Origin: a virus
Direction: 5' to 3' (one strand)
DNA length: 64,000 bases
IMG/VR virus record: IMGVR_UViG_3300032116_015700
Span: 27,094 to 91,093 of that record
In this document: one piece after another, positions 1-64,000 of the stretch
Layout: every line of letters starts with the position of its first letter
How positions within the stretch are numbered: the first letter of the stretch is position 1
The notes under the pieces: model-generated
Database searches by the model: none
Told to the model about the DNA's origin: nothing
What the model saw: only the letters and a program-made list of their open reading frames with translations
Program-made: the position numbers and the translations under genes

Positions 1-453
1 GACATCTATTCTCTTTTGTAATTGAGAATATTCTTCATCTGAAGCATTTATTTGTTCTTTTTTTAATTCTAAAATTCTTCCAGTTATAGTTGAAAATGCG
101 TTACTCTCATTTGTAGATTTTTGTAAAGTTGTTTGAACATCTTTACCCAATCTACCAAAAGATTTTTGAAAATCTTCTTGCGTATCATTATAATCTCCTT
201 GTCTTTTTAATGCTTTTTCCCAAACATCTGTATATTCTTTTGATTTCTTTTCGGAATCAGATATTACTTTTAATTCCTCTTTTAAATTCTTTATATGTTC
301 TTTATCCTGCTCATTTCTTTTTTTAAGACGCTTGATTTCATCTTGTCCTGCCAACGCCATACGTTTATTACGTTCTTCTATTCGTTGTTGGACTTCGTTC
401 TGTTCGTCTAACAGCTGCTTCTTTTTGGATTCATCGGATAAATTTTCTGCCAT
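1..453 (-). CDS. Coiled-coil protein, probable tape measure N-terminus (partial)
   Basis: The first 151 codons are present; the gene runs off the left edge. The start is the ATG at 453. The residues are very rich in Lys, Glu, Gln and Asn, with long heptad-like stretches, so the segment should be a continuous coiled coil, and no membrane segment or enzyme motif is visible. Its place after tail sheath, tail tube and the tail chaperone pair is where contractile-tailed phages keep the tape measure, the rod inside the tail tube that sets tail length and on which the chaperone acts. The assignment therefore rests on position and composition; a different coiled-coil baseplate protein is possible. 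It follows the 78-residue gene by 9 nt and probably shares its transcript. Confidence 0.5.
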   Translation of the reverse strand, partial: MAENLSDESKKKQLLDEQNEVQQRIEERNKRMALAGQDEIKRLKKRNEQDKEHIKNLKEELKVISDSEKKSKEYTDVWEKALKRQGDYNDTQEDFQKSFGRLGKDVQTTLQKSTNESNAFSTITGRILELKKEQINASDEEYSQLQKRIDV

Positions 454-462
454 ATTTTATAA

Positions 463-699
463 TTACTTACTTAAAAATCCAGCTTTTTTCAAGTAATCGT
501 AAATGTCTGGATTTTCTTTTTTTATACGATTTAATTGAACAATTGTATCTGAATTTATTTTTTCATAATCTTTCATTATTTTTTTCAATTCAGGATCATC
601 ATCAATCACCTTTTGAATTGGTTTAGGTGCAGGTTTTTTTCCTGTAATAAAATCCCAAAATTTTTGAAAATTTCCTTCTGATATTTTATATCTTTTCAT
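463..699 (-). CDS. Small hypothetical protein between tail chaperone and tape measure
   Basis: A 78-residue soluble, charged protein that I do not recognise. It opens with MKRYKISEGNFQKFWDFITG and has a Pro-Lys segment at about residues 22-28, then a mostly helical Lys/Glu-rich second half. There is no signal peptide, membrane span or Cys. It is preceded by a hairpin terminator and by an intergenic promoter-like motif 20 nt before its ATG, so it appears to be the first gene of the transcript that continues into the tape-measure candidate. Position suggests a role in tail assembly, but nothing in the sequence proves this. Confidence 0.6.
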   Translation of the reverse strand: MKRYKISEGNFQKFWDFITGKKPAPKPIQKVIDDDPELKKIMKDYEKINSDTIVQLNRIKKENPDIYDYLKKAGFLSK

Positions 700-719
700 A
701 ATGAGTATAATTTAACACT

Positions 720-728
720 TATAAATAT
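720..728 (-). promoter_or_regulatory. Putative phage promoter core (ATATTTATA)
   Basis: Read in gene sense this is ATATTTATA, 20 nt before the ATG at 699 and just downstream of a terminator. It is one of 15 near-identical motifs found in intergenic gaps across the window. Promoter function is inferred from recurrence and position. Confidence 0.5.
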
Positions 729-738
729 CCTATAAAAG

Positions 739-769
739 AAAAAAGTTAGGATTATCTTTTAATCCTAAC
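739..769 (-). terminator. Rho-independent terminator after the tail chaperone
   Basis: In gene sense, GTTAGGATT pairs perfectly with AATCCTAAC (9 bp) around a 7-nt loop and is followed by a T-rich tail (six T, C, four T). The stop codon of the frameshifted chaperone frame (752-754) lies inside the hairpin, which ties this terminator to that reading frame. Confidence 0.8.
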
Positions 770-967
770 TCTTGAAGGTTGTTTTTGTGTTTGTGCGTTT
801 TTCACACTTTCATTCTCTTTTTTCTTTGCATCTGCTAACTTATTATAATAAAAGTTTCGTAGATACGTTGGCATATTATATATTTCCATTACCGTAAATC
901 CTTGTCCATAGTACACCATATCAAAGATTTGTGTATGGAGATTTATGCTATGATTACTCGGAAGGCC
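752..967 (-). CDS. Tail assembly chaperone frameshift extension (gpT-like)
   Basis: This frame is open for 71 codons from the T7 run at the end of the gp26-like gene to a TAA inside the terminator hairpin. It overlaps the last codons of the upstream gene and is +1 (equivalently -2) to it. The conceptual peptide contains FDMVYYGQGFTV and YNMPTYLRNFYYNKL followed by a Lys/Glu-rich tail. As I recall the family, the aromatic YGxGFT and YNMPxYLRxFY pattern is typical of the second chaperone product of contractile phages. Coding sense continues upstream of the first ATG (919), where there is no convincing ribosome site, so expression as a fusion by frameshifting is more likely than independent initiation. 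Separate initiation at 919 or at 889 is the alternative. Confidence 0.7.
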   Translation of the reverse strand, partial: GLPSNHSINLHTQIFDMVYYGQGFTVMEIYNMPTYLRNFYYNKLADAKKKENESVKNAQTQKQPSRVRIKR

Positions 968-1709
968 AAAAAAAGTTTACGCCTAATGCAATAGGCGCCT
1001 CCTCCACCTCTCCATTTTCATGAGTATAAGTAAATTTCATATCCATATCCGGAGAAATTGCTTTAACATAATCTCTAAATGCTTTACTATCTCTAGCTAA
1101 CATATTATTAATATATTTAGTGATATGTCCAATATCAGAATTTCCGTCTACTGATTTTATCATATATCTCAAACGAGTGGTAATATCACTCTTTATATCT
1201 TTATTAAGTTTTTCTAATGCCGTAATATCCTTCTCTACAGCCTTTTCATCACCGTGTGTCAATAGTTTGAATATAAGTTTATTTTTACCAGCTGGTGTTA
1301 TAAACTCAAATTCGTTTTTACTATTATAAATTGAAGTATCAACATTTTTTGTTTTTATTTGGGAAAGGTCACATCTTGCTTTCAAAACTTCATTTTTTAC
1401 CGAAGAAAAAAAAGAAAAATCATAATCTGGACCATAACCCAACATACGCGTTGCTAATAATATTGCGTTTTTATCTCCTATTAGTATTTCATCAGGATTA
1501 ATATTATCAACTAAAATAGATTCAAATAATTTATCTAAAACTATACCCTTTCTAATTAGATTACCTGAAGCTAAAATATCTTCTTCTTTAGCTGTCATTA
1601 ATTTTATTGTAATTCTACCAGATGAAAGTGGATTATCTTTTGGATAAAGTTTACCTTCAGATGGTAAATCTAACACTTCCGTTGGAAAATCAAATTGTTT
1701 TTCTTGCAT
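954..1709 (-). CDS. T4 gp26-like baseplate/tail chaperone protein
   Basis: A 251-residue soluble protein. The N-terminal half carries the pattern of the T4_baseplate family (T4 gp26/gp51): LPSEGKLYP at about residues 14-22, an Ile/Lys β-strand with MTAKEEDIL, then a helix, DKNAILLATRMLGYGPDYDF (about residues 79-98) and a Cys segment. T4 gp26 is a baseplate hub assembly protein; in many myophages the same fold upstream of the tape measure works as the first tail chaperone. Here it directly follows the tail tube gene and ends in the T7 run described above, which supports the chaperone role. Start ATG at 1709, 23 nt after a promoter-like motif. The family call is firm; whether it also sits in the baseplate is open. 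Confidence 0.8.
   Translation of the reverse strand: MQEKQFDFPTEVLDLPSEGKLYPKDNPLSSGRITIKLMTAKEEDILASGNLIRKGIVLDKLFESILVDNINPDEILIGDKNAILLATRMLGYGPDYDFSFFSSVKNEVLKARCDLSQIKTKNVDTSIYNSKNEFEFITPAGKNKLIFKLLTHGDEKAVEKDITALEKLNKDIKSDITTRLRYMIKSVDGNSDIGHITKYINNMLARDSKAFRDYVKAISPDMDMKFTYTHENGEVEEAPIALGVNFFWPSE
968..974 (-). other. Putative slippery site of seven T
   Basis: In gene sense the 0 frame reads AAC TTT TTT TGG CCT TCC GAG TAA. The seven-T run is 11 nt before the stop codon. A +1 or -2 slip here enters the conserved downstream frame; a -1 slip would stop after eight codons. Position and partner frame match the G/GT-type chaperone frameshift of tailed phages. Confidence 0.6.
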
Positions 1710-1732
1710 AACGTTATATTTTGTTTTGTATA

Positions 1733-1741
1733 TATAAATAC
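1733..1741 (-). promoter_or_regulatory. Putative phage promoter core (GTATTTATA)
   Basis: One mismatch to the ATATTTATA consensus, 23 nt before the ATG at 1709 and downstream of the tail tube terminator. Function is inferred from recurrence. Confidence 0.45.
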
Positions 1742-1759
1742 ATTATTCTAAAAAAATTA

Positions 1760-1795
1760 GAAATAAAAAAGGGATACCTTTTGAGTATCCCTTAT
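1760..1795 (-). terminator. Rho-independent terminator after tail tube gene
   Basis: In gene sense AAGGGATAC pairs with GTATCCCTT around a 7-nt loop, followed by a T-rich tract. It lies 20 nt after the tail tube stop codon and before the next promoter-like motif. Confidence 0.8.
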
Positions 1796-1814
1796 TTTTA
1801 TCTTTTTTCTTAAA

Positions 1815-2312
1815 TTAAAATTCAAGAACTGCGTAATCGTAAGTAAGTGTTAAAGTGATATTAACTGGCTCATTTTCAGAGTTGTATGCTAAATCACCAA
1901 AGTTTGCCTGAGATATAAATGCTCCCTTTAACTTCCACTGCTCAATCTTATCACCAACAGGTCCTAACAAATAGAAATCAATATCTTTCTTATACATTTC
2001 TGCATATCCATCTCTACCGGTAATAGATTCATGTGATAAACGAACCCACTCCATTACCGCTTGTGCTCCAGATGGAACAATAGGGTCATAAAGAGTGATT
2101 TCCAAATCTTGCCATTCACCTTTACCTTTAAGCTTTCTATATACGTTGATATGGTCAAGCTTCACAGTTTGGAACTGAATTGTTGGTCTATTTGCTGCAC
2201 TCACTAAAAATGAAGGGATTGATAAATCGCTAAACTCCATAATGTAGCGATTCTTCATTTTAGGTTCGAAGTTCGTATAGAACATCTTATCAAAGGATAG
2301 TATATCTGCCAT
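1815..2312 (-). CDS. Tail tube protein (T4 gp19-like)
   Basis: A 165-residue protein, close to the 163 residues of T4 gp19. It would form the hexameric rings of the inner tail tube through which DNA passes. Seen in the sequence: an N-terminal NRYIMEF strand, a central TVKLDHINVYRKLKGKGEWQ loop followed by the ITLYDP strand, a VMEWVRL helix, and a C-terminal strand pair ending INITLTLTYDYAVLEF-like. This β-rich layout is that of gp19. It lies immediately downstream of the sheath gene, the usual order in myophages. The start ATG has AAAGG 9-10 nt upstream and a promoter-like motif 25 nt upstream, so the tube, which is needed in many copies, appears to have its own promoter and terminator. Confidence 0.9.
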   Translation of the reverse strand: MADILSFDKMFYTNFEPKMKNRYIMEFSDLSIPSFLVSAANRPTIQFQTVKLDHINVYRKLKGKGEWQDLEITLYDPIVPSGAQAVMEWVRLSHESITGRDGYAEMYKKDIDFYLLGPVGDKIEQWKLKGAFISQANFGDLAYNSENEPVNITLTLTYDYAVLEF

Positions 2313-2337
2313 TTTTAATTACCTTTTATTTTATATT

Positions 2338-2346
2338 AATAAATAT
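2338..2346 (-). promoter_or_regulatory. Putative phage promoter core (ATATTTATT)
   Basis: One mismatch to the recurring motif, 25 nt before the tail tube ATG in the gap after the sheath gene. It suggests a separate promoter for the tube gene. Confidence 0.45.
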
Positions 2347-2366
2347 CTATTTTGTTTGTTTTCGTA

Positions 2367-4727
2367 TTATGCTGAGAAACTTGCTCCAGTTGGTAAGATG
2401 TTGAAATCAATTACTATGAATTCCGCAGTCTTAGCAGGTTGTAAGAAAATTTGTCCAGCCATAATATTTCTATCAATTACATCCGGTGTGTTATTGGTTT
2501 CATCCATAACTACTTTGAATGCGTACAAACCTTGTCTTTGTTGAATAGTTTCCAAGTAAGGATTTACAGTGTTTAAGAATCTTCCTCTAGTTTCAGAAGT
2601 GTTTTGTTCAAACACTAAATAACGAGATGTAGATGCGATAAACTTCTTAACTGCAATCAATAATCTTCTTACGTTGATTCTATCCAATGCAGATGCTTTA
2701 TCTTGCAAAGTTTTCTGTCCGAATGCTACAATACCTTGTCCAGGGAATGTTGCAATTGGGTTTACTTTGTTTTCATAAAGTGTATCTCTTTCAGCGTGTG
2801 TTAATCTATTCAATACACTCACAGCTCCTACGATACCACCTCTATTCAAACCAGCTGGTGCGAACCACTCAGCCGCTAATCTATCGTTACTTGCATAAAC
2901 TGCTGGTAACAATGTAGAAGGTGGAACAGTTGTAAGTTTGTTTGTGTTTGTATCAATTGTTTTTACCCAAGGGTAGTAAGTTGCTACATAGTTTGAATCA
3001 ACAGCATTTGCTTGCTCAGTTGCTTGAGTTATTGTATCCGCGTAATCGTTGAAATCAGCGATATAGAATGCATCTTGTCTAGCTTCAACCATATCAATCA
3101 CTTTAGTCACAATTGAAGGATGTAATTGTCTTACAATACCAGGAGTTGCTACTAAATTGATATCCCATTCGTCAGGATTTGATACGGCGTTAATTGCTTT
3201 TGTATATGCAACTGAACCAGATGAGGTTGATGTTGCACAATTAAATCCTTGTGTATTAGATGGTCCCCATACTGGATTGTTATTGTAATCGTTTACACCA
3301 GGTTTACCAATTCTCAATACAGGATTTGTACCATCAAAACCATCTTGGAAAGCCAAAACAAATTGTCTTTTCACCATATCAGTTGCTGCAGAACCAGTCA
3401 TTTGATAACTCAATCCTACACCACTAATATTACCATCAAATGCAAATGCGGTATTTGAACCCGTTTGTGCACCGATTGGAAGTGGTTTTAAATATTGTTT
3501 ATTATCCAAAGATACTCCACTAGTTTCATAATCAAAACCAGAGAAATATACTGGAGATGATGAAGTATTGCCAATTGAATTTGTTTGGAAAGTTACTTTT
3601 TGAACTTTTAATGCCTGTGCGTTATCAGTTGCCTTAATTGGATTTGTATAAGCTCCATGTCCAAATGGTGCTGCTGAAATTGGGAATGAACCCGCATCAG
3701 CTACAACCACTCTTACATATTGTGATTTATTGGAGTAATCACCATTTTCGGTAATTTTACCATTATTATCAATCGTCAACCATCTGTCACCAATTCTTCT
3801 TGCGATATAGTTTGGAGAAGCAGGGTCTAAATTTACTCCATTGTAAGTTTCCAATACACTCTTTCTCTTATCAGTATCACCATATCCTCTAATTGTTACA
3901 GTAAATGTAGAATAATCGGTTGAACCATCTTCACCTGCTGCTTTTACATTAGAAATACCAATTTTAAATTTAGTATTATAAAGTGTACCTTGTCCTAAAG
4001 TTACAAATTTAAAGAGGTCATATCTTTCACCACTAATCAATTGAGATTGTACATATGGAGTTTCTGCAGATTGTGCATCGTATGCAAAATCTTGTGTTGG
4101 AAGTGCAACTGCACTAACAACCGTACCACCCCATAAACCTGCTGCTGCATTTGAATAAGATGCAGATGCTAAATGTTCAAAGTATGTATATCCAAAAGCT
4201 TTTTTACTTCCTAATGGAGATTCACCAAATACGTCTGAAATATCATTTGTATCTCTTGGAAGAATAGATGCAGAAACCCAACCAAAATCAGAACCAGAAA
4301 GTAAGAACGAACCAGAGTATGCTGCTCTTGGGTCAGATATTAATTGTACTGCTTTTTCAACATCTTGATTACCTCTTTCAGTTGTATGTAATGTTGCAAT
4401 TAATTTTTCGCCAACTAATCCACCAGATGCAAAAATACCAATTGGAGCAGCTTCTTGGTAACCACCAACTCCACCTACTCTTACAATTGTTACAATGCCG
4501 GTTTCTCTTAAATAATTTTGTACTGCATATTCAGTATAATAAGTTCCATCAGGAGTTCCGAAGATTGCTTCAAACTCTGATTGTGTTCTTACGATAGTAG
4601 GAACGAAAACAGGTCCTTGTTTGAAAGGTCCTATGATTGCTGCTCCAATTTCGCCTATTCCTTGCGATAAGAAGGATAGGTCATTTTCTCTCGTAAATAC
4701 GCCTGGTGATACGATTCTTTCTGCCAT
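2367..4727 (-). CDS. Tail sheath protein (T4 gp18-like)
   Basis: A 786-residue protein, longer than T4 gp18 (659). The sheath wraps the tail tube and contracts during infection. The N-terminus MAERIVSPGVFTRENDLS and the following GPF..GP...P..V.S..EFE..FG segment are the sheath signature, with VRVGG near residue 85. The C-terminal third (about residues 560-786) holds the most conserved sheath core, including AEWFAPAGLNRGG, DRINVRRLLIAVKKFI and NPYLETIQQRQGLYAFKVV. The middle, about residues 150-540, is variable and probably forms surface-exposed domains, which explains the extra length. Start ATG at 4727 has GGAG upstream; the leader after the promoter-like motif is 56 nt, the longest in the set. 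It lies next to the tube gene as expected. Confidence 0.95.
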   Translation of the reverse strand: MAERIVSPGVFTRENDLSFLSQGIGEIGAAIIGPFKQGPVFVPTIVRTQSEFEAIFGTPDGTYYTEYAVQNYLRETGIVTIVRVGGVGGYQEAAPIGIFASGGLVGEKLIATLHTTERGNQDVEKAVQLISDPRAAYSGSFLLSGSDFGWVSASILPRDTNDISDVFGESPLGSKKAFGYTYFEHLASASYSNAAAGLWGGTVVSAVALPTQDFAYDAQSAETPYVQSQLISGERYDLFKFVTLGQGTLYNTKFKIGISNVKAAGEDGSTDYSTFTVTIRGYGDTDKRKSVLETYNGVNLDPASPNYIARRIGDRWLTIDNNGKITENGDYSNKSQYVRVVVADAGSFPISAAPFGHGAYTNPIKATDNAQALKVQKVTFQTNSIGNTSSSPVYFSGFDYETSGVSLDNKQYLKPLPIGAQTGSNTAFAFDGNISGVGLSYQMTGSAATDMVKRQFVLAFQDGFDGTNPVLRIGKPGVNDYNNNPVWGPSNTQGFNCATSTSSGSVAYTKAINAVSNPDEWDINLVATPGIVRQLHPSIVTKVIDMVEARQDAFYIADFNDYADTITQATEQANAVDSNYVATYYPWVKTIDTNTNKLTTVPPSTLLPAVYASNDRLAAEWFAPAGLNRGGIVGAVSVLNRLTHAERDTLYENKVNPIATFPGQGIVAFGQKTLQDKASALDRINVRRLLIAVKKFIASTSRYLVFEQNTSETRGRFLNTVNPYLETIQQRQGLYAFKVVMDETNNTPDVIDRNIMAGQIFLQPAKTAEFIVIDFNILPTGASFSA

Positions 4728-4783
4728 TTTATTTCTCCAATTAGGTTTTTAATTGTAATTTGTATTCAATCCAAAAATACAGA

Positions 4784-4792
4784 TATAAATAT
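4784..4792 (-). promoter_or_regulatory. Putative phage promoter core (ATATTTATA)
   Basis: Perfect copy of the recurring motif, 56 nt before the sheath ATG and just after a weak hairpin terminator. Confidence 0.5.
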
Positions 4793-4793
4793 A

Positions 4794-4831
4794 AAGAAAA
4801 TATCCAAAACACAATATAATGCTTTGGATAC
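4794..4831 (-). terminator. Possible terminator before the sheath gene
   Basis: In gene sense TATCCAAA pairs with TTTGGATA (8 bp) across a 14-nt loop, followed by TTTTCTTT. The loop is long and the stem AT-rich, so this is weaker than the other terminators. Confidence 0.4.
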
Positions 4832-4859
4832 TATCTATATAAAAAGGTTTTTATTCAAA

Positions 4860-5249
4860 TTAGATTGGTACTGAACCAGAAATTGAACCAGAAGATGGTG
4901 ACCAAGGCAAATCAAATGTATCTACATTTTTGATTACACCTTTCTTATTATTGATATCTTTTTGAATTCTATCAGAAATATGGTCCCAATAACCTGTTTG
5001 TGTTGAACTACTTACGTGATGTTTTATCCATCCTAAAACTTGTTCTTCGGTAAGTTGTGAATATTCTGTAAAGTTATCTGGATCTACTGAATCTAATTTA
5101 AAAGGTGTTGCACCGATAAATGTTCCAGTAGTATTATCAGAATCATCAGTACCTACACATTCCCATCTAGTACCGATTATCACATCAGTAAGACCATTAC
5201 CACTTGTTTTTGAAAGAGCTTTTACAGCCCAAGTATAATTTATAGCCAT
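4860..5249 (-). CDS. Small virion-associated protein (cyanophage-type hypothetical)
   Basis: A 129-residue protein beginning MAINYTWAVKALS, with a W-E-C-V-G-T-D segment, TGTFIGATPFKLD (about residues 42-54) and EEQVLGWIKHHV (about residues 68-79). I recall the same architecture in small conserved proteins of T4-like marine phages, annotated only as a DUF; no molecular function is established. It has no signal peptide or membrane span. It lies between the sheath gene and the small genes that follow the 2872-codon fibre, with a promoter-like motif 16 nt before the ATG and AGGAAA as ribosome site. A structural role in the tail or fibre set is a guess from position. Confidence 0.7.
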   Translation of the reverse strand: MAINYTWAVKALSKTSGNGLTDVIIGTRWECVGTDDSDNTTGTFIGATPFKLDSVDPDNFTEYSQLTEEQVLGWIKHHVSSSTQTGYWDHISDRIQKDINNKKGVIKNVDTFDLPWSPSSGSISGSVPI

Positions 5250-5265
5250 TGTTTCCTATTTTTAT

Positions 5266-5274
5266 AATAAATAT
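5266..5274 (-). promoter_or_regulatory. Putative phage promoter core (ATATTTATT)
   Basis: One mismatch to the recurring motif, 16 nt before the ATG at 5249, filling most of a 37-nt gap. Confidence 0.45.
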
Positions 5275-5286
5275 TTGTTTTTAAAA

Positions 5287-5574
5287 TTAACCATTTTCTT
5301 GTCCCGTAACAACAAAGTTAAAATCACTACACATTCTTTCTGCTAAATAAAAATTACTACCACTCCATGCATTTAATACATTTTGTGGTACTTTCCATTC
5401 ACCAGTTGATACTGTTGTATCTGGTATTGCAACCGATTCTCTATTTGGGTCTCTATATCTCAATTCATATCTTAAAATACAATCATCATCATTTAAATCA
5501 TATCTTAAAATGTTTGTAAATACAGTATTAACTTTTTTACCAAATAAATTTTTTTCTTCAATAAAAGTTATCAT
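5287..5574 (-). CDS. Hypothetical protein, 95 residues
   Basis: A 95-residue protein I do not recognise. It is β-strand-like, with FTNILRYDLNDDDCILRYEL in the first half and a Trp/Asn-rich second half ending in a predicted strand (FNFVVTG). Two Cys occur (about residues 32 and 82), too far apart to suggest a metal site. It follows the 141-residue gene by 15 nt, has AAGAAG as a possible ribosome site, and appears to be co-transcribed with it. The pattern suits a small accessory tail or fibre protein, but that is inference from context. Confidence 0.6.
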   Translation of the reverse strand: MITFIEEKNLFGKKVNTVFTNILRYDLNDDDCILRYELRYRDPNRESVAIPDTTVSTGEWKVPQNVLNAWSGSNFYLAERMCSDFNFVVTGQENG

Positions 5575-5589
5575 CTTCTTTTTAATTTT

Positions 5590-6015
5590 TTATACGTCCT
5601 GCAAAACAGTTGCTGATTGAATTACATTTCTTTCTATTAAATCCGCAGCTATTTTTTGTTTTAAAAGTGGATATGCTTTTGAAAATATATCACCACCTTC
5701 CAAAACACTAAAATCTGGAACTTTCTTTTCGTAAACTCTACCATCAATAACTTCTTGCTCAGTTCTATTCATAGGTAATGAGTGCCAATGTGGAATCGCA
5801 TCTACCTTTGCAAGAAATCTTTCTTGAATAGGTGCTCCCATACGATTAGAAATGTTTGTTTCTAATAATCTTGCAGTTTCTTCGTTTTTAAATACGTTCA
5901 CATACAATTCTAATGCACCTTTGTTTCTATCTACCACATATCGGTAGATTCTAACATAAGCTTCATCAGTTATACCTTGCGATGTTCCAATGTTTGCTGC
6001 TATTTTAATTGCCAT
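5590..6015 (-). CDS. Hypothetical structural-region protein, 141 residues
   Basis: A 141-residue protein without a family I can name. The N-terminal half looks like a β-sheet (AYVRIYRYVVDR, ALELYVNVFKN), followed by a loop with HWHSLP and a C-terminal helical region (YPLLKQKIAADLIERN). The alternation of short strands resembles small phage virion proteins. The start at 6015 has the strong ribosome site AAAGGAG and a promoter-like motif 20 nt upstream, so it begins a transcript immediately after the giant 2872-codon fibre gene. It may be a connector or assembly factor for that fibre; nothing in the sequence tests this. Confidence 0.6.
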   Translation of the reverse strand: MAIKIAANIGTSQGITDEAYVRIYRYVVDRNKGALELYVNVFKNEETARLLETNISNRMGAPIQERFLAKVDAIPHWHSLPMNRTEQEVIDGRVYEKKVPDFSVLEGGDIFSKAYPLLKQKIAADLIERNVIQSATVLQDV

Positions 6016-6035
6016 AGTTATTCTCCTTTAATATA

Positions 6036-6044
6036 TATAAATAT
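6036..6044 (-). promoter_or_regulatory. Putative phage promoter core (ATATTTATA)
   Basis: Perfect copy of the recurring motif, 20 nt before the ATG at 6015, in a 36-nt gap that also holds AAAGGAG. Confidence 0.5.
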
Positions 6045-6051
6045 ATAGTTG

Positions 6052-9000
6052 TTATCCCAAACCTAATTTTTCTTCTAACATTTTTACTTTAGCTTTCAAT
6101 TCTTCAATTTGAGCCTGTTGTTCTTTCATAGCGTTTACCAATAATGCCGGCATTGCTCTATCTCTTATTGCTAAATATCCAGCTTCATCTGCTCTTACTA
6201 ATAATGGTTCTATATCTTCAACCTCTTGCGCAATGAAACCAATATCATGTCTTAAACCGGTTGTTTCGTACTCATCAGTTCCCTCCTTCCAATCAAATTC
6301 AACACCTCTTAATTTAAGAACTTTTTCTAAAGCATTTTCGTAGAATTTAACATTATCTTTTAATCTTCTATCCGAAGGTGAACCATACGCAATAATGTTG
6401 TTTGATGCAATAATTACACCGTCATATCTTAAGTTAATATTTGCACCACCACCTCTATTACCAGAGAAGATTCTCAATCCATAAGATGCACGAAGTGATA
6501 AATATCCGTCATTTACGTCTGCCAAATCACCATCATCGGATACCCACATACCACCACCACCATAGTTATCAAAGTTTGCACGAACTACATATGGAGTACC
6601 AATAGTATCATCATTCAAATAGTATCTCTGCCATCTAGATGACCATCCACCCCATCTTACAACGTTATCGCCATCCAAACCTAAATTCAATGCGTAGTAA
6701 CCACCTTTGTGGAAACTCATAAATGCACCATTATTGCCGGTTGAGTACGGCTGACACATTGCCGAATCGGTTTGTGTTGCGTAGTATCCTCTATTATAAG
6801 TAAAGTAAACTCTTGAATAGTGGTTATAATCATAAGTTGGAATACAATATTCACCTCTATTATTTGAGTCAACCTGTGCTTTCCATCCACTATTGTTTGG
6901 CCAAGAGTTTCTGAACCACAATCTATCCACAGGTCCACCAACTAACTGCCATCCATATCCCGAATTATAACTCCAAGTATAGTGGTATGATTGAACACCC
7001 ACCCAGTGAGATGTACCAGGAGGTTGGTTAGCAGGGTTTGACCAAGTATCAATATCACCACTACCCCAATCCATTACCCAGTTGAAGTCAGTTGTACCCC
7101 AACCCATATTACCTGTCCAATAATAAACATCACCAGTGTAATCTTGTGGTCTTCTCCAGTTTGACCTACCGGTTAATGATATATTACCTTTACCTCTATT
7201 TTCTAATCCTAACCATTGAGAACGAGAGTTAGGGTCCATATAGTATCCGGTATCACCTCTATCATAGAAAATATATGCTCTCATATCGTTTGCCCATGTC
7301 ACACGATATAATTCCATATGAGCATTACCATATTCAATACGAATCTGCCAGTTACCAGATGAGTTCAACATACCAAAACCACTACCATCCCAATATCCAG
7401 CATATCCTCTTAAATCAGATTCGTAGTTATTGTACATTACAATACCACCATATCCATATCCACCACCAGCTGATTTCCAATATCCGTTATTTGAATACCA
7501 GTGCATTCCTCTGTTTTGGTTATATAAACCATGTCCAGAAGTATTGTTTCTAAACCATCCATTTACATAAACTTCTTGGAATGTAGGTCCTGCATCAGTT
7601 CTTACGTTTTGGTTGATGTAGTTACTCATCCAACCCATATATCTATTCCAATAGTTTCCATCTCTTGCAAACTGATGGGATTCTAAACCATCAGAACCAT
7701 ATCTCATAATGAAATAACCATTACCATAAATTTGGCCATACATATGTGATGAGTGCCATTGTAATTTATAGTGTTCACCAGTCCAACCACCAGGATCAGA
7801 ATGTAACATATATCCAGGTCTAATATAGAGATTATTAGTTGTGACCTGATTCATACTAGAACCACCATCTGGATTTATATAATATCCACTATTATTTGAA
7901 TCATAGAAAATAGTTGCGTAGAAATCACCACCACTTCCTAAATACATATTACCAACCCACCAGTTATACATTGCTACTCTGTATCCATTTAGATACATTT
8001 CATATACGTTATAATAGAAGTTTGAACGGTCAGTATAAATGTGAGCATGTGATGAGTTAGCCGGTCCAAATTCAATATATCCATAAGGAGTATTGTGTCT
8101 ATAACCCCAACTACCACCAGCTAAATAGTATCCACCATTTCCATAATCCATTGAAGATAAACGAGAACGTCCTGCTGGGTCAACAAAATATCCAGAGTTG
8201 TTTCTATCATACATTATTGGAGTTTGGATATTACCTGGTACGTGGAATTCACCACCATAAAAATATCCACTACCTTCAATATTACCAGTACCGGCCGCAG
8301 ATATATAATCGTTTACATTACCATATGTTGCTGTTGAATGGAATACGATTCTACCAGTTGCAGCAACTCTTAAACGGTCATGTATAGTTGAAGTATCAGG
8401 ATCATTTCCCTTAAATAAAAGTAATTCTGATTCATCACCGTTTCTCCAAATTCTTTCAATAAGAGCAGTGTGGTTATAAGAACCAGGATTATCACCTACA
8501 ACACCATAAAAATATATACCATTTGAAGATGATGAAATACCACTTAAATAGATACCGCTAAATCTAGAATCACCTGCTGGGTTGACGTAATATGTAGTAT
8601 CATTTGCATCATAGTAAATACCCGCTCTCATTTGGTCTCTTACCCAAAGATGTCCATCAGGATGGAATTGTGCTACACCTGTCCATCCAGAAGTTAAGAT
8701 ACTGAATGATTTTGATGAACTCATATGAATACCAAAACCTTCTCTACCCCAATACCCTCTTGATGTTGAGTGTTTAATCAAACCTTCATCCCAACTACCA
8801 GCTCTTAACCAATAAATGTAAGGCCATTGGTCAGAGTTTGATGTATCATATCCATATCCATTCACATAAAAGTATCCAGATGTTAATGAATATATATTTG
8901 AGTTTCCATTAGGGTCTACATAGTATCCAGTGTTATTATAATCGTAGAAAATTGGTGAACGCATCTGATTGTATGCGTAGAAAATACCACTACTAAATTC

Positions 9001-12000
9001 TCCCCAGTTATTATATGCACCACCACCAAAATAAATTACGTTACCATCATAATAGTTAAGGTACAATTGATACCCACTACCAGCATCCAAATGTAAGTTA
9101 CCATTTGTAGATGCTACCGAAGGAGTACCACTATCAACTAACCCTTGTCTACCATCAGTACCAACATAAAGATACGCTCCCCAAGTTGGATTTGGGCCAA
9201 ACAAAATACCACCACGCATTCTTCCTGCGGATTGGGAAGTTGAATTAGGGTCTATATAATAACCACTATCATTTGCATCATAGAATATAGTTCCATAAAC
9301 CGAACCACCAAAGTATGCAATAGGACTACCACTTTCTCTACCTATGTAAGCAAATTGGTTATTACCAGAGGTATTATCCATAAATCTTACATAAGAGTTG
9401 TTGTTATTATCATTTGAGTCAACCCTTAAAATAATATCATTAAATGAGTTTATACTTATTGAATCACTAAACGAACCATTTAAATCAGTAGATGCAATAC
9501 CATGATAATAATATAAATCATAACTAGCGTTCCAGTCAAATGAAATGTATGCCATTCTAGTTAGATACGCACTATATGTTCCGTAAGTTCCCCAAATTGA
9601 ATATTCAGAACCAACTCTAAACGAACCCTGTGCTCTTATATACGAATCAACATAAACATTTCTACCACCACTAGAACGAATCCAAGTACTATCTTGCATA
9701 TACCATCCGCCACCCCAACCAAATCTAAGCTCCTCATCTTTAAGGAAGGTTGATGTACCTCTACCAAATACAATTGCATCGTTATTACCTAACAATTGTA
9801 CTGAACCATTTATGAATAATCTATTATTAGTTATACTACCAACAGTTGCTGAGTTGTCTGATGCGGTGTATGAAAAATCCGATGTTGATATACCAACTCT
9901 TTCAGATGAATCAGAATATAGGACTAAGTTTCCACCATATCCAGTTCTGTTAAATTCAAATCCGTTTAAGTTCCATATTTGTCTTCCACCACTCGCATAT
10001 GTTCTCGTCTGCCAACTTCCTAATGAACCATTACTATGTCCAAAGTAAATAAAATTAGCACCGGTGATACCCATATCACCATTTACATTTATACCAGAAA
10101 CATCCCATGCTGCTCCTGAAGAACCAACAGCTAATTGTTGTAGTCTTGATTGTCCATCACCATCTATACGATATGCTGAGTTTGCTAAATCATAGAAAAT
10201 ATATGTTTGAAGATAGTTGTTGTATATACCCCAACCATCAACTCTTACGTTCAAATCACCACTGTCCGAACTCATGCGGAATTCTCCAGCAGCTCCATAC
10301 ATTCCTATTCCAGTATATCCCCAATCATTATATCCAAATCTTAATCTACCACCATATGAACTACCATTCCAATAAGGAATTGTTACTGATTGTTTAAATT
10401 CTTCATGAGTTGCCTCTCTAATTCTTGGTGCATAAAAATATGTTTTACTTCCGTTCACACCACCATAACAAGTACCAAATCTCATTTGTACTCTACGAGT
10501 TGATGAGTGCATTACACCATCTGCATTTGAGTTTGTATTATCAATTACATTTGATGATGTTGATGCGTATCTATCTACCCCTTCCGTATTTCCTTGAGGT
10601 GATGGAGTTCTCCAGCTTCTAAATTTATGAACTAATTTAACCCATGTACCACCAGTATTTAATGGTGATGTATGGAAATACGGATTTGAACTTATACCCG
10701 TACCATCAGTCCTTTGCTCATTCCATCCAACATAAAGGTTATCATTACCTGTACTTCTTACCCATACGATGAATTCATAATCTTTTTCAGCATTAACTTC
10801 TACCCATTCGGTAGTGTACCATTGATAACAACCTGAAGGGTTACCATTACCGGTAGAAACGTGCGCTTGAACAACTGTGCCATCAATGAATGTAATTGCT
10901 TCATATATACCACTACCATTTACACCAACATCCGTACTTCTTACGTTTAGTGTTGCACCACCTAAATTTTGTGGATATACAGTATTAAGTCTTGAAGAGC
11001 CTGCTGGGTCTAAATAATAGTATGTATCATTATAATCATAATAAATTGGTGAACGCATATCGGTTACACCATAAACTCTATTATAGAATATTTCACTACC
11101 ATTTAAGTAATATGTACTTTGATTATTAAGGAACATATTACCATTTACTTCCTTTCTAATATCCCAACTTGCCCAAGCTCCATTTAAAAATCCGTAGTTA
11201 GCACCAGTACCGTAAATTTGTACTTTATAACTACCACCACTATTTTGTAATAATAATCCTACATCAGAGTTATTATTCTGACTTCTGATTGCAATATTAG
11301 AACCATTGTTTGATGTATAATAATGTCCAGCAATTGTTGCGTTAGCAAATGTTGGTGAGTCAGTTGTTCTTACATCCTGATTCATATTTGCTGCATAAGG
11401 ATACGATGTTGTATCCATTATACGTTTCCACGCACCCCAAGATGTACTTGAACCATATCTCAACCACATATTACCATTATCCGTAAATCCTAATTCATTT
11501 GCTCCGCCGCCACTCCAATCAGTAGTTGAACCATATTTTCTAAAGTACATTACGCCATTGTAAGTACCACCATCATTTAATCCATTTGTAGAATTTTGTT
11601 TGAAATCAAATCTAACGCCCTGATTTGCGTTTTGTGTTTGTGGTGTACTAGCTGTTGCTCTTGTATCTTGTACATTTATAAATGTTGCAGTTGTTGCAGT
11701 TGTTGCATTTCCAGATAAACTACCAACAAAAGTATTTGCTGTTACTTGATTAAAAGTTACATTATCAGTAGTACGCAGATTTTGGTTCATTAAGTAAACC
11801 TCTGTAGCTCCTTGACCGGTATCAATAGTACCTGTAAGAACCACATTACCATTTACATATAAAGTATTATCCGCTGTCCATCTATCATTTGATTCATCCC
11901 AATAAAACGAAACAGTTGCTGAAGAACCTCTCCTTACTTCAATACCAGCATTTTCAGTTGGTGCACCTGAAGTAAAGTTTGAGTTTAACGTTATAATATT

Positions 12001-14670
12001 ATCAGCAAGATTTATTGTTTCGGTATTAATTGTAGTTGTTGTACCACTTACAGTTAAGTTACCAGTAATTGTTGCATTACCAGTCACTGTCAATAATGTA
12101 CCATCAAAAGTTAAATTACTTTCAACAGTACCATTTGGTGCACTTCCATTTAATGTGATTACACCATTATCAGTTGTACCAGTTAATGCTAATAAACCAG
12201 ATGAACCACCACTACCTGAAGTTCCTGCAGTTCCACCACTACCCGATGTACCCGATGTGCCACCACTACCAGAAGTACCAGATGTACCACCACTTCCTGC
12301 GGTGCCTCTTGTACCAGATGAACCACCACTACCTGCAGTTCCAGATGAACCACCGCTACCCGATGTGCCGGCAGTACCACCACTTCCTGCACTACCGGAT
12401 GTGCCTCCGCTACCAGCAGTACCAGATGAACCTCCACTACCTGCAGTTCCAGATGAACCACCGCTACCCGATGTACCAGAAGAACCTCCACTACCTGCAG
12501 TTCCAGCAGAACCAGATGTACCTCCACTACCAGATGAGCCAGCAGAGCCACTTGTTCCTGCTGAACCAGAACTTCCCGAAGAACCTGCTGAACCAGATGT
12601 ACCCGAAGTACCACTATCTCCTGTTCTTACAAAATCAAGAACCAATTGTGCGTTATTTGAAGGAAGTGTACCACTTACATAAGAAACAGGAATTTTAAAA
12701 TAGCCTGATGCGTTTGTTACCGCGCCATTAACTAAAAATATATTATTAACAGTACCACTATCTCTTGAAGATAATACTACATATCCTCTAGCTCCTAATG
12801 TTGTACTATCATCCCATGTATTAAGCCATGCTAATTGGTTATTGCCATTTTGGTCTAAAATATCAATATAGATAAATGTTACTGAACCGATTGTTGCATT
12901 ATTATACTGAACCTTACCATTACCAGGATCAGTATCAGTTATTATTGTACTAAAATCATACTTGATACCACCACTTTGTCCACTTGTACCACCACTACCA
13001 GCAGTTCCTGCTGAACCAGATGTACCAGATGTGCCGGCACTTCCAGAAGTACCTGTTGTACCAGATGAGCCGGTTGTACCTGAAGTGCCTCCACTTCCAG
13101 ATGTACCCGAACTACCACCAGAACCAGAACTACCACTTAAACCCGATGAACCTGCTGAGCCGGATGTACCCGCAGTGCCTCCACTACCAGATGTGCCAGA
13201 ACTACCAGATGTACCTGATGTACCTCCACTACCTGAAGAACCTGCACTACCACCTGCTCCTGTAATACCAGAAGAACCCGTTGAACCGGATGTGCCAGAA
13301 CTACCTGAACTGCCTGATGTTCCTGATGTTGATGAAGAACCCGAAGAACCGGATGTACCTGCACTACCACCTGCGCCTGAAATGCCAGATGTACCTCCAC
13401 TACCTGCTGTACCAGCACTACCTCCGGTACCAGATGAACCATTTGTACCAGAACTACCTGATGAGCCAGAAATACCGGATGAACCCGTTGTACCAGAAGA
13501 ACCTGTGCTTCCCGAAGAACCACCACTACCTGCAGTACCCGTTGTACCTGCCGAGCCGGTTGTACCAGATGAACCGGTTGTACCAGATGAACCCGAACTA
13601 CCAGAACTTCCTGATGAACCCGAACTACCTGAAGAACCAGAAGTTCCTCCGCTACCCGATGTACCACCGGAACCAGATGTGCCTCCTGAACCAGAAGTAC
13701 CACCGGAACCAGAAGTTCCTCCACTACCAGAAGTACCTGATGTACCTCCGGATCCAGAACTACCTGAACTACCACCACTACCAGATGTACCAGATGTACC
13801 ACCACTACCCGAAGTTCCTGAAGAACCCGAGCTACCAGATGTGCCACTTGTACCACCACTACCAGAACTACCTGAACTACCACCACTACCTGATGTACCA
13901 GAGCTGCCGCTTGAACCAGAAGAACCTGATGAGCCTCCACTACCTGATGTGCCAGAAGTACCAGATGTACCAGATGTTGCTGCTGCAAATCTTCTACCTA
14001 CTCTGCCTGTTGTTAAGTTTACAACTAAAACTTCATTCGTTGTATTATCAGTAGGTATTGTATCACCAGTAACTCCTATTGAGCCACTTACTGAAAGTGA
14101 ACCTGTAATTTCTTGTCTATCTGATGTTGCATCACCAAATTTATTTGAACCACTTGCATAGATAATTGATGATGATATGAATGTTGTATGTAATTCGGTT
14201 GTAGTAATTTTTCCACCAACTACTAAATTATTTGCAATTGTTGCATTACTACCAATTGTTGCACTTCCACTTACTATTAAAAAATTATCAATAGAAACAC
14301 CAGTGTTTACAATCAAACCTTTATTTGGTGAAATATTTGCAATTGCTGAACCAGACTTTAGTTGATTCAAATCCCCAATTGCAGATGCATTAATATTAAA
14401 TAATCCACCACCATCGCCTCTAAATAAAGAAGCCGATATTGATGATGAAATATTTAAAGAACCGGTAATTTGTACATTACCTAAAATTTGTATCGGAGAA
14501 TTAGATTGTGATACAATTAAATTTGTTTGTACACCAGAAGCACTAAAACTACCAACTATACTCACCGATGCAGATGAAAAGTCAGCAATTTTACTTCCAC
14601 TTACAAATAATCCAATTAAGGATGAACTTAATTGATTTAAACCATTAGGACTTTTACCTAAATACTCCAT
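6052..14670 (-). CDS. Giant tail fibre with collagen-like repeats and S74 chaperone domain
   Basis: A 2872-residue fibre protein, presumably trimeric. Residues 1-230 hold short GSLxxSGS β-repeats shared with the 3513-codon fibre. Residues about 232-568 and 685-825 are collagen-like Gly-X-Y runs (Gly-Thr-Ser, Gly-Ser-Ser, Gly-Gly-Ser, no Pro), split by a β-domain with DILDQNGNNQLAWLNTW. Residues about 1210-2470 carry eight YDxNxxxYYxDP modules, a pattern seen in long phage fibres. The C-terminus, from about 2764, is an intramolecular chaperone of peptidase family S74: SDRRLKDN supplies the Ser-Lys dyad (about S2766 and K2771), and the end is a coiled coil. In that family the chaperone trimerises the fibre and then cuts itself off. 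The receptor-binding surface should be the YD-module region. Start ATG at 14670 is the one that follows the upstream gene by 12 nt. Confidence 0.92.
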   Translation of the reverse strand: MEYLGKSPNGLNQLSSSLIGLFVSGSKIADFSSASVSIVGSFSASGVQTNLIVSQSNSPIQILGNVQITGSLNISSSISASLFRGDGGGLFNINASAIGDLNQLKSGSAIANISPNKGLIVNTGVSIDNFLIVSGSATIGSNATIANNLVVGGKITTTELHTTFISSSIIYASGSNKFGDATSDRQEITGSLSVSGSIGVTGDTIPTDNTTNEVLVVNLTTGRVGRRFAAATSGTSGTSGTSGSGGSSGSSGSSGSSGTSGSGGSSGSSGSGGTSGTSGSSGSSGTSGSGGTSGTSGSGGSSGSSGSGGTSGTSGSGGTSGSGGTSGSGGTSGSGGTSGSGGTSGSSGSSGSSGSSGSSGSSGTTGSSGTTGSAGTTGTAGSGGSSGSTGSSGTTGSSGISGSSGSSGTNGSSGTGGSAGTAGSGGTSGISGAGGSAGTSGSSGSSSTSGTSGSSGSSGTSGSTGSSGITGAGGSAGSSGSGGTSGTSGSSGTSGSGGTAGTSGSAGSSGLSGSSGSGGSSGTSGSGGTSGTTGSSGTTGTSGSAGTSGTSGSAGTAGSGGTSGQSGGIKYDFSTIITDTDPGNGKVQYNNATIGSVTFIYIDILDQNGNNQLAWLNTWDDSTTLGARGYVVLSSRDSGTVNNIFLVNGAVTNASGYFKIPVSYVSGTLPSNNAQLVLDFVRTGDSGTSGTSGSAGSSGSSGSAGTSGSAGSSGSGGTSGSAGTAGSGGSSGTSGSGGSSGTAGSGGSSGTAGSGGTSGSAGSGGTAGTSGSGGSSGTAGSGGSSGTRGTAGSGGTSGTSGSGGTSGTSGSGGTAGTSGSGGSSGLLALTGTTDNGVITLNGSAPNGTVESNLTFDGTLLTVTGNATITGNLTVSGTTTTINTETINLADNIITLNSNFTSGAPTENAGIEVRRGSSATVSFYWDESNDRWTADNTLYVNGNVVLTGTIDTGQGATEVYLMNQNLRTTDNVTFNQVTANTFVGSLSGNATTATTATFINVQDTRATASTPQTQNANQGVRFDFKQNSTNGLNDGGTYNGVMYFRKYGSTTDWSGGGANELGFTDNGNMWLRYGSSTSWGAWKRIMDTTSYPYAANMNQDVRTTDSPTFANATIAGHYYTSNNGSNIAIRSQNNNSDVGLLLQNSGGSYKVQIYGTGANYGFLNGAWASWDIRKEVNGNMFLNNQSTYYLNGSEIFYNRVYGVTDMRSPIYYDYNDTYYYLDPAGSSRLNTVYPQNLGGATLNVRSTDVGVNGSGIYEAITFIDGTVVQAHVSTGNGNPSGCYQWYTTEWVEVNAEKDYEFIVWVRSTGNDNLYVGWNEQRTDGTGISSNPYFHTSPLNTGGTWVKLVHKFRSWRTPSPQGNTEGVDRYASTSSNVIDNTNSNADGVMHSSTRRVQMRFGTCYGGVNGSKTYFYAPRIREATHEEFKQSVTIPYWNGSSYGGRLRFGYNDWGYTGIGMYGAAGEFRMSSDSGDLNVRVDGWGIYNNYLQTYIFYDLANSAYRIDGDGQSRLQQLAVGSSGAAWDVSGINVNGDMGITGANFIYFGHSNGSLGSWQTRTYASGGRQIWNLNGFEFNRTGYGGNLVLYSDSSERVGISTSDFSYTASDNSATVGSITNNRLFINGSVQLLGNNDAIVFGRGTSTFLKDEELRFGWGGGWYMQDSTWIRSSGGRNVYVDSYIRAQGSFRVGSEYSIWGTYGTYSAYLTRMAYISFDWNASYDLYYYHGIASTDLNGSFSDSISINSFNDIILRVDSNDNNNNSYVRFMDNTSGNNQFAYIGRESGSPIAYFGGSVYGTIFYDANDSGYYIDPNSTSQSAGRMRGGILFGPNPTWGAYLYVGTDGRQGLVDSGTPSVASTNGNLHLDAGSGYQLYLNYYDGNVIYFGGGAYNNWGEFSSGIFYAYNQMRSPIFYDYNNTGYYVDPNGNSNIYSLTSGYFYVNGYGYDTSNSDQWPYIYWLRAGSWDEGLIKHSTSRGYWGREGFGIHMSSSKSFSILTSGWTGVAQFHPDGHLWVRDQMRAGIYYDANDTTYYVNPAGDSRFSGIYLSGISSSSNGIYFYGVVGDNPGSYNHTALIERIWRNGDESELLLFKGNDPDTSTIHDRLRVAATGRIVFHSTATYGNVNDYISAAGTGNIEGSGYFYGGEFHVPGNIQTPIMYDRNNSGYFVDPAGRSRLSSMDYGNGGYYLAGGSWGYRHNTPYGYIEFGPANSSHAHIYTDRSNFYYNVYEMYLNGYRVAMYNWWVGNMYLGSGGDFYATIFYDSNNSGYYINPDGGSSMNQVTTNNLYIRPGYMLHSDPGGWTGEHYKLQWHSSHMYGQIYGNGYFIMRYGSDGLESHQFARDGNYWNRYMGWMSNYINQNVRTDAGPTFQEVYVNGWFRNNTSGHGLYNQNRGMHWYSNNGYWKSAGGGYGYGGIVMYNNYESDLRGYAGYWDGSGFGMLNSSGNWQIRIEYGNAHMELYRVTWANDMRAYIFYDRGDTGYYMDPNSRSQWLGLENRGKGNISLTGRSNWRRPQDYTGDVYYWTGNMGWGTTDFNWVMDWGSGDIDTWSNPANQPPGTSHWVGVQSYHYTWSYNSGYGWQLVGGPVDRLWFRNSWPNNSGWKAQVDSNNRGEYCIPTYDYNHYSRVYFTYNRGYYATQTDSAMCQPYSTGNNGAFMSFHKGGYYALNLGLDGDNVVRWGGWSSRWQRYYLNDDTIGTPYVVRANFDNYGGGGMWVSDDGDLADVNDGYLSLRASYGLRIFSGNRGGGANINLRYDGVIIASNNIIAYGSPSDRRLKDNVKFYENALEKVLKLRGVEFDWKEGTDEYETTGLRHDIGFIAQEVEDIEPLLVRADEAGYLAIRDRAMPALLVNAMKEQQAQIEELKAKVKMLEEKLGLG
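7200..11050 (-). repeat. Eight YDxNxxxYYxDP modules in the fibre
   Basis: Eight imperfect copies of a [YF]-Y-D-x-[NG]-[DN]-[ST]-x-Y-[YF]-x-[DN]-P-x-G-x-S motif are spaced unevenly along the fibre; one is degenerate (FYDLANSAYRIDGDGQS, near 10180). Spacer domains differ between copies, so this is a modular fibre shaft rather than a tandem array. Confidence 0.75.
12195..12615 (-). repeat. Collagen-like Gly-X-Y repeat, second block
   Basis: About 140 residues of uninterrupted Gly-X-Y with X and Y almost only Ser, Thr, Ala or Gly. A single RGT triplet (near 12305) is the only charged one. Confidence 0.85.
12965..13975 (-). repeat. Collagen-like Gly-X-Y repeat, first block
   Basis: About 335 residues of Gly-X-Y, again dominated by Ser, Thr and Gly, with rare Ile, Leu, Asn and one SSSTSG slip that breaks the period. 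The DNA repeat leaves long proline-rich frames open on the other strand, which are not genes. Confidence 0.85.
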
Positions 14671-14682
14671 TCATTACAACTT

Positions 14683-15015
14683 TTATGTTATCTCCAATAC
14701 CGAAACAATTACATCCGCTGAACTAGCTAATGATGATGTTACTGAAAGAAAATCTCCAGTCTCCAATACTAATTTTTGTTCACCACCAACTAATACGTTA
14801 GAACTACCAGGTAAAATTAATGAATCCTTTACTAAATACGCTGTTTTATTGGAAGAACTATCTCTTACCATCACACTAACAGAAATATTTTGAGAATTTA
14901 CATTTGCTACACCAACTCCAATTACGGTTGTTGATGTGTTTGCAGGTGTTGTATAAACTGTCACACCTGTTGTTCCAATTGAACCTGTAATACTATTTTT
15001 AAAAGCGTTTGCCAT
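14683..15015 (-). CDS. Small virion protein, 110 residues
   Basis: A 110-residue protein rich in Ser, Thr and Val, starting MANAFKNSITGSIGTTGVTV. The pattern alternates short β-strands (VIGVGVANVN, ISVSVMVRD, KLVLETGDFLSVTSSL) and looks like one compact β-sandwich. I recall similar small proteins next to fibre genes of T4-like aquatic phages, where they are found in virions, but function is not known. It sits 12 nt before the 2872-codon fibre gene and 11 nt after the 93-residue gene, so all three should be on one transcript. A fibre-attachment or tip role is an inference. Confidence 0.65.
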   Translation of the reverse strand: MANAFKNSITGSIGTTGVTVYTTPANTSTTVIGVGVANVNSQNISVSVMVRDSSSNKTAYLVKDSLILPGSSNVLVGGEQKLVLETGDFLSVTSSLASSADVIVSVLEIT

Positions 15016-15026
15016 TTATTCTAATT

Positions 15027-15308
15027 TTATCCTAAAGCTATTGCAAATGCAATTGCTGAATCTAAAACATTTACTCCATCTACTAAATATCCTCCAGCAG
15101 TTAAATTCATAGAACCTGTCATTCTAATTGAACCACTAACTGATAAACTATTATTTACAACAAGATTATCAAATGATGCTTGTTGTACATCAATAGTACC
15201 TTTAAAAGAACCCGTCACCGAACCAGTAAACGAACCACTCAAATCCGCATATGCGTTATTTCTATCTTGAATGATTGAACCTGAAAATATGGGGCTGTGA
15301 ATTACCAT
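15027..15308 (-). CDS. Short fibre-like protein with GSFTGS repeats
   Basis: A 93-residue protein that looks like a miniature of the giant fibres: SGSFTGSVTGSFKGT at about residues 24-38, then LVVNNSLSVSGSIRMTGSM, the same GSLxxSGS β-repeat used in the 2872- and 3513-residue proteins. It could be a separate fibre knob, a connector, or the remnant of a fibre gene whose end was lost. There is no collagen-like part. It begins a transcript (promoter-like motif 26 nt before the ATG, AAGG as ribosome site) that continues into the 110-residue gene and the long fibre. Confidence 0.6.
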   Translation of the reverse strand: MVIHSPIFSGSIIQDRNNAYADLSGSFTGSVTGSFKGTIDVQQASFDNLVVNNSLSVSGSIRMTGSMNLTAGGYLVDGVNVLDSAIAFAIALG

Positions 15309-15334
15309 TTTACCTTAATTATTAAACTTATAGG

Positions 15335-15343
15335 TATAAATAT
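15335..15343 (-). promoter_or_regulatory. Putative phage promoter core (ATATTTATA)
   Basis: Perfect copy of the recurring motif, 26 nt before the ATG at 15308. It would drive the transcript carrying the 2872-codon fibre. Confidence 0.5.
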
Positions 15344-15356
15344 AAAACAATCCCAA

Positions 15357-15800
15357 TTAAGGTTTTACCGGCCATACTATATTAAAAGGGGTTGTTTGTG
15401 TTGTCACATCTCTTAACTGTTGTCTATACGATTGCCAAATTGTTTTAGTTTCATTTGGAATATCAGCTAATTGTGTCCAATCACATTCTATTAATAATTC
15501 GTTTCTAATTTGTCTAATTTCTTCCCACTTAATTTCTATTCTATTATCTATCTCACTTTGCGAGGCGTTGGTTTGAACCCAATTTTGATAATAAACACCA
15601 TCTACTAATATTGGTGTTCCTTCGGTAATATTTTTTGTATAATCATTTGGTTTTGGGGTTTGTCTTACTTCAAATATATTATATTCATTCATTACCGATT
15701 CCGTCATCTCTGATGGGAAACTGATTCGCGGATTATCTTCTCTTAATTGTTTTAAAGAGTAAGGATATGTTGTTTCATTATTTACAATTCTTAAATACAT
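15357..15800 (-). CDS. Tail fibre assembly-type protein (Phage_tail_APC-like)
   Basis: A 147-residue soluble protein. The N-terminal half is a small β-domain (MYLRIVNNETTYPYSLKQL). The C-terminal half matches the pattern of the phage tail assembly chaperone domain found in fibre assembly proteins: RNELLIECDWTQLADI at about residues 97-112, then WQSYRQQLRDV (about 122-132) and a WP near the end. Proteins with this domain usually help fold or attach fibres. It sits directly between the adhesin-like 299-residue gene and the next fibre transcript, 2 nt from the former, which suits a fibre chaperone. Start at 15800 is the only reasonable ATG. The domain match is good; which fibre it serves is unknown. 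Confidence 0.75.
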   Translation of the reverse strand: MYLRIVNNETTYPYSLKQLREDNPRISFPSEMTESVMNEYNIFEVRQTPKPNDYTKNITEGTPILVDGVYYQNWVQTNASQSEIDNRIEIKWEEIRQIRNELLIECDWTQLADIPNETKTIWQSYRQQLRDVTTQTTPFNIVWPVKP

Positions 15801-15802
15801 AA

Positions 15803-16702
15803 TTACTTAAAGTTTAATGGAATTGAAGCAAAATTAGATAAACCTGTGCAGTTATTAAAACAATCAACTCCCGATGGTGTTGGTACTCTATTCCAAAGTT
15901 CTGGTGCTGTACCTGTTAAAGAATTTGTAGTTGTACTCATATTGTAACAACTATTAAAAATTGTTACAGAAGTATTAAAGGTAAATTGTAAAACGTTTGT
16001 TAATGATAAACAGTTTCTAAATGTACCCGAAAAGTTTGTTGCTAATGTGTTTTGGTCAAATAATGTTGATGGTACTGATGTTAAACCGGTACACGCAAAA
16101 AAGCAAGAAGAAAATATAGTTGCACTTGTATTTGCATCAAATAATCCCGAAGGCACTGTTGATAACGTTGGTATGGATGAAAACGTATCCGAAAATGTTG
16201 TTGCTAAAGGAGAGAATGCAAATATATCCGAAGGTATCGTTGTTATACGTGTGGCTCTCATAAAATTTGCAAATGAACGCATTTCATTTAAGCCATCGTA
16301 GCCACCAACTGCACTCATACTTGCACTTGAAGGTATAGATGTAATATTTACACATCCATAAAAATTTATAGTTCTAGAACCAACACTACCCCATTGAACA
16401 ATCGCTGTTATTAAATTTCTAATTGATGCCGAATTATTTACTGTAAAGCCAGGCATTAATCCGCTAATTGTAATTGTATATGTTCCAGCAGAAACATAAG
16501 TATGAATTCTTGCTACCGAAGAAGAAGAAGTTATTAAACCAGAATTAGAACCATCTCCCCAATCTATATTAAGATTTGGAGAAAGACCTCCAAAATCAGA
16601 TAATGGACAAGTAAAAACGGTGTTTGCCGCTGTTGTTGTTACTTGAAATTTAAAAGGAAACGTTTCTTCTCCCGTTGGTATTAATTTTCTTGCTATACTC
16701 AT
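15803..16702 (-). CDS. PKD-like plus BspA/DUF285-type repeat protein
   Basis: A 299-residue β-rich protein. Residues about 20-100 resemble a PKD fold: NIDWGDGSNSG, then an HTYVSAGTYTITISG strand. Residues about 110-299 consist of repeats of roughly 24-27 residues with the pattern T-x-[IV]-P-S-x-[IL]-F-[AD]-x-x-[ST]-x-A-T-x-F-x-x-x-F, for example VPSTLFDQNTLATNF. This matches the BspA/DUF285 leucine-rich-repeat style known from Bacteroidota and mycoplasma surface proteins. There is no signal peptide, as expected for a virion protein. Its position between two giant fibre genes suggests a receptor-binding tip or decoration. The repeats may have been acquired from a bacterial surface protein. Confidence 0.7.
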   Translation of the reverse strand: MSIARKLIPTGEETFPFKFQVTTTAANTVFTCPLSDFGGLSPNLNIDWGDGSNSGLITSSSSVARIHTYVSAGTYTITISGLMPGFTVNNSASIRNLITAIVQWGSVGSRTINFYGCVNITSIPSSASMSAVGGYDGLNEMRSFANFMRATRITTIPSDIFAFSPLATTFSDTFSSIPTLSTVPSGLFDANTSATIFSSCFFACTGLTSVPSTLFDQNTLATNFSGTFRNCLSLTNVLQFTFNTSVTIFNSCYNMSTTTNSLTGTAPELWNRVPTPSGVDCFNNCTGLSNFASIPLNFK

Positions 16703-16713
16703 AACTCTAATTA

Positions 16714-19700
16714 TTAACTAATATTTTTTCCTACTACAAATCCGTAATATGTTGTACCACCATTAAATGTAAAGAATGTTAATACATCCGTACCGGCTGA
16801 TGTTAATACAGGTGCTGTACCACCTGGCCAATCAACACTTGCTGGCCATGTTATAGCAAATGCTCCCGCATTTACTGTTGTTAAAGTAAATCCAAACGCG
16901 TTTGAAGCAGGTGGATTACTAAATGCTATTGTTGCGGCTCCATTAAATTGTCTTCTAAAGTTATTACCGGTTGAAAGGTCAATTGTTACACTTCCACCAG
17001 TTCCTTGGTCTGCATAAGTTTCTCTAAATGTTGTTGCTGATATGAAAGTACTTGCAGCAATTGAAGTTGTTACTGTCACATTTCCGGTAATAGCCAATGT
17101 ACTACCATTGAATGTCATATTATCTTCAACTCTTACATTCGGAGGTGTTCCTTCTAATGTTAATACACCATTATCAAGCGTACCACTAAATGATGCGAAT
17201 CCAGAAGTACCATTTGTACCATTTACACCAGAACTACCGTTTGTCCCCGATGTTACTCCTAATGCTGAAGTACCAGACGTTCCACTTACACCAGCACTAC
17301 CCGATGTACCAGATGAAATTCCTGGTGTTGATGTGCCCGAAGAACCCGATGTTCCACTAAATCCATCAGTACCAGATGTACCAGAAGTAAAGCCTGGAGG
17401 AGTTGTTCCTGAAGTACCTGATGTACCTGCGTCTCCTTGCGAACCTTGTGCTCCAGATGTACCAGAAGTTCCACTACTTCCAAAGAATGTACCATTTAGA
17501 CCAGAACTACCAGAAGTGCCAGATGTACCATCGGTACCTGTACTACCAGAGCTTCCAGCTGAACCATTTGTTCCATTTACACCCGAAGTGCCATTTGAAC
17601 CAGAGCTTCCTGCAGTTCCACTACTTCCAAAGAATGTACCATTTAGACCAGAGGAACCCGAACTACCAGATGTTCCATCAGTACCACTTACTCCAGAACT
17701 ACCTGCGGTGCCAGTTGAGCCTGAACTACCCGATGTTCCACTACTTCCAAAGAATGTACCATTTAATCCACTGCTACCTGAACTACCTGAAGTACCAGAT
17801 GTTCCACCGGTTCCGTCCAATCCAGATGAACCTGCGGTACCTGTACTACCCGAACTTCCTGCGGTACCAGATGAACCAAAGAATGTACCATTTAATCCTG
17901 AACTACCAGAAGAACCTGATGAACCAGCTGAGCCAGTTGTACCTCCACTACCAGATGTACCCGATTCGCCTGAAGAACCAGAAGAACCCGATGAACCACT
18001 ACTACCAAAGAATGTACCATTTAGACCAGAACTACCTGAAGAACCCGAACTTCCACTTATACCCGATGTACCGTCTACGCCACTTGTCCCTCCGGTGCCC
18101 GATGTACCTGTGGTACCAGATGAACCAAAATAAGTTCCATCTAAACCAGATGTACCTCCACTACCCGAAGTGCCATCAGTACCAGAGAGCCCGCTAGAGC
18201 CTGAAGTTCCATCTAATCCAGATGAACCTGCAGTACCAGTGGTACCGTTTGTACCCGATGTACCCGAACTTCCAAAATATGTACCATCTAAACCAGATGT
18301 ACCTGCTGAGCCAGTTGTACCATCCGAGCCGCTACTACCAGAGCTTCCTCCACTACCAGATGAACCAGAACTACCCGAACTTCCCGATGTACCTGATGAA
18401 CCAAAGAACGTTCCATTCAAACCAGAAGAACCGGATGAGCCAGAACTACCAGATGTACCGGATGTGCCTCCACTTCCACTACTACCATCGGTACCAGATG
18501 AGCCGGATGTGCCACTACTTCCATCTATACCACTCGTACCATCAGAACCAGTTGTACCAGATGAGCCCGTTGTTCCTGAACTACCAGATGAACCTGCACT
18601 ACCCGATGAACCTGCTGAACCAGATGAGCCATCAGTACCGCTACTACCATCACTGCCAGAGGTGCCCGAAGTACCTTCAGAGCCGGTTGTACCAGAAGAC
18701 CCGGTTGTACCAGATGAACCTGATGTTGATGATGAACCCGATGAACCCGAACTACCTGAGCTTCCACTTGTACCATCAATTCCACTTGTGCCATCAGAGC
18801 CAGTTGTACCGGATGAACCCGTTGTGCCACTGCTACCTGCGGTGCCAGAACTTCCTCCCGAGCCGGAACTACCATCAGTACCCGAAGAACCTGCAGTTCC
18901 AGAGGAACCAGAACTACCCGATGAACCTGATGTACCCGAACTTCCTGAACTTCCTGATGAACCTGAGCTGCCCGCTGAACCGCTACTACCATCAGTACCA
19001 GATGAACCATCACTTCCGCTTGTACCAGAACTACCCGAACTTCCTGAACTTCCTGATGAACCAGATGTGCCAGATGTACCCGATGTACCGGATGTGCCAT
19101 CAACACCTGAAGAACCTGCAGTACCAGAGCTTCCAGATGTACCCGAAGAACCTGTTGTACCAGATGAACCCGTTGTGCCTGAGCTGCCACTAGTACCACT
19201 ACTACCAGATGTTCCTGAACTTCCAGAACTACCAGATGAACCTGATGAACCTGTGGTACCAGAACTTCCACTTGAGCCAGAACTACCCGAACTACCAGAT
19301 GTTCCCGATGTGCCATCTACTCCGCTTGTTCCTGAACTTCCTGAAGTACCTGCTGAACCCGTAGTACCAGATGAGCCGGAACTTCCTGAGGTGCCACTTG
19401 TACCGGATGTGCCCGATGTGCCTCCACTACCTGAAGTACCTGATGTGCCCGCTTCACCACTACTACCTGAAGTTCCCGAAGTACCAGATGTACCATCTGA
19501 ACCAGATGTTCCCGATGAGCCTCCACTACCAGAACTACCACTTGTGCCGCTTGTACCAGATGTACCACCCGTACCTGCAGTTGCAGATGAACCAGAACTT
19601 CCTGATGTACCAGAACTTCCTGAGGTGCCAGATGAGCCTCCGGTACCAGTTGTACCTGATGTGCCTGCAGTACCTCCTGAACCAGAAGTACCTCCACTAC

Positions 19701-22700
19701 CTGATGTTGCAGATGTACCAGAACTACCCGAACTTCCTGAGGTGCCAGATGTACCAGAACTTCCTGATGTGCCACTTGTACCAGAAGAACCAGATGTGCC
19801 TCCACTACCTGATGTTCCCGATGTACCATCTGAACCAGTTGTACCAGAACTTCCAGATGTACCAGAACTTCCTGAGGTGCCACTTGTGCCAGAAGAACCC
19901 GATGTGCCACTTGTGCCAGATGTGCCGGATGTGCCCGAACTTCCAGAACTACCAGATGTGCCGGAGCTTCCACTTGTACCTGCAGTGCCACTACTTCCAG
20001 ATGTACCAGAACTACCAGATGAACCTGTTGTACCAGAGCTTCCGCTTGTACCAGAGCTGCCGCTAGAACCTGATGAGCCGGAAGTACCAGATGAGCCGGA
20101 ACTTCCTGAACTTCCGCTAGAGCCAGAGCTTCCGGAAGTTCCAGCAGTACCAGATGAACCAGAACTACCAGAAGAACCTGATGAACCATCGGTACCAGAT
20201 GTGCCACTAGAACCCGAACTACCTGCAGAGCCAGTTGAGCCAGAAGTACCAGAAGTTCCCGATGAACCAGATGAACCATCAAAACCAGAAGTACCACCTG
20301 TACCAGAAGAACCTACCGCTGCTGCTACGTTTCTATATGCTAATCTTTTTGTTATTGGGTCCCAAATTACCACCTCATTTGAAGAACCAGATGGTAAACT
20401 TTGTAATGCTACACTACTACTAAAAAATACACTTCCACTTACACCTAAACTTCCACTAATTGTAAGTGATGCATTTATTGTTTGGTTTGTATTGATGTTT
20501 AAGAATGATGATGTATCGGATGATGGGGTATTTAATGCAAACATTGCATAAGATGCAGTTCTTGCAAAAGTTATACTATCCATTCCCAATGGACCATCAA
20601 CATCAGATGAAAGTACATAGGATGCTGTCAATGATGTTTGTGCTAATCCACCATTTATAGTTACTAATACACCATCCGAGCCAGATGCAATTACATCAAC
20701 ACCCGAACCACTAAAGTTAATTTTAGCAACTTGAGATTTTGTTAATGAACCGGTATGGAAAATAAATAAATCAGTTCCTCCACCTTGTCCAGCATTTAAT
20801 GCGTAAGATGCGGTTAATGCGTAAGATGAACTTACTGCACTAAATACCGCCATTGAAGATGTTTGGTTATTTCTTACATATTCATTTGCATTTGCTAATG
20901 ATGCAGATAAAGCCGAAAGTGATGCTGAATCAAATCCAGTTACCGCATCAGCAAATCCTGCTTTAACAGCGTATGATGCAGAAAGTACAGTACCAAACAC
21001 TCTATCACCAGGTATCGTACCATTAATCAATGAACCACCACTACCAATTACAACGTGTCCAGAGGTTAATCCAGCAAATATTAATTGAATAGTATCATCA
21101 TCAATTGATTTTACAGTACCAGGTATAATTTGGTCTTCCGAACCTGTTGCGTAAACTTGTACAACTGGATATCTAATACCCAAATTATGTACAATTGTTA
21201 AAGTACTTACATTATTAAAAGATACAGTTTCAGTTAATGAAGTTTCAGGTTGTGGTACAAAATATCCTCTCGCTTCGTCAAATCTTAAAATATCATATTC
21301 AGCAGATGCAGTTGGTCCTACTCCTTGGAAATTGTATGTACCCAAGAATGAACCACTAACTAATGGAGAAAATAAATAATGACTTGCCGTAATTTCATTT
21401 GCTCTCAATCTACCATCAACATAAGAATCACCCCAAACAAATGAAGATGTATTAACTACAAATCCTTTATCAGGTGAAATTGATGCCGTTGCTGAACCAC
21501 TCTTTAATATAAATGTTTCAAACGATAAGTTAGCAATATTGATATTTGTCAATCCACTACCATCACCAAAGAAAACAGAACCAGAGTTTGCTACAATGTT
21601 TCCACCTGTAACGAACAATGCACCGGTTACACTTAAGTTACCAGATACGAATGTTCTAGTTCCAATTTGCAATCCTTTATTTGGTGATATTACTGCTTCA
21701 ACTGAACCAGACTGAATTCTATCAATCTTTAAATCATCTAATGCTTCCGGTGGGATATTAAATAATCCACTACCATCTCCGTCATATCTTGCAGCAGTAA
21801 TTGGTACGTTTACATTTAATATATTTGGGTCAATAATAGCAACGCCTGAGCCAGAGTTAATTTTAAATAACTCCAAGTTTTCAATCGCATCAGGTGGGAT
21901 ATTAAATAATCCGCCACCATCACCAAAATATATTGATGCTGTAATTGCACCACTAACCGCCAATGAGGCTGTAATTTCTGCTTTAAATGAGCCAGATTGA
22001 GGTGAAGTTATGACTTGAAATCTATCACCACTTGCTACCGATGCGGTTGCACTACCACTAGCAATCAAAGGAGATGCTGCCGCAACTACGTTTGTTAATT
22101 GAGAACCATCTCCAACAAATGCAAACGCTGTAATACTACCACTAACATCTACAGAACCAGTAATTCTAGTTCCAATTTGTGAACCAGTTGCTCCGGTTGT
22201 TACAATAAATGTATCTCCACTTTGAACTGATGCTGTTGCCGAACCACTACCAATGAATGGTGCAGCTGCCGCTTGTACATTAGTAATATAAGAACCATCA
22301 CCAACAAGATATTGTGCTTTAACACTTCCACTTACATCAATAGAACCAGTGAATCTAGAACCATATTGTACATCCAAACCACTACCAGTTGCTGCAGTTG
22401 TAATAATAAATGTATCACCACTTTGAACGGATGCAGTTGCACTACCACTAGCAATTAATGGTGCTGCTGCCGCTTGTACATTTGTAATATATCTACCGTC
22501 ACCAAATAAGAATTCAGTTGCTCTTATACTTCCACTAACTTCAATAGAACCAGTGAATTGAGAACCAACTTGCGATTGTGTGAATGGAGTTATTACTCTA
22601 AATCCTTCATCAGGAGTAACCGATGCAGTTACTGAACCTGATTTGATTTCAGTACTAATAAGTGCATCTTCTGTTAATGCTGATTTTGGAATACGTCTTA

Positions 22701-25700
22701 AATAAGTACCTTCAGCGTATATGAATGAACTAGAATCAATAAATAATCCGCCACTTATATCTGATATAAATAAACTACCACTTACTGAAACAGAACCTGT
22801 AAATTGAGATGCAATAGATGCCGTAAACGAACCATCTTCACCAAATGATGATGTAAATGGAGTTAGTACAACGAATCCAAAATCAGGAGATACCGATGCT
22901 GTTACGGATCCAGATTTAATTTCAGCAGATATTAATGCATCTTCAGTAAGTGCTGAACGAGGTATGTTTCTTAAATATGCACCCTCTCCAAAGAAATTAG
23001 AAGATGATTCAAGCAATAATGCTCCAGAAGTTGCATTTATTATCATACTACCAGTAATCAATAAGCTACCGGTAAATTGTGAACCACTATCTACGGATTC
23101 TACTTTAAATCCATAATCAGGTGCTACTGAAGCGGTTACGCTTCCACTCGCTATACGGAATACTTCTTCTGATAATGCTGAACGAGGTATATCAAATAAT
23201 CCTCTACCACTACCACTATACATTGAAGCGGTTAATGTACCTTCTATTTTAGTTGCACCAATAAATTTAATTTCCGCAGGTATTACAATTGAATCTACAA
23301 TATTCATTGTACCTGCCATAGATGAATGCAATTGACAGTTATAATACAAAACATTTGGAGAACCAGATGGTGGAGTAAATGTTATTGTTCCATTATCAGT
23401 ACCATTGTTAGATACTCCACTATTATATTGATTTGCAGTACCTGTTGTTTGTGTTGTCTTAATTAAGAATGGGTGTCCACTTGCATTTATGTTAAAAGTA
23501 TGAGTGACACCTCTTACTAAAGTAAGTGTTGGATTTGAACCTTGTATTGAACCACTAAACACATACTCACCACTTCCATTATTAGTTACATTATAAACAG
23601 GAAATAAAGATGAAGTTAGTACTTCTCTTGCCGATGATGAAACTATAAAACTACCACTAATTGTGGAATATGTATTAACCTCAAATCCTCTATCAGGTGC
23701 TATTGATGCTGTTACACTTCCACTAAATATTTTTGTAGAATCAATTGCTAAATTGGCTAATGTAATATTTGTTAATTTAGAACCATCCCCAACAAAGAAA
23801 GAACCACTTTCTACATAAAGACTTCCACTTACTCTTACACTACCAGTAAAGAATGAACCACTTGCGGCAGATTTAACTACAAATCCAAAATTAGGTGAAA
23901 CTGATGCCGTTACTGAACCAGATTTGATTTCAGTTGATATCAATGCATCTTCACTTAATGCATTTCTTGGAATATTTCTTAAATAAGTACCTTCACCAAA
24001 ATATGCAGATGATGAATCTAAAATTAATGAGCCCGATGTTGTTGTTACTCTTAAACTTCCAGTTATAGCAACACTACCCGTTATTCTAGAACCCAAATCT
24101 GACGATTCAACGATAAATCCTCTATCAGGTAATGCAGAGGCAGTAACACTACCACTTGCAATTCTAAATAATTCTTGCGAAAGTGCTGAAAACGGAATAT
24201 CTGTCAATCCAGCACCACTACCACTAAATACCGATGCGGAAACTCCCATTCTAAATCTTGCACTGCCACTTACACTTAAACTACCACTAAATGCAGAACC
24301 ACTTGCTACTGAATTTACTACAAATCCAAAATTAGGTGCTACTGAAGCGGTAACGCTACCACTAAAGATTTTAGAAGTATCTAAATCAGATATTGCGGAA
24401 CGAGGTATATCAAATAAATTTCTACCGCTACCAGAATATGATGAACCGGATGATAAGAATACACCACCTCCACTTATGAATAAACTTCCACTAAATCTTG
24501 AACCACTTGTTATTGATTCTACTCTAAATCCAAAATTAGGTGCTACCGATGCGGTTACACTACCACTAGCAATTAACGAAATATCAAAAGATAAAGCAGA
24601 ACGTGGAATATCGTAAAGAAATCTACCACTACCACTAAATGAAGAACCCGTCTCCAAAAATACACCACCACCAGTAATAAACAACGAACCAGTGAATCTA
24701 GAACCAAATTCAGCAGATTCAACTTTAAAACCAACACTATCAGGATTTACTGATGCGGTTACACTACCACTTGAAATTCTGTTTGATACTTCCGATGGAA
24801 CATTTCTCAATCCACTACCATCTCCTACAAAAGAACCAGATACTAAAGAAGCACTGACTATAAAAGCTCTCAAACTACCACTTATATCAACAGAACCTGT
24901 AAATTGAGAACCATACGCTGAGCCCGTTCTATCGGTTTCAACTTTGAATCCAAAATCAGGTGTTGTTGATGCGGTAATTGAACCTGATGCTATTCTAAAT
25001 GCATCACCGGTAAATGCAGAACGTGGAATATTAAATAATCCACTACCATCTCCTTGAAAGAATGAACCACTAAAAGAGCCTGTAAATTCCCTTGCTCTTA
25101 CATAATCTCTTACATACAATCCACCACTTATAGCAGTATTGCCTTCAAATAAAATTCTATCTTGAAGATATAAGTTATCAACTATACTCATTGATGCACC
25201 CATCGCAGAGTGGAATTGACACTGATAAAATAAAGTATCAGGTGAACCCGAAGGAGGTGTGAAATATACTGAACCACTATCTTCACCGTTATTTACAACT
25301 CCAGTATTATATTGTGCTGCTGTACCAGTTGTGGCAGTTGTTTTTATAAAGAAAGGATGCCCGTTTGCATTTACTTCAAAGCGGTAAGTTACCCCTCTTA
25401 CTAAAGTCAATGCTGGGTTTTGTCCACTTGCTGCACCATCAAATACATATGCAGATGAACCAGCTGAAGTTACATAAAAATAATTTGGTATTGATGAGGT
25501 TGCTAGCGGTTCTGCTGAAGATGATACTACAAAACTACCACTAATTGTTGAACGAGTATTTACAGTAAATCCGTAATCTGGTGTAATTGATGCGGTATAT
25601 GAACCACTAAATATTTTTGATGTATCTAAATCAGATATTGCCGTTTTTGGAATATCAAAAAGGAATCTACCGCTACCAGAATAAGAACCAGAATATAATT

Positions 25701-27255
25701 CTACTCTACTACCACTTATTTTTAAACTACCGGTAAATTGAGAACCACTTGCTTCTGATATTACCTGAAATCCTTTATCCAAAGAAACTGATGCGGTCAC
25801 CGAACCAGTCTGAATTCTTGTTGCTGCTACAACTTCTTCTGCTAAAGCGGATAATGGAATATTAAATAATCCCTCACCACTACCAGAATAAAAAGAACCA
25901 TCTGCTAATTGAACAATACCACCGGTTACAAATAAAGAACCAGTAAATTTTGAACCACTAAAAGGTGATGTTACTACAAACCCCCTATCAGGAGAAACTG
26001 ATGCAGTTACGCTACCACTTTTAATTTCTACTGATATTAATGCATCTTCGGTAAGTGCATTTCTTGGAATATTTCTTAAATAAGTACCTTCACCAAAATA
26101 TGCAGATGATGAACCCAAAATAAGTGCACCGCTTGTAGCAGTAATAATCATACTTCCGGTAATAAACACACTACCTGTAATACGAGAACCACTATCTACT
26201 GAAATTACTTGAAATCCAAAATTTGGTGCTACTGAAGCAGTTACTGAACCGGATTTGATTTCGGTACTAATTAAAGCATCTTCAGTAAGTGCCGAACGAG
26301 GTATTTCTCTCAAATATTTACCTTCACCATAATATACTGAACCTGACCTTAATTGTATAGAGCCACTAAATGGATTTATAAATAAACTACCAGATATATC
26401 AACACTACCAGTAAATTCTGAACCACTCTCTATTGATTCTACTCTAAATCCAAATTCAGGTGTTACAGATGCGGTTATAGAACCTGTTGCCAATTTAGTA
26501 GCTTCAGGCAGATTTATTAAATTTCTACCATCACCAAAAAATGAACCAGTAAATGAACCGCTAAAAGAACCTGTCAATTCCGCAGAACCTGTGAAAGTAC
26601 CAAAAGCGCTTGCACTTCCTATAAATGAACCCGTAAGATTACCTGATATAGTTGAACCAGAAATCACATATGCATTTAATCTATCTCTTACTTCTACCGA
26701 ACCTGTAAATTGTTGTATATCAGTTTCCTCATCACCAAATACATTTGAACCTGATGAGTAAATTATTGAAGAAGAAATATAAGATACTAAAATCTGCTCA
26801 GCGTATATTGTATCATCTACATATAAATCACCTTGTATCCTAGTATTTGTATTGACTAATAAATCATTATTAATAAAAGAGGCAGTTGCCGAACCACTTG
26901 CTATAAAAGTTGCATCAGGTAGATTTCTTAATCCACTACCATCACCACTAAACGAACCGGAAAAAGAGCCGGAAAAAGAACCCGTAAAACTACCACTTAA
27001 TGATGTAGCACTACCAGTAAAAGAACCTGTAAATTGTCCAGTTACTCTATCTAAATCTAAACTCCTTACAAATCCTCTATTACCCTGGTCATCCGAAACT
27101 ACTATCGCAGGGGAGCCAGAAAGTGAAGCAGAAAAGTTTGGAACACCTAAATTTGGTTCAACTTGAGATAAATCTATAAATTGATACCTATCCGGTGTTA
27201 CATTTTTGGGTGAAACTACCCTTACCCTACCCGTTAAAAGATTACTTATTGCCAT
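16714..27255 (-). CDS. Giant fibre protein with GSVTAS modules, cupredoxin-like domains and collagen-like tail
   Basis: A 3513-residue protein. Residues 1-210 are an attachment-like end with GSFTGSFSGSFSG repeats. About 22 modules of 60-90 residues, each with a GS[VAIY]TASV-x-P-x-x-GF strand, an SGSxFTGSLxISG strand pair and a GxGxxLxxIPxSAL turn, run to about residue 1950. Two cupredoxin-like domains are inserted at about residues 588-692 and 1217-1322. A linker region with VGSGGSLINGT and ASYALNAGQGG follows. Residues about 2315-3353 are collagen-like. The C-terminal 150 residues form a tip domain (DLSTGNNFRRQFNGAA, PASVDWPGG). It has no S74 chaperone, unlike the 2872-residue fibre. The gene is led by two promoter-like motifs and separates from the adhesin-like gene by 11 nt. 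The role is a fibre or baseplate whisker by sequence style; the exact place in the virion is unknown. Confidence 0.88.
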   Translation of the reverse strand: MAISNLLTGRVRVVSPKNVTPDRYQFIDLSQVEPNLGVPNFSASLSGSPAIVVSDDQGNRGFVRSLDLDRVTGQFTGSFTGSATSLSGSFTGSFSGSFSGSFSGDGSGLRNLPDATFIASGSATASFINNDLLVNTNTRIQGDLYVDDTIYAEQILVSYISSSIIYSSGSNVFGDEETDIQQFTGSVEVRDRLNAYVISGSTISGNLTGSFIGSASAFGTFTGSAELTGSFSGSFTGSFFGDGRNLINLPEATKLATGSITASVTPEFGFRVESIESGSEFTGSVDISGSLFINPFSGSIQLRSGSVYYGEGKYLREIPRSALTEDALISTEIKSGSVTASVAPNFGFQVISVDSGSRITGSVFITGSMIITATSGALILGSSSAYFGEGTYLRNIPRNALTEDALISVEIKSGSVTASVSPDRGFVVTSPFSGSKFTGSLFVTGGIVQLADGSFYSGSGEGLFNIPLSALAEEVVAATRIQTGSVTASVSLDKGFQVISEASGSQFTGSLKISGSRVELYSGSYSGSGRFLFDIPKTAISDLDTSKIFSGSYTASITPDYGFTVNTRSTISGSFVVSSSAEPLATSSIPNYFYVTSAGSSAYVFDGAASGQNPALTLVRGVTYRFEVNANGHPFFIKTTATTGTAAQYNTGVVNNGEDSGSVYFTPPSGSPDTLFYQCQFHSAMGASMSIVDNLYLQDRILFEGNTAISGGLYVRDYVRAREFTGSFSGSFFQGDGSGLFNIPRSAFTGDAFRIASGSITASTTPDFGFKVETDRTGSAYGSQFTGSVDISGSLRAFIVSASLVSGSFVGDGSGLRNVPSEVSNRISSGSVTASVNPDSVGFKVESAEFGSRFTGSLFITGGGVFLETGSSFSGSGRFLYDIPRSALSFDISLIASGSVTASVAPNFGFRVESITSGSRFSGSLFISGGGVFLSSGSSYSGSGRNLFDIPRSAISDLDTSKIFSGSVTASVAPNFGFVVNSVASGSAFSGSLSVSGSARFRMGVSASVFSGSGAGLTDIPFSALSQELFRIASGSVTASALPDRGFIVESSDLGSRITGSVAITGSLRVTTTSGSLILDSSSAYFGEGTYLRNIPRNALSEDALISTEIKSGSVTASVSPNFGFVVKSAASGSFFTGSVRVSGSLYVESGSFFVGDGSKLTNITLANLAIDSTKIFSGSVTASIAPDRGFEVNTYSTISGSFIVSSSAREVLTSSLFPVYNVTNNGSGEYVFSGSIQGSNPTLTLVRGVTHTFNINASGHPFLIKTTQTTGTANQYNSGVSNNGTDNGTITFTPPSGSPNVLYYNCQLHSSMAGTMNIVDSIVIPAEIKFIGATKIEGTLTASMYSGSGRGLFDIPRSALSEEVFRIASGSVTASVAPDYGFKVESVDSGSQFTGSLLITGSMIINATSGALLLESSSNFFGEGAYLRNIPRSALTEDALISAEIKSGSVTASVSPDFGFVVLTPFTSSFGEDGSFTASIASQFTGSVSVSGSLFISDISGGLFIDSSSFIYAEGTYLRRIPKSALTEDALISTEIKSGSVTASVTPDEGFRVITPFTQSQVGSQFTGSIEVSGSIRATEFLFGDGRYITNVQAAAAPLIASGSATASVQSGDTFIITTAATGSGLDVQYGSRFTGSIDVSGSVKAQYLVGDGSYITNVQAAAAPFIGSGSATASVQSGDTFIVTTGATGSQIGTRITGSVDVSGSITAFAFVGDGSQLTNVVAAASPLIASGSATASVASGDRFQVITSPQSGSFKAEITASLAVSGAITASIYFGDGGGLFNIPPDAIENLELFKINSGSGVAIIDPNILNVNVPITAARYDGDGSGLFNIPPEALDDLKIDRIQSGSVEAVISPNKGLQIGTRTFVSGNLSVTGALFVTGGNIVANSGSVFFGDGSGLTNINIANLSFETFILKSGSATASISPDKGFVVNTSSFVWGDSYVDGRLRANEITASHYLFSPLVSGSFLGTYNFQGVGPTASAEYDILRFDEARGYFVPQPETSLTETVSFNNVSTLTIVHNLGIRYPVVQVYATGSEDQIIPGTVKSIDDDTIQLIFAGLTSGHVVIGSGGSLINGTIPGDRVFGTVLSASYAVKAGFADAVTGFDSASLSALSASLANANEYVRNNQTSSMAVFSAVSSSYALTASYALNAGQGGGTDLFIFHTGSLTKSQVAKINFSGSGVDVIASGSDGVLVTINGGLAQTSLTASYVLSSDVDGPLGMDSITFARTASYAMFALNTPSSDTSSFLNINTNQTINASLTISGSLGVSGSVFFSSSVALQSLPSGSSNEVVIWDPITKRLAYRNVAAAVGSSGTGGTSGFDGSSGSSGTSGTSGSTGSAGSSGSSGTSGTDGSSGSSGSSGSSGTAGTSGSSGSSGSSGSSGSSGTSGSSGSSGSSGTSGSSGTTGSSGSSGTSGSSGTAGTSGSSGTSGSSGSSGTSGTSGTSGTSGSSGTSGTSGSSGTSGSSGTTGSDGTSGTSGSGGTSGSSGTSGTSGSSGTSGTSGSSGSSGTSATSGSGGTSGSGGTAGTSGTTGTGGSSGTSGSSGTSGSSGSSATAGTGGTSGTSGTSGSSGSGGSSGTSGSDGTSGTSGTSGSSGEAGTSGTSGSGGTSGTSGTSGTSGSSGSSGTTGSAGTSGSSGTSGVDGTSGTSGSSGSSGSSGSSGTTGSSGSSGSSGSSGTSGSSGTSGSSGTTGSSGTTGSSGTSGSSGTAGSSGVDGTSGTSGTSGTSGSSGSSGSSGSSGTSGSDGSSGTDGSSGSAGSSGSSGSSGSSGTSGSSGSSGSSGTAGSSGTDGSSGSGGSSGTAGSSGTTGSSGTTGSDGTSGIDGTSGSSGSSGSSGSSSTSGSSGTTGSSGTTGSEGTSGTSGSDGSSGTDGSSGSAGSSGSAGSSGSSGTTGSSGTTGSDGTSGIDGSSGTSGSSGTDGSSGSGGTSGTSGSSGSSGSSGLNGTFFGSSGTSGSSGSSGSSGSGGSSGSSGSDGTTGSAGTSGLDGTYFGSSGTSGTNGTTGTAGSSGLDGTSGSSGLSGTDGTSGSGGTSGLDGTYFGSSGTTGTSGTGGTSGVDGTSGISGSSGSSGSSGLNGTFFGSSGSSGSSGSSGESGTSGSGGTTGSAGSSGSSGSSGLNGTFFGSSGTAGSSGSTGTAGSSGLDGTGGTSGTSGSSGSSGLNGTFFGSSGTSGSSGSTGTAGSSGVSGTDGTSGSSGSSGLNGTFFGSSGTAGSSGSNGTSGVNGTNGSAGSSGSTGTDGTSGTSGSSGLNGTFFGSSGTSGTSGAQGSQGDAGTSGTSGTTPPGFTSGTSGTDGFSGTSGSSGTSTPGISSGTSGSAGVSGTSGTSALGVTSGTNGSSGVNGTNGTSGFASFSGTLDNGVLTLEGTPPNVRVEDNMTFNGSTLAITGNVTVTTSIAASTFISATTFRETYADQGTGGSVTIDLSTGNNFRRQFNGAATIAFSNPPASNAFGFTLTTVNAGAFAITWPASVDWPGGTAPVLTSAGTDVLTFFTFNGGTTYYGFVVGKNIS
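17195..20310 (-). repeat. Long collagen-like Gly-X-Y region with regular breaks
   Basis: About 1040 residues of Gly-X-Y, almost all Gly-Ser-Ser, Gly-Thr-Ser and close variants. In the C-terminal third the run is interrupted eight times by GT[FY]FG, in the context SGL[ND]GT[FY]FGSSG, which adds one residue to the period. Three more breaks near the end carry Pro or Leu followed by Gly (TTPPGFTSG, TSTPGISSG, TSALGVTSG). Confidence 0.85.
23290..23605 (-). other. Cupredoxin-like domain 2 with intact copper ligands
   Basis: Residues about 1217-1322 of the 3513-residue fibre. The candidate ligands are His in GHPFLIKT and Cys, His and Met in YYNCQLHSSMAG, i.e. C-x2-H-x2-M, the ligand-loop spacing of amicyanin. 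Confidence 0.65.
25180..25490 (-). other. Cupredoxin-like domain 1 with intact copper ligands
   Basis: Residues about 588-692 of the 3513-residue fibre. The candidate ligands are His in GHPFFIKT (codon at 25357-25359), Cys (25219-25221), His (25210-25212) and Met (25201-25203) in FYQCQFHSAMG. The same C-x2-H-x2-M spacing as in domain 2. Confidence 0.65.
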
Positions 27256-27274
27256 TCGTACTTACCAGCTTTGT

Positions 27275-27283
27275 TATAAATAT
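27275..27283 (-). promoter_or_regulatory. Putative phage promoter core (ATATTTATA), proximal
   Basis: Perfect copy of the recurring motif, 19 nt before the ATG of the 3513-codon fibre. A second copy lies 13 nt further upstream. Confidence 0.5.
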
Positions 27284-27296
27284 CTAAAAAATCACC

Positions 27297-27305
27297 TATA
27301 AATAT
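27297..27305 (-). promoter_or_regulatory. Putative phage promoter core (ATATTTATA), distal
   Basis: Second perfect copy in the same gap, 41 nt before the ATG at 27255. This is the only gap with two copies. Confidence 0.5.
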
Positions 27306-27324
27306 TAATAGATAATTTATATCG

Positions 27325-28257
27325 TTATTCATTTGCAGATTCAAGAAGTGAAAGAATTACTGATAAATCTGGCGAGCCAGAAACAATAAAGCCATATCCT
27401 TCCTCTAATACTAATTTACCTGCTACAACAGGTGAAAGTGAATCCGCTGCCGGAATTGTTACGTTTGTAACCAACTGAATAGGATTTTGTGCTATTAAAG
27501 TTGGATTTTCAATTGTGTTTATTACAGTATTTACTAATCCATTTATAACATAAGCAGAACTACTAAATTGTAAAGTTGTAGGACTAAAAGAATTAAAAGA
27601 TTGAGTTACTGTGTTTTGATACAATCTACTAACAAATTGAGATGCTGTTACTGATTGATTTTTTATTACTTGTTGACTTAAATAATTAAAATATTCTAAA
27701 GCGTCTAACGATGATGAATATTCCTCAGGAAAATTTGTTTTTATAATATTAATACCGTTTTTTGTAAAATATGATTTTGCAGCTTTATCAGTTCTAATTT
27801 TTAGATTATTATCTAAATCATAAGAAATTGCGTCTGCTAAATCTAAAGCGTAATTTTCAAATCTTGAAGAAGTAAATACAAAAGGAGTTTCAGAAAGATT
27901 ATTTTGAAATGATGAATATGCAGCCACTTCTTTTCTTAAAAATTGTCTATTAAGAGCCAGAAGTGCCGATGCACTATCAAAACTTCCACTAAAATTATCT
28001 AATGTTACAAACCCACCAACAGATGCGCTTATAAAAGAACTACCACTATAAACACCTTCAAAAGATGGTAATGGAATTTCTCTATTAGATGTTACTAATA
28101 TAGTTACAGGCTGTGTAACAAAACTATTGTTTGTAATTTGTGCAGAAAGAACAATTGATGAAACACCTACCGGCGTAACATAAACTTCATCCTGCTCACC
28201 AGTCAGAGATGTTACTACTGACTGAAATCGGTTTAACGGTACAAATACATTTGCCAT
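27325..28257 (-). CDS. Structural-region protein, 310 residues
   Basis: A 310-residue protein with no family I can name. The N-terminal 115 residues look like a β-sandwich (DEVYVTPVGVSSIVLSAQI, TQPVTILVTSN, GGFVTLDNFSG). The middle, about residues 120-200, is helical, with the phrase LADAISYDLDNNLKIRTDKA. The C-terminus returns to β-strands. It lies 17 nt downstream of the 4363-codon gene and before the 3513-codon fibre, so it is probably on the transcript of the former. A role as an adaptor between appendages is plausible from position only. The start is the ATG at 28257, followed by NVFVPLNRFQSVVTSL. Confidence 0.65.
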   Translation of the reverse strand: MANVFVPLNRFQSVVTSLTGEQDEVYVTPVGVSSIVLSAQITNNSFVTQPVTILVTSNREIPLPSFEGVYSGSSFISASVGGFVTLDNFSGSFDSASALLALNRQFLRKEVAAYSSFQNNLSETPFVFTSSRFENYALDLADAISYDLDNNLKIRTDKAAKSYFTKNGINIIKTNFPEEYSSSLDALEYFNYLSQQVIKNQSVTASQFVSRLYQNTVTQSFNSFSPTTLQFSSSAYVINGLVNTVINTIENPTLIAQNPIQLVTNVTIPAADSLSPVVAGKLVLEEGYGFIVSGSPDLSVILSLLESANE

Positions 28258-28274
28258 TTCTTTTTATTTTCCTT

Positions 28275-31200
28275 TTATATTTGAAGTGCCAATGAGAACG
28301 GAGTTACCAATGAGAATAGAGATTTACTAAACGTTCTACCCACAAGAGTACCAGTTGCCTGGTTAATACTTAAACCAGTACCGATTCTAAAGTCACCATC
28401 TTGGTTACCGGATGTGAAGAAGATTCTACCCCCACCCAATTCGGTAATTTCAAAAGCCGGATTTGCAACACCACTACCACCTTGGTTTGGAGGGAGTGCT
28501 TTAAATGTCACACCACTACCATTATAGGAGTAGTCAATACCAGTTGCCACAATTAGAGAACCAAATGATTCCAATGGTGCTCCAGCTGCGATAAACTCAG
28601 CTCTCGTTCTTAAATATCTATTTGTTTCAAGAGTCTCTAATTTTTGAGAAGAAATTACCGCTTGTGCACTTCCATATTGTCCTGTATAGTAAGAAGATGC
28701 TGCTGCAATTGCTCTTTCATTGCCACCATACAACAAATCAGTTGCACATGCATCAACAATCAATCCAGTATCTCTTGAACAACTAGCTTCATTATATACT
28801 AAATATGGGAATGCTCCATTTGTATATCCGATTGCTCTTTGTTTCAATTCATCTTTAGCCGCTACTAATCTTGCTGCTGCTTGTCTTCTCTTTGTAGAAG
28901 GTGCTAAATAAGTTAATTGAGTGTTTCTAACTAATTTTTCAGCTATACCTCTTGCAAAGTTAATACCATCTACAGTTTGTTTCTTTTGTCCAACTTCACC
29001 ATTATCAGTATATGATTCTGCGATTGCTACTGAAGGTATTCTATAATAATAAGAACCTGCCTCAATACTTCTTTCATTACCACCATATACCAAGTCAGTT
29101 CTGATAGCGTCTATAATAAATCCTAAATCACGAGAACAACTTACTTCGTTATATTTTAATGTACTCCAAGAAGAACTCAAGAAAGTAATTGTTTCTTTTT
29201 GAATTAATGGTTTATTGAATGTTAATAGTTGAGCCGTTCTCATTAATGAACCAGAAGCAACCCACACATCTACATAAGTTGGATTTGTTACTGATTTACT
29301 TGCCAATCTTCCCGCATATCTTACACCAGTAATTGTTGGGTCCAATTGGTTTTGTTCAGAAGGTACACCTGCGTTAGTTGCCCTTGATGGGAATAAATAA
29401 TAGTATGTTCCCGCTATTACACTTCTTTCTTGTCCACCATAAAGAAGGTCAGTTGTTGCTGCATCAATCAAATACTTAACATCTCTACTACAACTTGCTT
29501 CGTTATATTTAACACCACTCCAAGAAGATGAAACATATGCAATAGCTTCCGCCGCAATAAAGTTTTTGTTTTCTCTTAATAAGTAAACTGAAGAAGATAC
29601 TGCCAAAGATGCTGTATTAAACTCAACGTTTTGTATTACCTTTTGTGCTATTCTACTTGCGTAGTTTATACCATCATTGGTTTGTTTTAATTGCCCATCA
29701 CCATCTCCATCGCCCAATAAAGTTGCTTTAGATGGATATTTGAAATAGAATTCTCCACTCATCACAGTTCTTTCATTACCACCATACAATAGGTCAGTTG
29801 CTACACCATCAATAATATATCCAACATCTCGTCTACACTTAGCTTTATCATAATTAAAGTTAGCCCAACTTGATGTTAAGTAATGTAATGTTTCTTCTTG
29901 TATAAACTCTCTATTACTTCTTAACAATGCTACTGAAGCAGATACTACTTGCGATGCGGTAACAAATACTTTATTTTGAATAATGTTCTTAGCTATTCCA
30001 CCCGCGTAATCAATTGCATTTACAGTAGATTCTAATTGAGAACCAGTAGCCAATGAAGGATATAAGAAATAATACAATCCTGCTTTAGCACTTCTCTCAT
30101 TACCACCATAAAGAATATCAGTTGATACGGCATCTATTAGGTGTCCAACATCCCTTCTACATTTAGATTCGGTATATTGTAAACCAACCCAAGAAGAACT
30201 TACATAAGCAATAGTTTCTTCTTGTATGAATGCCTTATTTTGTTTCATTAACGCGTGAGATGCTGATGCGTAGATTGAAGCGGTAAAGAATTGAGTATTT
30301 ACAATTACTTTTTGTGCCAATTGCCCTGCATATCTCATAGCATCCAATGTTTCATCTAATTGAGAACCAGTTGCCGCTGATGGATATAAGTAATAATATA
30401 ATCCCGCAGTTCTTATTCTTTCATTACCACCATAATAAACATCGGTTGCAACAGCGTCTATAATGTGAGAAATATCTCTCTTACACTTATCTTCGTTATA
30501 TGTAAATGCTACATCAGAATTAGAACCAGTCACCCAAGATGAACTAATATACGCTATTGTTTCATTCTGAATAAATGGTTTATTTTGATTTAGCAATGTC
30601 CATGCAGTTGTTCTTTCAATTGAAGCTGTTTGGTACTCAATATTTTGAAGTACTTTTTGTGCTAATTTACTTGCGTAGAATAATCCATCCAATGTGTAGT
30701 TCAATTGAGAATCAGTTGCTTGTGATGCTGATTCAAAATAGAACTTACCATTTACAATTGATGCAGAATCTACACCAAACAACATATCTTCAGCTGCACC
30801 ACTAATAATCAATCCAACATCTCTCTTACATTTAGTTTCATCGTAAGATGCAGTACTCCAAGAAGAACTAATATACGCGATAGTTTCATTTTGAATGAAT
30901 CCTATGTTTTCTTTTAATAAGTTATATGCGTAATAAACATTAGATGCAGTTGATGGAGTTGTGTAAACTACAGGAGTTGGTAATGAAGCAGTTCCAATTG
31001 CCACAATATTTGTTACTATTGAAATTGATGCTGAAATTAAAGAAGCCTCATAAGTTGTTCCATAATTAGATGATGCAGTTATATACTGATTTGCATTTGT
31101 AAACTTAATACTTTCAGATGTATTTGAAATTAATGATGGAATTGAACCCGTACCAACTTCTACAATATTTGTTACTACTGCAAATGATGAACTTACTCTA

Positions 31201-34200
31201 TTCACTTCATATGCGGATGCTGAGTATGAAGCTGAGTATTGTGTTGTTCCAGTAACTTTAATATTATTCGCAGTATTCAATATAATTTGTGGTTCTGCTA
31301 TTAAGTTACTATTAATGATTTGCTCAGTTAATCTTCTAGCATAATCAATTGCAGTTGTTGTTTCAACTACCTGCTCTGATTCGGTTGCCAATGAAGGATA
31401 TAAGTAATAGAACTCTCCAGCTTTATTACTTCTTTCATTACCACCGTATAATAGGTCAGTTGCTACTGCATCTACAATATATCCAACATCTCTACGGCAT
31501 TTAGATTCAATATAATCCAACTCAGGCCATTTAGCGTTTACAAACGCTACGGTTTCTTCCTGAATGAAAGTTTTGTTATTTTTAATTAGATTATATGCGG
31601 TTTGGTTGTTAGCAGATGGTGATACAAATGTTGAACCACTCACAATATTCATCGCTAATCCCCTAGCATGTCTAACGCCGGTTAATGTTGGTTCTAATTG
31701 TTCATCAGTTGCTTCGGATGGGTAATCATAATAATATCTACCTGCAATAATACTTCTCTCATTACCACCATATAAAATATCGGTTGCAACCGCATCTATA
31801 ATGTAACCTAAATCTCTTTCACATTTAGATTGAGAATACACAAATCCTTGCCAAGATGAACTTAAATACGCAATAGATTCTGATACTATAAATTGTTTGT
31901 TTGTTCTTAATGATGCCCAAGAAGAAGAAACAAATGATGAAGAAAAATGTGTTAATACAGTATTTCTAACTACTTTTTCAGCCATTCCACCTGCAAACTT
32001 TAATGCAGTTACAGTCTGGTCTAATTGAGAACCAGTAGCTTGAGAAGGATAGTCAAAATAGAATCTTCCATTTACGAAAGATGCGGAGTTTCCACCATAT
32101 AATAAATCAAATGCTGCACCACTTATAATTAACCCTACATCTCTACTACAACTTGCCTCATTATATACAAATGTTGACCAAGATGAACTCATAAATGCAA
32201 TTGTTTCATCTATAATCATTTGTTTATTATCTAATAATAAATTATACGCATTATTGATTTTTGCATTAGTATTTGGAGTAATAGCAGGTGCCTCATAAAC
32301 AACTGAACTCGTACCATCATTTAATAATGTATCAATTACTAAAGAGAATGATGAAGAAATAAGTTTAGCTTGTAATCTATCTGCACTACTTCCACTTATT
32401 ATTTGCGGTGTTGCTGTAACTTTAATACTTGCAGATGTATTTGGTATTAATGTTGGAATTACCGATGTTCCGGTATTTACTATATTCAATACAATACCAA
32501 ACAAGTTACCAATTCTATTTATTTCAGAACCACTACCCGTAATTGAAATTGCGGTTGCGGTTGTTGTTTTTATTGAAGAAGAAGTATTTGAAACCAATGT
32601 TGGTATAGAACCAGTTCCATTGTTTATAATATTAATTACGTTTCCAAATGAACTACTAATACTTGCAGTTTGGGTGTTATACGTTCCACTTCCTAAACTT
32701 TGTGTTATTGATGAAATATGCAATAAAGTTGGTGTACTTAATTGGAATCCATAATTGTAATTATTTGCCAAACTATCAGGCACAGACGCAGAACCCCAAT
32801 AAATAATATCTCTTATTAATCCAAATGATGCCGTTGTTATACCAACTTCAATTGAACTTGCTGATACAGATGAAGTAATTTGAGATTCATTTGATACTTT
32901 AATAGAAGAACTTGAGTTTGTTACAAGTGGTGGTACTACATTCAATCCACCTGCAATAATTTCAGTAACTAATGCAAATGATGAACTCACTTTATTAATT
33001 TCTACTGTTGTGGCAGATATTGATGATGTAATTGGAGTTATATGACTTACTCTAATATTTGCATTAGTATTTGAAACTAAAGTAGGTGAAGATAATTGTA
33101 AATTTTGAACTATCTTTTTAGAAAGTGATTTTGCATATTCAACACCCGCTACAGTTTCAACTACCTGGTCAACTTTAGTTGCTTTAGATGGATATCTATA
33201 ATAGTAATCACCAGCAATAATACTTCTCTGATTACCACCATACCAAAGGTCAGTTGCTACGTTATCAACGATATACCCAACATCCCTTCTACATTTTTCT
33301 CTATTATATCTCAAATATGGATAGAAAGCATCAATAAATTGAATAGTTTCGTTTTGTATAAATGTTCTATTATTTTTAAGAAGATTATACGAAGATGAAA
33401 CAAATTCAGTTGGTGAAGTCAATAATTGTGAAGATATTACTTTTTGTGAAATACCCGCTGCAAATTGAATACCATCAATAGTAGGTCCTTTTTGTGCATT
33501 CGTTGTTGGAGAAATTGATGAAGTATATACTGCTGCAGAAGGATATAAATAATAGTATTCACCTGCTTTAGAACTTCTTTCGTTACCACCATATAATAGG
33601 TCAGTTGCTACATTATCAATAATATACGCAACATCTCTACTACAACTTAATTCGTTAAATGTAAAACCACCAACATTAGTCCAAGATGAACTCAAAAATG
33701 CAATAGTTTCTTTTTGAATTAATTGTTTATTTTGTCTTAACAAATTCCATGCAGTAAGTTCTGAATTAGTAGGTTGTAATAATGTTATATTTTTTGCTAC
33801 CTTTTCAACTAAACCTTTAGCGTGTTTAATACCATCCAATGTTTGGTCTAATTGTCCTTCATCATTACCATCACCTTCTACTATTGCAAGAGATGGATAT
33901 AAATAATAGTATTCACCAGCTTCTCTACTTCTCTCATTTCCACCATAAAGTATATCAGTTGCCACAGCGTCAATTATGTAACCAACATCCCTTCTACATT
34001 TAATTTGGTCATATTGGAAAAAACTCCATGCAGAATTAAGGAATCCAATAGTTTCAGTTTGTACTAAATCTTTATTTTCTTTTACTAAATTATATGTAGT
34101 TTGAACTGAAAGTGAAGCTGTTACAAATACTCTATTATTAAGTATTTGCTCCACCATATGCTTAGCGTGCTTAATACCACTTAATGTTGGTCCTAATTGA

Positions 34201-37200
34201 GATGTTGTTGCTTGAGATGGGTATCTATAATAAAACTCCCCTGCCTCTATACTTCTTTCATTACCACCATAAACTAAATCAGTTGCAACTGCATCTAAAA
34301 TATAACCAACATCTCTTTTACATGTTTGTTCGTTATATGATGCAGTACTCCAACTTGCAGAAACATATGCGATAACTTCATCGGCAATAAATCCTTTATT
34401 ATTGTAAATCAACTCTCTTGCCTGCAATCTATTTTGAGATACTTTACTAAATGTATTACCTCTTAATAGTTTATCTGCCAAATCTCTTGCATATCCAATA
34501 CCAGTAACAGTTTCTTGTATTTGTGAGCCTGTTGCTTCTGATGGATAAAGGTAATAATAAACTCCTGCTTTAATTGTTCTTTCGTTGCCACCCCACTTAA
34601 CATCAGTTGCCACTGCGTCAATTATATAACCAACATCTCTCTTACAAGTATTTTGGTCATAAGAATGAGATGCCCAAGAAGAAGATAAATATGCAATTGT
34701 TTCTTCTTGAATAAATCTTTTGTTGTTTACTAAAATATCATGTGCAACTAATGATTGTGAATTTGGATATGATAATACCGTATTTACAATTAGTTTTTGT
34801 GCTAATCTACTTGCATAGAATACTCCATCTAAAGTTTGATTTAATTGTGAACCTTGTGCTTGAGATGGGTAATCGTAATAAAATTTACCGTTTACTACTG
34901 ATGCGGAGTTACTATTCCAAATAAGGTCTTCAGCTGCGCCACTAATAATTAATCCAACATCTCTACGGCATTTTTCTTCATCATAAGATGCAGTTGACCA
35001 AGATGAACTCAAATAAGCAATAACTTCATTTTGTATGAATGGTATATTTTGTTTTAATATTCCGTATGCTGCTAATACAGCCGATGAAGATACCGATGAA
35101 GTATATGATGATGTAGGTAAATTTGCTATAAATGAACCAGTACCATTTGATATAATATTTGTTACTATTGAAATAGATGCCGATATTGCATTTACTTCGG
35201 TTTGTGTTGCAGATGATGCAGAAATGTATTGTGGTGTTGATGTAACTTTAATATTATTTACAGTATTTAGAACAAGTGTTGGTAAAGAGCCTGTACCATT
35301 TTCTAATATATTAATTACTCTATTAAAACTAGAAGTTATATTATTAGCTAATGATTTAGATACTGCAACTGATGATGAATATTGAGTTTCATTTGTTATT
35401 CTCAACAATGCGTTTACATTCTTTACCAATGTTGGTAATGAGCCAGTTCCTTCTTTCACAATATCTAAAACAATATCAAAACTATTGTTTGAGCCAGTAA
35501 TAAATGTATTAGATATAGATGCGGTTGAAATAAATTGAGGATAGTTTGTATTTTTAATTAATCCACTTGCATTATTTACCAAATTTGGAATTGAACCAGT
35601 ACCATTTGCTATAATATCCAATACTATATTAAAACCAGTAGTTACTTTTGCAGAATCAGATGGAAGTGGTTGTACCGATGAACTAAATTGATTATTAGTT
35701 AAACGTATAACACCCTTTATTGAAGAAGATGTAATTGTTGGTATTGCAGAAATACCTTTATCTATAATATTAATTACATTTCCAAATGATTGAGATACAA
35801 TGTTTTTATCGGTTTGATTTACAATACTTGAAGTAATTGTTTGTACTTCACTAGTCTTTTTAATACCATTTTCAGTATTTGAAACTAAAGTTGGAAACGC
35901 AGAACTACCACTTTCAATAATTTTTGCTACATTATCAAAACTATCTTCTATTGCCTTACCACCAATCGCAACCAACTTTGCCAAATCTCTCGTAAATCTT
36001 ACTGCATCGGTTGTTTCGGTTACTTGTGCATCCGTTGCTTGTGATGGGTATAAGAAATAGAATCTTCCTGCAGTAATTGCTCTCTCATTTCCACCATATA
36101 CTAAATCAGTTAAAACATTATCAGTTATAAATCCAACATCTCTAAAGCATTTAGATTGTATATAATTTAATGTTGGATATGTATCGTTCACATACTCAAT
36201 AGTATTTTGTTGTAAGAATGTTCTATTATCTTTTACTAATTTTCTTGCGGCTAATACAGCTTCAGATGGATTAGTTAAACTAACATTCTTAATAATATTT
36301 TGTACTAATTGATTTGCGTAATAAACACCTGTTATAGTTGGGTCTAATTGCTGAGATACGGAAGGTTCTCCACCCACCGTTGCTGCAGATGGATATCTAT
36401 AATAAAAATCACCAGCAACAATACTTCTTTCATTTCCACCATATACCAAATCAGTTCTTACTGCATCTAAAATATATCCCACATCTCTTTTACACTTAGC
36501 CTCATTATAATAAACTCCACTCCAAGAAGATGAAACATATTCTACAACTTCTGCCGCAATAAGTTCTTTGTTTCTTCTTATTAACTCACTTGCGTTTATT
36601 GAATTAAGTGAAGCTTGTGTGAATGTTTCTCCAACAACAATCTTTTGTGCTAATCTACTTGCGTAGTTGATAGCATCAGTTGTTTGAATTAATTGTGAAC
36701 CAGTTGCTGCCGATGGATATGTAAAATAGTAATCCGCTGCTATTCTAGTTCTTTCATTACCGCCATAGATAATATCAGTTCTGATTGCATCTAAAATATA
36801 TCCAATATCCCTTCTACAAGTTGTTTCATTGTAATCAAAACTTCCCCAAGATGAACTCATATATGCTATGGTTTCATCTGCTATAAAATCTTTGTTATTC
36901 AATATCAAGAATGAAGCACTTGCTCTACTTCCAGTAAATTGTTGTAATTCTATATTTTGAATTAATTTTTGTGCTAATCTACTTGCGTAGTTAATACCAT
37001 CTAAAGTTTGTGCCAATTGAGAACCAGTAGCCTGCGATGGATATTCATAATAGAATTGTCCATTTACTACTGATGATGAATTTACGTTAAAAATTAAATC
37101 TTCAGCGGCACCACTTATAATTAATCCAACATCTCTACGGCATTTAGCTTCATCATACTCAAATGTACTCCAAGAAGAACTTAAATATGCTATTGTTTCG

Positions 37201-40200
37201 TCTTGTATGAAATCAATATTTTGTTTAATTATTTCATAAGCAGCTCTTGCATTAGATGATGATAATGGAGCCGTATATGGTTGCTTACCAAATACACCTG
37301 CACTCTCACCTCTTTCAATAATTTTAGTTACAATTGAAATTGAAGATGAAATAAATGCAACATCTTCCAAGCTTCCACTATAAGATGAAGAAACGTATTG
37401 TTCAGTTGCACTTACTTTAATATTTTGAGATAAAGAAGAAGTTAATACAGGTATTACCGATTTACCACTTACTAATACATCGGTAATAAGTTTCATTGAT
37501 GAACTAATACTTTGTGATTCTGCAGTTGTTGCTGGTATTGCCAAAGTTTCTAACGATGTAGCAGTTACTTTAATGTTTGCCGCTACACTTGATGTATAAA
37601 GTGGAATTGAACCAGTACCATTTGTAATTATTGTACCTATCAATGATATAGATGCGGACAATGAACTACTTAACGCACCACTTGCGGCATTTGAACCACT
37701 ATATTGTGCTAATGAAGTTACTTTTATCGCATTTGCCTGTGAGTATGTGATTGCTGGTTCAGCTGCAATACCACCTGCAATAATTGTATTTACAATATCA
37801 TATCCACTTCCAATTTTATTAACTTCGGATGGAGATACAAATGATGATGTAACCTGTGAACCAGATGTTACATTAAGAGGATTATCTTTACCCCAATTTA
37901 AACCCGTATTTTGTGCCAATATTGAAGGTACAGCGGATATACCTCTTTTAATAATTCCTTCAATAATTGCAAAAGAACTACTAATAGAATTTTGTTGAGT
38001 TTGCGTACCACTATTTGATGATGTTACATTTGTATTATTTGTAACTTTAAAATTTCTCTCATCATTATTTACAATTCTTGGTGTATCTAAAATAATATTA
38101 CTTACAATATAATCAGTAATAATTTTTGCGTATTTAATTGCACCAATTGTTTCTCTTCTTTGAGTTGTTGTAGCAATAGATGGGTATTCATAATAATATT
38201 TACCTGCTATTACACTTCTCTCATTTCCACCATACAACAAGTCAGTTGAAACATTATCTAATATGTATCCAACATCACGTCTACACTTTTCTTGGTTATA
38301 TGATAATTGTGGAAAAGCAACATTTACAAATTCAATTACTTCATTTTGTATTAAACTCTTATTACTTCTTATTAAAGAGTATGCAGCTTGTGAAGATGTA
38401 GTTGGTAAACTAAATGTTTTTCCTGCAACTAAATTATTTACTAAACCTGCTGCAAAGCGAATACCATCTAAAGTTTGTCCCAATTGTCCATTACCATCAC
38501 CATCTCCCTCAACAATCGCTAATGAAGGATATAAATAATAAAATTCACCCGCTTCAATACTTCTTTCATTACCTCCATATAGAGTATCAGTTGCTACAGC
38601 ATCTAGAATATAACCAACATCTCGTTTACACTTTGCTTCATTATAATAAAAATTAGACCAAGAAGAAGATAAAAATGCAATAGTTTCATTTTGTATAAAT
38701 GATTTATTGTTATTGATTACTTGCCATGCAGTTTTTCTTTTTTGTGTATATGCATCTAAATCAATATCCCTAAATGTTTTATTTTTGATAAGTTCAATTG
38801 CTAATCTAGCTGCGTATTTTACTGCTGTTTTGGTTGGGTCTTTTTGTGATGTAATTGCACTAGATGGATATTCGTAATAGAATCTACCTGCAGTAATACT
38901 TTTATCATTACCACCCAATAATAGGTCTTGCGCAACAGCATCAATCAAGAAACCAACATCTCTACGGCAGGTTGCCTCATTGTAATAGAATCCATCTACA
39001 CCACTCCAAGAAGATGAAATATACTGTATTACTTCTTCTTGAATAAATGCTTTACTTCCGGTAAGAATTTCAAATGCGTTAATTATATCAGTGTCTTCAC
39101 TAGCCACACTTCCACTTATAGTTGCTGGATATGTTAGTGTATTTGCAATTAATTCTCTTGGAGTTTCTGAATTATTTATTATAAAGAATCTACCACTTAA
39201 TGTATTATTAATTTGTGATGTATAATATAATGTATTTGGTGCATCATATGGTACAGTGAACGTAATATTACCAACACTATCACCATTATTTATTACGCCT
39301 TTATTATAATCAAAAGTGTTTGCAATAGTTTCAACTGGTTGTGTTCTTATAAAGAATGGATAATCAATTCCACCTTGTCCTTCCGATGCACTTACATAAA
39401 ATTTATAAGTTTCACCTCTAAATAAAGTTATTGTAGGATTATTACCAACACCATCCCAATTATAAGATGAACTGTTTACATTTGTAATTGTATAATTTCT
39501 TCTATGGTTATTTGGAATTGGTAAAATATTACTACCAGTACCATTTGATAATATGTTATAAATTATACTAAAACTTGCACTTACTTTATTAATTGTTTCT
39601 ACTGAAGATGAGATACCACTTTGAACTGGTTCTAATCCACCAATATAAAAACTTGCACTTAATGAAGAAGTTAATTTTGGTACAACACTTAATCCATTTT
39701 TTATAATATCTATTACGGTTTCAAAAGATGAACTTATACTAGCGGTTACATCATTTGGTAATGCCGGAGAAGCAGGTGATGGTATTATTGATGTTCTTCT
39801 AATACTTGCCGATGTTGATGATTTAAAATCATAGGAACCAGTACCATTTGAAAAAATACCTAATAATACACCAAACGAAGAGCTAATTTGATTTAAATCT
39901 CCTTGAGATGCAGATAGTGGAGTAGCCGAACCAGAATAAGAGCCTGTAATTTGTGTTGCTCCTAAAATATTATAAGGTGATTCTGAACTAAATCCTTTAT
40001 TTGAACTTCTTGCTAATAACGTAGGATAATTTGAAGTACCACTATCTACTATTTCACTTACTAATTTAAAATCCGCTGAAATTTCATCCGCAGCGGTTGA
40101 AGATAATTCTACTCCAGATGAAGTAGTGTATTGTGGAAATTGAGAAGGAGATGATAAACGGATACCTTCCGCTGTATTTAATGTTGTTACTTCAGGCAAT

Positions 40201-41366
40201 GCATCTAACCCTCTATTCAATACATCAACAACTACACTCCAACTTGCTCTTACTCTATCTCTAGCATCAATATTTCCACCACTACCACTAATAAAACGAG
40301 AACCACTAGCATACATACCATACAAACCAAACGAAATGTTTGAGTTGTTTAGGGTAGCATGTCCACCATTGTTTACTCTAATTGCATAATATGAGAAGTT
40401 ATTAAAGAAAGATACGAGCTGAATGAATCCTCTACCATTTACCAAACAACCAACTCCGTTTGGAGAAATTTGTGTATAGGCATCTAATACCATTGAAGCG
40501 AGTGGTGAATCAGGATTGATTACATCACCATTAACATACAATCCACCACCGCCAGGAGGAATTTCTTCATAAAGCTCCGTAAATGAATTCTCTTGGTTAG
40601 AAATTTGTGAACAGTTCTGAACGTATGGTGAAGTTGTGATAAATGCACCAGGTTGGAACGCTACAGCAAATCCTTTTTCAGGATTTATTTGGTCAGGAAA
40701 TAATCTCAATCCTCCCATAGTAACCTCTGCGATATAACAACCAGAGTTTACATAGAATAAGTCTTCAGTAGGGTTTTTAGCGTTGATTTTTGTAATACGC
40801 AAACCTGCACCCCAAATAGTTGTATTTTTAGGAAGTATAACAGGGTTATCTTCCAAATATGTACCAGCCTGAACTTTAATTACATATCCATTTTGAATAG
40901 AACCCGTATCAAAACCATAACGTCCATCGTATCCAGGTGCTGCTAATGATGCAGCTCTTTTAATTGTACGAAGTGGAAATTGAATAGTTCTACCATCATT
41001 TGTATCATCACCATCGGTAGAAGAAACATATAGTGTAGGTACGTTAGCACCAAAATCTTTTGCCAAAATACCAGAATATCTTTGTGTATCTTCTGCTAAT
41101 ATTGTGTTTGATGATGTAATTGATAAAACAGTATTAGGTGCTCCCGTTTTTAGAACACCATCAATTATCAACGAACCAGTTAAAAATACTGAACCTGTAA
41201 TCTCATTTTTTGAACCGGTATCGTTTCCCATAAAGAAACTTTTTGATACAAAAAGTGAGCCAGAAATAATCGCATCATTTCCTAAAAACAAGTTTTCCGC
41301 AACCGTTAAAGACCCGGTTATATTTTGTTGTTCTTCAATTTGTTTACGAGGTATCAGTCTAGCCAT
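28275..41366 (-). CDS. Giant virion protein with β-helix and 23 Cys-Arg-Asp repeats
   Basis: A 4363-residue protein, the largest in the window. Residues 1-75 carry GSLTVAENLFLG-type fibre strands. Residues about 105-355 look like a right-handed β-helix of the pectate-lyase type, with GDDTNDGRTIQFPLRTIKRA and QAGTYLEDNPVILP. Residues about 624-734 are a cupredoxin-like domain without copper ligands. From about 785 to 4230 there are 23 copies of a helical unit with [YF]-x-x-x-x-C-x-R-D-[VIL], then about 10 residues, LYGGNERS and a YYYxYPS strand. They are broken by β-type spacer modules with IKVT and GTGSIPTL. The last 100 residues form a tip domain (VTFKALPPNQGG, GRIFFTSGNQDGDFRIG). Large proteins with this repeat and C-terminus occur in T4-like cyanophages as structural proteins. 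The exact location in the virion is unknown. It overlaps the 127-residue gene by one base. Confidence 0.85.
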   Translation of the reverse strand: MARLIPRKQIEEQQNITGSLTVAENLFLGNDAIISGSLFVSKSFFMGNDTGSKNEITGSVFLTGSLIIDGVLKTGAPNTVLSITSSNTILAEDTQRYSGILAKDFGANVPTLYVSSTDGDDTNDGRTIQFPLRTIKRAASLAAPGYDGRYGFDTGSIQNGYVIKVQAGTYLEDNPVILPKNTTIWGAGLRITKINAKNPTEDLFYVNSGCYIAEVTMGGLRLFPDQINPEKGFAVAFQPGAFITTSPYVQNCSQISNQENSFTELYEEIPPGGGGLYVNGDVINPDSPLASMVLDAYTQISPNGVGCLVNGRGFIQLVSFFNNFSYYAIRVNNGGHATLNNSNISFGLYGMYASGSRFISGSGGNIDARDRVRASWSVVVDVLNRGLDALPEVTTLNTAEGIRLSSPSQFPQYTTSSGVELSSTAADEISADFKLVSEIVDSGTSNYPTLLARSSNKGFSSESPYNILGATQITGSYSGSATPLSASQGDLNQISSSFGVLLGIFSNGTGSYDFKSSTSASIRRTSIIPSPASPALPNDVTASISSSFETVIDIIKNGLSVVPKLTSSLSASFYIGGLEPVQSGISSSVETINKVSASFSIIYNILSNGTGSNILPIPNNHRRNYTITNVNSSSYNWDGVGNNPTITLFRGETYKFYVSASEGQGGIDYPFFIRTQPVETIANTFDYNKGVINNGDSVGNITFTVPYDAPNTLYYTSQINNTLSGRFFIINNSETPRELIANTLTYPATISGSVASEDTDIINAFEILTGSKAFIQEEVIQYISSSWSGVDGFYYNEATCRRDVGFLIDAVAQDLLLGGNDKSITAGRFYYEYPSSAITSQKDPTKTAVKYAARLAIELIKNKTFRDIDLDAYTQKRKTAWQVINNNKSFIQNETIAFLSSSWSNFYYNEAKCKRDVGYILDAVATDTLYGGNERSIEAGEFYYLYPSLAIVEGDGDGNGQLGQTLDGIRFAAGLVNNLVAGKTFSLPTTSSQAAYSLIRSNKSLIQNEVIEFVNVAFPQLSYNQEKCRRDVGYILDNVSTDLLYGGNERSVIAGKYYYEYPSIATTTQRRETIGAIKYAKIITDYIVSNIILDTPRIVNNDERNFKVTNNTNVTSSNSGTQTQQNSISSSFAIIEGIIKRGISAVPSILAQNTGLNWGKDNPLNVTSGSQVTSSFVSPSEVNKIGSGYDIVNTIIAGGIAAEPAITYSQANAIKVTSLAQYSGSNAASGALSSSLSASISLIGTIITNGTGSIPLYTSSVAANIKVTATSLETLAIPATTAESQSISSSMKLITDVLVSGKSVIPVLTSSLSQNIKVSATEQYVSSSYSGSLEDVAFISSSISIVTKIIERGESAGVFGKQPYTAPLSSSNARAAYEIIKQNIDFIQDETIAYLSSSWSTFEYDEAKCRRDVGLIISGAAEDLIFNVNSSSVVNGQFYYEYPSQATGSQLAQTLDGINYASRLAQKLIQNIELQQFTGSRASASFLILNNKDFIADETIAYMSSSWGSFDYNETTCRRDIGYILDAIRTDIIYGGNERTRIAADYYFTYPSAATGSQLIQTTDAINYASRLAQKIVVGETFTQASLNSINASELIRRNKELIAAEVVEYVSSSWSGVYYNEAKCKRDVGYILDAVRTDLVYGGNERSIVAGDFYYRYPSAATVGGEPSVSQQLDPTITGVYYANQLVQNIIKNVSLTNPSEAVLAARKLVKDNRTFLQQNTIEYVNDTYPTLNYIQSKCFRDVGFITDNVLTDLVYGGNERAITAGRFYFLYPSQATDAQVTETTDAVRFTRDLAKLVAIGGKAIEDSFDNVAKIIESGSSAFPTLVSNTENGIKKTSEVQTITSSIVNQTDKNIVSQSFGNVINIIDKGISAIPTITSSSIKGVIRLTNNQFSSSVQPLPSDSAKVTTGFNIVLDIIANGTGSIPNLVNNASGLIKNTNYPQFISTASISNTFITGSNNSFDIVLDIVKEGTGSLPTLVKNVNALLRITNETQYSSSVAVSKSLANNITSSFNRVINILENGTGSLPTLVLNTVNNIKVTSTPQYISASSATQTEVNAISASISIVTNIISNGTGSFIANLPTSSYTSSVSSSAVLAAYGILKQNIPFIQNEVIAYLSSSWSTASYDEEKCRRDVGLIISGAAEDLIWNSNSASVVNGKFYYDYPSQAQGSQLNQTLDGVFYASRLAQKLIVNTVLSYPNSQSLVAHDILVNNKRFIQEETIAYLSSSWASHSYDQNTCKRDVGYIIDAVATDVKWGGNERTIKAGVYYYLYPSEATGSQIQETVTGIGYARDLADKLLRGNTFSKVSQNRLQARELIYNNKGFIADEVIAYVSASWSTASYNEQTCKRDVGYILDAVATDLVYGGNERSIEAGEFYYRYPSQATTSQLGPTLSGIKHAKHMVEQILNNRVFVTASLSVQTTYNLVKENKDLVQTETIGFLNSAWSFFQYDQIKCRRDVGYIIDAVATDILYGGNERSREAGEYYYLYPSLAIVEGDGNDEGQLDQTLDGIKHAKGLVEKVAKNITLLQPTNSELTAWNLLRQNKQLIQKETIAFLSSSWTNVGGFTFNELSCSRDVAYIIDNVATDLLYGGNERSSKAGEYYYLYPSAAVYTSSISPTTNAQKGPTIDGIQFAAGISQKVISSQLLTSPTEFVSSSYNLLKNNRTFIQNETIQFIDAFYPYLRYNREKCRRDVGYIVDNVATDLWYGGNQRSIIAGDYYYRYPSKATKVDQVVETVAGVEYAKSLSKKIVQNLQLSSPTLVSNTNANIRVSHITPITSSISATTVEINKVSSSFALVTEIIAGGLNVVPPLVTNSSSSIKVSNESQITSSVSASSIEVGITTASFGLIRDIIYWGSASVPDSLANNYNYGFQLSTPTLLHISSITQSLGSGTYNTQTASISSSFGNVINIINNGTGSIPTLVSNTSSSIKTTTATAISITGSGSEINRIGNLFGIVLNIVNTGTSVIPTLIPNTSASIKVTATPQIISGSSADRLQAKLISSSFSLVIDTLLNDGTSSVVYEAPAITPNTNAKINNAYNLLLDNKQMIIDETIAFMSSSWSTFVYNEASCSRDVGLIISGAAFDLLYGGNSASFVNGRFYFDYPSQATGSQLDQTVTALKFAGGMAEKVVRNTVLTHFSSSFVSSSWASLRTNKQFIVSESIAYLSSSWQGFVYSQSKCERDLGYIIDAVATDILYGGNERSIIAGRYYYDYPSEATDEQLEPTLTGVRHARGLAMNIVSGSTFVSPSANNQTAYNLIKNNKTFIQEETVAFVNAKWPELDYIESKCRRDVGYIVDAVATDLLYGGNERSNKAGEFYYLYPSLATESEQVVETTTAIDYARRLTEQIINSNLIAEPQIILNTANNIKVTGTTQYSASYSASAYEVNRVSSSFAVVTNIVEVGTGSIPSLISNTSESIKFTNANQYITASSNYGTTYEASLISASISIVTNIVAIGTASLPTPVVYTTPSTASNVYYAYNLLKENIGFIQNETIAYISSSWSTASYDETKCKRDVGLIISGAAEDMLFGVDSASIVNGKFYFESASQATDSQLNYTLDGLFYASKLAQKVLQNIEYQTASIERTTAWTLLNQNKPFIQNETIAYISSSWVTGSNSDVAFTYNEDKCKRDISHIIDAVATDVYYGGNERIRTAGLYYYLYPSAATGSQLDETLDAMRYAGQLAQKVIVNTQFFTASIYASASHALMKQNKAFIQEETIAYVSSSWVGLQYTESKCRRDVGHLIDAVSTDILYGGNERSAKAGLYYFLYPSLATGSQLESTVNAIDYAGGIAKNIIQNKVFVTASQVVSASVALLRSNREFIQEETLHYLTSSWANFNYDKAKCRRDVGYIIDGVATDLLYGGNERTVMSGEFYFKYPSKATLLGDGDGDGQLKQTNDGINYASRIAQKVIQNVEFNTASLAVSSSVYLLRENKNFIAAEAIAYVSSSWSGVKYNEASCSRDVKYLIDAATTDLLYGGQERSVIAGTYYYLFPSRATNAGVPSEQNQLDPTITGVRYAGRLASKSVTNPTYVDVWVASGSLMRTAQLLTFNKPLIQKETITFLSSSWSTLKYNEVSCSRDLGFIIDAIRTDLVYGGNERSIEAGSYYYRIPSVAIAESYTDNGEVGQKKQTVDGINFARGIAEKLVRNTQLTYLAPSTKRRQAAARLVAAKDELKQRAIGYTNGAFPYLVYNEASCSRDTGLIVDACATDLLYGGNERAIAAASSYYTGQYGSAQAVISSQKLETLETNRYLRTRAEFIAAGAPLESFGSLIVATGIDYSYNGSGVTFKALPPNQGGSGVANPAFEITELGGGRIFFTSGNQDGDFRIGTGLSINQATGTLVGRTFSKSLFSLVTPFSLALQI
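28640..38990 (-). repeat. 23 copies of a Cys-Arg-Asp-Val-Gly repeat
   Basis: Each copy is about 70-85 residues, with one invariant Cys two residues before Arg-Asp. Four copies (near 30800, 32140, 34950 and 37120) are a distinct type with GLIISGAAEDL or a close variant and NG before the aromatic strand, and each opens a new block directly after a spacer module. Three copies (near 29705, 33860 and 38490) share an insertion with a GDGxxxGQL acidic turn. Confidence 0.85.
39160..39495 (-). other. Cupredoxin-like domain 3, copper ligands lost
   Basis: Residues about 624-734 of the 4363-residue protein. It aligns along its length with domains 1 and 2 (TLFRGETYKFYV, NNGDSVGNITFTVP, LYYTSQINNTLSG), but His, Cys, His and Met are replaced by Tyr, Ser, Asn and Leu. 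Confidence 0.6.
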
Positions 41367-41749
41367 TATACAATTTCTACTATTTTCCCTTTTATTTCAA
41401 AATCTGCTGCCTTTACCTCTTTTGGTAATCTGGTAATATCCGCAACAAACGTAACAATTATATTATTACCAACAATCTCAATTCCATAACGATTTTGAGG
41501 TTGTTTTACACCATATAAATAGATATCAATGTAATCTTTTATATTATCAACTTCTAAAATATCAATTACAAATCTTTTATTAGTAAGTGTTAATTTAAAA
41601 TATATATCATTTTCTACTTCCATCAAATCTGGTACATAGTTAAAAGTAAACGTTTCTTTGTTTACCTGAAGTACAAATTCTCTAAAGCCTAATCTATCTC
41701 TTAGCCTTTGAGTGGTATCAATATTAATATTTGGAAGTTTTCTACTCAT
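41366..41749 (-). CDS. Small protein sharing a module with the gp15-like C-terminus
   Basis: A 127-residue β-rich protein. Residues 1-50 contain a strand pair (ETFTFNYVPDLMEVENDIYFKL-like). The second half has IDIYLYGVKQPQNRYGIEIV, an IIVTF strand and FEIKGKIVEI at the end. This pattern (VYxxG, about 15-35 residues, IxF, then DxxIxIxGK) also occurs in the next gene upstream and in the C-terminal extension of the gp15-like protein. The start codon at 41749 overlaps the preceding gene by 8 nt, and the stop overlaps the next by one base, so it is tightly coupled in the neck operon. Function unknown; a neck or tail-terminator accessory is the simplest reading. Confidence 0.65.
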   Translation of the reverse strand: MSRKLPNINIDTTQRLRDRLGFREFVLQVNKETFTFNYVPDLMEVENDIYFKLTLTNKRFVIDILEVDNIKDYIDIYLYGVKQPQNRYGIEIVGNNIIVTFVADITRLPKEVKAADFEIKGKIVEIV

Positions 41750-42104
41750 TATTATAAAGTTCTAAATCACCATTTATTTTAATTTCATCTGAATCTTCTA
41801 AAGCATAAATATTTCCAAACCTATCATATTCTGGAAAATTACTTCTTTTAAATTTTATGTAAAAATATTCATTTTTATTTTCGTATATATAGTCATTATA
41901 AGAAATATATAAACCATTTATAAAAACATCAAATCTAGCATCTGGTTTTCTCAACCCTTCCAATAAAGGAAATAAAGTTTTTACTCTAACTGATTTTACT
42001 TTATAAATCCAGTATAAAGGATGTTGCAAATCGTCAGGTACCAAAATAAATTCATTTGGTTCATTTACTTCTTTCATTATATTTTTAAGTTGTCTAATAT
42101 TCAT
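41742..42104 (-). CDS. Small protein with a gp15-like C-terminal module
   Basis: A 120-residue protein starting MNIRQLKNIMKEV. Residues about 55-115 hold the shared module: FDVFINGLYIS, a YFYIKFKR strand and DEIKINGDLEL. The remaining N-terminal part has an LVPDDLQHPLYWIYK segment. I do not recognise a named family. It lies one base after the gp15-like gene and overlaps the following gene by 8 nt. The repeated module in three consecutive genes suggests duplication within this operon. Confidence 0.65.
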   Translation of the reverse strand: MNIRQLKNIMKEVNEPNEFILVPDDLQHPLYWIYKVKSVRVKTLFPLLEGLRKPDARFDVFINGLYISYNDYIYENKNEYFYIKFKRSNFPEYDRFGNIYALEDSDEIKINGDLELYNNE

Positions 42105-42105
42105 A

Positions 42106-43200
42106 TTATGCTAATTGTTCAAATTTACCTGTGATTTCTATTTCATCGTTTGCATCTAATGCAAAAGATAAGCCTGTGAATACAAAAGTAATTTCATTTG
42201 TTGCGTTATTAAATGTATAAGAATAATTTGGTACAAACACACCACTATTGTTATAGTTACCTGGTGAAATAAAATCTCCATTAATATAAACTCTAAACCA
42301 ATTTTTTGTATCAAATACTCCAATTAGTTCATTTGGTAAAATGGGTTGTCTAACATTTGTTAATTTTATTGTATTACTATTTACAAAAACAGCAGTTTGT
42401 ACACTTTTTAAACCAATAAAATCAATTACTTGTGCATATTCATTGTATAAGGAATTGTTTGTAAATGCATCTCCTGTCAAATCGGTTTCAACGCTAAATT
42501 GTACTCTTTTTGGAGTCATTTGTTTTTTTACAGTAGGTTTTTCATTATATCTTTCTGGTATTAAATAAGCATTTACTACCATAGTAAAGGTTGTACGAAT
42601 AATTCTTTCAGAACCTTGCCCCACCTCTTGTTGATTTTCAAACCCATTAATTCTTGTGACAAATCTTCTACCATCTTCTTTGCCCCAATATCTATCAGTT
42701 GCGTATTGAAATGCTTCAACTATTTTATTCATATGTTCCGTAAAAGAAGTCCATATCATTACTTCATATGTGATTGTTACATAAGCTGGAACATGAACAC
42801 TATAACTTTCATATGCTGGTCCTGCATTATTTTGTAAAGTAAATCTTTCATATCTATTTTTTTGAGTATATTTTTTAACTGCAGGAATAGTGAGTTGTTC
42901 TCTAAAATGTTGTAAGTTTGTATTTCTATCAATAGAGTTTCTTTTAAACATTACTAAAGGTATTTGTATTCTACCTCTTTGGTCTCTTAAATATCCATCT
43001 TTTCTTGCGTTGTTCCATCTCTCTGCATTTCCATAAATTAAAGGTACTTTAAGTGTGTTACCATTTTCATCTAAATCAGGTATAATTACAGATGACATAT
43101 AATCGGCAATAGTAGAGTCAACATCAATTAGAGAAACTCCTTTGATATATTTTTTTTCTATTGGTAATTGTTTTGCTCTATTTTTTTCTTTATTATCCAT
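42106..43200 (-). CDS. Tail terminator / sheath stabiliser (T4 gp15-like)
   Basis: A 364-residue protein placed after gp13- and gp14-like genes, as gp15 is in T4. gp15 caps the tail tube and sheath and joins tail to head. The matching points are KVPLIYGNAERW at about residues 52-63 (T4 has a VPITYASKEHF segment), VTITYEVMIWTSFTEHMNKIVEAF at about 150 (T4: IYELSIFTRYEDDMFQIVEQI), and FTMVVNAYLIPE near 225. It is about 90 residues longer than T4 gp15, and the excess is a C-terminal β-module (about 260-364) with FRVYINGDFIS and DEIEITGKF that recurs in the next two genes. Stop-start overlap with the gp14-like gene is TAATG. Confidence 0.8.
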   Translation of the reverse strand: MDNKEKNRAKQLPIEKKYIKGVSLIDVDSTIADYMSSVIIPDLDENGNTLKVPLIYGNAERWNNARKDGYLRDQRGRIQIPLVMFKRNSIDRNTNLQHFREQLTIPAVKKYTQKNRYERFTLQNNAGPAYESYSVHVPAYVTITYEVMIWTSFTEHMNKIVEAFQYATDRYWGKEDGRRFVTRINGFENQQEVGQGSERIIRTTFTMVVNAYLIPERYNEKPTVKKQMTPKRVQFSVETDLTGDAFTNNSLYNEYAQVIDFIGLKSVQTAVFVNSNTIKLTNVRQPILPNELIGVFDTKNWFRVYINGDFISPGNYNNSGVFVPNYSYTFNNATNEITFVFTGLSFALDANDEIEITGKFEQLA

Positions 43201-43661
43201 TATATTGTTCTCATTTCAGTTTGTATTGCGCTTCTTCTAGTCATAAACGTAGAACAAACAATTGAAAATCTTTCATCTTCACCAACTCTACCACCAACTA
43301 ATTGGTCTTCTCTAACATTATCAATTTCAAAATACCCGTCATTATGGTAAATAATATCACCAATTTCAGGATAAAAATCTTTTTCTTTTAAAGTAAATCT
43401 ATTAAAGCGAAATTCAACATTTTGAGAAACATCAGAACCAAATCCTTCATAATTTGATGTAGTATCTTCTCTTTGAATTATAGCACTACATTCAACACCT
43501 TGATAAAATGTTTTATTCAAAGATTCTCCATATAAATTGGTTGTACTGTTTTCTATAATTAATTTATATAAAACTACAGTAGTTTCTACTACTGCATCAA
43601 CTAATTCTCTAGATATACCTTCAAAAAATTTTATATCTCTTGTTAGTGCAAAACGTGCCAT
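43200..43661 (-). CDS. Neck protein (T4 gp14-like)
   Basis: A 153-residue protein, shorter than the 256 residues of T4 gp14. Shared points with gp14 are a G-V-E-C segment (QGVECSAI; T4 has RGVECYYV), a conserved β-strand VEFRFNRFTL, and PEIGDIIYHNDGYFEIDNV, which matches PKEGDLIYFP-type and FEIxxV text of gp14. The missing part corresponds to the C-terminal tail of gp14. T4 gp13 and gp14 form the neck that closes the filled head. It sits directly between gp13-like and gp15-like genes (4 nt after the former), which supports the call more than the sequence alone does. Confidence 0.75.
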   Translation of the reverse strand: MARFALTRDIKFFEGISRELVDAVVETTVVLYKLIIENSTTNLYGESLNKTFYQGVECSAIIQREDTTSNYEGFGSDVSQNVEFRFNRFTLKEKDFYPEIGDIIYHNDGYFEIDNVREDQLVGGRVGEDERFSIVCSTFMTRRSAIQTEMRTI

Positions 43662-43665
43662 AATA

Positions 43666-44832
43666 TTAACCTATATAAATTGGAAGAGGAACTTTTCGTA
43701 ACATTTCTTGATGAGCCGTAGCTTCAGTATTTCTATTTTCAAATTGCTTTGTTCTCTCTAATTCTGCTAAAGTTTCTCTCAATTGTGTCATTAAGTTTTC
43801 TTTTTCCGTTGTTGCTTCTGCTCTCAACGCGGCTCCATCCAAACTAATTTCGGAACCAGGAATTGGAATTTGAGAATATTTTTCTCTCACAGCACCCAAT
43901 AGTTCTTTTACTAAAGCCAATGTATATTTTCTAATCCATTGTTTACCCACATCATTAATACCATTGTATTCCATAAAATCATATGGAATATCCGAATAAT
44001 CCGAAATAACATTTGATGTTATTGATGTTGAATTTTCAGTAAAATCATCTTTTACAAAATAATCAAAATATAATCTTCCGTATAAATTTACCTGTTGAGA
44101 GGTTGGTTTTGGAAATACTCTTATTTTACCATTTACAATATTGAAAGTAAATGCCGATTTTCTGAATTGGTCATTAAATTCAATTGCCTGAATTCTTAAC
44201 ATATCTTCAAATATTGGCATCAATATAAATTGTGCCGCTGGAGAATATGAACCAAATCCAAATTCGTCAATAAGGTTTAATGTACCCTGTCCACTTACTG
44301 AATATGGGTCAAAGAATCTATTGATTGCAGGTACTGGTTCGTGGAATACTTTTACAATTTCTATTCGTTTTCCACTTTCAGAAACAGCTGACCATAATGT
44401 ATCCAAATCATATTCTTGTTTACCAGGAACCAATTCAACATATCCTTTTTTGATATCGGTATTTCCACCAACACCAACTAATGTACCATATGCATCAGAA
44501 ATTGAAATAAGTGTTGGAAGGTTTGAACCTTGTACTAATTTACTTGTAAGTGAATTTGCTTTTGATTTACCACGTAATGTATCTAAATTATTACGAATAT
44601 TAAATTGATTTACCTGTGCGCCATATTCGGAAATTGATTCCTCAAAGCATGCATAGAAATTTTCATCTATTAATTCTATATTTTGGATAGGATATCCCAA
44701 TCTTCTAGCACACCAAAGTGCCACTTTTGGAGCATCTTCTTGGAATTCATAATCAGTATCATAAATTCCAAAAGGTGTCTGACCTGGGAAAAACGATGAA
44801 GAACCAGGATATACGAGTGTTTCTAATGCCAT
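43666..44832 (-). CDS. Neck protein (T4 gp13-like)
   Basis: A 388-residue protein, longer than the 309 residues of T4 gp13. The conserved core is at the C-terminus: WIRKYTLALVKELLGAVREK, then GSEISLDGAALRAEA and a helix with EKENLMTQLRETLAELERTK. The RRLGYP..NIEL segment near residue 45 and ELVPGKQEYDLD near 130 also fit the family. gp13 binds the portal-proximal head opening in the neck. It is the first gene of the neck operon, with a promoter-like motif 25 nt before the ATG. The start at 44832 leads into MALETLVYPGSSS. The N-terminal 40 residues contain Phe/Gly-rich text of unknown role. Confidence 0.85.
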   Translation of the reverse strand: MALETLVYPGSSSFFPGQTPFGIYDTDYEFQEDAPKVALWCARRLGYPIQNIELIDENFYACFEESISEYGAQVNQFNIRNNLDTLRGKSKANSLTSKLVQGSNLPTLISISDAYGTLVGVGGNTDIKKGYVELVPGKQEYDLDTLWSAVSESGKRIEIVKVFHEPVPAINRFFDPYSVSGQGTLNLIDEFGFGSYSPAAQFILMPIFEDMLRIQAIEFNDQFRKSAFTFNIVNGKIRVFPKPTSQQVNLYGRLYFDYFVKDDFTENSTSITSNVISDYSDIPYDFMEYNGINDVGKQWIRKYTLALVKELLGAVREKYSQIPIPGSEISLDGAALRAEATTEKENLMTQLRETLAELERTKQFENRNTEATAHQEMLRKVPLPIYIG

Positions 44833-44857
44833 TATAAGTACTTATTTTAACGTTACC

Positions 44858-44866
44858 TATAAATAT
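44858..44866 (-). promoter_or_regulatory. Putative phage promoter core (ATATTTATA)
   Basis: Perfect copy of the recurring motif, 25 nt before the gp13-like ATG. It would start the neck operon that runs into the 4363-codon gene. Confidence 0.5.
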
Positions 44867-44894
44867 TAGAAAAGGGAAGTTTAGTTATTTGGGA

Positions 44895-45200
44895 TTAATT
44901 ATCCAATTGTTTCCATTGTCCACCATCCCATCCATAGAAATGAGAATCGGTTGTATTAAAGTAAAGTGCTCCAGAGTTTGGTGAAGATGGAGCAGATACA
45001 TGGTTTGGTAAAATAATACTAGCGCTTACGTTTAAAGAACCACTTATTGTTTGATTACCAATAAATGTATTTGAACCAGTTGTTGCAAAAGATGCAGATT
45101 CAATTGAGAATCCAGACGTGCCAGATGTCCCACTTTTACCAGAAACTCCTGCAGTTGATATAGTTACCTGTGTAAGATTATTTGTTACTGTTACTGACAT
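44895..45200 (-). CDS. Short fibre-like virion protein with collagen-like patch
   Basis: A 101-residue protein. Residues about 18-30 are a short collagen-like patch (GVSGKSGTSGTSG), followed by fibre strands (TFIGNQTISGSLNVSAS) and a C-terminal SPNSGALYFNTTDSHFYGWD segment that resembles the small head-proximal tip domain of many phage fibres. It follows the 126-residue gene by one base and precedes the neck operon. It may decorate the head or neck (a whisker or head fibre), since it is next to the capsid gene and not in the tail region. That location is inference. Confidence 0.65.
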   Translation of the reverse strand: MSVTVTNNLTQVTISTAGVSGKSGTSGTSGFSIESASFATTGSNTFIGNQTISGSLNVSASIILPNHVSAPSSPNSGALYFNTTDSHFYGWDGGQWKQLDN

Positions 45201-45201
45201 A

Positions 45202-45582
45202 TTATCTAGTTACGTTTTTAGATAGTTTTACTTTTCCTTCTAATAATCTTGTAACTTCATTTCCTTTACACATTTCCAAATCATAATAAGCTTCACCAAA
45301 ATTTAGTACTGATGAAGATACAGCGGATATATAAATTGCTAATGAACCACTAGCCAAAGGTGTAATACCATTTGAACCACTTAAATTAATACCAGTACCA
45401 TCTGCTTTAAGTGAAGATGATAATGAAAGAAATACATCAGAAGATTCCACACCTGGTCTAATTTGCATTCTACTATGATAACCAGTTAGGTCTATTGCAG
45501 AACCACTTACATCCGTCCAATTTATTTGAATATTTGTAGTTGCTCCTTGCTCAATTACAAAAGAATATTTACCAGCTGCCAT
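45202..45582 (-). CDS. Small β-sandwich virion protein
   Basis: A 126-residue protein starting MAAGKYSFVIEQGATTNIQI. The recognisable pattern is IEQGAT, INWTD.SG..IDLTGYHSRMQIRP, then YDLEMCKGNEVTRLLEGKVKLS at the end. I recall this pattern from small conserved proteins near capsid or fibre genes of many phages, with an Ig-like fold like the N-terminus of baseplate/fibre adaptors, but without a settled function. It is the first gene after the capsid terminator, with a promoter-like motif 20 nt before its ATG, and is coupled to the 101-residue fibre-like gene. Confidence 0.7.
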   Translation of the reverse strand: MAAGKYSFVIEQGATTNIQINWTDVSGSAIDLTGYHSRMQIRPGVESSDVFLSLSSSLKADGTGINLSGSNGITPLASGSLAIYISAVSSSVLNFGEAYYDLEMCKGNEVTRLLEGKVKLSKNVTR

Positions 45583-45602
45583 ATATTTAAAGAGTTTACC
45601 AT

Positions 45603-45611
45603 TATAAATAT
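45603..45611 (-). promoter_or_regulatory. Putative phage promoter core (ATATTTATA)
   Basis: Perfect copy of the recurring motif, 20 nt before the ATG at 45582 and about 24 nt after the capsid terminator stem. Confidence 0.5.
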
Positions 45612-45634
45612 AAAATTTAAAGAAACGGATAAAA

Positions 45635-45665
45635 ATAAAAAAGGGAGTGATTTCTCACCCCCTTT
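45635..45665 (-). terminator. Rho-independent terminator after the major capsid gene
   Basis: In gene sense AAGGGGGTGA pairs with TCACTCCCTT around a GAAA tetraloop and is followed by a T-rich run. One pair is G-U only when read as minus-strand RNA, which shows the direction of use. Confidence 0.85.
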
Positions 45666-45698
45666 TTATTATTGAACTATTACGTTAGATTCCAATTA

Positions 45699-47390
45699 TT
45701 AGATTCTAGATAAATCTTTAACCAAAATCTTACCATAGAATTCAGGACGAACCATCTTCTTAGCGTAACGAGTCATAACTCCACGTCTTGGTGTGAAGTT
45801 CTGAGGGTCATACACTAATGGAGTCATAATCAATGGTACATATGGAGCGTAAACAGCACCTGTTTCCAAGAAGTTATTACCTCTGAAACCTAACAAGATT
45901 TCGTTAGAAGTCATATAAGGATTCTTATAAACAGTGTATCTGTTACTCATAGAACCTACTGCAGTTACACCAGCTGCGAATTGTAAAGCGTCTTTATCAG
46001 CGTTTACAGTGAAGCCAGGAATTGATTCCAAAATAGTACATACATCTGGAGATGCAACCAAGAAGTTAGCACCACCACGTAAAGTCAACTGATGAATCTT
46101 GTTAGATACTTTGTTGATTTTTACGCCTAATGTTTGATACCAAGAATTCTTTGTATAGTATGTATTTGCGCCAGAAGGTACTGAAGAACCCCATGCAGCT
46201 TGACCAGTTGCACCGTTGTTCAAGTATTCTTCACCAATTGTTGCTGACCAGTAATCAACAGTCAATGCGTTGCTCTTTAACATATCTAAAATTTCCAAAT
46301 CAATCTCTAAAGAGATATAATCTGATAACATAGAAGTTAATTCAGCTTCTGCATCAATTGAGTGGTAAGCGTTTAAGTCTTGCGCTAATTCAGGAGTCCA
46401 TACTGCTTTCAACTTACGAGTCTTAGCAACGATAGCCTCACTTCTTAATTCAAGATCAATTTCTGGAATATCTAAAGCAGTGATAGTTGTACCGTTTGCA
46501 GATTCATCTTCAAAATCACCTCTTACAGCTGCAGTTGGTTGTTGATGGTATTTTACAATTACATTATCGTTACCTGTAGTTGCTGCACCAGCAGAAGCAG
46601 ATACGAAGAAAATATAATTAGTACCACTTACATATGCAAACTGACCAAAGTTAGTGATTTCACCAGCTGCTGGTTTGTGATAAGGGTTAGAAGCTTCTGA
46701 ACCAGAAACTACGAATGCAGAAATACCATTTGCATCAGGTCTAGTGAAAGATGCTGCTGGTACAGTCAATTTAACGATTTGACCTGCTGCACAAGATGCA
46801 GAAAGCGCACCGTCAAATCCGATTTCAGACCAAGAAGCTGAAACGATACCAGTTGTGTGAGCGATTGTCACTGCTGAAGTTTCAGTATCATTGATTGAGA
46901 AACCATAACGGCCATTACCATAAAGACCGTTTACAGCTGCATCAGTTCTACCGAAATCGGCATCGTTTGCAGCAGAACCACCATTACCACCGAACAATGA
47001 TTTACCATTGAAACCAGGTTGTCCAGCTTGTGATGTTCCGTATTTAAAATCCAAGAAGAATACAAGACCAGAAGGTAAGTTCATTGGTTGTACACTTACG
47101 AACTCTTTCGCAGCGATTTCACCAAAAATTCTTCTTACCAATGGTAATGCAACTCCTGACCACTCTTCACTTCCACCAGAAGCGTTTCCAGTACCAGTTT
47201 GAGTAGCTTCATCAAGCAATTGTTTTGCTTGGTTTTCTAACAACACTGCCATAGAGTGTTGCTCTCTTTCTTTTAAACCTTCAAGAAGACCAGTTTTTTC
47301 CCACTTGCTTTTCAATTGACGTGTTTCAGCCAACATTACTTGTTGTGGGTTTCTGCCTTCCATAAGTTTACTTAAATCAAAATTTGCCAT
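45699..47390 (-). CDS. Major capsid protein (T4 gp23-like)
   Basis: A 563-residue protein (T4 gp23 has 521), expected to have the HK97 fold. The N-terminal helix region contains EREQHSMAVLLENQAKQLLD, and LDEA at residues 59-62 fits the L/I-x-E cleavage rule of the T4 prohead protease, so the mature protein should begin at about A62 (T4 cuts after residue 65). After it come VALPLVRRIFGEIAAKEFVS and QPMNLPSGLVFFLDFKYG, both strong gp23 signatures. Later parts include LEIDLEILDMLK and VYAPYVPLIMTP near the C-terminus. It lies 24 nt after the scaffold gene and ends with a strong terminator, consistent with very high expression. Confidence 0.95.
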   Translation of the reverse strand: MANFDLSKLMEGRNPQQVMLAETRQLKSKWEKTGLLEGLKEREQHSMAVLLENQAKQLLDEATQTGTGNASGGSEEWSGVALPLVRRIFGEIAAKEFVSVQPMNLPSGLVFFLDFKYGTSQAGQPGFNGKSLFGGNGGSAANDADFGRTDAAVNGLYGNGRYGFSINDTETSAVTIAHTTGIVSASWSEIGFDGALSASCAAGQIVKLTVPAASFTRPDANGISAFVVSGSEASNPYHKPAAGEITNFGQFAYVSGTNYIFFVSASAGAATTGNDNVIVKYHQQPTAAVRGDFEDESANGTTITALDIPEIDLELRSEAIVAKTRKLKAVWTPELAQDLNAYHSIDAEAELTSMLSDYISLEIDLEILDMLKSNALTVDYWSATIGEEYLNNGATGQAAWGSSVPSGANTYYTKNSWYQTLGVKINKVSNKIHQLTLRGGANFLVASPDVCTILESIPGFTVNADKDALQFAAGVTAVGSMSNRYTVYKNPYMTSNEILLGFRGNNFLETGAVYAPYVPLIMTPLVYDPQNFTPRRGVMTRYAKKMVRPEFYGKILVKDLSRI

Positions 47391-47414
47391 TTTTTATTAT
47401 TTTTTATGGATTGT

Positions 47415-48533
47415 TTATTTTACGATACCAGCTAATTGCTTAAAGCGGTTAGCTAATTCGTTTGAGCTTTCAGCGATGATTTCTTTCTTTGGAGCTGTTG
47501 TAGCTTGTGGCTTAGAAGCAAACCCTTCGGTCATTGTCTTCTTAGCTGCTACTTTTCTTTCAGTACCAGTGAACTTCATGCTTTCTGCTAAAGTTGCGTA
47601 AACCAATTTAACTTCTCTTACAGAAGTTGTTCTGTCTAAATTCTCAACTACTTTTACTTTTTGTTCGTTAGTTAAGTTGTAAGAACGGAACAATTTGTTT
47701 GCGAAAAGTAATTTTGCATTTAACAAATTTACTTCGTTGATAGTTGATTTCAAAGATTTGATTGCTGCATAAGCTTCTTTAAGTTCCTCAGCCATTTTCT
47801 CTTTTTCTTCGTCATGCTTTGGTTCTTCAGCTTCTTCAACTTTTTCTTCTTCGTCATCACCGTATCCCATTTCACGTAAGATTTCATCTAAATCGATTTC
47901 CTCATCATCGTGAGCTGGTTCTTCAGTTGGAACTTCTTCAGCTTCAACTGCAGGTTCAGCAGCTACTGGTTCTTCAACCGGTGCTTCTTCACCTTCTACT
48001 GCTGGTTCTTCAGCTGGAACTTCTTCCTCGCCTTCTCCTGCAATTTGTGCTTCTAATTCTTTAATGATAGCTTCTAAATCTAACTCATCTTCGTCAGACT
48101 CTTCTTCTTCACCACCGAAATCATCAGCATCTTCTTCACCTTCTACTGCAAACTCTGAAGATTCTTCTACTTTTTCTTCTTCATCGTCAGCTTCGTTTAG
48201 GTCTTTAACTTTATCGTAGTCTTCTACCTCTGAACCTACTTCGCCAGATTGTTTAGAAATACCACTTAAGTCAGTGTCAGCATCGTTAGCTTTTGCTGCT
48301 GGTTGTTTGTTATCACCACCACCAATTTCACTTGATACATCGTTATTCTCTTCAACTTTATCTTCAACTTCTTCTTCTTCTTCATTCATTTCTGCCTGAA
48401 GTTTTTTTGAAAGTATAGATTGTAATCTTGGAGTAAACGCTTCTTCAAGAGCGATTTTAGCGTTAGCAATAGCAGTTTCACGCACAGCTTTAGCATCAGC
48501 GATTGCTTCTTTCAAAAGTTTTGAACTTGCCAT
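47415..48533 (-). CDS. Acidic prohead scaffold protein (T4 gp22-like)
   Basis: A 372-residue protein when started at the ATG at 48533. That start is chosen because AAGGA lies 6 nt upstream, whereas an upstream GTG at 48611 would add 26 residues of unlikely sequence. Residues 1-50 are an amphipathic helix (ASSKLLKEAIADAKAVRETA). Residues about 50-225 are an extremely Glu/Asp-rich low-complexity stretch, and the last 140 are helical, with LNAKLLFANKLFRSYNLT and NELANRFKQLAGI at the end. This composition and the place just upstream of the capsid gene match the prohead core protein gp22, which T4 gp21 degrades to peptides during maturation. Several L/I-x-E sites are present. Confidence 0.8.
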   Translation of the reverse strand: MASSKLLKEAIADAKAVRETAIANAKIALEEAFTPRLQSILSKKLQAEMNEEEEEVEDKVEENNDVSSEIGGGDNKQPAAKANDADTDLSGISKQSGEVGSEVEDYDKVKDLNEADDEEEKVEESSEFAVEGEEDADDFGGEEEESDEDELDLEAIIKELEAQIAGEGEEEVPAEEPAVEGEEAPVEEPVAAEPAVEAEEVPTEEPAHDDEEIDLDEILREMGYGDDEEEKVEEAEEPKHDEEKEKMAEELKEAYAAIKSLKSTINEVNLLNAKLLFANKLFRSYNLTNEQKVKVVENLDRTTSVREVKLVYATLAESMKFTGTERKVAAKKTMTEGFASKPQATTAPKKEIIAESSNELANRFKQLAGIVK

Positions 48534-48639
48534 TTTTTCCTTATTATTAGGATTTCTTAAGCTATTGTAATGTGAGCTTAAATAGAATTGTTTGATTGGC
48601 TTTTTGGTCACTTCTCATAAAACGAGAGTATTCATTTAC

Positions 48640-48670
48640 CAATAAAAAACGCATATAGAAATGCGTTATT
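48640..48670 (-). terminator. Rho-independent terminator after the methyltransferase gene
   Basis: In gene sense AACGCAT pairs with ATGCGTT around a 6-nt loop, followed by a T-rich run (TTTTATT). It separates the methyltransferase from the scaffold and capsid genes. Confidence 0.75.
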
Positions 48671-48675
48671 GTATC

Positions 48676-48684
48676 AATAAATAT
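48676..48684 (-). promoter_or_regulatory. Promoter-like motif inside an inverted repeat
   Basis: ATATTTATT in gene sense, within ATTGTAT-N8-ATACAAT (48669-48690). Unlike the others it lies upstream of a terminator and 142 nt before the next ATG (48533), so it may be a weak or regulated site, or not used. Confidence 0.35.
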
Positions 48685-48722
48685 ACAATAATTAACAAAA
48701 ACGTAATTTTCTAAAGAAATTT

Positions 48723-50042
48723 TTAGAAAAGATAAATGTATGATGGGTATTTATCGTCTTTTAATTTTTGACGAATTCTTTCATCTGAACATCCAAAGTG
48801 TTCTCCGGCCTCTTTAAGAGAATAAAATTGTAAACCTTCACATTCAATAATTGGAAGTTGAATATCTATTTTTGAACGATGTTGAAGTTCAATCATTTCA
48901 TCATAACTTATATCGTTACGATTTACTTTTACCCAATGACGATATGTTGGATTATTTGATTCAAAGTAATTTCTAGCTTCAGATTCTTCAATTCCCAATT
49001 TTTCTGCAACCTGTTTTGGATTCTCAAAAGGAACTCCACTAATTTCGTATTTAATTGTTGGATTAGTTTCTTCACCAATTACTTGCCAATCTTTATATTT
49101 TGATTTTGTACTTCGGCATCTTCTCTCTACTTCAGATGCAACTAAATTATTTGGGTCAATAGATATTGCAGCTTCTCTAAAACTTCTATATGATACACCA
49201 TCAACAATGCACATAAAGTTATCACCATTATTAATAACTTCGGTTGCTACATCCGGATTACCCTTTACGAATACTAATATGTTTTGATGAACCGATGCTA
49301 TTTTACGATTTCTTTCAAAATATGTATCAACCACTCTGGATGCCTGATGTTGTGAATTGAACAAAACCATATCATTATAGAAGTGCAATCCTGCTTCTTC
49401 ACACGCTCTAATTGTTTTCCAAACTAATCCTTTATACTTCCCAATCTTATAATTTCCAGTTACCGATTGTTCTCTCACTTCGGATACAACTACTGCAAAG
49501 AACCGATTATCTTTTAATTTTCTTGCAGCTTTGTTAAGAATTGAATAATACTTTTTATCAAACGAATCTTCATCCATATTTGAAAGGTCAGCCGGGTCAT
49601 CGGTATATTTCTCTAAATCATAGTAAGGTGGACAAGTAAAAACAAAGTCCTGAGTTTTATCCTGTATAGAATCAATTACCCACTCACTATCACCTTGTAT
49701 CCAATTTGGTTTTTGAGATTGTTTTTTATTTGCTTCTATTTGTTCATCGGAAAGGTCAATACCATTGTAGATAAATCCCATTTCAGTTGCAACAATACCT
49801 CTTACACTACCACCCGCAAATGGGTCTAATACTCTACCTTCTTTTGGACAGAACCACTCATACATCTTTTCACAAAGTGTTGCATCAAATATAGAAACGG
49901 TATTATCTTCCCAAAAACGGGCTCTGGATTCGGTATTCTCTCTACCTAATTCTGATTGAATATTATAGGTGTTAATCCACCATCTTTTACGTTCTTGCCA
50001 CTCTTTAGAACGAGTGTCTAAAATAGAGAAAGGTTTAATCAT
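48723..50042 (-). CDS. DNA methyltransferase with C-terminal DNA-binding modules
   Basis: A 439-residue protein when started at the ATG at 50042; a TTG five codons upstream overlaps a promoter-like site and is less likely. Motif I is DPFAGGS at residues 73-79 (S-adenosylmethionine binding) and motif IV is TCPPYYDLE at about 136-144, so it should methylate adenine N6 or cytosine N4. The motif order is I then IV. The C-terminal 170 residues contain three modules of about 40 residues with the pattern G-[VL]-x-[FY]-x-[SN]-x-[KR]-[EQ]-[AV], which resemble NUMOD/IENR1 modules of homing endonucleases and may read the DNA target. It interrupts the head gene order between prohead protein and scaffold genes and has its own terminators on both sides. 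It probably protects or marks phage DNA; the target is unknown. Confidence 0.8.
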   Translation of the reverse strand: MIKPFSILDTRSKEWQERKRWWINTYNIQSELGRENTESRARFWEDNTVSIFDATLCEKMYEWFCPKEGRVLDPFAGGSVRGIVATEMGFIYNGIDLSDEQIEANKKQSQKPNWIQGDSEWVIDSIQDKTQDFVFTCPPYYDLEKYTDDPADLSNMDEDSFDKKYYSILNKAARKLKDNRFFAVVVSEVREQSVTGNYKIGKYKGLVWKTIRACEEAGLHFYNDMVLFNSQHQASRVVDTYFERNRKIASVHQNILVFVKGNPDVATEVINNGDNFMCIVDGVSYRSFREAAISIDPNNLVASEVERRCRSTKSKYKDWQVIGEETNPTIKYEISGVPFENPKQVAEKLGIEESEARNYFESNNPTYRHWVKVNRNDISYDEMIELQHRSKIDIQLPIIECEGLQFYSLKEAGEHFGCSDERIRQKLKDDKYPSYIYLF

Positions 50043-50046
50043 AACA

Positions 50047-50078
50047 CAAATATACAAAAAAAGTTTGGTAATTCCAAA
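50047..50078 (-). promoter_or_regulatory. Host-type (Bacteroidota-like) promoter at the methyltransferase start
   Basis: In gene sense TTTG, exactly 20 nt, then TATATTTG, which matches the Bacteroidota consensus TTTG-N19-21-TAnnTTTG. The final G is 5 nt before the A of the ATG at 50042, so the transcript could start on or near the start codon. The TTTG lies inside the preceding terminator hairpin, so the match could be chance. Confidence 0.45.
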
Positions 50079-50085
50079 CTTTTCT
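50054..50085 (-). terminator. Terminator before the methyltransferase gene
   Basis: In gene sense AAGTTTGG pairs with CCAAACTT around AATTA, followed by a run of T. It lies about 14 nt after the stop codon of the 287-residue gene and is symmetrical enough to work in both directions. Confidence 0.75.
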
Positions 50086-50094
50086 TTATATTTT

Positions 50095-50958
50095 TTAATC
50101 TATATTATTAGATAACTCAACATCTTTGTATAAATTGTTGAGATATTTTTCTTCAATATCCGCTAAATTTCTTCTTCTCATAGCCAATTCTTCCGTACCC
50201 TTTTTAAGTAACGGCATCATAGCTTCTTTTTTCTTTGGGTCTTTTTCTGCAAAATATTTAGCCGCTAATGATTTTTGTTTTTCTTCTAATTCTCTAACTT
50301 TCTTTTGTACAGCTGCATATTTTACATACATTTTTGGAACTCCACCGTATAACCCCGCTTCTTTAACTACTCCTTCTGGAACACAATTTGGAACTTGCTT
50401 TCCACCTTTATTCTTCATACCAACTTGCTTGTACCCTTTCCAACAAGGACCTGCTTCATTTACTGATTCGTATTTACTCTTATTTTTAGACCAATTGATA
50501 GTTGATATAGTAGCAGCGATATTAGCTTTAAGGTTTTCTTTTTCTTTAGGATGTTTAGCTTTTGTTAATAGGTACTGCAAATTCTTAACACTTTTTTCCA
50601 TATCTCTAATTATGTCCGCTTCCCTATCCTCATTTACTTGCTCATTTGAATCACCATATTCGTGGTAGTTAGAAGCCGCTTGAGAAATATAGTTTTCTGA
50701 ATTAGTAATATGGTCTTGAATCCAAGCAGGTATCTGCTTTTCTTCTTCACCCATTTTTTGTTTTAATTCGGTTGCAGATTTAATAATAGAATCTAACTGA
50801 TTTTGAGCCATAGAAACTTCGTGGTCTTCAGAACCTTCTGCTTCATTTACAGGTTTAAATGCAGTTGCGTATGGATTAGAATAAACTTTACCATATTCAA
50901 ATTTCTTACCACCCATAGTGAAAGAACCCTTACCAGCTAAATCAGTCAAACGAATCAT
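50095..50958 (-). CDS. Prohead-region protein, T4-like marine phage family
   Basis: A 287-residue protein. It opens MIRLTDLAGKGSFTMGG. Residues about 48-100 carry AQNQLDSIIKSATELKQKMG and IPAWIQDHITNSENYISQAA, a pattern I recall from short virion or prohead proteins of T4-like cyanophages. Residues about 167-193 have GPCWKGYKQVGMKNKGGKQV followed by PNCVPEG, another conserved phage motif with two Cys. The C-terminus is coiled coil (VRELEEKQKSLAAKYFAEKD). No enzymatic role is known. It lies in the prohead cluster, 2 nt after the 186-residue gene, so a core or scaffold-associated role is likely. The combination of three separate phage motifs in one chain may be a fusion. Confidence 0.7.
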   Translation of the reverse strand: MIRLTDLAGKGSFTMGGKKFEYGKVYSNPYATAFKPVNEAEGSEDHEVSMAQNQLDSIIKSATELKQKMGEEEKQIPAWIQDHITNSENYISQAASNYHEYGDSNEQVNEDREADIIRDMEKSVKNLQYLLTKAKHPKEKENLKANIAATISTINWSKNKSKYESVNEAGPCWKGYKQVGMKNKGGKQVPNCVPEGVVKEAGLYGGVPKMYVKYAAVQKKVRELEEKQKSLAAKYFAEKDPKKKEAMMPLLKKGTEELAMRRRNLADIEEKYLNNLYKDVELSNNID

Positions 50959-50960
50959 TC

Positions 50961-51521
50961 TTATTTCTTTTTCATTGCAAGTCTTTCTCTCATTACATCA
51001 GTTGGGATGTCAGAGATTTCATAGTAACGATTTAGGATGTGACCCATATCTTCATATAGAGCATGTAATCTTTCATCCATTGCTTTTGCTTCTACAGCGA
51101 ACTTATCAAATTGCTTACCTAACTTATCCAACTCACTCATATTTCTTTTTACAGTCTGAGCATCAAACCAATCGTTAGCTTCCCTTAATGATAATTCTTT
51201 TGCAGCTTCAGTAATAGCACCTAATGTTTCGGCAATTTCAGTCATATCTGAATTACGTTTCATTTGGTCTTGGAAAGTGTTGTAAGTTGAAATGATTTCT
51301 AAAAAATGTTTTTTAACTTCTAGAGATAATTTTCTATCAGGTTGTTGTAAATTCTCTTTTATAGAAAATTTACCATCAACAATTTTTACTTCACTTAATG
51401 CCGTTTTACGAATATCGTTATATGCTTTAGGAACTTTTGTACCATAAGATTGATTTTCTTTTTTAATTGAAAATCTATTATTATGCACATAATCGTATAT
51501 ATCAAATGTTTTTTTGCTCAT
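50961..51521 (-). CDS. Hypothetical helical prohead-region protein
   Basis: A 186-residue, mainly α-helical protein beginning MSKKTFDIYDYVHNNRFSIK. Residues about 60-186 form long helices (LEVKKHFLEIISTYNTFQDQ, IAETLGAITEAAKELSLREA) ending in basic MKKK. I do not recognise a family. It lies one base after the protease gene and 2 nt before the 287-residue gene. In T4 the genes around the protease encode core proteins (gp67, gp68), which are also small and helical, so it may be a core protein; the sequence itself does not prove this. Confidence 0.65.
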   Translation of the reverse strand: MSKKTFDIYDYVHNNRFSIKKENQSYGTKVPKAYNDIRKTALSEVKIVDGKFSIKENLQQPDRKLSLEVKKHFLEIISTYNTFQDQMKRNSDMTEIAETLGAITEAAKELSLREANDWFDAQTVKRNMSELDKLGKQFDKFAVEAKAMDERLHALYEDMGHILNRYYEISDIPTDVMRERLAMKKK

Positions 51522-51522
51522 C

Positions 51523-52116
51523 TTATACTATTTCAGTTATTATTTCTCTCATTAAATCCTGTGCTTTGCAGTAATCACCACACGCATCAGTACCAATTTG
51601 TTTTAGTGGATTTACGGACTCATTCATTGGGACCATAAATGCACCATGTGTAGATGGGTTAGAAACAAAATCCCAACCAATCAATTCAAAATCTTCTGCA
51701 ACTTCTACTTTATTTGCACCCAAAGGTCTAGTTGAACCCATTCCTCTAGATGATATACCCAATAGGATGCCCGCTTTTAATAATTCTTTTAAAATATTAC
51801 CAGATGGTGTTCCTAAAATTTCTACTGTTCCACAAAGGTCATCGCCTTCCCACCAAATTTCTTTAATATTGTGCGATACATTTTTTAAGTTAATTACAGT
51901 AGAATCTGGATGGTCTAATTCACCCAATGCTCTACGTTCTTTAATAAATTGAAGATATTTTTTAGCTTCTCTTTCTAATATTGGTTTTGGATATACTCTA
52001 CCATTTTGGTTTTCTGCTCCAGCTCTTTGTAGAACACCTTTAACCAATACTCTCCCACCCTCATCTTCTTTGAGTTTACCTTCAAATAATTGTGTTTCTA
52101 TTAAGAGTGATTTCAT
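51523..52116 (-). CDS. Prohead core protease (T4 gp21-like)
   Basis: A 197-residue protein (T4 gp21 has 212). The herpes-assemblin-like serine protease signature is clear: GELDHP at residues 65-70 gives the catalytic His (H69), and GISSRG at about 120-125 gives the catalytic Ser (S122 or S123). NGRVYPKPILEREAKKYL near residue 38 is also typical. It matures the head by cutting capsid and scaffold proteins at L/I-x-E sites before DNA packaging. Neighbours are prohead proteins on both sides, spaced by one base each. Its C-terminal end (KAQDLMREIITEIV) is short. I see the expected catalytic residues intact. Confidence 0.92.
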   Translation of the reverse strand: MKSLLIETQLFEGKLKEDEGGRVLVKGVLQRAGAENQNGRVYPKPILEREAKKYLQFIKERRALGELDHPDSTVINLKNVSHNIKEIWWEGDDLCGTVEILGTPSGNILKELLKAGILLGISSRGMGSTRPLGANKVEVAEDFELIGWDFVSNPSTHGAFMVPMNESVNPLKQIGTDACGDYCKAQDLMREIITEIV

Positions 52117-52117
52117 A

Positions 52118-52795
52118 TTATTTTACTTTTAAACTTTCCATTTTAGCTCTTATCTTATTAGTAATCATTCCTAGTTGAGATTTATCAACTCCCAAACTAT
52201 CAACTACTTGAGCAATTAATTGAAGTTTTTGTACACTATTTAATTTAGCATCTTTAATTTTTTCAATTGCCAATTTTAATCTTTGATTAACTGATGCGGG
52301 GATTATTGCTTTTGGTAATTCGGTTGCTACATCTTCATTGGTTTTTTTACTAGCTCTTAAATCGGCTAAATCATCACCTTCAATATCACCATCTTTATCC
52401 ACATCTAATTTGTGTTGGTTACCCGTTAGGTCTTCGTTCTTTTCACCTTTATGATTCCATGCAGAATCTATCTTATTAAAAAAGTCTTTCTTCTCATCAT
52501 CACTCATTTGTGATATTGATTTTCCAGCTTTTTCTAATGCTTTTTTAAAGAATTGTTGATATTCGGCTTCTTCAACCATTACTTCTTTTACTAATTCTTT
52601 TAATCTTTCTTTTGATATAGTTTCCTTATGCATAGGTAATCCTTTGTGTTTTGTAGATGCGAAATCTTTGGCATCTTTTTTTGTCATTGAATCTGCGGCT
52701 TTTTCAACTTCTTTAGATGGTGCATCCATGTCTCCTTTCTGTACTGCATGGACCATACCCATAAATCTTTGCTGTGCTTTTGATACTGCCGGCAT
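52118..52795 (-). CDS. DUF3008 prohead-region protein with EF-hand-like loop
   Basis: A 225-residue protein. Residues 1-55 match the DUF3008 pattern (MPAVSKAQQRFMGMVHAVQK, then DFASTKHKGLP). Residues about 130-145 contain DVDKDGDIEGDD, which has acidic residues at positions 1, 3, 5, 9 and 12 of a calcium-binding EF-hand or dockerin loop. The remaining C-terminus is helical (LKLAIEKIKDAKLNSVQKLQ). DUF3008 proteins are common next to prohead proteases of T4-like marine phages, with no established role. The calcium loop may stabilise the core. It follows the 184-residue gene by 4 nt and precedes the protease by one base. Confidence 0.75.
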   Translation of the reverse strand: MPAVSKAQQRFMGMVHAVQKGDMDAPSKEVEKAADSMTKKDAKDFASTKHKGLPMHKETISKERLKELVKEVMVEEAEYQQFFKKALEKAGKSISQMSDDEKKDFFNKIDSAWNHKGEKNEDLTGNQHKLDVDKDGDIEGDDLADLRASKKTNEDVATELPKAIIPASVNQRLKLAIEKIKDAKLNSVQKLQLIAQVVDSLGVDKSQLGMITNKIRAKMESLKVK

Positions 52796-52799
52796 ATTA

Positions 52800-53354
52800 T
52801 TATAATTTTCTTAATTTTTCAGTTATTCCCATTAACCTTTCTCTGATTTTATATAGAGATGCGTTTGTTCTTTTCCAGTAATCTTCTTTTTTAAGTCCAT
52901 TTTCAGTCTTAATTTTAGAATACCAATTTACAAACTTTTCTATTTCAGAAAGTTGTTTATGTATATTTGAAACACCTCTACCAACTTTTGCTTTTGGTGA
53001 AGACATTTCTCTTTTTAATTCTAACCATCTATTTTCTGCTACAATCATCCCACTAATATCTGCTATTTCTGTATCATTAATATCTTTTGTAGAAGTTGGT
53101 TTTATAGGCAATCCTTCCTTTCTACTCGCAGGCACATCTCCTAAAGCGTAATCTTTTTCGGCTTCACTTACAATAGTACCACCCGTTACACTAGCTAATC
53201 TTTTGTTCTTTTTCTTTTCTGAACCAGGTTTTGTAAATGCAGCTGGAGTATTATAACCCGCTACATCTCCGGTTACTGTCATTTCATCCAAAGTTTTTTG
53301 AATGTTTCTCTCTCTAATGTACTTACGAATAGCTTCTTTTAATCTTGCTTCCAT
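52800..53354 (-). CDS. Hypothetical prohead-region protein, 184 residues
   Basis: A 184-residue protein with a basic helical N-terminus (MEARLKEAIRKYIRERNIQK), a central disordered stretch with GYNTPAAFTKPGSEKKKNKR and a C-terminal helix (LSEIEKFVNWYSKIKTENGL). I do not recognise a family. The pattern of a short helix, a flexible middle and a helix is often seen in internal head or core proteins. It overlaps the 289-residue gene by one base and is followed by the DUF3008 gene after 4 nt, so it belongs to the prohead operon. Confidence 0.6.
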   Translation of the reverse strand: MEARLKEAIRKYIRERNIQKTLDEMTVTGDVAGYNTPAAFTKPGSEKKKNKRLASVTGGTIVSEAEKDYALGDVPASRKEGLPIKPTSTKDINDTEIADISGMIVAENRWLELKREMSSPKAKVGRGVSNIHKQLSEIEKFVNWYSKIKTENGLKKEDYWKRTNASLYKIRERLMGITEKLRKL

Positions 53355-54223
53355 TATTTTACTTTAGATTTAAGTTCCTTAATTAGCTCATAAGAAAGCA
53401 TAATAGATGAAACTTGAGAATCAGATACAGTCTTTCCTATTTTCATTTTTTCTAAAACGGAAATAGTTTCTGATAATTTAATTTGTGTAACTTTATCGGT
53501 TAATTTTGATTTAATACCATTTAATTCAGAAATTATTTTTGGTAATTCAATACCAACATAATCTTTAAATTTTGTTGTATTAGTAATGTTATTTATATAC
53601 TCTTTCAACAAGTTCTTTTGAGAATTATTAAGATTTGTATATTTTTTGTTGAAAGTTTCTACTAGAATCTTATAGGTAAGTAAACGTAAATCTTTGTCTT
53701 GTTGTTTATAGGATTCAATCAACTTTTTATCTTCAGCTGGTTGAATTTGTTGAGCTGGCTTAGAAGTTATATTTTCAATTAGGGTAATTTTAGAATTAAA
53801 GATATCTTTAATATCATATCCTTCCGCTCTTTTAGATTCAAATACTTTATAAATTGATGCTAGTACTTTGTAGTTAGATATAGGCGACGATAGAAATTGT
53901 TCTATTTCAAATTTTGCTGAAATTTCTTTTATAAGGTTAAATTTTTCTTTAGAAAGTATTGATTGATTTAATTTTGAATGTGCATCACACACAGTCTCTA
54001 CTAATCTATCTGCTTTTGTTTCTGAATTATACTTTTCTTTTAATAGTATATCATATAGACGTAATTCTTTGTTTAACTCCGTATTTGGAGCAAAGAATTC
54101 TGCCACGATTTTCTTTGCGTTTTCAGATTTATCTCCATTAAGAATTTCAAGAGTTATCTGTCTTACTAGAAGCTCAAATAACACTCCAGTATTCTTAAAC
54201 TTGGAATGTTTAATTTTTTTCAT
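53354..54223 (-). CDS. Hypothetical helical protein downstream of the portal
   Basis: A 289-residue, almost entirely helical protein. The N-terminus reads MKKIKHSKFKNTGVLFELLV and resembles conserved proteins of T4-like marine phages located next to the portal, which have no known function. A Pro/Gln linker lies near residues 155-165 (KPAQQIQPAEDKK), so it may have two helical domains. No catalytic motif is visible. It starts a transcript with a promoter-like motif 40 nt before the ATG and continues into the protease cluster. It could be a head core or portal-associated protein; that is inference. Confidence 0.65.
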   Translation of the reverse strand: MKKIKHSKFKNTGVLFELLVRQITLEILNGDKSENAKKIVAEFFAPNTELNKELRLYDILLKEKYNSETKADRLVETVCDAHSKLNQSILSKEKFNLIKEISAKFEIEQFLSSPISNYKVLASIYKVFESKRAEGYDIKDIFNSKITLIENITSKPAQQIQPAEDKKLIESYKQQDKDLRLLTYKILVETFNKKYTNLNNSQKNLLKEYINNITNTTKFKDYVGIELPKIISELNGIKSKLTDKVTQIKLSETISVLEKMKIGKTVSDSQVSSIMLSYELIKELKSKVK

Positions 54224-54263
54224 TTACTTACCCTATATTTATTCTACCCTATAAACTAACACA

Positions 54264-54272
54264 TATAAATAT
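54264..54272 (-). promoter_or_regulatory. Putative phage promoter core (ATATTTATA)
   Basis: Perfect copy of the recurring motif, 40 nt before the ATG at 54223, in the 66-nt gap after the portal gene. Confidence 0.5.
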
Positions 54273-54289
54273 AAACAAATTTTTCTTTA

Positions 54290-56065
54290 TTAAATTTTAG
54301 TTTCATCTAATAAGTTTTTTTCATCAAGCATATCCGATTTTTCATTTAAAACCTTCTTTTTTGATGAAATTCCATTTATATATTCTCGTGCAAGTTTTTT
54401 TGCGTTTATGTTTAATGTTCTATCCTCTCTTTTTCTCTCCTTATGGTTTTCATCATCACCTAATGGGTCTCTACCATACGGATGTTTATCTTTACCATAA
54501 GTGTTTCCTTCTCTTGGTCTTCCTACCCCCCTACTTAATTCAATTTCAGTTTTTAATTTACTGATTTCTTCTTCCACATTTTGTTGTTGTGGTGGGTTTG
54601 CTGGGTCTTGTCCTTGTTGTTCAATTGAATTCTGTCTAAAGCGGTCTTTTAGGTCTAATATTACTTTAGCTCTCTCAATATCTATCTCATCTTGGGATAA
54701 TCCAAATACATTATGATAAGCCCAATCCGATGATAACATATTAAGTGCTTTAACATCGGATGCCAATCTTACTTTTTCGGACCACAAATTAACCTTTTCT
54801 TGCTCATAGATTGTAGAAGCATTTGTCAAACTCAATTCAAAGTTTGTCATTTCAGAATCCTCAATACCATTTGCTGCTAAGTGAACTACTGCAATTTTTG
54901 CCAATTCACTAACAACTGTACGTTGAATTCTTTCAATAGTTCTTGCAAAACGAACATCTTCTGCTGCCAACGTAGCTTTACCATTTACGTTTTCATCATA
55001 AGATAGATAAGCTTTTGGAACTCTTAAAGCTGCAAATAATTTGTTTTTAAGGTAATCAATATCTTCAATTGCTGCATAATCTAAACCAGCTAAGTTATCA
55101 ATAGTTGTACCACTATCACTACCACGAACTGGTAGGAAGAAATCTTCAGTAAGATTTTGGATATTGTATTTTAAGTTGTAATCACCAGTATTTTTATCAA
55201 CAAATGGAGTTTTCTTCATTTTATTGATAATCTTCTGCATATAGTTATCCACTTCTTGCGGTGGAATGTTACCAATATCTATTTTGAATACTCTCTTTTC
55301 AGGTGCTCTCATAATACGATGGATTAACATCGCATCTTCCATAAGAGATAATTGTTTCCAAATTCTTCTTGCACCCTCAATCATTGACTTACCATAAGGA
55401 AGGAAGTTAGTATCTGATAACATTCGGAAGTGAGCCATTTCGTACTGCTCATATTCCTTCTTACCAAATCGGTCTAATTCAATTTTATACTTAACGTAAT
55501 CAGGATTGTTAGGGTCAGTACCCTCTAATCTTTCTACGTTATAAGTTGAGTGTGGTGCTACGTTAATGATACCTTTACCAGGCATAATTTCTAATGCCAC
55601 AAATGCATCACCATATTTTACCAAGTTTCTAATCCAAGGCCATAAGTTAAACTCCACATTCATTATATCGTAGAATAAGTTGTGAAGCATTTCTCTTACA
55701 TTCTCATTCGTTGATTTAATTTGAAGAACATCACCATATTCGTTCTTCGTTGTGGATTCATCTGCATATATGTCTAATGCCGAACCAATGATTGGGTCCA
55801 TATCCATAGCATCATAATCTCTAAAAAGTTCTCTACGAACTTGATGATACGCCATTGATTGTGCACCCTGATGTGTTTCATAAAAAGACCTTTGTAATTT
55901 TGTGTATCTATCTCGTAAATTTACAAAATTTGTACTAGATTGTCTATCTTCAACATCAATTACTCTACGTTTACCATCTTTATCAACGGTTACGATTGCA
56001 TTAGTTGAAAATAGTTTTTTAAGTCTCCCAAAGAAACTTCTATCGTCTTGGAATTGTTCTGCCAT
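54290..56065 (-). CDS. Portal protein (T4 gp20-like)
   Basis: A 591-residue protein (T4 gp20 has 524). The portal is the dodecameric ring at one head vertex that nucleates the prohead and through which DNA is packaged. Family text is clear: DPIIGSALDIYADEST near residue 75, WPWIRNLVKYGDAFVALEI near 140, FRMLSDTNFLPYGKSMIEGA near 220, and MRAPEKRVFKIDIGNIPP near 255. The C-terminal 100 residues are longer than usual, charged, with a Gly/Arg/Asp-rich stretch (GRPREGNTYGKDKHPYGRDP) and a basic helix. It lies 8 nt downstream of the 145-residue gene. The start ATG is at 56065. Confidence 0.95.
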   Translation of the reverse strand: MAEQFQDDRSFFGRLKKLFSTNAIVTVDKDGKRRVIDVEDRQSSTNFVNLRDRYTKLQRSFYETHQGAQSMAYHQVRRELFRDYDAMDMDPIIGSALDIYADESTTKNEYGDVLQIKSTNENVREMLHNLFYDIMNVEFNLWPWIRNLVKYGDAFVALEIMPGKGIINVAPHSTYNVERLEGTDPNNPDYVKYKIELDRFGKKEYEQYEMAHFRMLSDTNFLPYGKSMIEGARRIWKQLSLMEDAMLIHRIMRAPEKRVFKIDIGNIPPQEVDNYMQKIINKMKKTPFVDKNTGDYNLKYNIQNLTEDFFLPVRGSDSGTTIDNLAGLDYAAIEDIDYLKNKLFAALRVPKAYLSYDENVNGKATLAAEDVRFARTIERIQRTVVSELAKIAVVHLAANGIEDSEMTNFELSLTNASTIYEQEKVNLWSEKVRLASDVKALNMLSSDWAYHNVFGLSQDEIDIERAKVILDLKDRFRQNSIEQQGQDPANPPQQQNVEEEISKLKTEIELSRGVGRPREGNTYGKDKHPYGRDPLGDDENHKERKREDRTLNINAKKLAREYINGISSKKKVLNEKSDMLDEKNLLDETKI

Positions 56066-56073
56066 AATCTATT

Positions 56074-56511
56074 TTACCATTTTCTACAAGACCAATATCT
56101 TGCTTTTGTTCTTGGACCAGGATTATCACAATTGTGTCTTGCTCTAAAATTAGCCCTTCTACCAGGATTATTTTTCTTAATCTTTACACCTTTCTGACCG
56201 AAGTTTACTTTTATTACCTTACCAGTCTTTGGGTTTTTTACATATACCTTAAATTTCTTAACATCACCTGCCATTGGTTTGCCCAACTTTACTTCTCTTC
56301 CTTGATATTCAGCTTCATAAACACATCCACAATTAGCTTCTTCCAAAGAACTTTGATAAGATTTAAGATAGTTTATAAAATCATCCATATCTTCTTGCTC
56401 TACATCAAGCTCATCGTAATCATCAATTGGGTTATCAGCCGGAGTATCACCTTTTGAATACGCCTTATCTATGTATTCATCTTCTTTAAGTATTTGCGAT
56501 AATTTAATCAT
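56074..56511 (-). CDS. Small Cys/His protein preceding the portal gene
   Basis: A 145-residue protein from the ATG at 56511; an ATG 17 codons upstream would translate the promoter-like motif and is rejected. Residues 1-75 are acidic and helical. Residues about 70-145 form a compact basic domain: NCGCVYEAEYQGREVKLGKP, KKFKVYVKNPKTGKVIKVNF, and a C-terminal RARHNCDNPGP...WSCRKW. I recall this C-terminal domain from many marine phages, next to the portal or capsid genes, without a known function. The four Cys and one His could bind zinc. It is 8 nt before the portal gene, so packaging or head assembly is the natural guess. Confidence 0.7.
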   Translation of the reverse strand: MIKLSQILKEDEYIDKAYSKGDTPADNPIDDYDELDVEQEDMDDFINYLKSYQSSLEEANCGCVYEAEYQGREVKLGKPMAGDVKKFKVYVKNPKTGKVIKVNFGQKGVKIKKNNPGRRANFRARHNCDNPGPRTKARYWSCRKW

Positions 56512-56540
56512 TTTATTCTCTTTTTGATTTTGACATATAT

Positions 56541-56549
56541 CATAAATAT
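56541..56549 (-). promoter_or_regulatory. Putative phage promoter core (ATATTTATG)
   Basis: One mismatch to the recurring motif, 29 nt before the ATG at 56511. It helps choose that start over the ATG at 56562. Confidence 0.45.
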
Positions 56550-56574
56550 CAATTATTACCAAAACACCTCATTT

Positions 56575-58176
56575 TTATAACCATTGCGATAAGTCTTCAA
56601 AATCATCTCCTATTCTCATTTTCCAAGGATTATCCATTCTATCAGTAGGACTATAAATTCCACTATATTGCTGATTAGAACTTATACCACCCAACGCTCT
56701 TTTTGTAAGGTCAATACCTTCCTGTCTTAAACGCAGCGCGGTATCCCTTACCCACAACCCAATACTGAATGCCATAGTAAGGTCATCGTTATATCCCTTC
56801 ATTGCTTCTGCTCTACCATTCATAAAAATAAAAGTGAATAATTCATCAATTAAACGATTAGAACGAATAGTAACCGATTTTTCTCTGAAATATTCATCTA
56901 ACTTTGATACGATTAATGGTCTTGTCTTTGAAGTGGTTGAAAATCCTGCTACCATACCTCTTTCATCAGCACGATATTTGTTTCTCATTTGATTTTCAAC
57001 ATCCACATACTTTAAATCCTTACTCATATAGAATAAGTTTTTATAATCTCTATCTATACATTGTTGGATACACGCCCAACCAATATTTGAATTTTCCACT
57101 ACTAAAAGAGCATCATTATATTCGGTTGCCAAATTAACTAAAAAGTTTCCAAAATCTTTTGTATCAATTTTACCTTTATATTCAGCAACCTGAGTTGCAT
57201 TCAATATATCTAAAACATGACACGCAGAATAATCTGCCCCATCACCTCTCGCAACGTCCGCTACAACCATATAAGAACCATTTGCGGCTGGATATTCCCA
57301 TCTCCAAAGGTTTCCATCAAATCCAGTCTTTTCAATTGGGTCTTTACAATAAGTTTCTTTATAGAACATTAATAGTTCAGGCTCAATAACAGTATCACCA
57401 GAAGAAACGAAGTCACAATCGCACTCTTGTGCTGCTTTCTTTTGTCCTAACAATTTTTCTTGCTCATCTCTCCAACTTTGGTCTCTTTCAGGATGCACTG
57501 TCCAATGTAAACGAATTGTATTGAAAGGATTAGTTCCTTCTTCTGCATCTAACCAAGTTTTGTGAAACCAGTTACCCACACCATTAGGAGTAGAAAGTGC
57601 AATACACGCACCACCTGTTGAAAGGGTAGATTGTGCTGATACCCATATTTCATCAATATCCTCAATGAACGCAGCCTCATCAAATATAAGTAAGGAAAGT
57701 GCTTCAGAACGTCCTGCATCAGGAGATGATGCAATTGCTTTGATTTGAGAACCATTATTTAATCTTAATGAAAGTTTGTTATCTTCCATTGAACCACCCT
57801 TTAACCAAGATGGAAGGAGGTCATGCATTACCCTTACTTTAGTTACCAAGTTTTTAGCAACCTCTTGTTTTGTTGCAATTACCAATATATTAAAATCGGA
57901 ATTAAACAACATATTCCACAAAGAAAATCCAGCACAAAGAGTTGAGATACCTGTTTGACGTGATTTAAGAACAATATTAAAACGATTATCTTTAAATCCT
58001 GTTAATGTTTTTTCCTGAAATGGAAAAAGGTGAAAAGGTATCTTACCTCTCACCGGGTGCTGAATCATACAATATTTTTTCATAAAGTGTATAGGGTCAG
58101 TTGCACACTTTTTGTATTCTTCTGCTATAATCTCTTTTAAAGATTTTTTTTGTGTTATTCCTAAATTCTGAGTCAT
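56575..58176 (-). CDS. Large terminase subunit (T4 gp17-like)
   Basis: A 533-residue packaging motor (T4 gp17 has 610). The ATPase has a Walker A of the phage terminase type, KSRQTGIST at residues 71-79, and a Walker B LLIFDE at about 162-167, with STPNG near 195 as coupling motif. The RNase H-like nuclease has D307 (VADVARGDG), E361 (VVEN) and D464/D465 (YNDDLT). All key residues are present. It cuts concatemeric DNA and drives it into the prohead through the portal. The start at 58176 overlaps the stop of the preceding gene, so translation is coupled to the candidate small subunit. Confidence 0.96.
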   Translation of the reverse strand: MTQNLGITQKKSLKEIIAEEYKKCATDPIHFMKKYCMIQHPVRGKIPFHLFPFQEKTLTGFKDNRFNIVLKSRQTGISTLCAGFSLWNMLFNSDFNILVIATKQEVAKNLVTKVRVMHDLLPSWLKGGSMEDNKLSLRLNNGSQIKAIASSPDAGRSEALSLLIFDEAAFIEDIDEIWVSAQSTLSTGGACIALSTPNGVGNWFHKTWLDAEEGTNPFNTIRLHWTVHPERDQSWRDEQEKLLGQKKAAQECDCDFVSSGDTVIEPELLMFYKETYCKDPIEKTGFDGNLWRWEYPAANGSYMVVADVARGDGADYSACHVLDILNATQVAEYKGKIDTKDFGNFLVNLATEYNDALLVVENSNIGWACIQQCIDRDYKNLFYMSKDLKYVDVENQMRNKYRADERGMVAGFSTTSKTRPLIVSKLDEYFREKSVTIRSNRLIDELFTFIFMNGRAEAMKGYNDDLTMAFSIGLWVRDTALRLRQEGIDLTKRALGGISSNQQYSGIYSPTDRMDNPWKMRIGDDFEDLSQWL

Positions 58177-58868
58177 TAATCAGTTGGTGGTTTTACTAAA
58201 TCGTAATTTTTATCTTTTAGTTTTTCCCATGCTTCATTTCTTTTTTGATAAGCTATTTTTAATTCTTCTTCAAAAGTATTAATATCCGCCTTAATCTCAT
58301 TTCTCATTTCATCAGCATCTCTTTCCATTTTCCACTTTTCAATTTTACCGTCTTCATTTACAATTTCATATTCTTGTTTTACATCTTTAAGAGCTTGTTT
58401 AAATTGAGCTATTACTTCTTTACCATATGAAATCATATTTTGAAAGGTTCTAAAATCAGTATATTCCTTCCACAATGAATCTTGCTTAATTTGTAGTTCT
58501 TTTTTAGCTAAACATTTTGCACAATAACCGGTTTTACTAATTAATTTTTTATCTGCATTACTAATTTTTATAGTATTGCAATCACTAGCCGAACACGTAT
58601 TTAATTTAGATAAATAATCTCTAACTTCGGACATTGTATCCGATAATTCATTAATTCTTACTTTTCCAAACTCTTTTTGTTCCCAAATTTTACCATCGGA
58701 ATCGGTCCATTTCTCTCCTATTTCTTTTTTACGATTTTTTTCTGCTGATTTTTCCGCATCAGTAAAGGATATTTGTGTATTTTTTTCATACTCTCCTCCA
58801 GTTAAAACCATATTTGCCAACTTTCTACGCGTTGGATGCATGTATTTTTTTTGAAATTCCTTTGACAT
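58176..58868 (-). CDS. Candidate small terminase subunit with a Cys4 motif
   Basis: A 230-residue protein immediately upstream of and overlapping the large terminase gene by one base, where the small subunit is expected. It opens MSKEFQKKYMHPTRRKLANM. The middle has CSASDC and, 17 residues later, CAKC, a C-x4-C...C-x2-C arrangement suitable for a zinc ribbon. Residues about 130-220 are coiled coil (IAQFKQALKDVKQEYEIVNE, then helix). T4 gp16 is also helical with a coiled coil, but I see no clear sequence match. The small subunit would recognise DNA and regulate the motor. The call relies on position and on the DNA-binding look of the Cys motif. A different packaging regulator is possible. Confidence 0.55.
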   Translation of the reverse strand: MSKEFQKKYMHPTRRKLANMVLTGGEYEKNTQISFTDAEKSAEKNRKKEIGEKWTDSDGKIWEQKEFGKVRINELSDTMSEVRDYLSKLNTCSASDCNTIKISNADKKLISKTGYCAKCLAKKELQIKQDSLWKEYTDFRTFQNMISYGKEVIAQFKQALKDVKQEYEIVNEDGKIEKWKMERDADEMRNEIKADINTFEEELKIAYQKRNEAWEKLKDKNYDLVKPPTD

Positions 58869-58919
58869 ATTATTTATGATTATTCTAATAATAAGTATAT
58901 CAAAATAAAAAAATTAAAA

Positions 58920-61736
58920 TTAACGAGAATATTTAAAAATACCTAATATTTGATTGAGAGGTGCAAATGCACCTGTAAGTTTGTATGTATTTCCCCCATA
59001 AACGAATACAATACCTTCGTTTGGTACAATTTTATCAAATCCACCTAAAGCGTTTAAACGGCTTAGTTCTATTTTTAGCTTTTCAATTTTCTTTGGGTCA
59101 CCACTTGCTTTTATTTGTTTAATAGCGTTTCCTAATTCTTTTCTCAATTGTTTAGTTGCATCTGATGGATTTGCTGTTAATACCGATTCCATAAATGATA
59201 ATACATCCGCTCCCACTCCTAAAAATATTTCTTCAAATTTCATAAGATTATCTTTCATAATCTTTTGTTGGTCTTGTTTTTCTATTTTATCAGCCCAAGC
59301 TCTTATTTTATCATCCTGTATTTGATTTATACGCATTGATTTATCACCAAACGCCCATCTCTTAACCAATCCTATTTTTGAACCAATATCTAACTTTTTT
59401 GCATTCTTTTCTACAAAATTAGTCCACCAAGCTTGATGGTAATCCGCAACTCCATCGGAATCTGCTAATCCAAACTCTTTTTGAAGTCTATTAATCATTG
59501 ATATGTATTTACCTTGTAGTTTAGAAAGTTCTTGTGATTTAGGTAAAGATTGCATTGGAGGTCCTTGAATTGTATATGTATCCTGAACATCTTTATTAAC
59601 CTGCTTAATCATTCCAGCTAATATTTTTGCAGCTTCCTGATTCTCACCAATTACCTCACCTTCTTTATCATATTCAAAAGTACCATGAAACACTAACAGC
59701 GGTTGACCATATGGAATTACATTAGAGTTTTGAGGATATATTACTTCTAAATTCATAAAACATTTACCATCCTTAAAAATCTTCTTTCTTTGTGGTTCGG
59801 ATAATGCAGCTATTGCTTTTGAAAGGTCATTCATTGCAAATGTATAAGCATCGGTTAAAGCACCTCTACCAGCAAATTGTTTTGCAACTTGACCAATAGT
59901 CATAGCACCTTCACCCTGATTTTTTGTATGTGATTTGTTTCTTGCCGCAACTAATCTACCATTTACCCAACTAATTGCCAACGCCTGTCCATCGGTTTTT
60001 TCTCTTGCCAAATCCAAATCACCATTTAATGCTCTTACTACAATTTGTTTAAGGTCACCAAATGTAAGATTCATCTGAATATCAAACGGGTGATTCATAT
60101 GACCATATGCTCCACCTTCTAAAAGTAAACCCTCACTTAATGGGGTTTCAATTTTGGAAAGTTTACTATAATAATTTGGGTCTTCGTACAAATGGTCTAA
60201 TGCAATTTCTTTAGCAACTTCTATATCAGTTGTATGTTCTCTTTCAACAGCATATCCTTTTATAAATTCGTTCTTTAAAGTTTGTGGACTTATCTTATGA
60301 TGTTTAGCTATATCTGATAATGTCATACCTTTTGCCAATCCACCAGGTATTTTATCTTCTTTTACTTTAGTATATTCTTCGCTACCATCTTTATCCAATT
60401 TAGATTTTAATTTCTTAACATCTTTTGGATTCGGTGCACCATTGATATATCCACCAGGTAAACTTAAACCAACTCCCGCTCCTCCTGGTAATCCCATCTC
60501 ACCCATAATCTCATCAACTATTTGATTGATTTCATCCTCTGATATTAATCCCTCTTTTACAACCTTTATATTTGCTTTACCATCCATTTCGGCCTGTTTT
60601 CTTTGTTCTTTTTCTTTTGTGGTCAATGCTTCTTCCCAACCCAAATCTTTTACTGCTTTTAAGGCATCACCTAACCAGTTTGTGTACGCACGTTTTGCTG
60701 TAAATTTCCCAATAGAATCGGTATTTTTAGGTTCTTGCATAATTGGAAAATTAGTAACCTGATTTCTCGGGTCCATCTCTTTATAGTTTACTAATTCTTT
60801 TTCTTTTTTTAATTCGTCAGGTCTATCAACCACATCATATCCAATTTTTTTACCTCTTGTTTTAGCCTGATTGTGGTATTGTTTCCAAGATGATGCAAAA
60901 GGACCTGTACCATCGTCTGTTTCTATTCTTTCTACGCCGTTTGCAAATTGAACCGAAATTTCTTTTAGTTGCTCTTTTTTAGGAATTCTAAATGTTACTG
61001 CTTTTTTACCATTAATTGTTGGCATTCCATATTCATCTTTACTTATAGATTTAACAACTACTTTTTTGTTTTTAAACCTACCCATAAGAATCGTATCACC
61101 AACTTTAACGTTAAGTTTAATTTCTTCGTTTATATATTCTTTCAGAGATTTTAGTTTCAGAGTAATCATTTTGAATATCTGCTCATCAAACTTTGGGTAT
61201 GCTTTTAAGAACCCTTTCTTTCTATCTGCAACGCTTCCTGCACTTAACCAATAACGAACATCAGTACCACTAATTGGATTTGATTGAGCTGGTGCAATAT
61301 AAACATATCCTCTATCTAAATAACCAGTATCTACTTTACCCTTATATGGTTTAAAATATTTACCACTTAAACGTGATGAATCCTTTTCACCCACCGCAGT
61401 CACAAAGGCTGTGGTATCTGAATCAAATTTGTTTAATATTTCTTCTGGAGCGTATGGGTTTTTTATACTTACTATTTTGTTTGATGGAATACCAAACATT
61501 TTTTGCATTATAGCCTTTTTCTCTCTAAACCCAAAAGGAGATTTTTTTGAATCGGTAACATCAGAAGTTCCAATGTACACGCTATCTTTTCCGAACTTCT
61601 TAACTAAATGTTCGTATGTGGCAAAGTGCCCTTTGTGAAATGGTTGAAAGCGGCCTGAATAGACAACAACCACTTTGTCTATCTCAGCCGCTTCTCCCAA
61701 TATTGTTTCTACTAAAAATTTTGCTAATCCCTTCAT
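58920..61736 (-). CDS. Multidomain nucleotidyltransferase: NMNAT-like plus KxDG ligase-type domain
   Basis: A 938-residue protein. Residues about 20-195 are an NMNAT/cytidylyltransferase-like domain: GRFQPFHKGH at 28-37 (the HxGH nucleotide-binding motif) and ISGTDVR at 155-161. Residues about 200-260 resemble a KOW-like strand module. Residues about 465-530 match DUF5661 (VEREHTTDIEVAKEIALDHL). Residues about 545-938 match DUF6267 and carry covalent nucleotidyltransferase motifs: KTDG at 580-583 (motif I lysine K580), FMNLEV at 660-665, EGIVF at 907-911 and YKLTG at 918-922. It could join or cap nucleic acid ends, with the first domain making a dinucleotide such as NAD; this combination is inference. 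I know similar fusions from T4-like marine phages. It begins a packaging-gene transcript with a promoter-like motif 15 nt before the ATG. Confidence 0.8.
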   Translation of the reverse strand: MKGLAKFLVETILGEAAEIDKVVVVYSGRFQPFHKGHFATYEHLVKKFGKDSVYIGTSDVTDSKKSPFGFREKKAIMQKMFGIPSNKIVSIKNPYAPEEILNKFDSDTTAFVTAVGEKDSSRLSGKYFKPYKGKVDTGYLDRGYVYIAPAQSNPISGTDVRYWLSAGSVADRKKGFLKAYPKFDEQIFKMITLKLKSLKEYINEEIKLNVKVGDTILMGRFKNKKVVVKSISKDEYGMPTINGKKAVTFRIPKKEQLKEISVQFANGVERIETDDGTGPFASSWKQYHNQAKTRGKKIGYDVVDRPDELKKEKELVNYKEMDPRNQVTNFPIMQEPKNTDSIGKFTAKRAYTNWLGDALKAVKDLGWEEALTTKEKEQRKQAEMDGKANIKVVKEGLISEDEINQIVDEIMGEMGLPGGAGVGLSLPGGYINGAPNPKDVKKLKSKLDKDGSEEYTKVKEDKIPGGLAKGMTLSDIAKHHKISPQTLKNEFIKGYAVEREHTTDIEVAKEIALDHLYEDPNYYSKLSKIETPLSEGLLLEGGAYGHMNHPFDIQMNLTFGDLKQIVVRALNGDLDLAREKTDGQALAISWVNGRLVAARNKSHTKNQGEGAMTIGQVAKQFAGRGALTDAYTFAMNDLSKAIAALSEPQRKKIFKDGKCFMNLEVIYPQNSNVIPYGQPLLVFHGTFEYDKEGEVIGENQEAAKILAGMIKQVNKDVQDTYTIQGPPMQSLPKSQELSKLQGKYISMINRLQKEFGLADSDGVADYHQAWWTNFVEKNAKKLDIGSKIGLVKRWAFGDKSMRINQIQDDKIRAWADKIEKQDQQKIMKDNLMKFEEIFLGVGADVLSFMESVLTANPSDATKQLRKELGNAIKQIKASGDPKKIEKLKIELSRLNALGGFDKIVPNEGIVFVYGGNTYKLTGAFAPLNQILGIFKYSR

Positions 61737-61751
61737 ATAGTTACTATACTA

Positions 61752-61760
61752 TATAAATAT
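61752..61760 (-). promoter_or_regulatory. Putative phage promoter core (ATATTTATA)
   Basis: Perfect copy of the recurring motif, 15 nt before the ATG at 61736, in a 30-nt gap. Confidence 0.5.
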
Positions 61761-61766
61761 TTGGGA

Positions 61767-62186
61767 TTACTCTTTTACAACTTTCAATCCACTAGAACCA
61801 TCTGGCATAGTTTGTTGAGATTGTTGAGATTGTTGTCTTTGCATCTCAGCCAATTGTTTTCTAGTTGGTGCGCCAGGTTGGTACTGAATAGTTCCATCTT
61901 GAATATTGATTCTACCTTGTGGATATTTTTCATCCAATCCATCAATAATTTCTCTTAATTGAGAATTTAGTGCTTTAAATTCATCTTCACCCTTTTCTAA
62001 AAAGTCATCCATTCTGATGATTTCTTCATTGATTTCTTTCTTACGAATGTGAATTTGTCCAAACTCTACAATCAAACTTTGAATTTTTTGATTATAATCG
62101 TTAATAGAATTTAGAATATCTGCATCTATTTTTGCAGTTTCTATCGTAATTTGTTGTTGTTGTGGTACATTATCTAAACCTGCCAT
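61767..62186 (-). CDS. Hypothetical coiled-coil protein, 139 residues
   Basis: A 139-residue protein. Residues about 10-95 are a continuous coiled coil (IDADILNSINDYNQKIQSLI, INEEIIRMDDFLEKGEDEFK). The C-terminal third is disordered, Gln/Ser-rich (MQRQQSQQSQQ). A short motif YPQGRINIQDGTIQY lies between. No family is recognised. It stands between the sugar cassette and the 938-codon gene. The 43-nt gap before its ATG contains a TATATATAC stretch but no clear copy of the recurring promoter motif. Small coiled-coil proteins of this type are common near phage packaging and head genes, with unknown function. Confidence 0.6.
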   Translation of the reverse strand: MAGLDNVPQQQQITIETAKIDADILNSINDYNQKIQSLIVEFGQIHIRKKEINEEIIRMDDFLEKGEDEFKALNSQLREIIDGLDEKYPQGRINIQDGTIQYQPGAPTRKQLAEMQRQQSQQSQQTMPDGSSGLKVVKE

Positions 62187-62229
62187 AAATTATTGTTTTA
62201 TTATTTGTATATATAACTATATTGTTTTT

Positions 62230-62976
62230 TTATTTTTCAAACACCGAAACTCCCCTTTTTTTCACAACTTCTCCCGCACAATAGTTTCCCCATTTTATAG
62301 ATTCTTCTACATCATTAGAACTTAAATACTTTGCAACAAATCCTGCTACAAATGTATCACCCGCACCACTTACATCGGCATTATCTATTTTTTTAGTTTT
62401 AATTAGATTCCCCTTATACGATGCTCCTTTACCATCCAACGTTATAATTATTTTTTCGTCTAACCATTCATTTTCTACAATTATATCGTGATTATTTTGT
62501 GCCTCAAATCTATTTAATTTTATATATGATATATTTCTACACCAATCACCCAATGTTTTTTTGGTATCAAGTATGATTAAATGATGTAATTTAGAAATTT
62601 CAAATATATCATTTTCGGTTAGAAACCCTTTACAATAATCCGAAATAACAACCGCATCAAATTCTGATAAAGGTGGTAGTTCGCTAATATTGATTCTTTT
62701 TACTAAATCATTTTCATCTACCCTTAAATAAAGCTCATTTGTATCTTTATTTATATATCTGGTTTTAATAATATTTCCTTCACCACAAAAAGTTTTTACT
62801 TTTATATCCATTGATTTCAGATTTGCAGCAGTGTTAGCAGCCATACCCAAATTTACAACCGTTTCAATCGGATTAAAAATAGGACCGTTTCCTTCGGGTG
62901 ATTTTCTAGTTGATGTCCCATATATGAAAACATCATTGCATTTCTCACCAATTACTAAAACTTTATATTTTGACAT
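62230..62976 (-). CDS. PfkB-family kinase, HldE N-terminal-domain-like
   Basis: A 248-residue sugar kinase of the PfkB family, shorter than the roughly 315 residues of the HldE kinase domain. The signature VSGAGDTFVAGF at residues 202-213 contains the catalytic Asp (D207) and anion hole. VVISDYCKGFLT at about 109-120 and the ANTAANL substrate loop near 47-53 match the heptose-7-phosphate kinase (RfaE1) subgroup. The region between ANTAAN and the TRYI strand is much shortened, so the sugar lid is compact. It would phosphorylate heptose-7-phosphate at C1. It overlaps the next upstream gene by 14 nt; together the two equal a split HldE. Other PfkB sugar substrates cannot be excluded. Confidence 0.8.
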   Translation of the reverse strand: MSKYKVLVIGEKCNDVFIYGTSTRKSPEGNGPIFNPIETVVNLGMAANTAANLKSMDIKVKTFCGEGNIIKTRYINKDTNELYLRVDENDLVKRINISELPPLSEFDAVVISDYCKGFLTENDIFEISKLHHLIILDTKKTLGDWCRNISYIKLNRFEAQNNHDIIVENEWLDEKIIITLDGKGASYKGNLIKTKKIDNADVSGAGDTFVAGFVAKYLSSNDVEESIKWGNYCAGEVVKKRGVSVFEK

Positions 62977-63355
62977 CTCCTAATATTTTTGATGTACTTA
63001 TATTATTTATTTTTTGAAAAAATTCTATTTTGGGAACATATTCCACGCCAATTATTTGATGATATTGATAATCATCACCTATTACCATAACATCTGGCTC
63101 CCATTCACGTATTCTATTAATAAGTTCGTCATCCGTACCAAAAGATACAACAGAATCAACAAAACGAATAGATGAGATAAAATCCATCCTATCAGAAAGG
63201 GTATTAAAAGGTCTTTCCCTACCTTTTTTATCCCTAACTCTTTTATCTTCGTCCAATCCAACCCTAACTGAACCAAACTTTGAAGCGTGTTCAAGCAAAC
63301 GAATATGACCAATATGTACAATATCAAATGTACCATTTACCCAAACTTTTTTCAT
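62963..63355 (-). CDS. Nucleotidyltransferase, HldE C-terminal-domain-like
   Basis: A 130-residue cytidylyltransferase-like protein. NGTFDIVHIGH at residues 7-17 holds the HxGH motif. R-x-x-x-S-x-R-M-D near 50, VIGDDYQYHQIIG near 91 and NNISTSKI at about 117-124 match the HldE adenylyltransferase domain (RfaE2) more closely than TagD. It would turn heptose-1-phosphate into ADP-heptose after dephosphorylation. The stop of the glycosyltransferase gene overlaps its start (TAATG), and its own end overlaps the kinase by 14 nt, so all three are translated together. A reading frame at 63082-63336 on the same strand is a shadow. Confidence 0.82.
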   Translation of the reverse strand: MKKVWVNGTFDIVHIGHIRLLEHASKFGSVRVGLDEDKRVRDKKGRERPFNTLSDRMDFISSIRFVDSVVSFGTDDELINRIREWEPDVMVIGDDYQYHQIIGVEYVPKIEFFQKINNISTSKILGDVKI

Positions 63356-64000
63356 TATAAAAACTTTTCCAATTCTTTAATAACCATTTCGGATGTTATT
63401 GATTTAGTACATTCAAATTGTCTTTCAGTACCTTTGTGGTCTGGACACCAATTCCAATCGCCTGGATCAAGTCTTAAACGATTAAAACACCCCTCACATT
63501 TTCCTTGCGGTGCTCCTATACGAATACAATCTTCCATCTCTGCCCACTTATAAGAAAATCCACTTATTAATACAGTTGGTACATCCAATGCCCAGCTTAA
63601 CCAACTTAATCCACTACCTATTCCAATAAATGCCTTTGATTTCAACATTTCATCCATAACTAATTCAATTGGACCATTTGGATGCCTAACTATACCGGAA
63701 GGTAATTGATTTCCCATATAGTTCTCACCTTCTTTTGAAAGTAGTTTTACAATGTAACCTCTATTATTTAACCAGTCTACAATATCCTGCCATCCTGTTG
63801 GGTTATTCCAAAATTTTGATTGTGCAGTTCCATGTATTCCAATACAAACCTGCTTTAAACCTGATTCTTTGTGGGGATTTCTATCTTTTAATCTTGGTTT
63901 TATTTCTCTAAAGTTTAAACCCAATATATCCGAACACATTTTTTGCATCGTTTGTTGTTTCGGGTCAATTGGATTTTTATAAACGTTTATTGAACTATCT
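63355..64000 (-). CDS. TibC/BAHT-like O-heptosyltransferase (5' end cut off)
   Basis: At least 214 residues are visible; the frame stays open to the right edge, so the start is outside and the ATG at 63948 is internal. The visible part is the C-terminal half of a GT-B glycosyltransferase of the autotransporter heptosyltransferase family (TibC, Aah; GT9-related). The matching text is KMCSDILGLNFREIKPRL, FIGIGSGLSWLSWALDVPTV, LISGFSYKW, and a cysteine segment CEGCFN...WNWCPDHKGT...FECTKSIT. The four Cys are spaced C-x2-C-x13-C-x11-C; in TibC the corresponding Cys bind iron. Known members transfer heptose from ADP-heptose to serines of repeat-rich adhesins. The adjacent HldE-like genes fit this donor. 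The acceptor here is unknown. Confidence 0.85.
   Translation of the reverse strand, partial: DSSINVYKNPIDPKQQTMQKMCSDILGLNFREIKPRLKDRNPHKESGLKQVCIGIHGTAQSKFWNNPTGWQDIVDWLNNRGYIVKLLSKEGENYMGNQLPSGIVRHPNGPIELVMDEMLKSKAFIGIGSGLSWLSWALDVPTVLISGFSYKWAEMEDCIRIGAPQGKCEGCFNRLRLDPGDWNWCPDHKGTERQFECTKSITSEMVIKELEKFL

What the first reader, a model, noticed from the sequence alone, without database searches (positions are those of the whole stretch)
62230..64000. Phage cassette for ADP-heptose synthesis and protein O-heptosylation
Three overlapping genes encode an HldE-N-like kinase, an HldE-C-like nucleotidyltransferase and a TibC/BAHT-like heptosyltransferase with the four-Cys segment. The bacterial BAHT family uses ADP-heptose to modify serines of autotransporter adhesins. 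Finding donor synthesis and transferase as one translationally coupled unit directly next to phage packaging genes is unusual.
Basis: partly seen in the sequence, partly recalled or inferred. Interest (0 to 1): 0.82.

Follow-up and report, generated by a model that had tools for sequence, protein, structure and literature searches.

The report
Phage kit for sugar-coating fibres
A family of freshwater phages carries enzymes related to bacterial adhesin-glycosylating proteins, and comparison with other phages and bacteria suggests they attach sugars to serine- and threonine-rich, collagen-like repeats in the phage's own fibres, a pairing that also occurs as neighbouring genes in bacteria.

Summary
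The three genes are real: a TibC/BAHT-like transferase (cut by the contig end), an HldE-C-like nucleotidyltransferase and an HldE-N-like kinase. Identical contigs give the full transferase (390 aa, 281 bits to TIGR04414, cut-off 200); catalytic Asp and four iron-finger Cys are kept in every relative covering them. The reading needs correction. (1) The donor pair is optional: of 77 relatives 35 have both genes, 9 only the nucleotidyltransferase, 33 neither. (2) The constant core is the transferase plus an upstream GT4-methyltransferase-GT25-like protein whose last domain folds most like collagen glycosyltransferases. (3) The donor is not secure: the adenine-contacting Arg286 of TibC is Val here, and no gmhA/gmhB was found. 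(4) The likely acceptor is not an autotransporter but collagen-like Gly-(Ser/Thr)-(Ser/Thr) triplets in two giant fibres of this contig. Viral contigs chosen only for such triplets carry TibC-like genes in 17/41 cases versus 1/50 controls; 9/11 TibC-like loci in genome assemblies lie near triplet genes, including chromosomal Methylobacter, whereas canonical BAHTs have none and several adjoin AIDA repeats. Best explanation: a virion-fibre glycosylation cassette using a substrate-switched BAHT branch. Acceptor, donor and product are inferred.

The parts
63355..63999 (-). TibC/BAHT-like O-glycosyltransferase, C-terminal 214 aa (first 176 aa lie beyond the contig end; complete as L003:9473-10645)
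   Evidence: TIGR04414 E=2.5e-48, full-length 281 bits; TibC 4rap E=4e-54; D110, T226, K230, W305 and four iron Cys conserved, R286 to V, P300 to G
62963..63355 (-). HldE-C-like nucleotidyltransferase, 130 aa (optional module)
   Evidence: rfaE_dom_II 97.6 bits, below cut-off 181.5; HxGH motif intact; present in 44 of 77 relatives
62230..62976 (-). HldE-N-like PfkB kinase, 248 aa (optional module)
   Evidence: Profile best PDB hit HldA E=1.2e-20; fold best hits all HldA; GAGD motif intact; present in 35 of 77 relatives
61767..62186 (-). Small conserved protein that marks the 3' border of the cassette; a paralogue sits upstream of the 723-aa gene
   Evidence: 43-53 nt from the transferase when the donor genes are absent
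17194..20313 (-). Proposed acceptor: collagen-like G-[ST]-[ST] region (335 triplets) of the 3513-aa fibre ORF 16714-27255
   Evidence: Ser/Thr at X 92%, at Y 74%, no proline; role as acceptor inferred
12190..13971 (-). Proposed acceptor: collagen-like region (159 triplets) of the 2872-aa fibre ORF 6052-14670
   Evidence: Ser/Thr at X 94%, at Y 62%, no proline

Best explanation
A virion-fibre glycosylation cassette. The TibC-like enzyme adds a sugar, probably a heptose, to Ser (perhaps Thr) of collagen-like Gly-(Ser/Thr)-(Ser/Thr) triplets in the phage's giant fibre proteins. The neighbouring GT4-methyltransferase-GT25-like protein (beyond this contig, read in identical relatives) extends and caps the glycan. 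The optional kinase and nucleotidyltransferase top up the activated sugar from a host-made sugar-7-phosphate, the host supplying the isomerase and phosphatase steps. The glycans may stiffen and protect a proline-free triple helix. Shown: enzyme families, residue conservation, gene order, optional donor module, triplet fibres on the same contig, and genomic pairing of this transferase branch with triplet genes in independent phages and bacteria. Inferred: acceptor, sugar, order of steps, effect on the virion.
For: Family and catalytic residues. Triplet fibres on the same contig and in long relatives, none in 21 TibC-negative contigs. Blind reverse test 17/41 vs 1/50, Fisher p=1.6e-6. 9/11 TibC-like loci in genome assemblies have triplet genes in the flank, including Methylobacter luteus 40 nt upstream and lipoprotein-like proteins in Polaromonas and two gammaproteobacterial MAGs; whole-genome scans place most strict runs at or near the TibC locus. 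Contrast: canonical BAHTs have no triplet runs within about 10 kb, AIDA/autotransporter repeats adjoin three of those loci, and they form a separate clade. GT25-like neighbour closest to collagen glycosyltransferases by fold. GT4-TibC fusions in other phages. Purifying selection.
Against: No biochemistry. In the window family the triplet fibres lie about 40 kb from the cassette, and on other viral contigs the distance clustering is weak. 24 of 41 triplet contigs show no TibC-like gene, though many are fragments. Triplet proteins occur in some TibC-negative genomes. Arg286 to Val and the ambiguous nucleotidyltransferase leave the donor open. The GT25 assignment is weak by sequence and the model match moderate (TM about 0.5-0.6).
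Confidence: 0.6

Rival explanations
1. Host-surface modification: the enzymes decorate LPS or O-antigen of the infected cell to block superinfection or alter adsorption, as proposed for LPS-type genes of pelagiphages and cyanophages.
For: GT4, GT25 and HldE-type genes are usual LPS-synthesis enzymes; pelagimyophage LPS genes are read this way (PMC7029224). Cyanophages carry similar kinase and nucleotidyltransferase pairs amid nucleotide-sugar genes.
Against: TIGR04414 is a protein O-glycosyltransferase family with the iron finger kept; pairing with triplet protein genes in phages and bacteria; constant position beside fibre and packaging genes.
Confidence: 0.2
2. Virion protein glycosylation, but of another acceptor: the S74-chaperone fibre encoded just upstream of the cassette, or the 4363-aa repeat fibre with a beta-helix-like start, which would be closer to the beta-helical autotransporters TibC is known to modify.
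For: The S74 fibre is the immediate upstream structural gene in the relatives. The 4363-aa ORF begins with a stretch that reads like a pectate-lyase-type beta-helix (sequence; own reading, no domain hit).
Against: The triplet association holds in unrelated phages and in bacteria without these fibres.
Confidence: 0.12
3. A moron that heptosylates host autotransporter adhesins, as the literal BAHT reading would have it.
For: Family name and known acceptors of TibC and AAH (PMC4358343).
Against: Separate clade from canonical BAHTs, different neighbours, and a place in the structural gene cluster in every relative.
Confidence: 0.05

Closest known systems
TibC / AAH, bacterial autotransporter heptosyltransferase (BAHT) family, TIGR04414, PDB 4rap and 4rb4
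   Same: Full-length homology (33% over 346 residues), catalytic Asp110, Thr226, Lys230, Trp305 and all four iron-finger Cys
   Different: Arg286 to Val, Pro300 to Gly; N-terminal TibC_1st domain below cut-off; no autotransporter found, triplet fibres instead; separate clade
HldE / HldA + HldC, ADP-heptose synthesis
   Same: Kinase and nucleotidyltransferase match the two HldE halves best; motifs intact
   Different: Two separate short proteins below equivalog cut-offs; no gmhA/gmhB found; optional
Cyanophage kinase/nucleotidyltransferase pairs (P-SSM2, S-SM2)
   Same: Related kinase (35-42% identity) and nucleotidyltransferase genes in phages
   Different: Set in nucleotide-sugar clusters with annotated phosphoheptose isomerase; no TibC-like gene found in those records by protein search
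GT25 collagen glycosyltransferases: human COLGALT1, Mimivirus R655 (putative)
   Same: Last domain of the neighbouring 723-aa protein matches them best by fold and GT25 weakly by Pfam
   Different: COLGALT1 acts on hydroxylysine; here the triplets offer Ser/Thr, or the domain may act on an already attached sugar

Membership tests
TibC/BAHT (TIGR04414) | Score above the curated equivalog cut-off over the full length | tested here: met
   281 bits vs 200, profile positions 11-373 of 374
TibC/BAHT (TIGR04414) | Catalytic Asp110 and sugar-phosphate residues Thr226, Lys230, Trp305 | tested here: met
   Conserved in all rows that cover them
TibC/BAHT (TIGR04414) | Iron finger, Cys339/342/358/370 | tested here: met
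   83/83 rows
TibC/BAHT (TIGR04414) | Arg286 contact that gives ADP specificity | tested here: not met
   Val in 81/83; also Ile/Leu/Thr in other triplet-linked phage and bacterial members
TibC/BAHT (TIGR04414) | Acceptor is an autotransporter (AIDA/TibA-type) encoded nearby | tested here: not met
   Neighbours are phage structural and glycosyltransferase genes; canonical members do show AIDA neighbours in the same test
TibC/BAHT (TIGR04414) | Dodecameric ring and heptosyltransferase activity | not testable with these tools
   Needs purified protein
HldE kinase / nucleotidyltransferase | Equivalog-level score | tested here: not met
   95.3 of 345 bits and 97.6 of 181.5 bits; closest family nonetheless
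HldE kinase / nucleotidyltransferase | Kinase fold and catalytic GAGD; HxGH of the nucleotidyltransferase | tested here: met
Complete ADP-heptose pathway | gmhA and gmhB encoded by the phage | tested here: not met
   No PF13580 or PF13242 match in 13 records, most of them fragments
GT25 collagen glycosyltransferase (neighbouring protein) | PF01755 above gathering score | tested here: inconclusive
   20.7 bits vs 24 for the first member; 36/40 members match at E up to 0.1, best 2.7e-5; Foldseek best to R655/COLGALT1, TM about 0.5-0.6

The most novel reading that the evidence does not exclude
TibC-like enzymes outside the canonical autotransporter clade have switched acceptor to collagen-like Gly-(Ser/Thr)-(Ser/Thr) triplets: small secreted proteins or lipoproteins in bacteria, giant fibres in phages. 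In phages they work with GT4 and GT25-type domains as a prokaryotic collagen-glycosylation system, with donor synthesis as an optional add-on and possibly a different nucleotide.
Probability: 0.5. Interest if true: 0.8.

Novelty: new variant of a known kind. Interest (0 to 1): 0.68.

Why it matters
It would extend dedicated protein O-heptosylation from bacterial adhesins to phage virions and to collagen-like proteins, name a concrete enzyme-substrate pair (as simple as two adjacent genes in Methylobacter luteus), and offer a reason why proline-free Gly-Ser/Thr triplet fibres can exist: glycans in place of hydroxyproline. It also warns that 'autotransporter O-heptosyltransferase' annotations outside the canonical clade may name the wrong substrate, and that 'LPS genes' in phages may glycosylate the virion.

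Tried and rejected
Sequence beyond 64000: the contig ends there; relatives used instead. gmhA and gmhB in 13 records: none; SIS_2 in 13 kinase- or TerL-related records: none. Triplet runs within 10 kb of the cassette in the window family: none; the runs are about 40 kb away, so adjacency in this family is not evidence. Distance test on viral contigs: only mild clustering (combined p=0.016 for contigs of at least 60 kb), so co-presence, not distance, carries the argument there. A 17-mer control gave too few contigs; GGNCC periodic-pattern contigs were used with them; that pattern is palindromic and many hits are chance, so it is a general-contig control rather than a clean collagen control. First control call exceeded the handle limit. 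Kinase co-occurrence: clear in only 2 of 17 TibC-positive triplet contigs (a third match is weak) and not beside TibC, so donor coupling is special to this family. DNA hypermodification was considered and dropped: no support in the neighbourhood. Literature: full-text searches on O-heptosyltransferase with phage, and on glycosylated tail or capsid, returned nothing describing this pairing; the library holds open-access papers only. Genome-level co-occurrence is not exclusive: 4 of 20 TibC-negative genomes have pattern matches, one of them many.

Full report
What is there. The finding lies at the very end of a 91,093-nt IMG/VR virus contig (window = 27094-91093). On the minus strand, in transcription order: a TibC-like transferase (63355-63999, start cut), a 130-aa nucleotidyltransferase (62963-63355), a 248-aa PfkB kinase (62230-62976), a 139-aa small protein, a 938-aa protein, a 230-aa protein, TerL and portal. 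The first two enzymes share one base (TAATG), the next pair overlaps by 14 nt. The nearest terminase relatives in cultured phages are Flavobacterium phage immuto (57%) and Microcystis phage Mel-JY01 (56%).

Completing the transferase. A scan of IMG/VR found 221 relatives, of which 80 were kept; contigs 100% identical over the query give the full 390-aa protein. It scores 281 bits against TIGR04414 (cut-off 200) and E=4e-54 against TibC (4rap), with 115 identities in 346 aligned residues. Mapped onto the TibC structure paper (PMC4358343), catalytic Asp110 (80/80 rows that cover it), Thr226, Lys230, Trp305 and all four iron-finger Cys (83/83) are conserved. Two positions differ: Arg286, which contacts adenine N1 and is among the residues whose alanine mutants lost or largely lost activity, is Val in 81/83; Pro300, the D,D-stereoselectivity determinant, is Gly in 83/83.

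What surrounds it. Upstream in the identical contigs is a 723-aa protein with GT4, methyltransferase (PF13578) and GT25-like domains, preceded by a fibre ending in an S74 chaperone domain. The last domain of the 723-aa protein matches GT25 in 36/40 members; its AlphaFold model (pLDDT 81) is closest in the PDB to Mimivirus R655, a putative collagen glycosyltransferase (PMC9546862), and to human collagen galactosyltransferase COLGALT1. Fusions link these parts: Mel-JY01 has GT4, a methyltransferase and a TibC domain in one 1226-aa protein, and most TibC domains examined in other phages follow a GT4 domain in one chain.

The donor genes. The kinase is closest to HldA (profile E=1e-20; the top seven Foldseek hits are all HldA chains). 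The nucleotidyltransferase is closest to rfaE_dom_II among curated families, but both proteins lie below equivalog cut-offs and the best PDB profile hit of the nucleotidyltransferase is a cytidylyltransferase. Among 77 relatives with the region covered, 35 have both genes, 9 only the nucleotidyltransferase and 33 neither, the transferase then ending 43-53 nt from the small gene; L217 has only the kinase. No gmhA- or gmhB-type gene was found in 13 records. So donor synthesis is an optional module that relies on the host, and the transferase plus the 723-aa protein is the core. All three window genes evolve under purifying selection (dN/dS 0.06-0.24).

The acceptor. Two giant ORFs of this contig hold collagen-like Gly-X-Y regions with no proline: 335 triplets in 16714-27255 (Ser/Thr at X 92%, at Y 74%) and 159 triplets in 6052-14670. 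Runs of seven G-[ST]-[ST] codons occur in this contig (50 matches), in the two long relatives (120 and 83) and in one divergent MAG with a TibC-like gene (85), and in none of 21 TibC-negative contigs; shorter runs are present in Mel-JY01. Reversing the test, 41 viral contigs of at least 20 kb chosen only for two or more runs of ten such codons include 17 with a TibC-like gene, against 1 of 50 control contigs (Fisher p=1.6e-6); triplet-bearing open frames were found in all 41.

Independent pairing in genome assemblies. A profile scan of GTDB genomes, blind to triplets, found 11 TibC-like loci, several of them probably phage contigs binned with MAGs; 9 have triplet runs within the fetched flank. 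In Methylobacter luteus a 287-aa protein with a signal-like N-terminus and GTS/GTA triplets ends 40 nt before the TibC gene; in Polaromonas and two gammaproteobacterial MAGs the neighbours are 102-208-aa lipoprotein-like proteins with GTS/GSS tails. Whole-genome pattern scans show that in most of these genomes the strict runs fall at or near the TibC locus. As a positive control, canonical TIGR04414 proteins from an even sample of 399 genomes (480-650 bits) have Arg286 and no triplet run within about 10 kb; three of the loci have AIDA or autotransporter repeats next door; and these proteins form one clade (100/99) apart from the window family and the bacterial triplet-linked proteins.

Mechanism, with the status of each step. 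(a) Host makes heptose-7-phosphate: assumed. (b) Phage kinase and nucleotidyltransferase raise activated sugar: inferred from family, absent in many relatives. (c) The TibC-like transferase attaches the first sugar to Ser/Thr of the triplets: inferred from gene pairing, catalytic residues intact. (d) GT4 and GT25-like domains extend and the methyltransferase caps: inferred from domains and fusions. (e) Stiffening or protection of a proline-free triple helix: speculation, by analogy with glycosylated collagens (own knowledge).

Limits. No isolate, no biochemistry, contig fragments, and a tree rooted at its midpoint. Triplet proteins also occur without TibC in some genomes, and the adenine-contact change leaves the donor open. 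By sequence the transferase is a member of the TibC/BAHT family; the different acceptor is a prediction.

Noticed in passing
L003:7024-7281 and window 61767-62186: Two small paralogous coiled-coil-like genes (about 30% identity) flank the cassette on either side, which may mark how it was inserted.
   Followed up: partly
window 58920-61736: The 938-aa protein has an N-terminal cytidylyltransferase-like domain (PF01467) and a C-terminal KTDG stretch that resembles ligase motif I; function unknown.
   Followed up: no
window 28275-41366: A 4363-aa ORF with many copies of a CRRDVGYI-DAVATDLLYGGNERS-type repeat and a start that reads like a beta-helix; no clear Pfam domain.
   Followed up: no
L084:1142-1690 and 9585-9629: In the Mel-JY01 record the triplet runs lie antisense to annotated genes, so those gene calls may be on the wrong strand.
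   Followed up: no
L392 (G060): A TibC-like protein keeps the catalytic residues but has lost all four iron-finger cysteines.
   Followed up: no
L007, L026, L067 compared with L003, L039, L056 (nucleotidyltransferase genes): Nucleotidyltransferases at the same position belong to two lineages (about 45% and about 70% identity to the window copy), suggesting gene replacement.
   Followed up: partly
L168:6923-9125; L171:7998-9441; L175:2439-4128; L176:6503-9872: Bacterial gene pairs of a TibC-like enzyme and a small secreted or lipoprotein-like protein with GTS/GSS repeats, apparently independent of autotransporters.
   Followed up: yes
window 48723-50057: An ORF that reads like a DNA methyltransferase sits inside the capsid gene cluster.
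   Followed up: no
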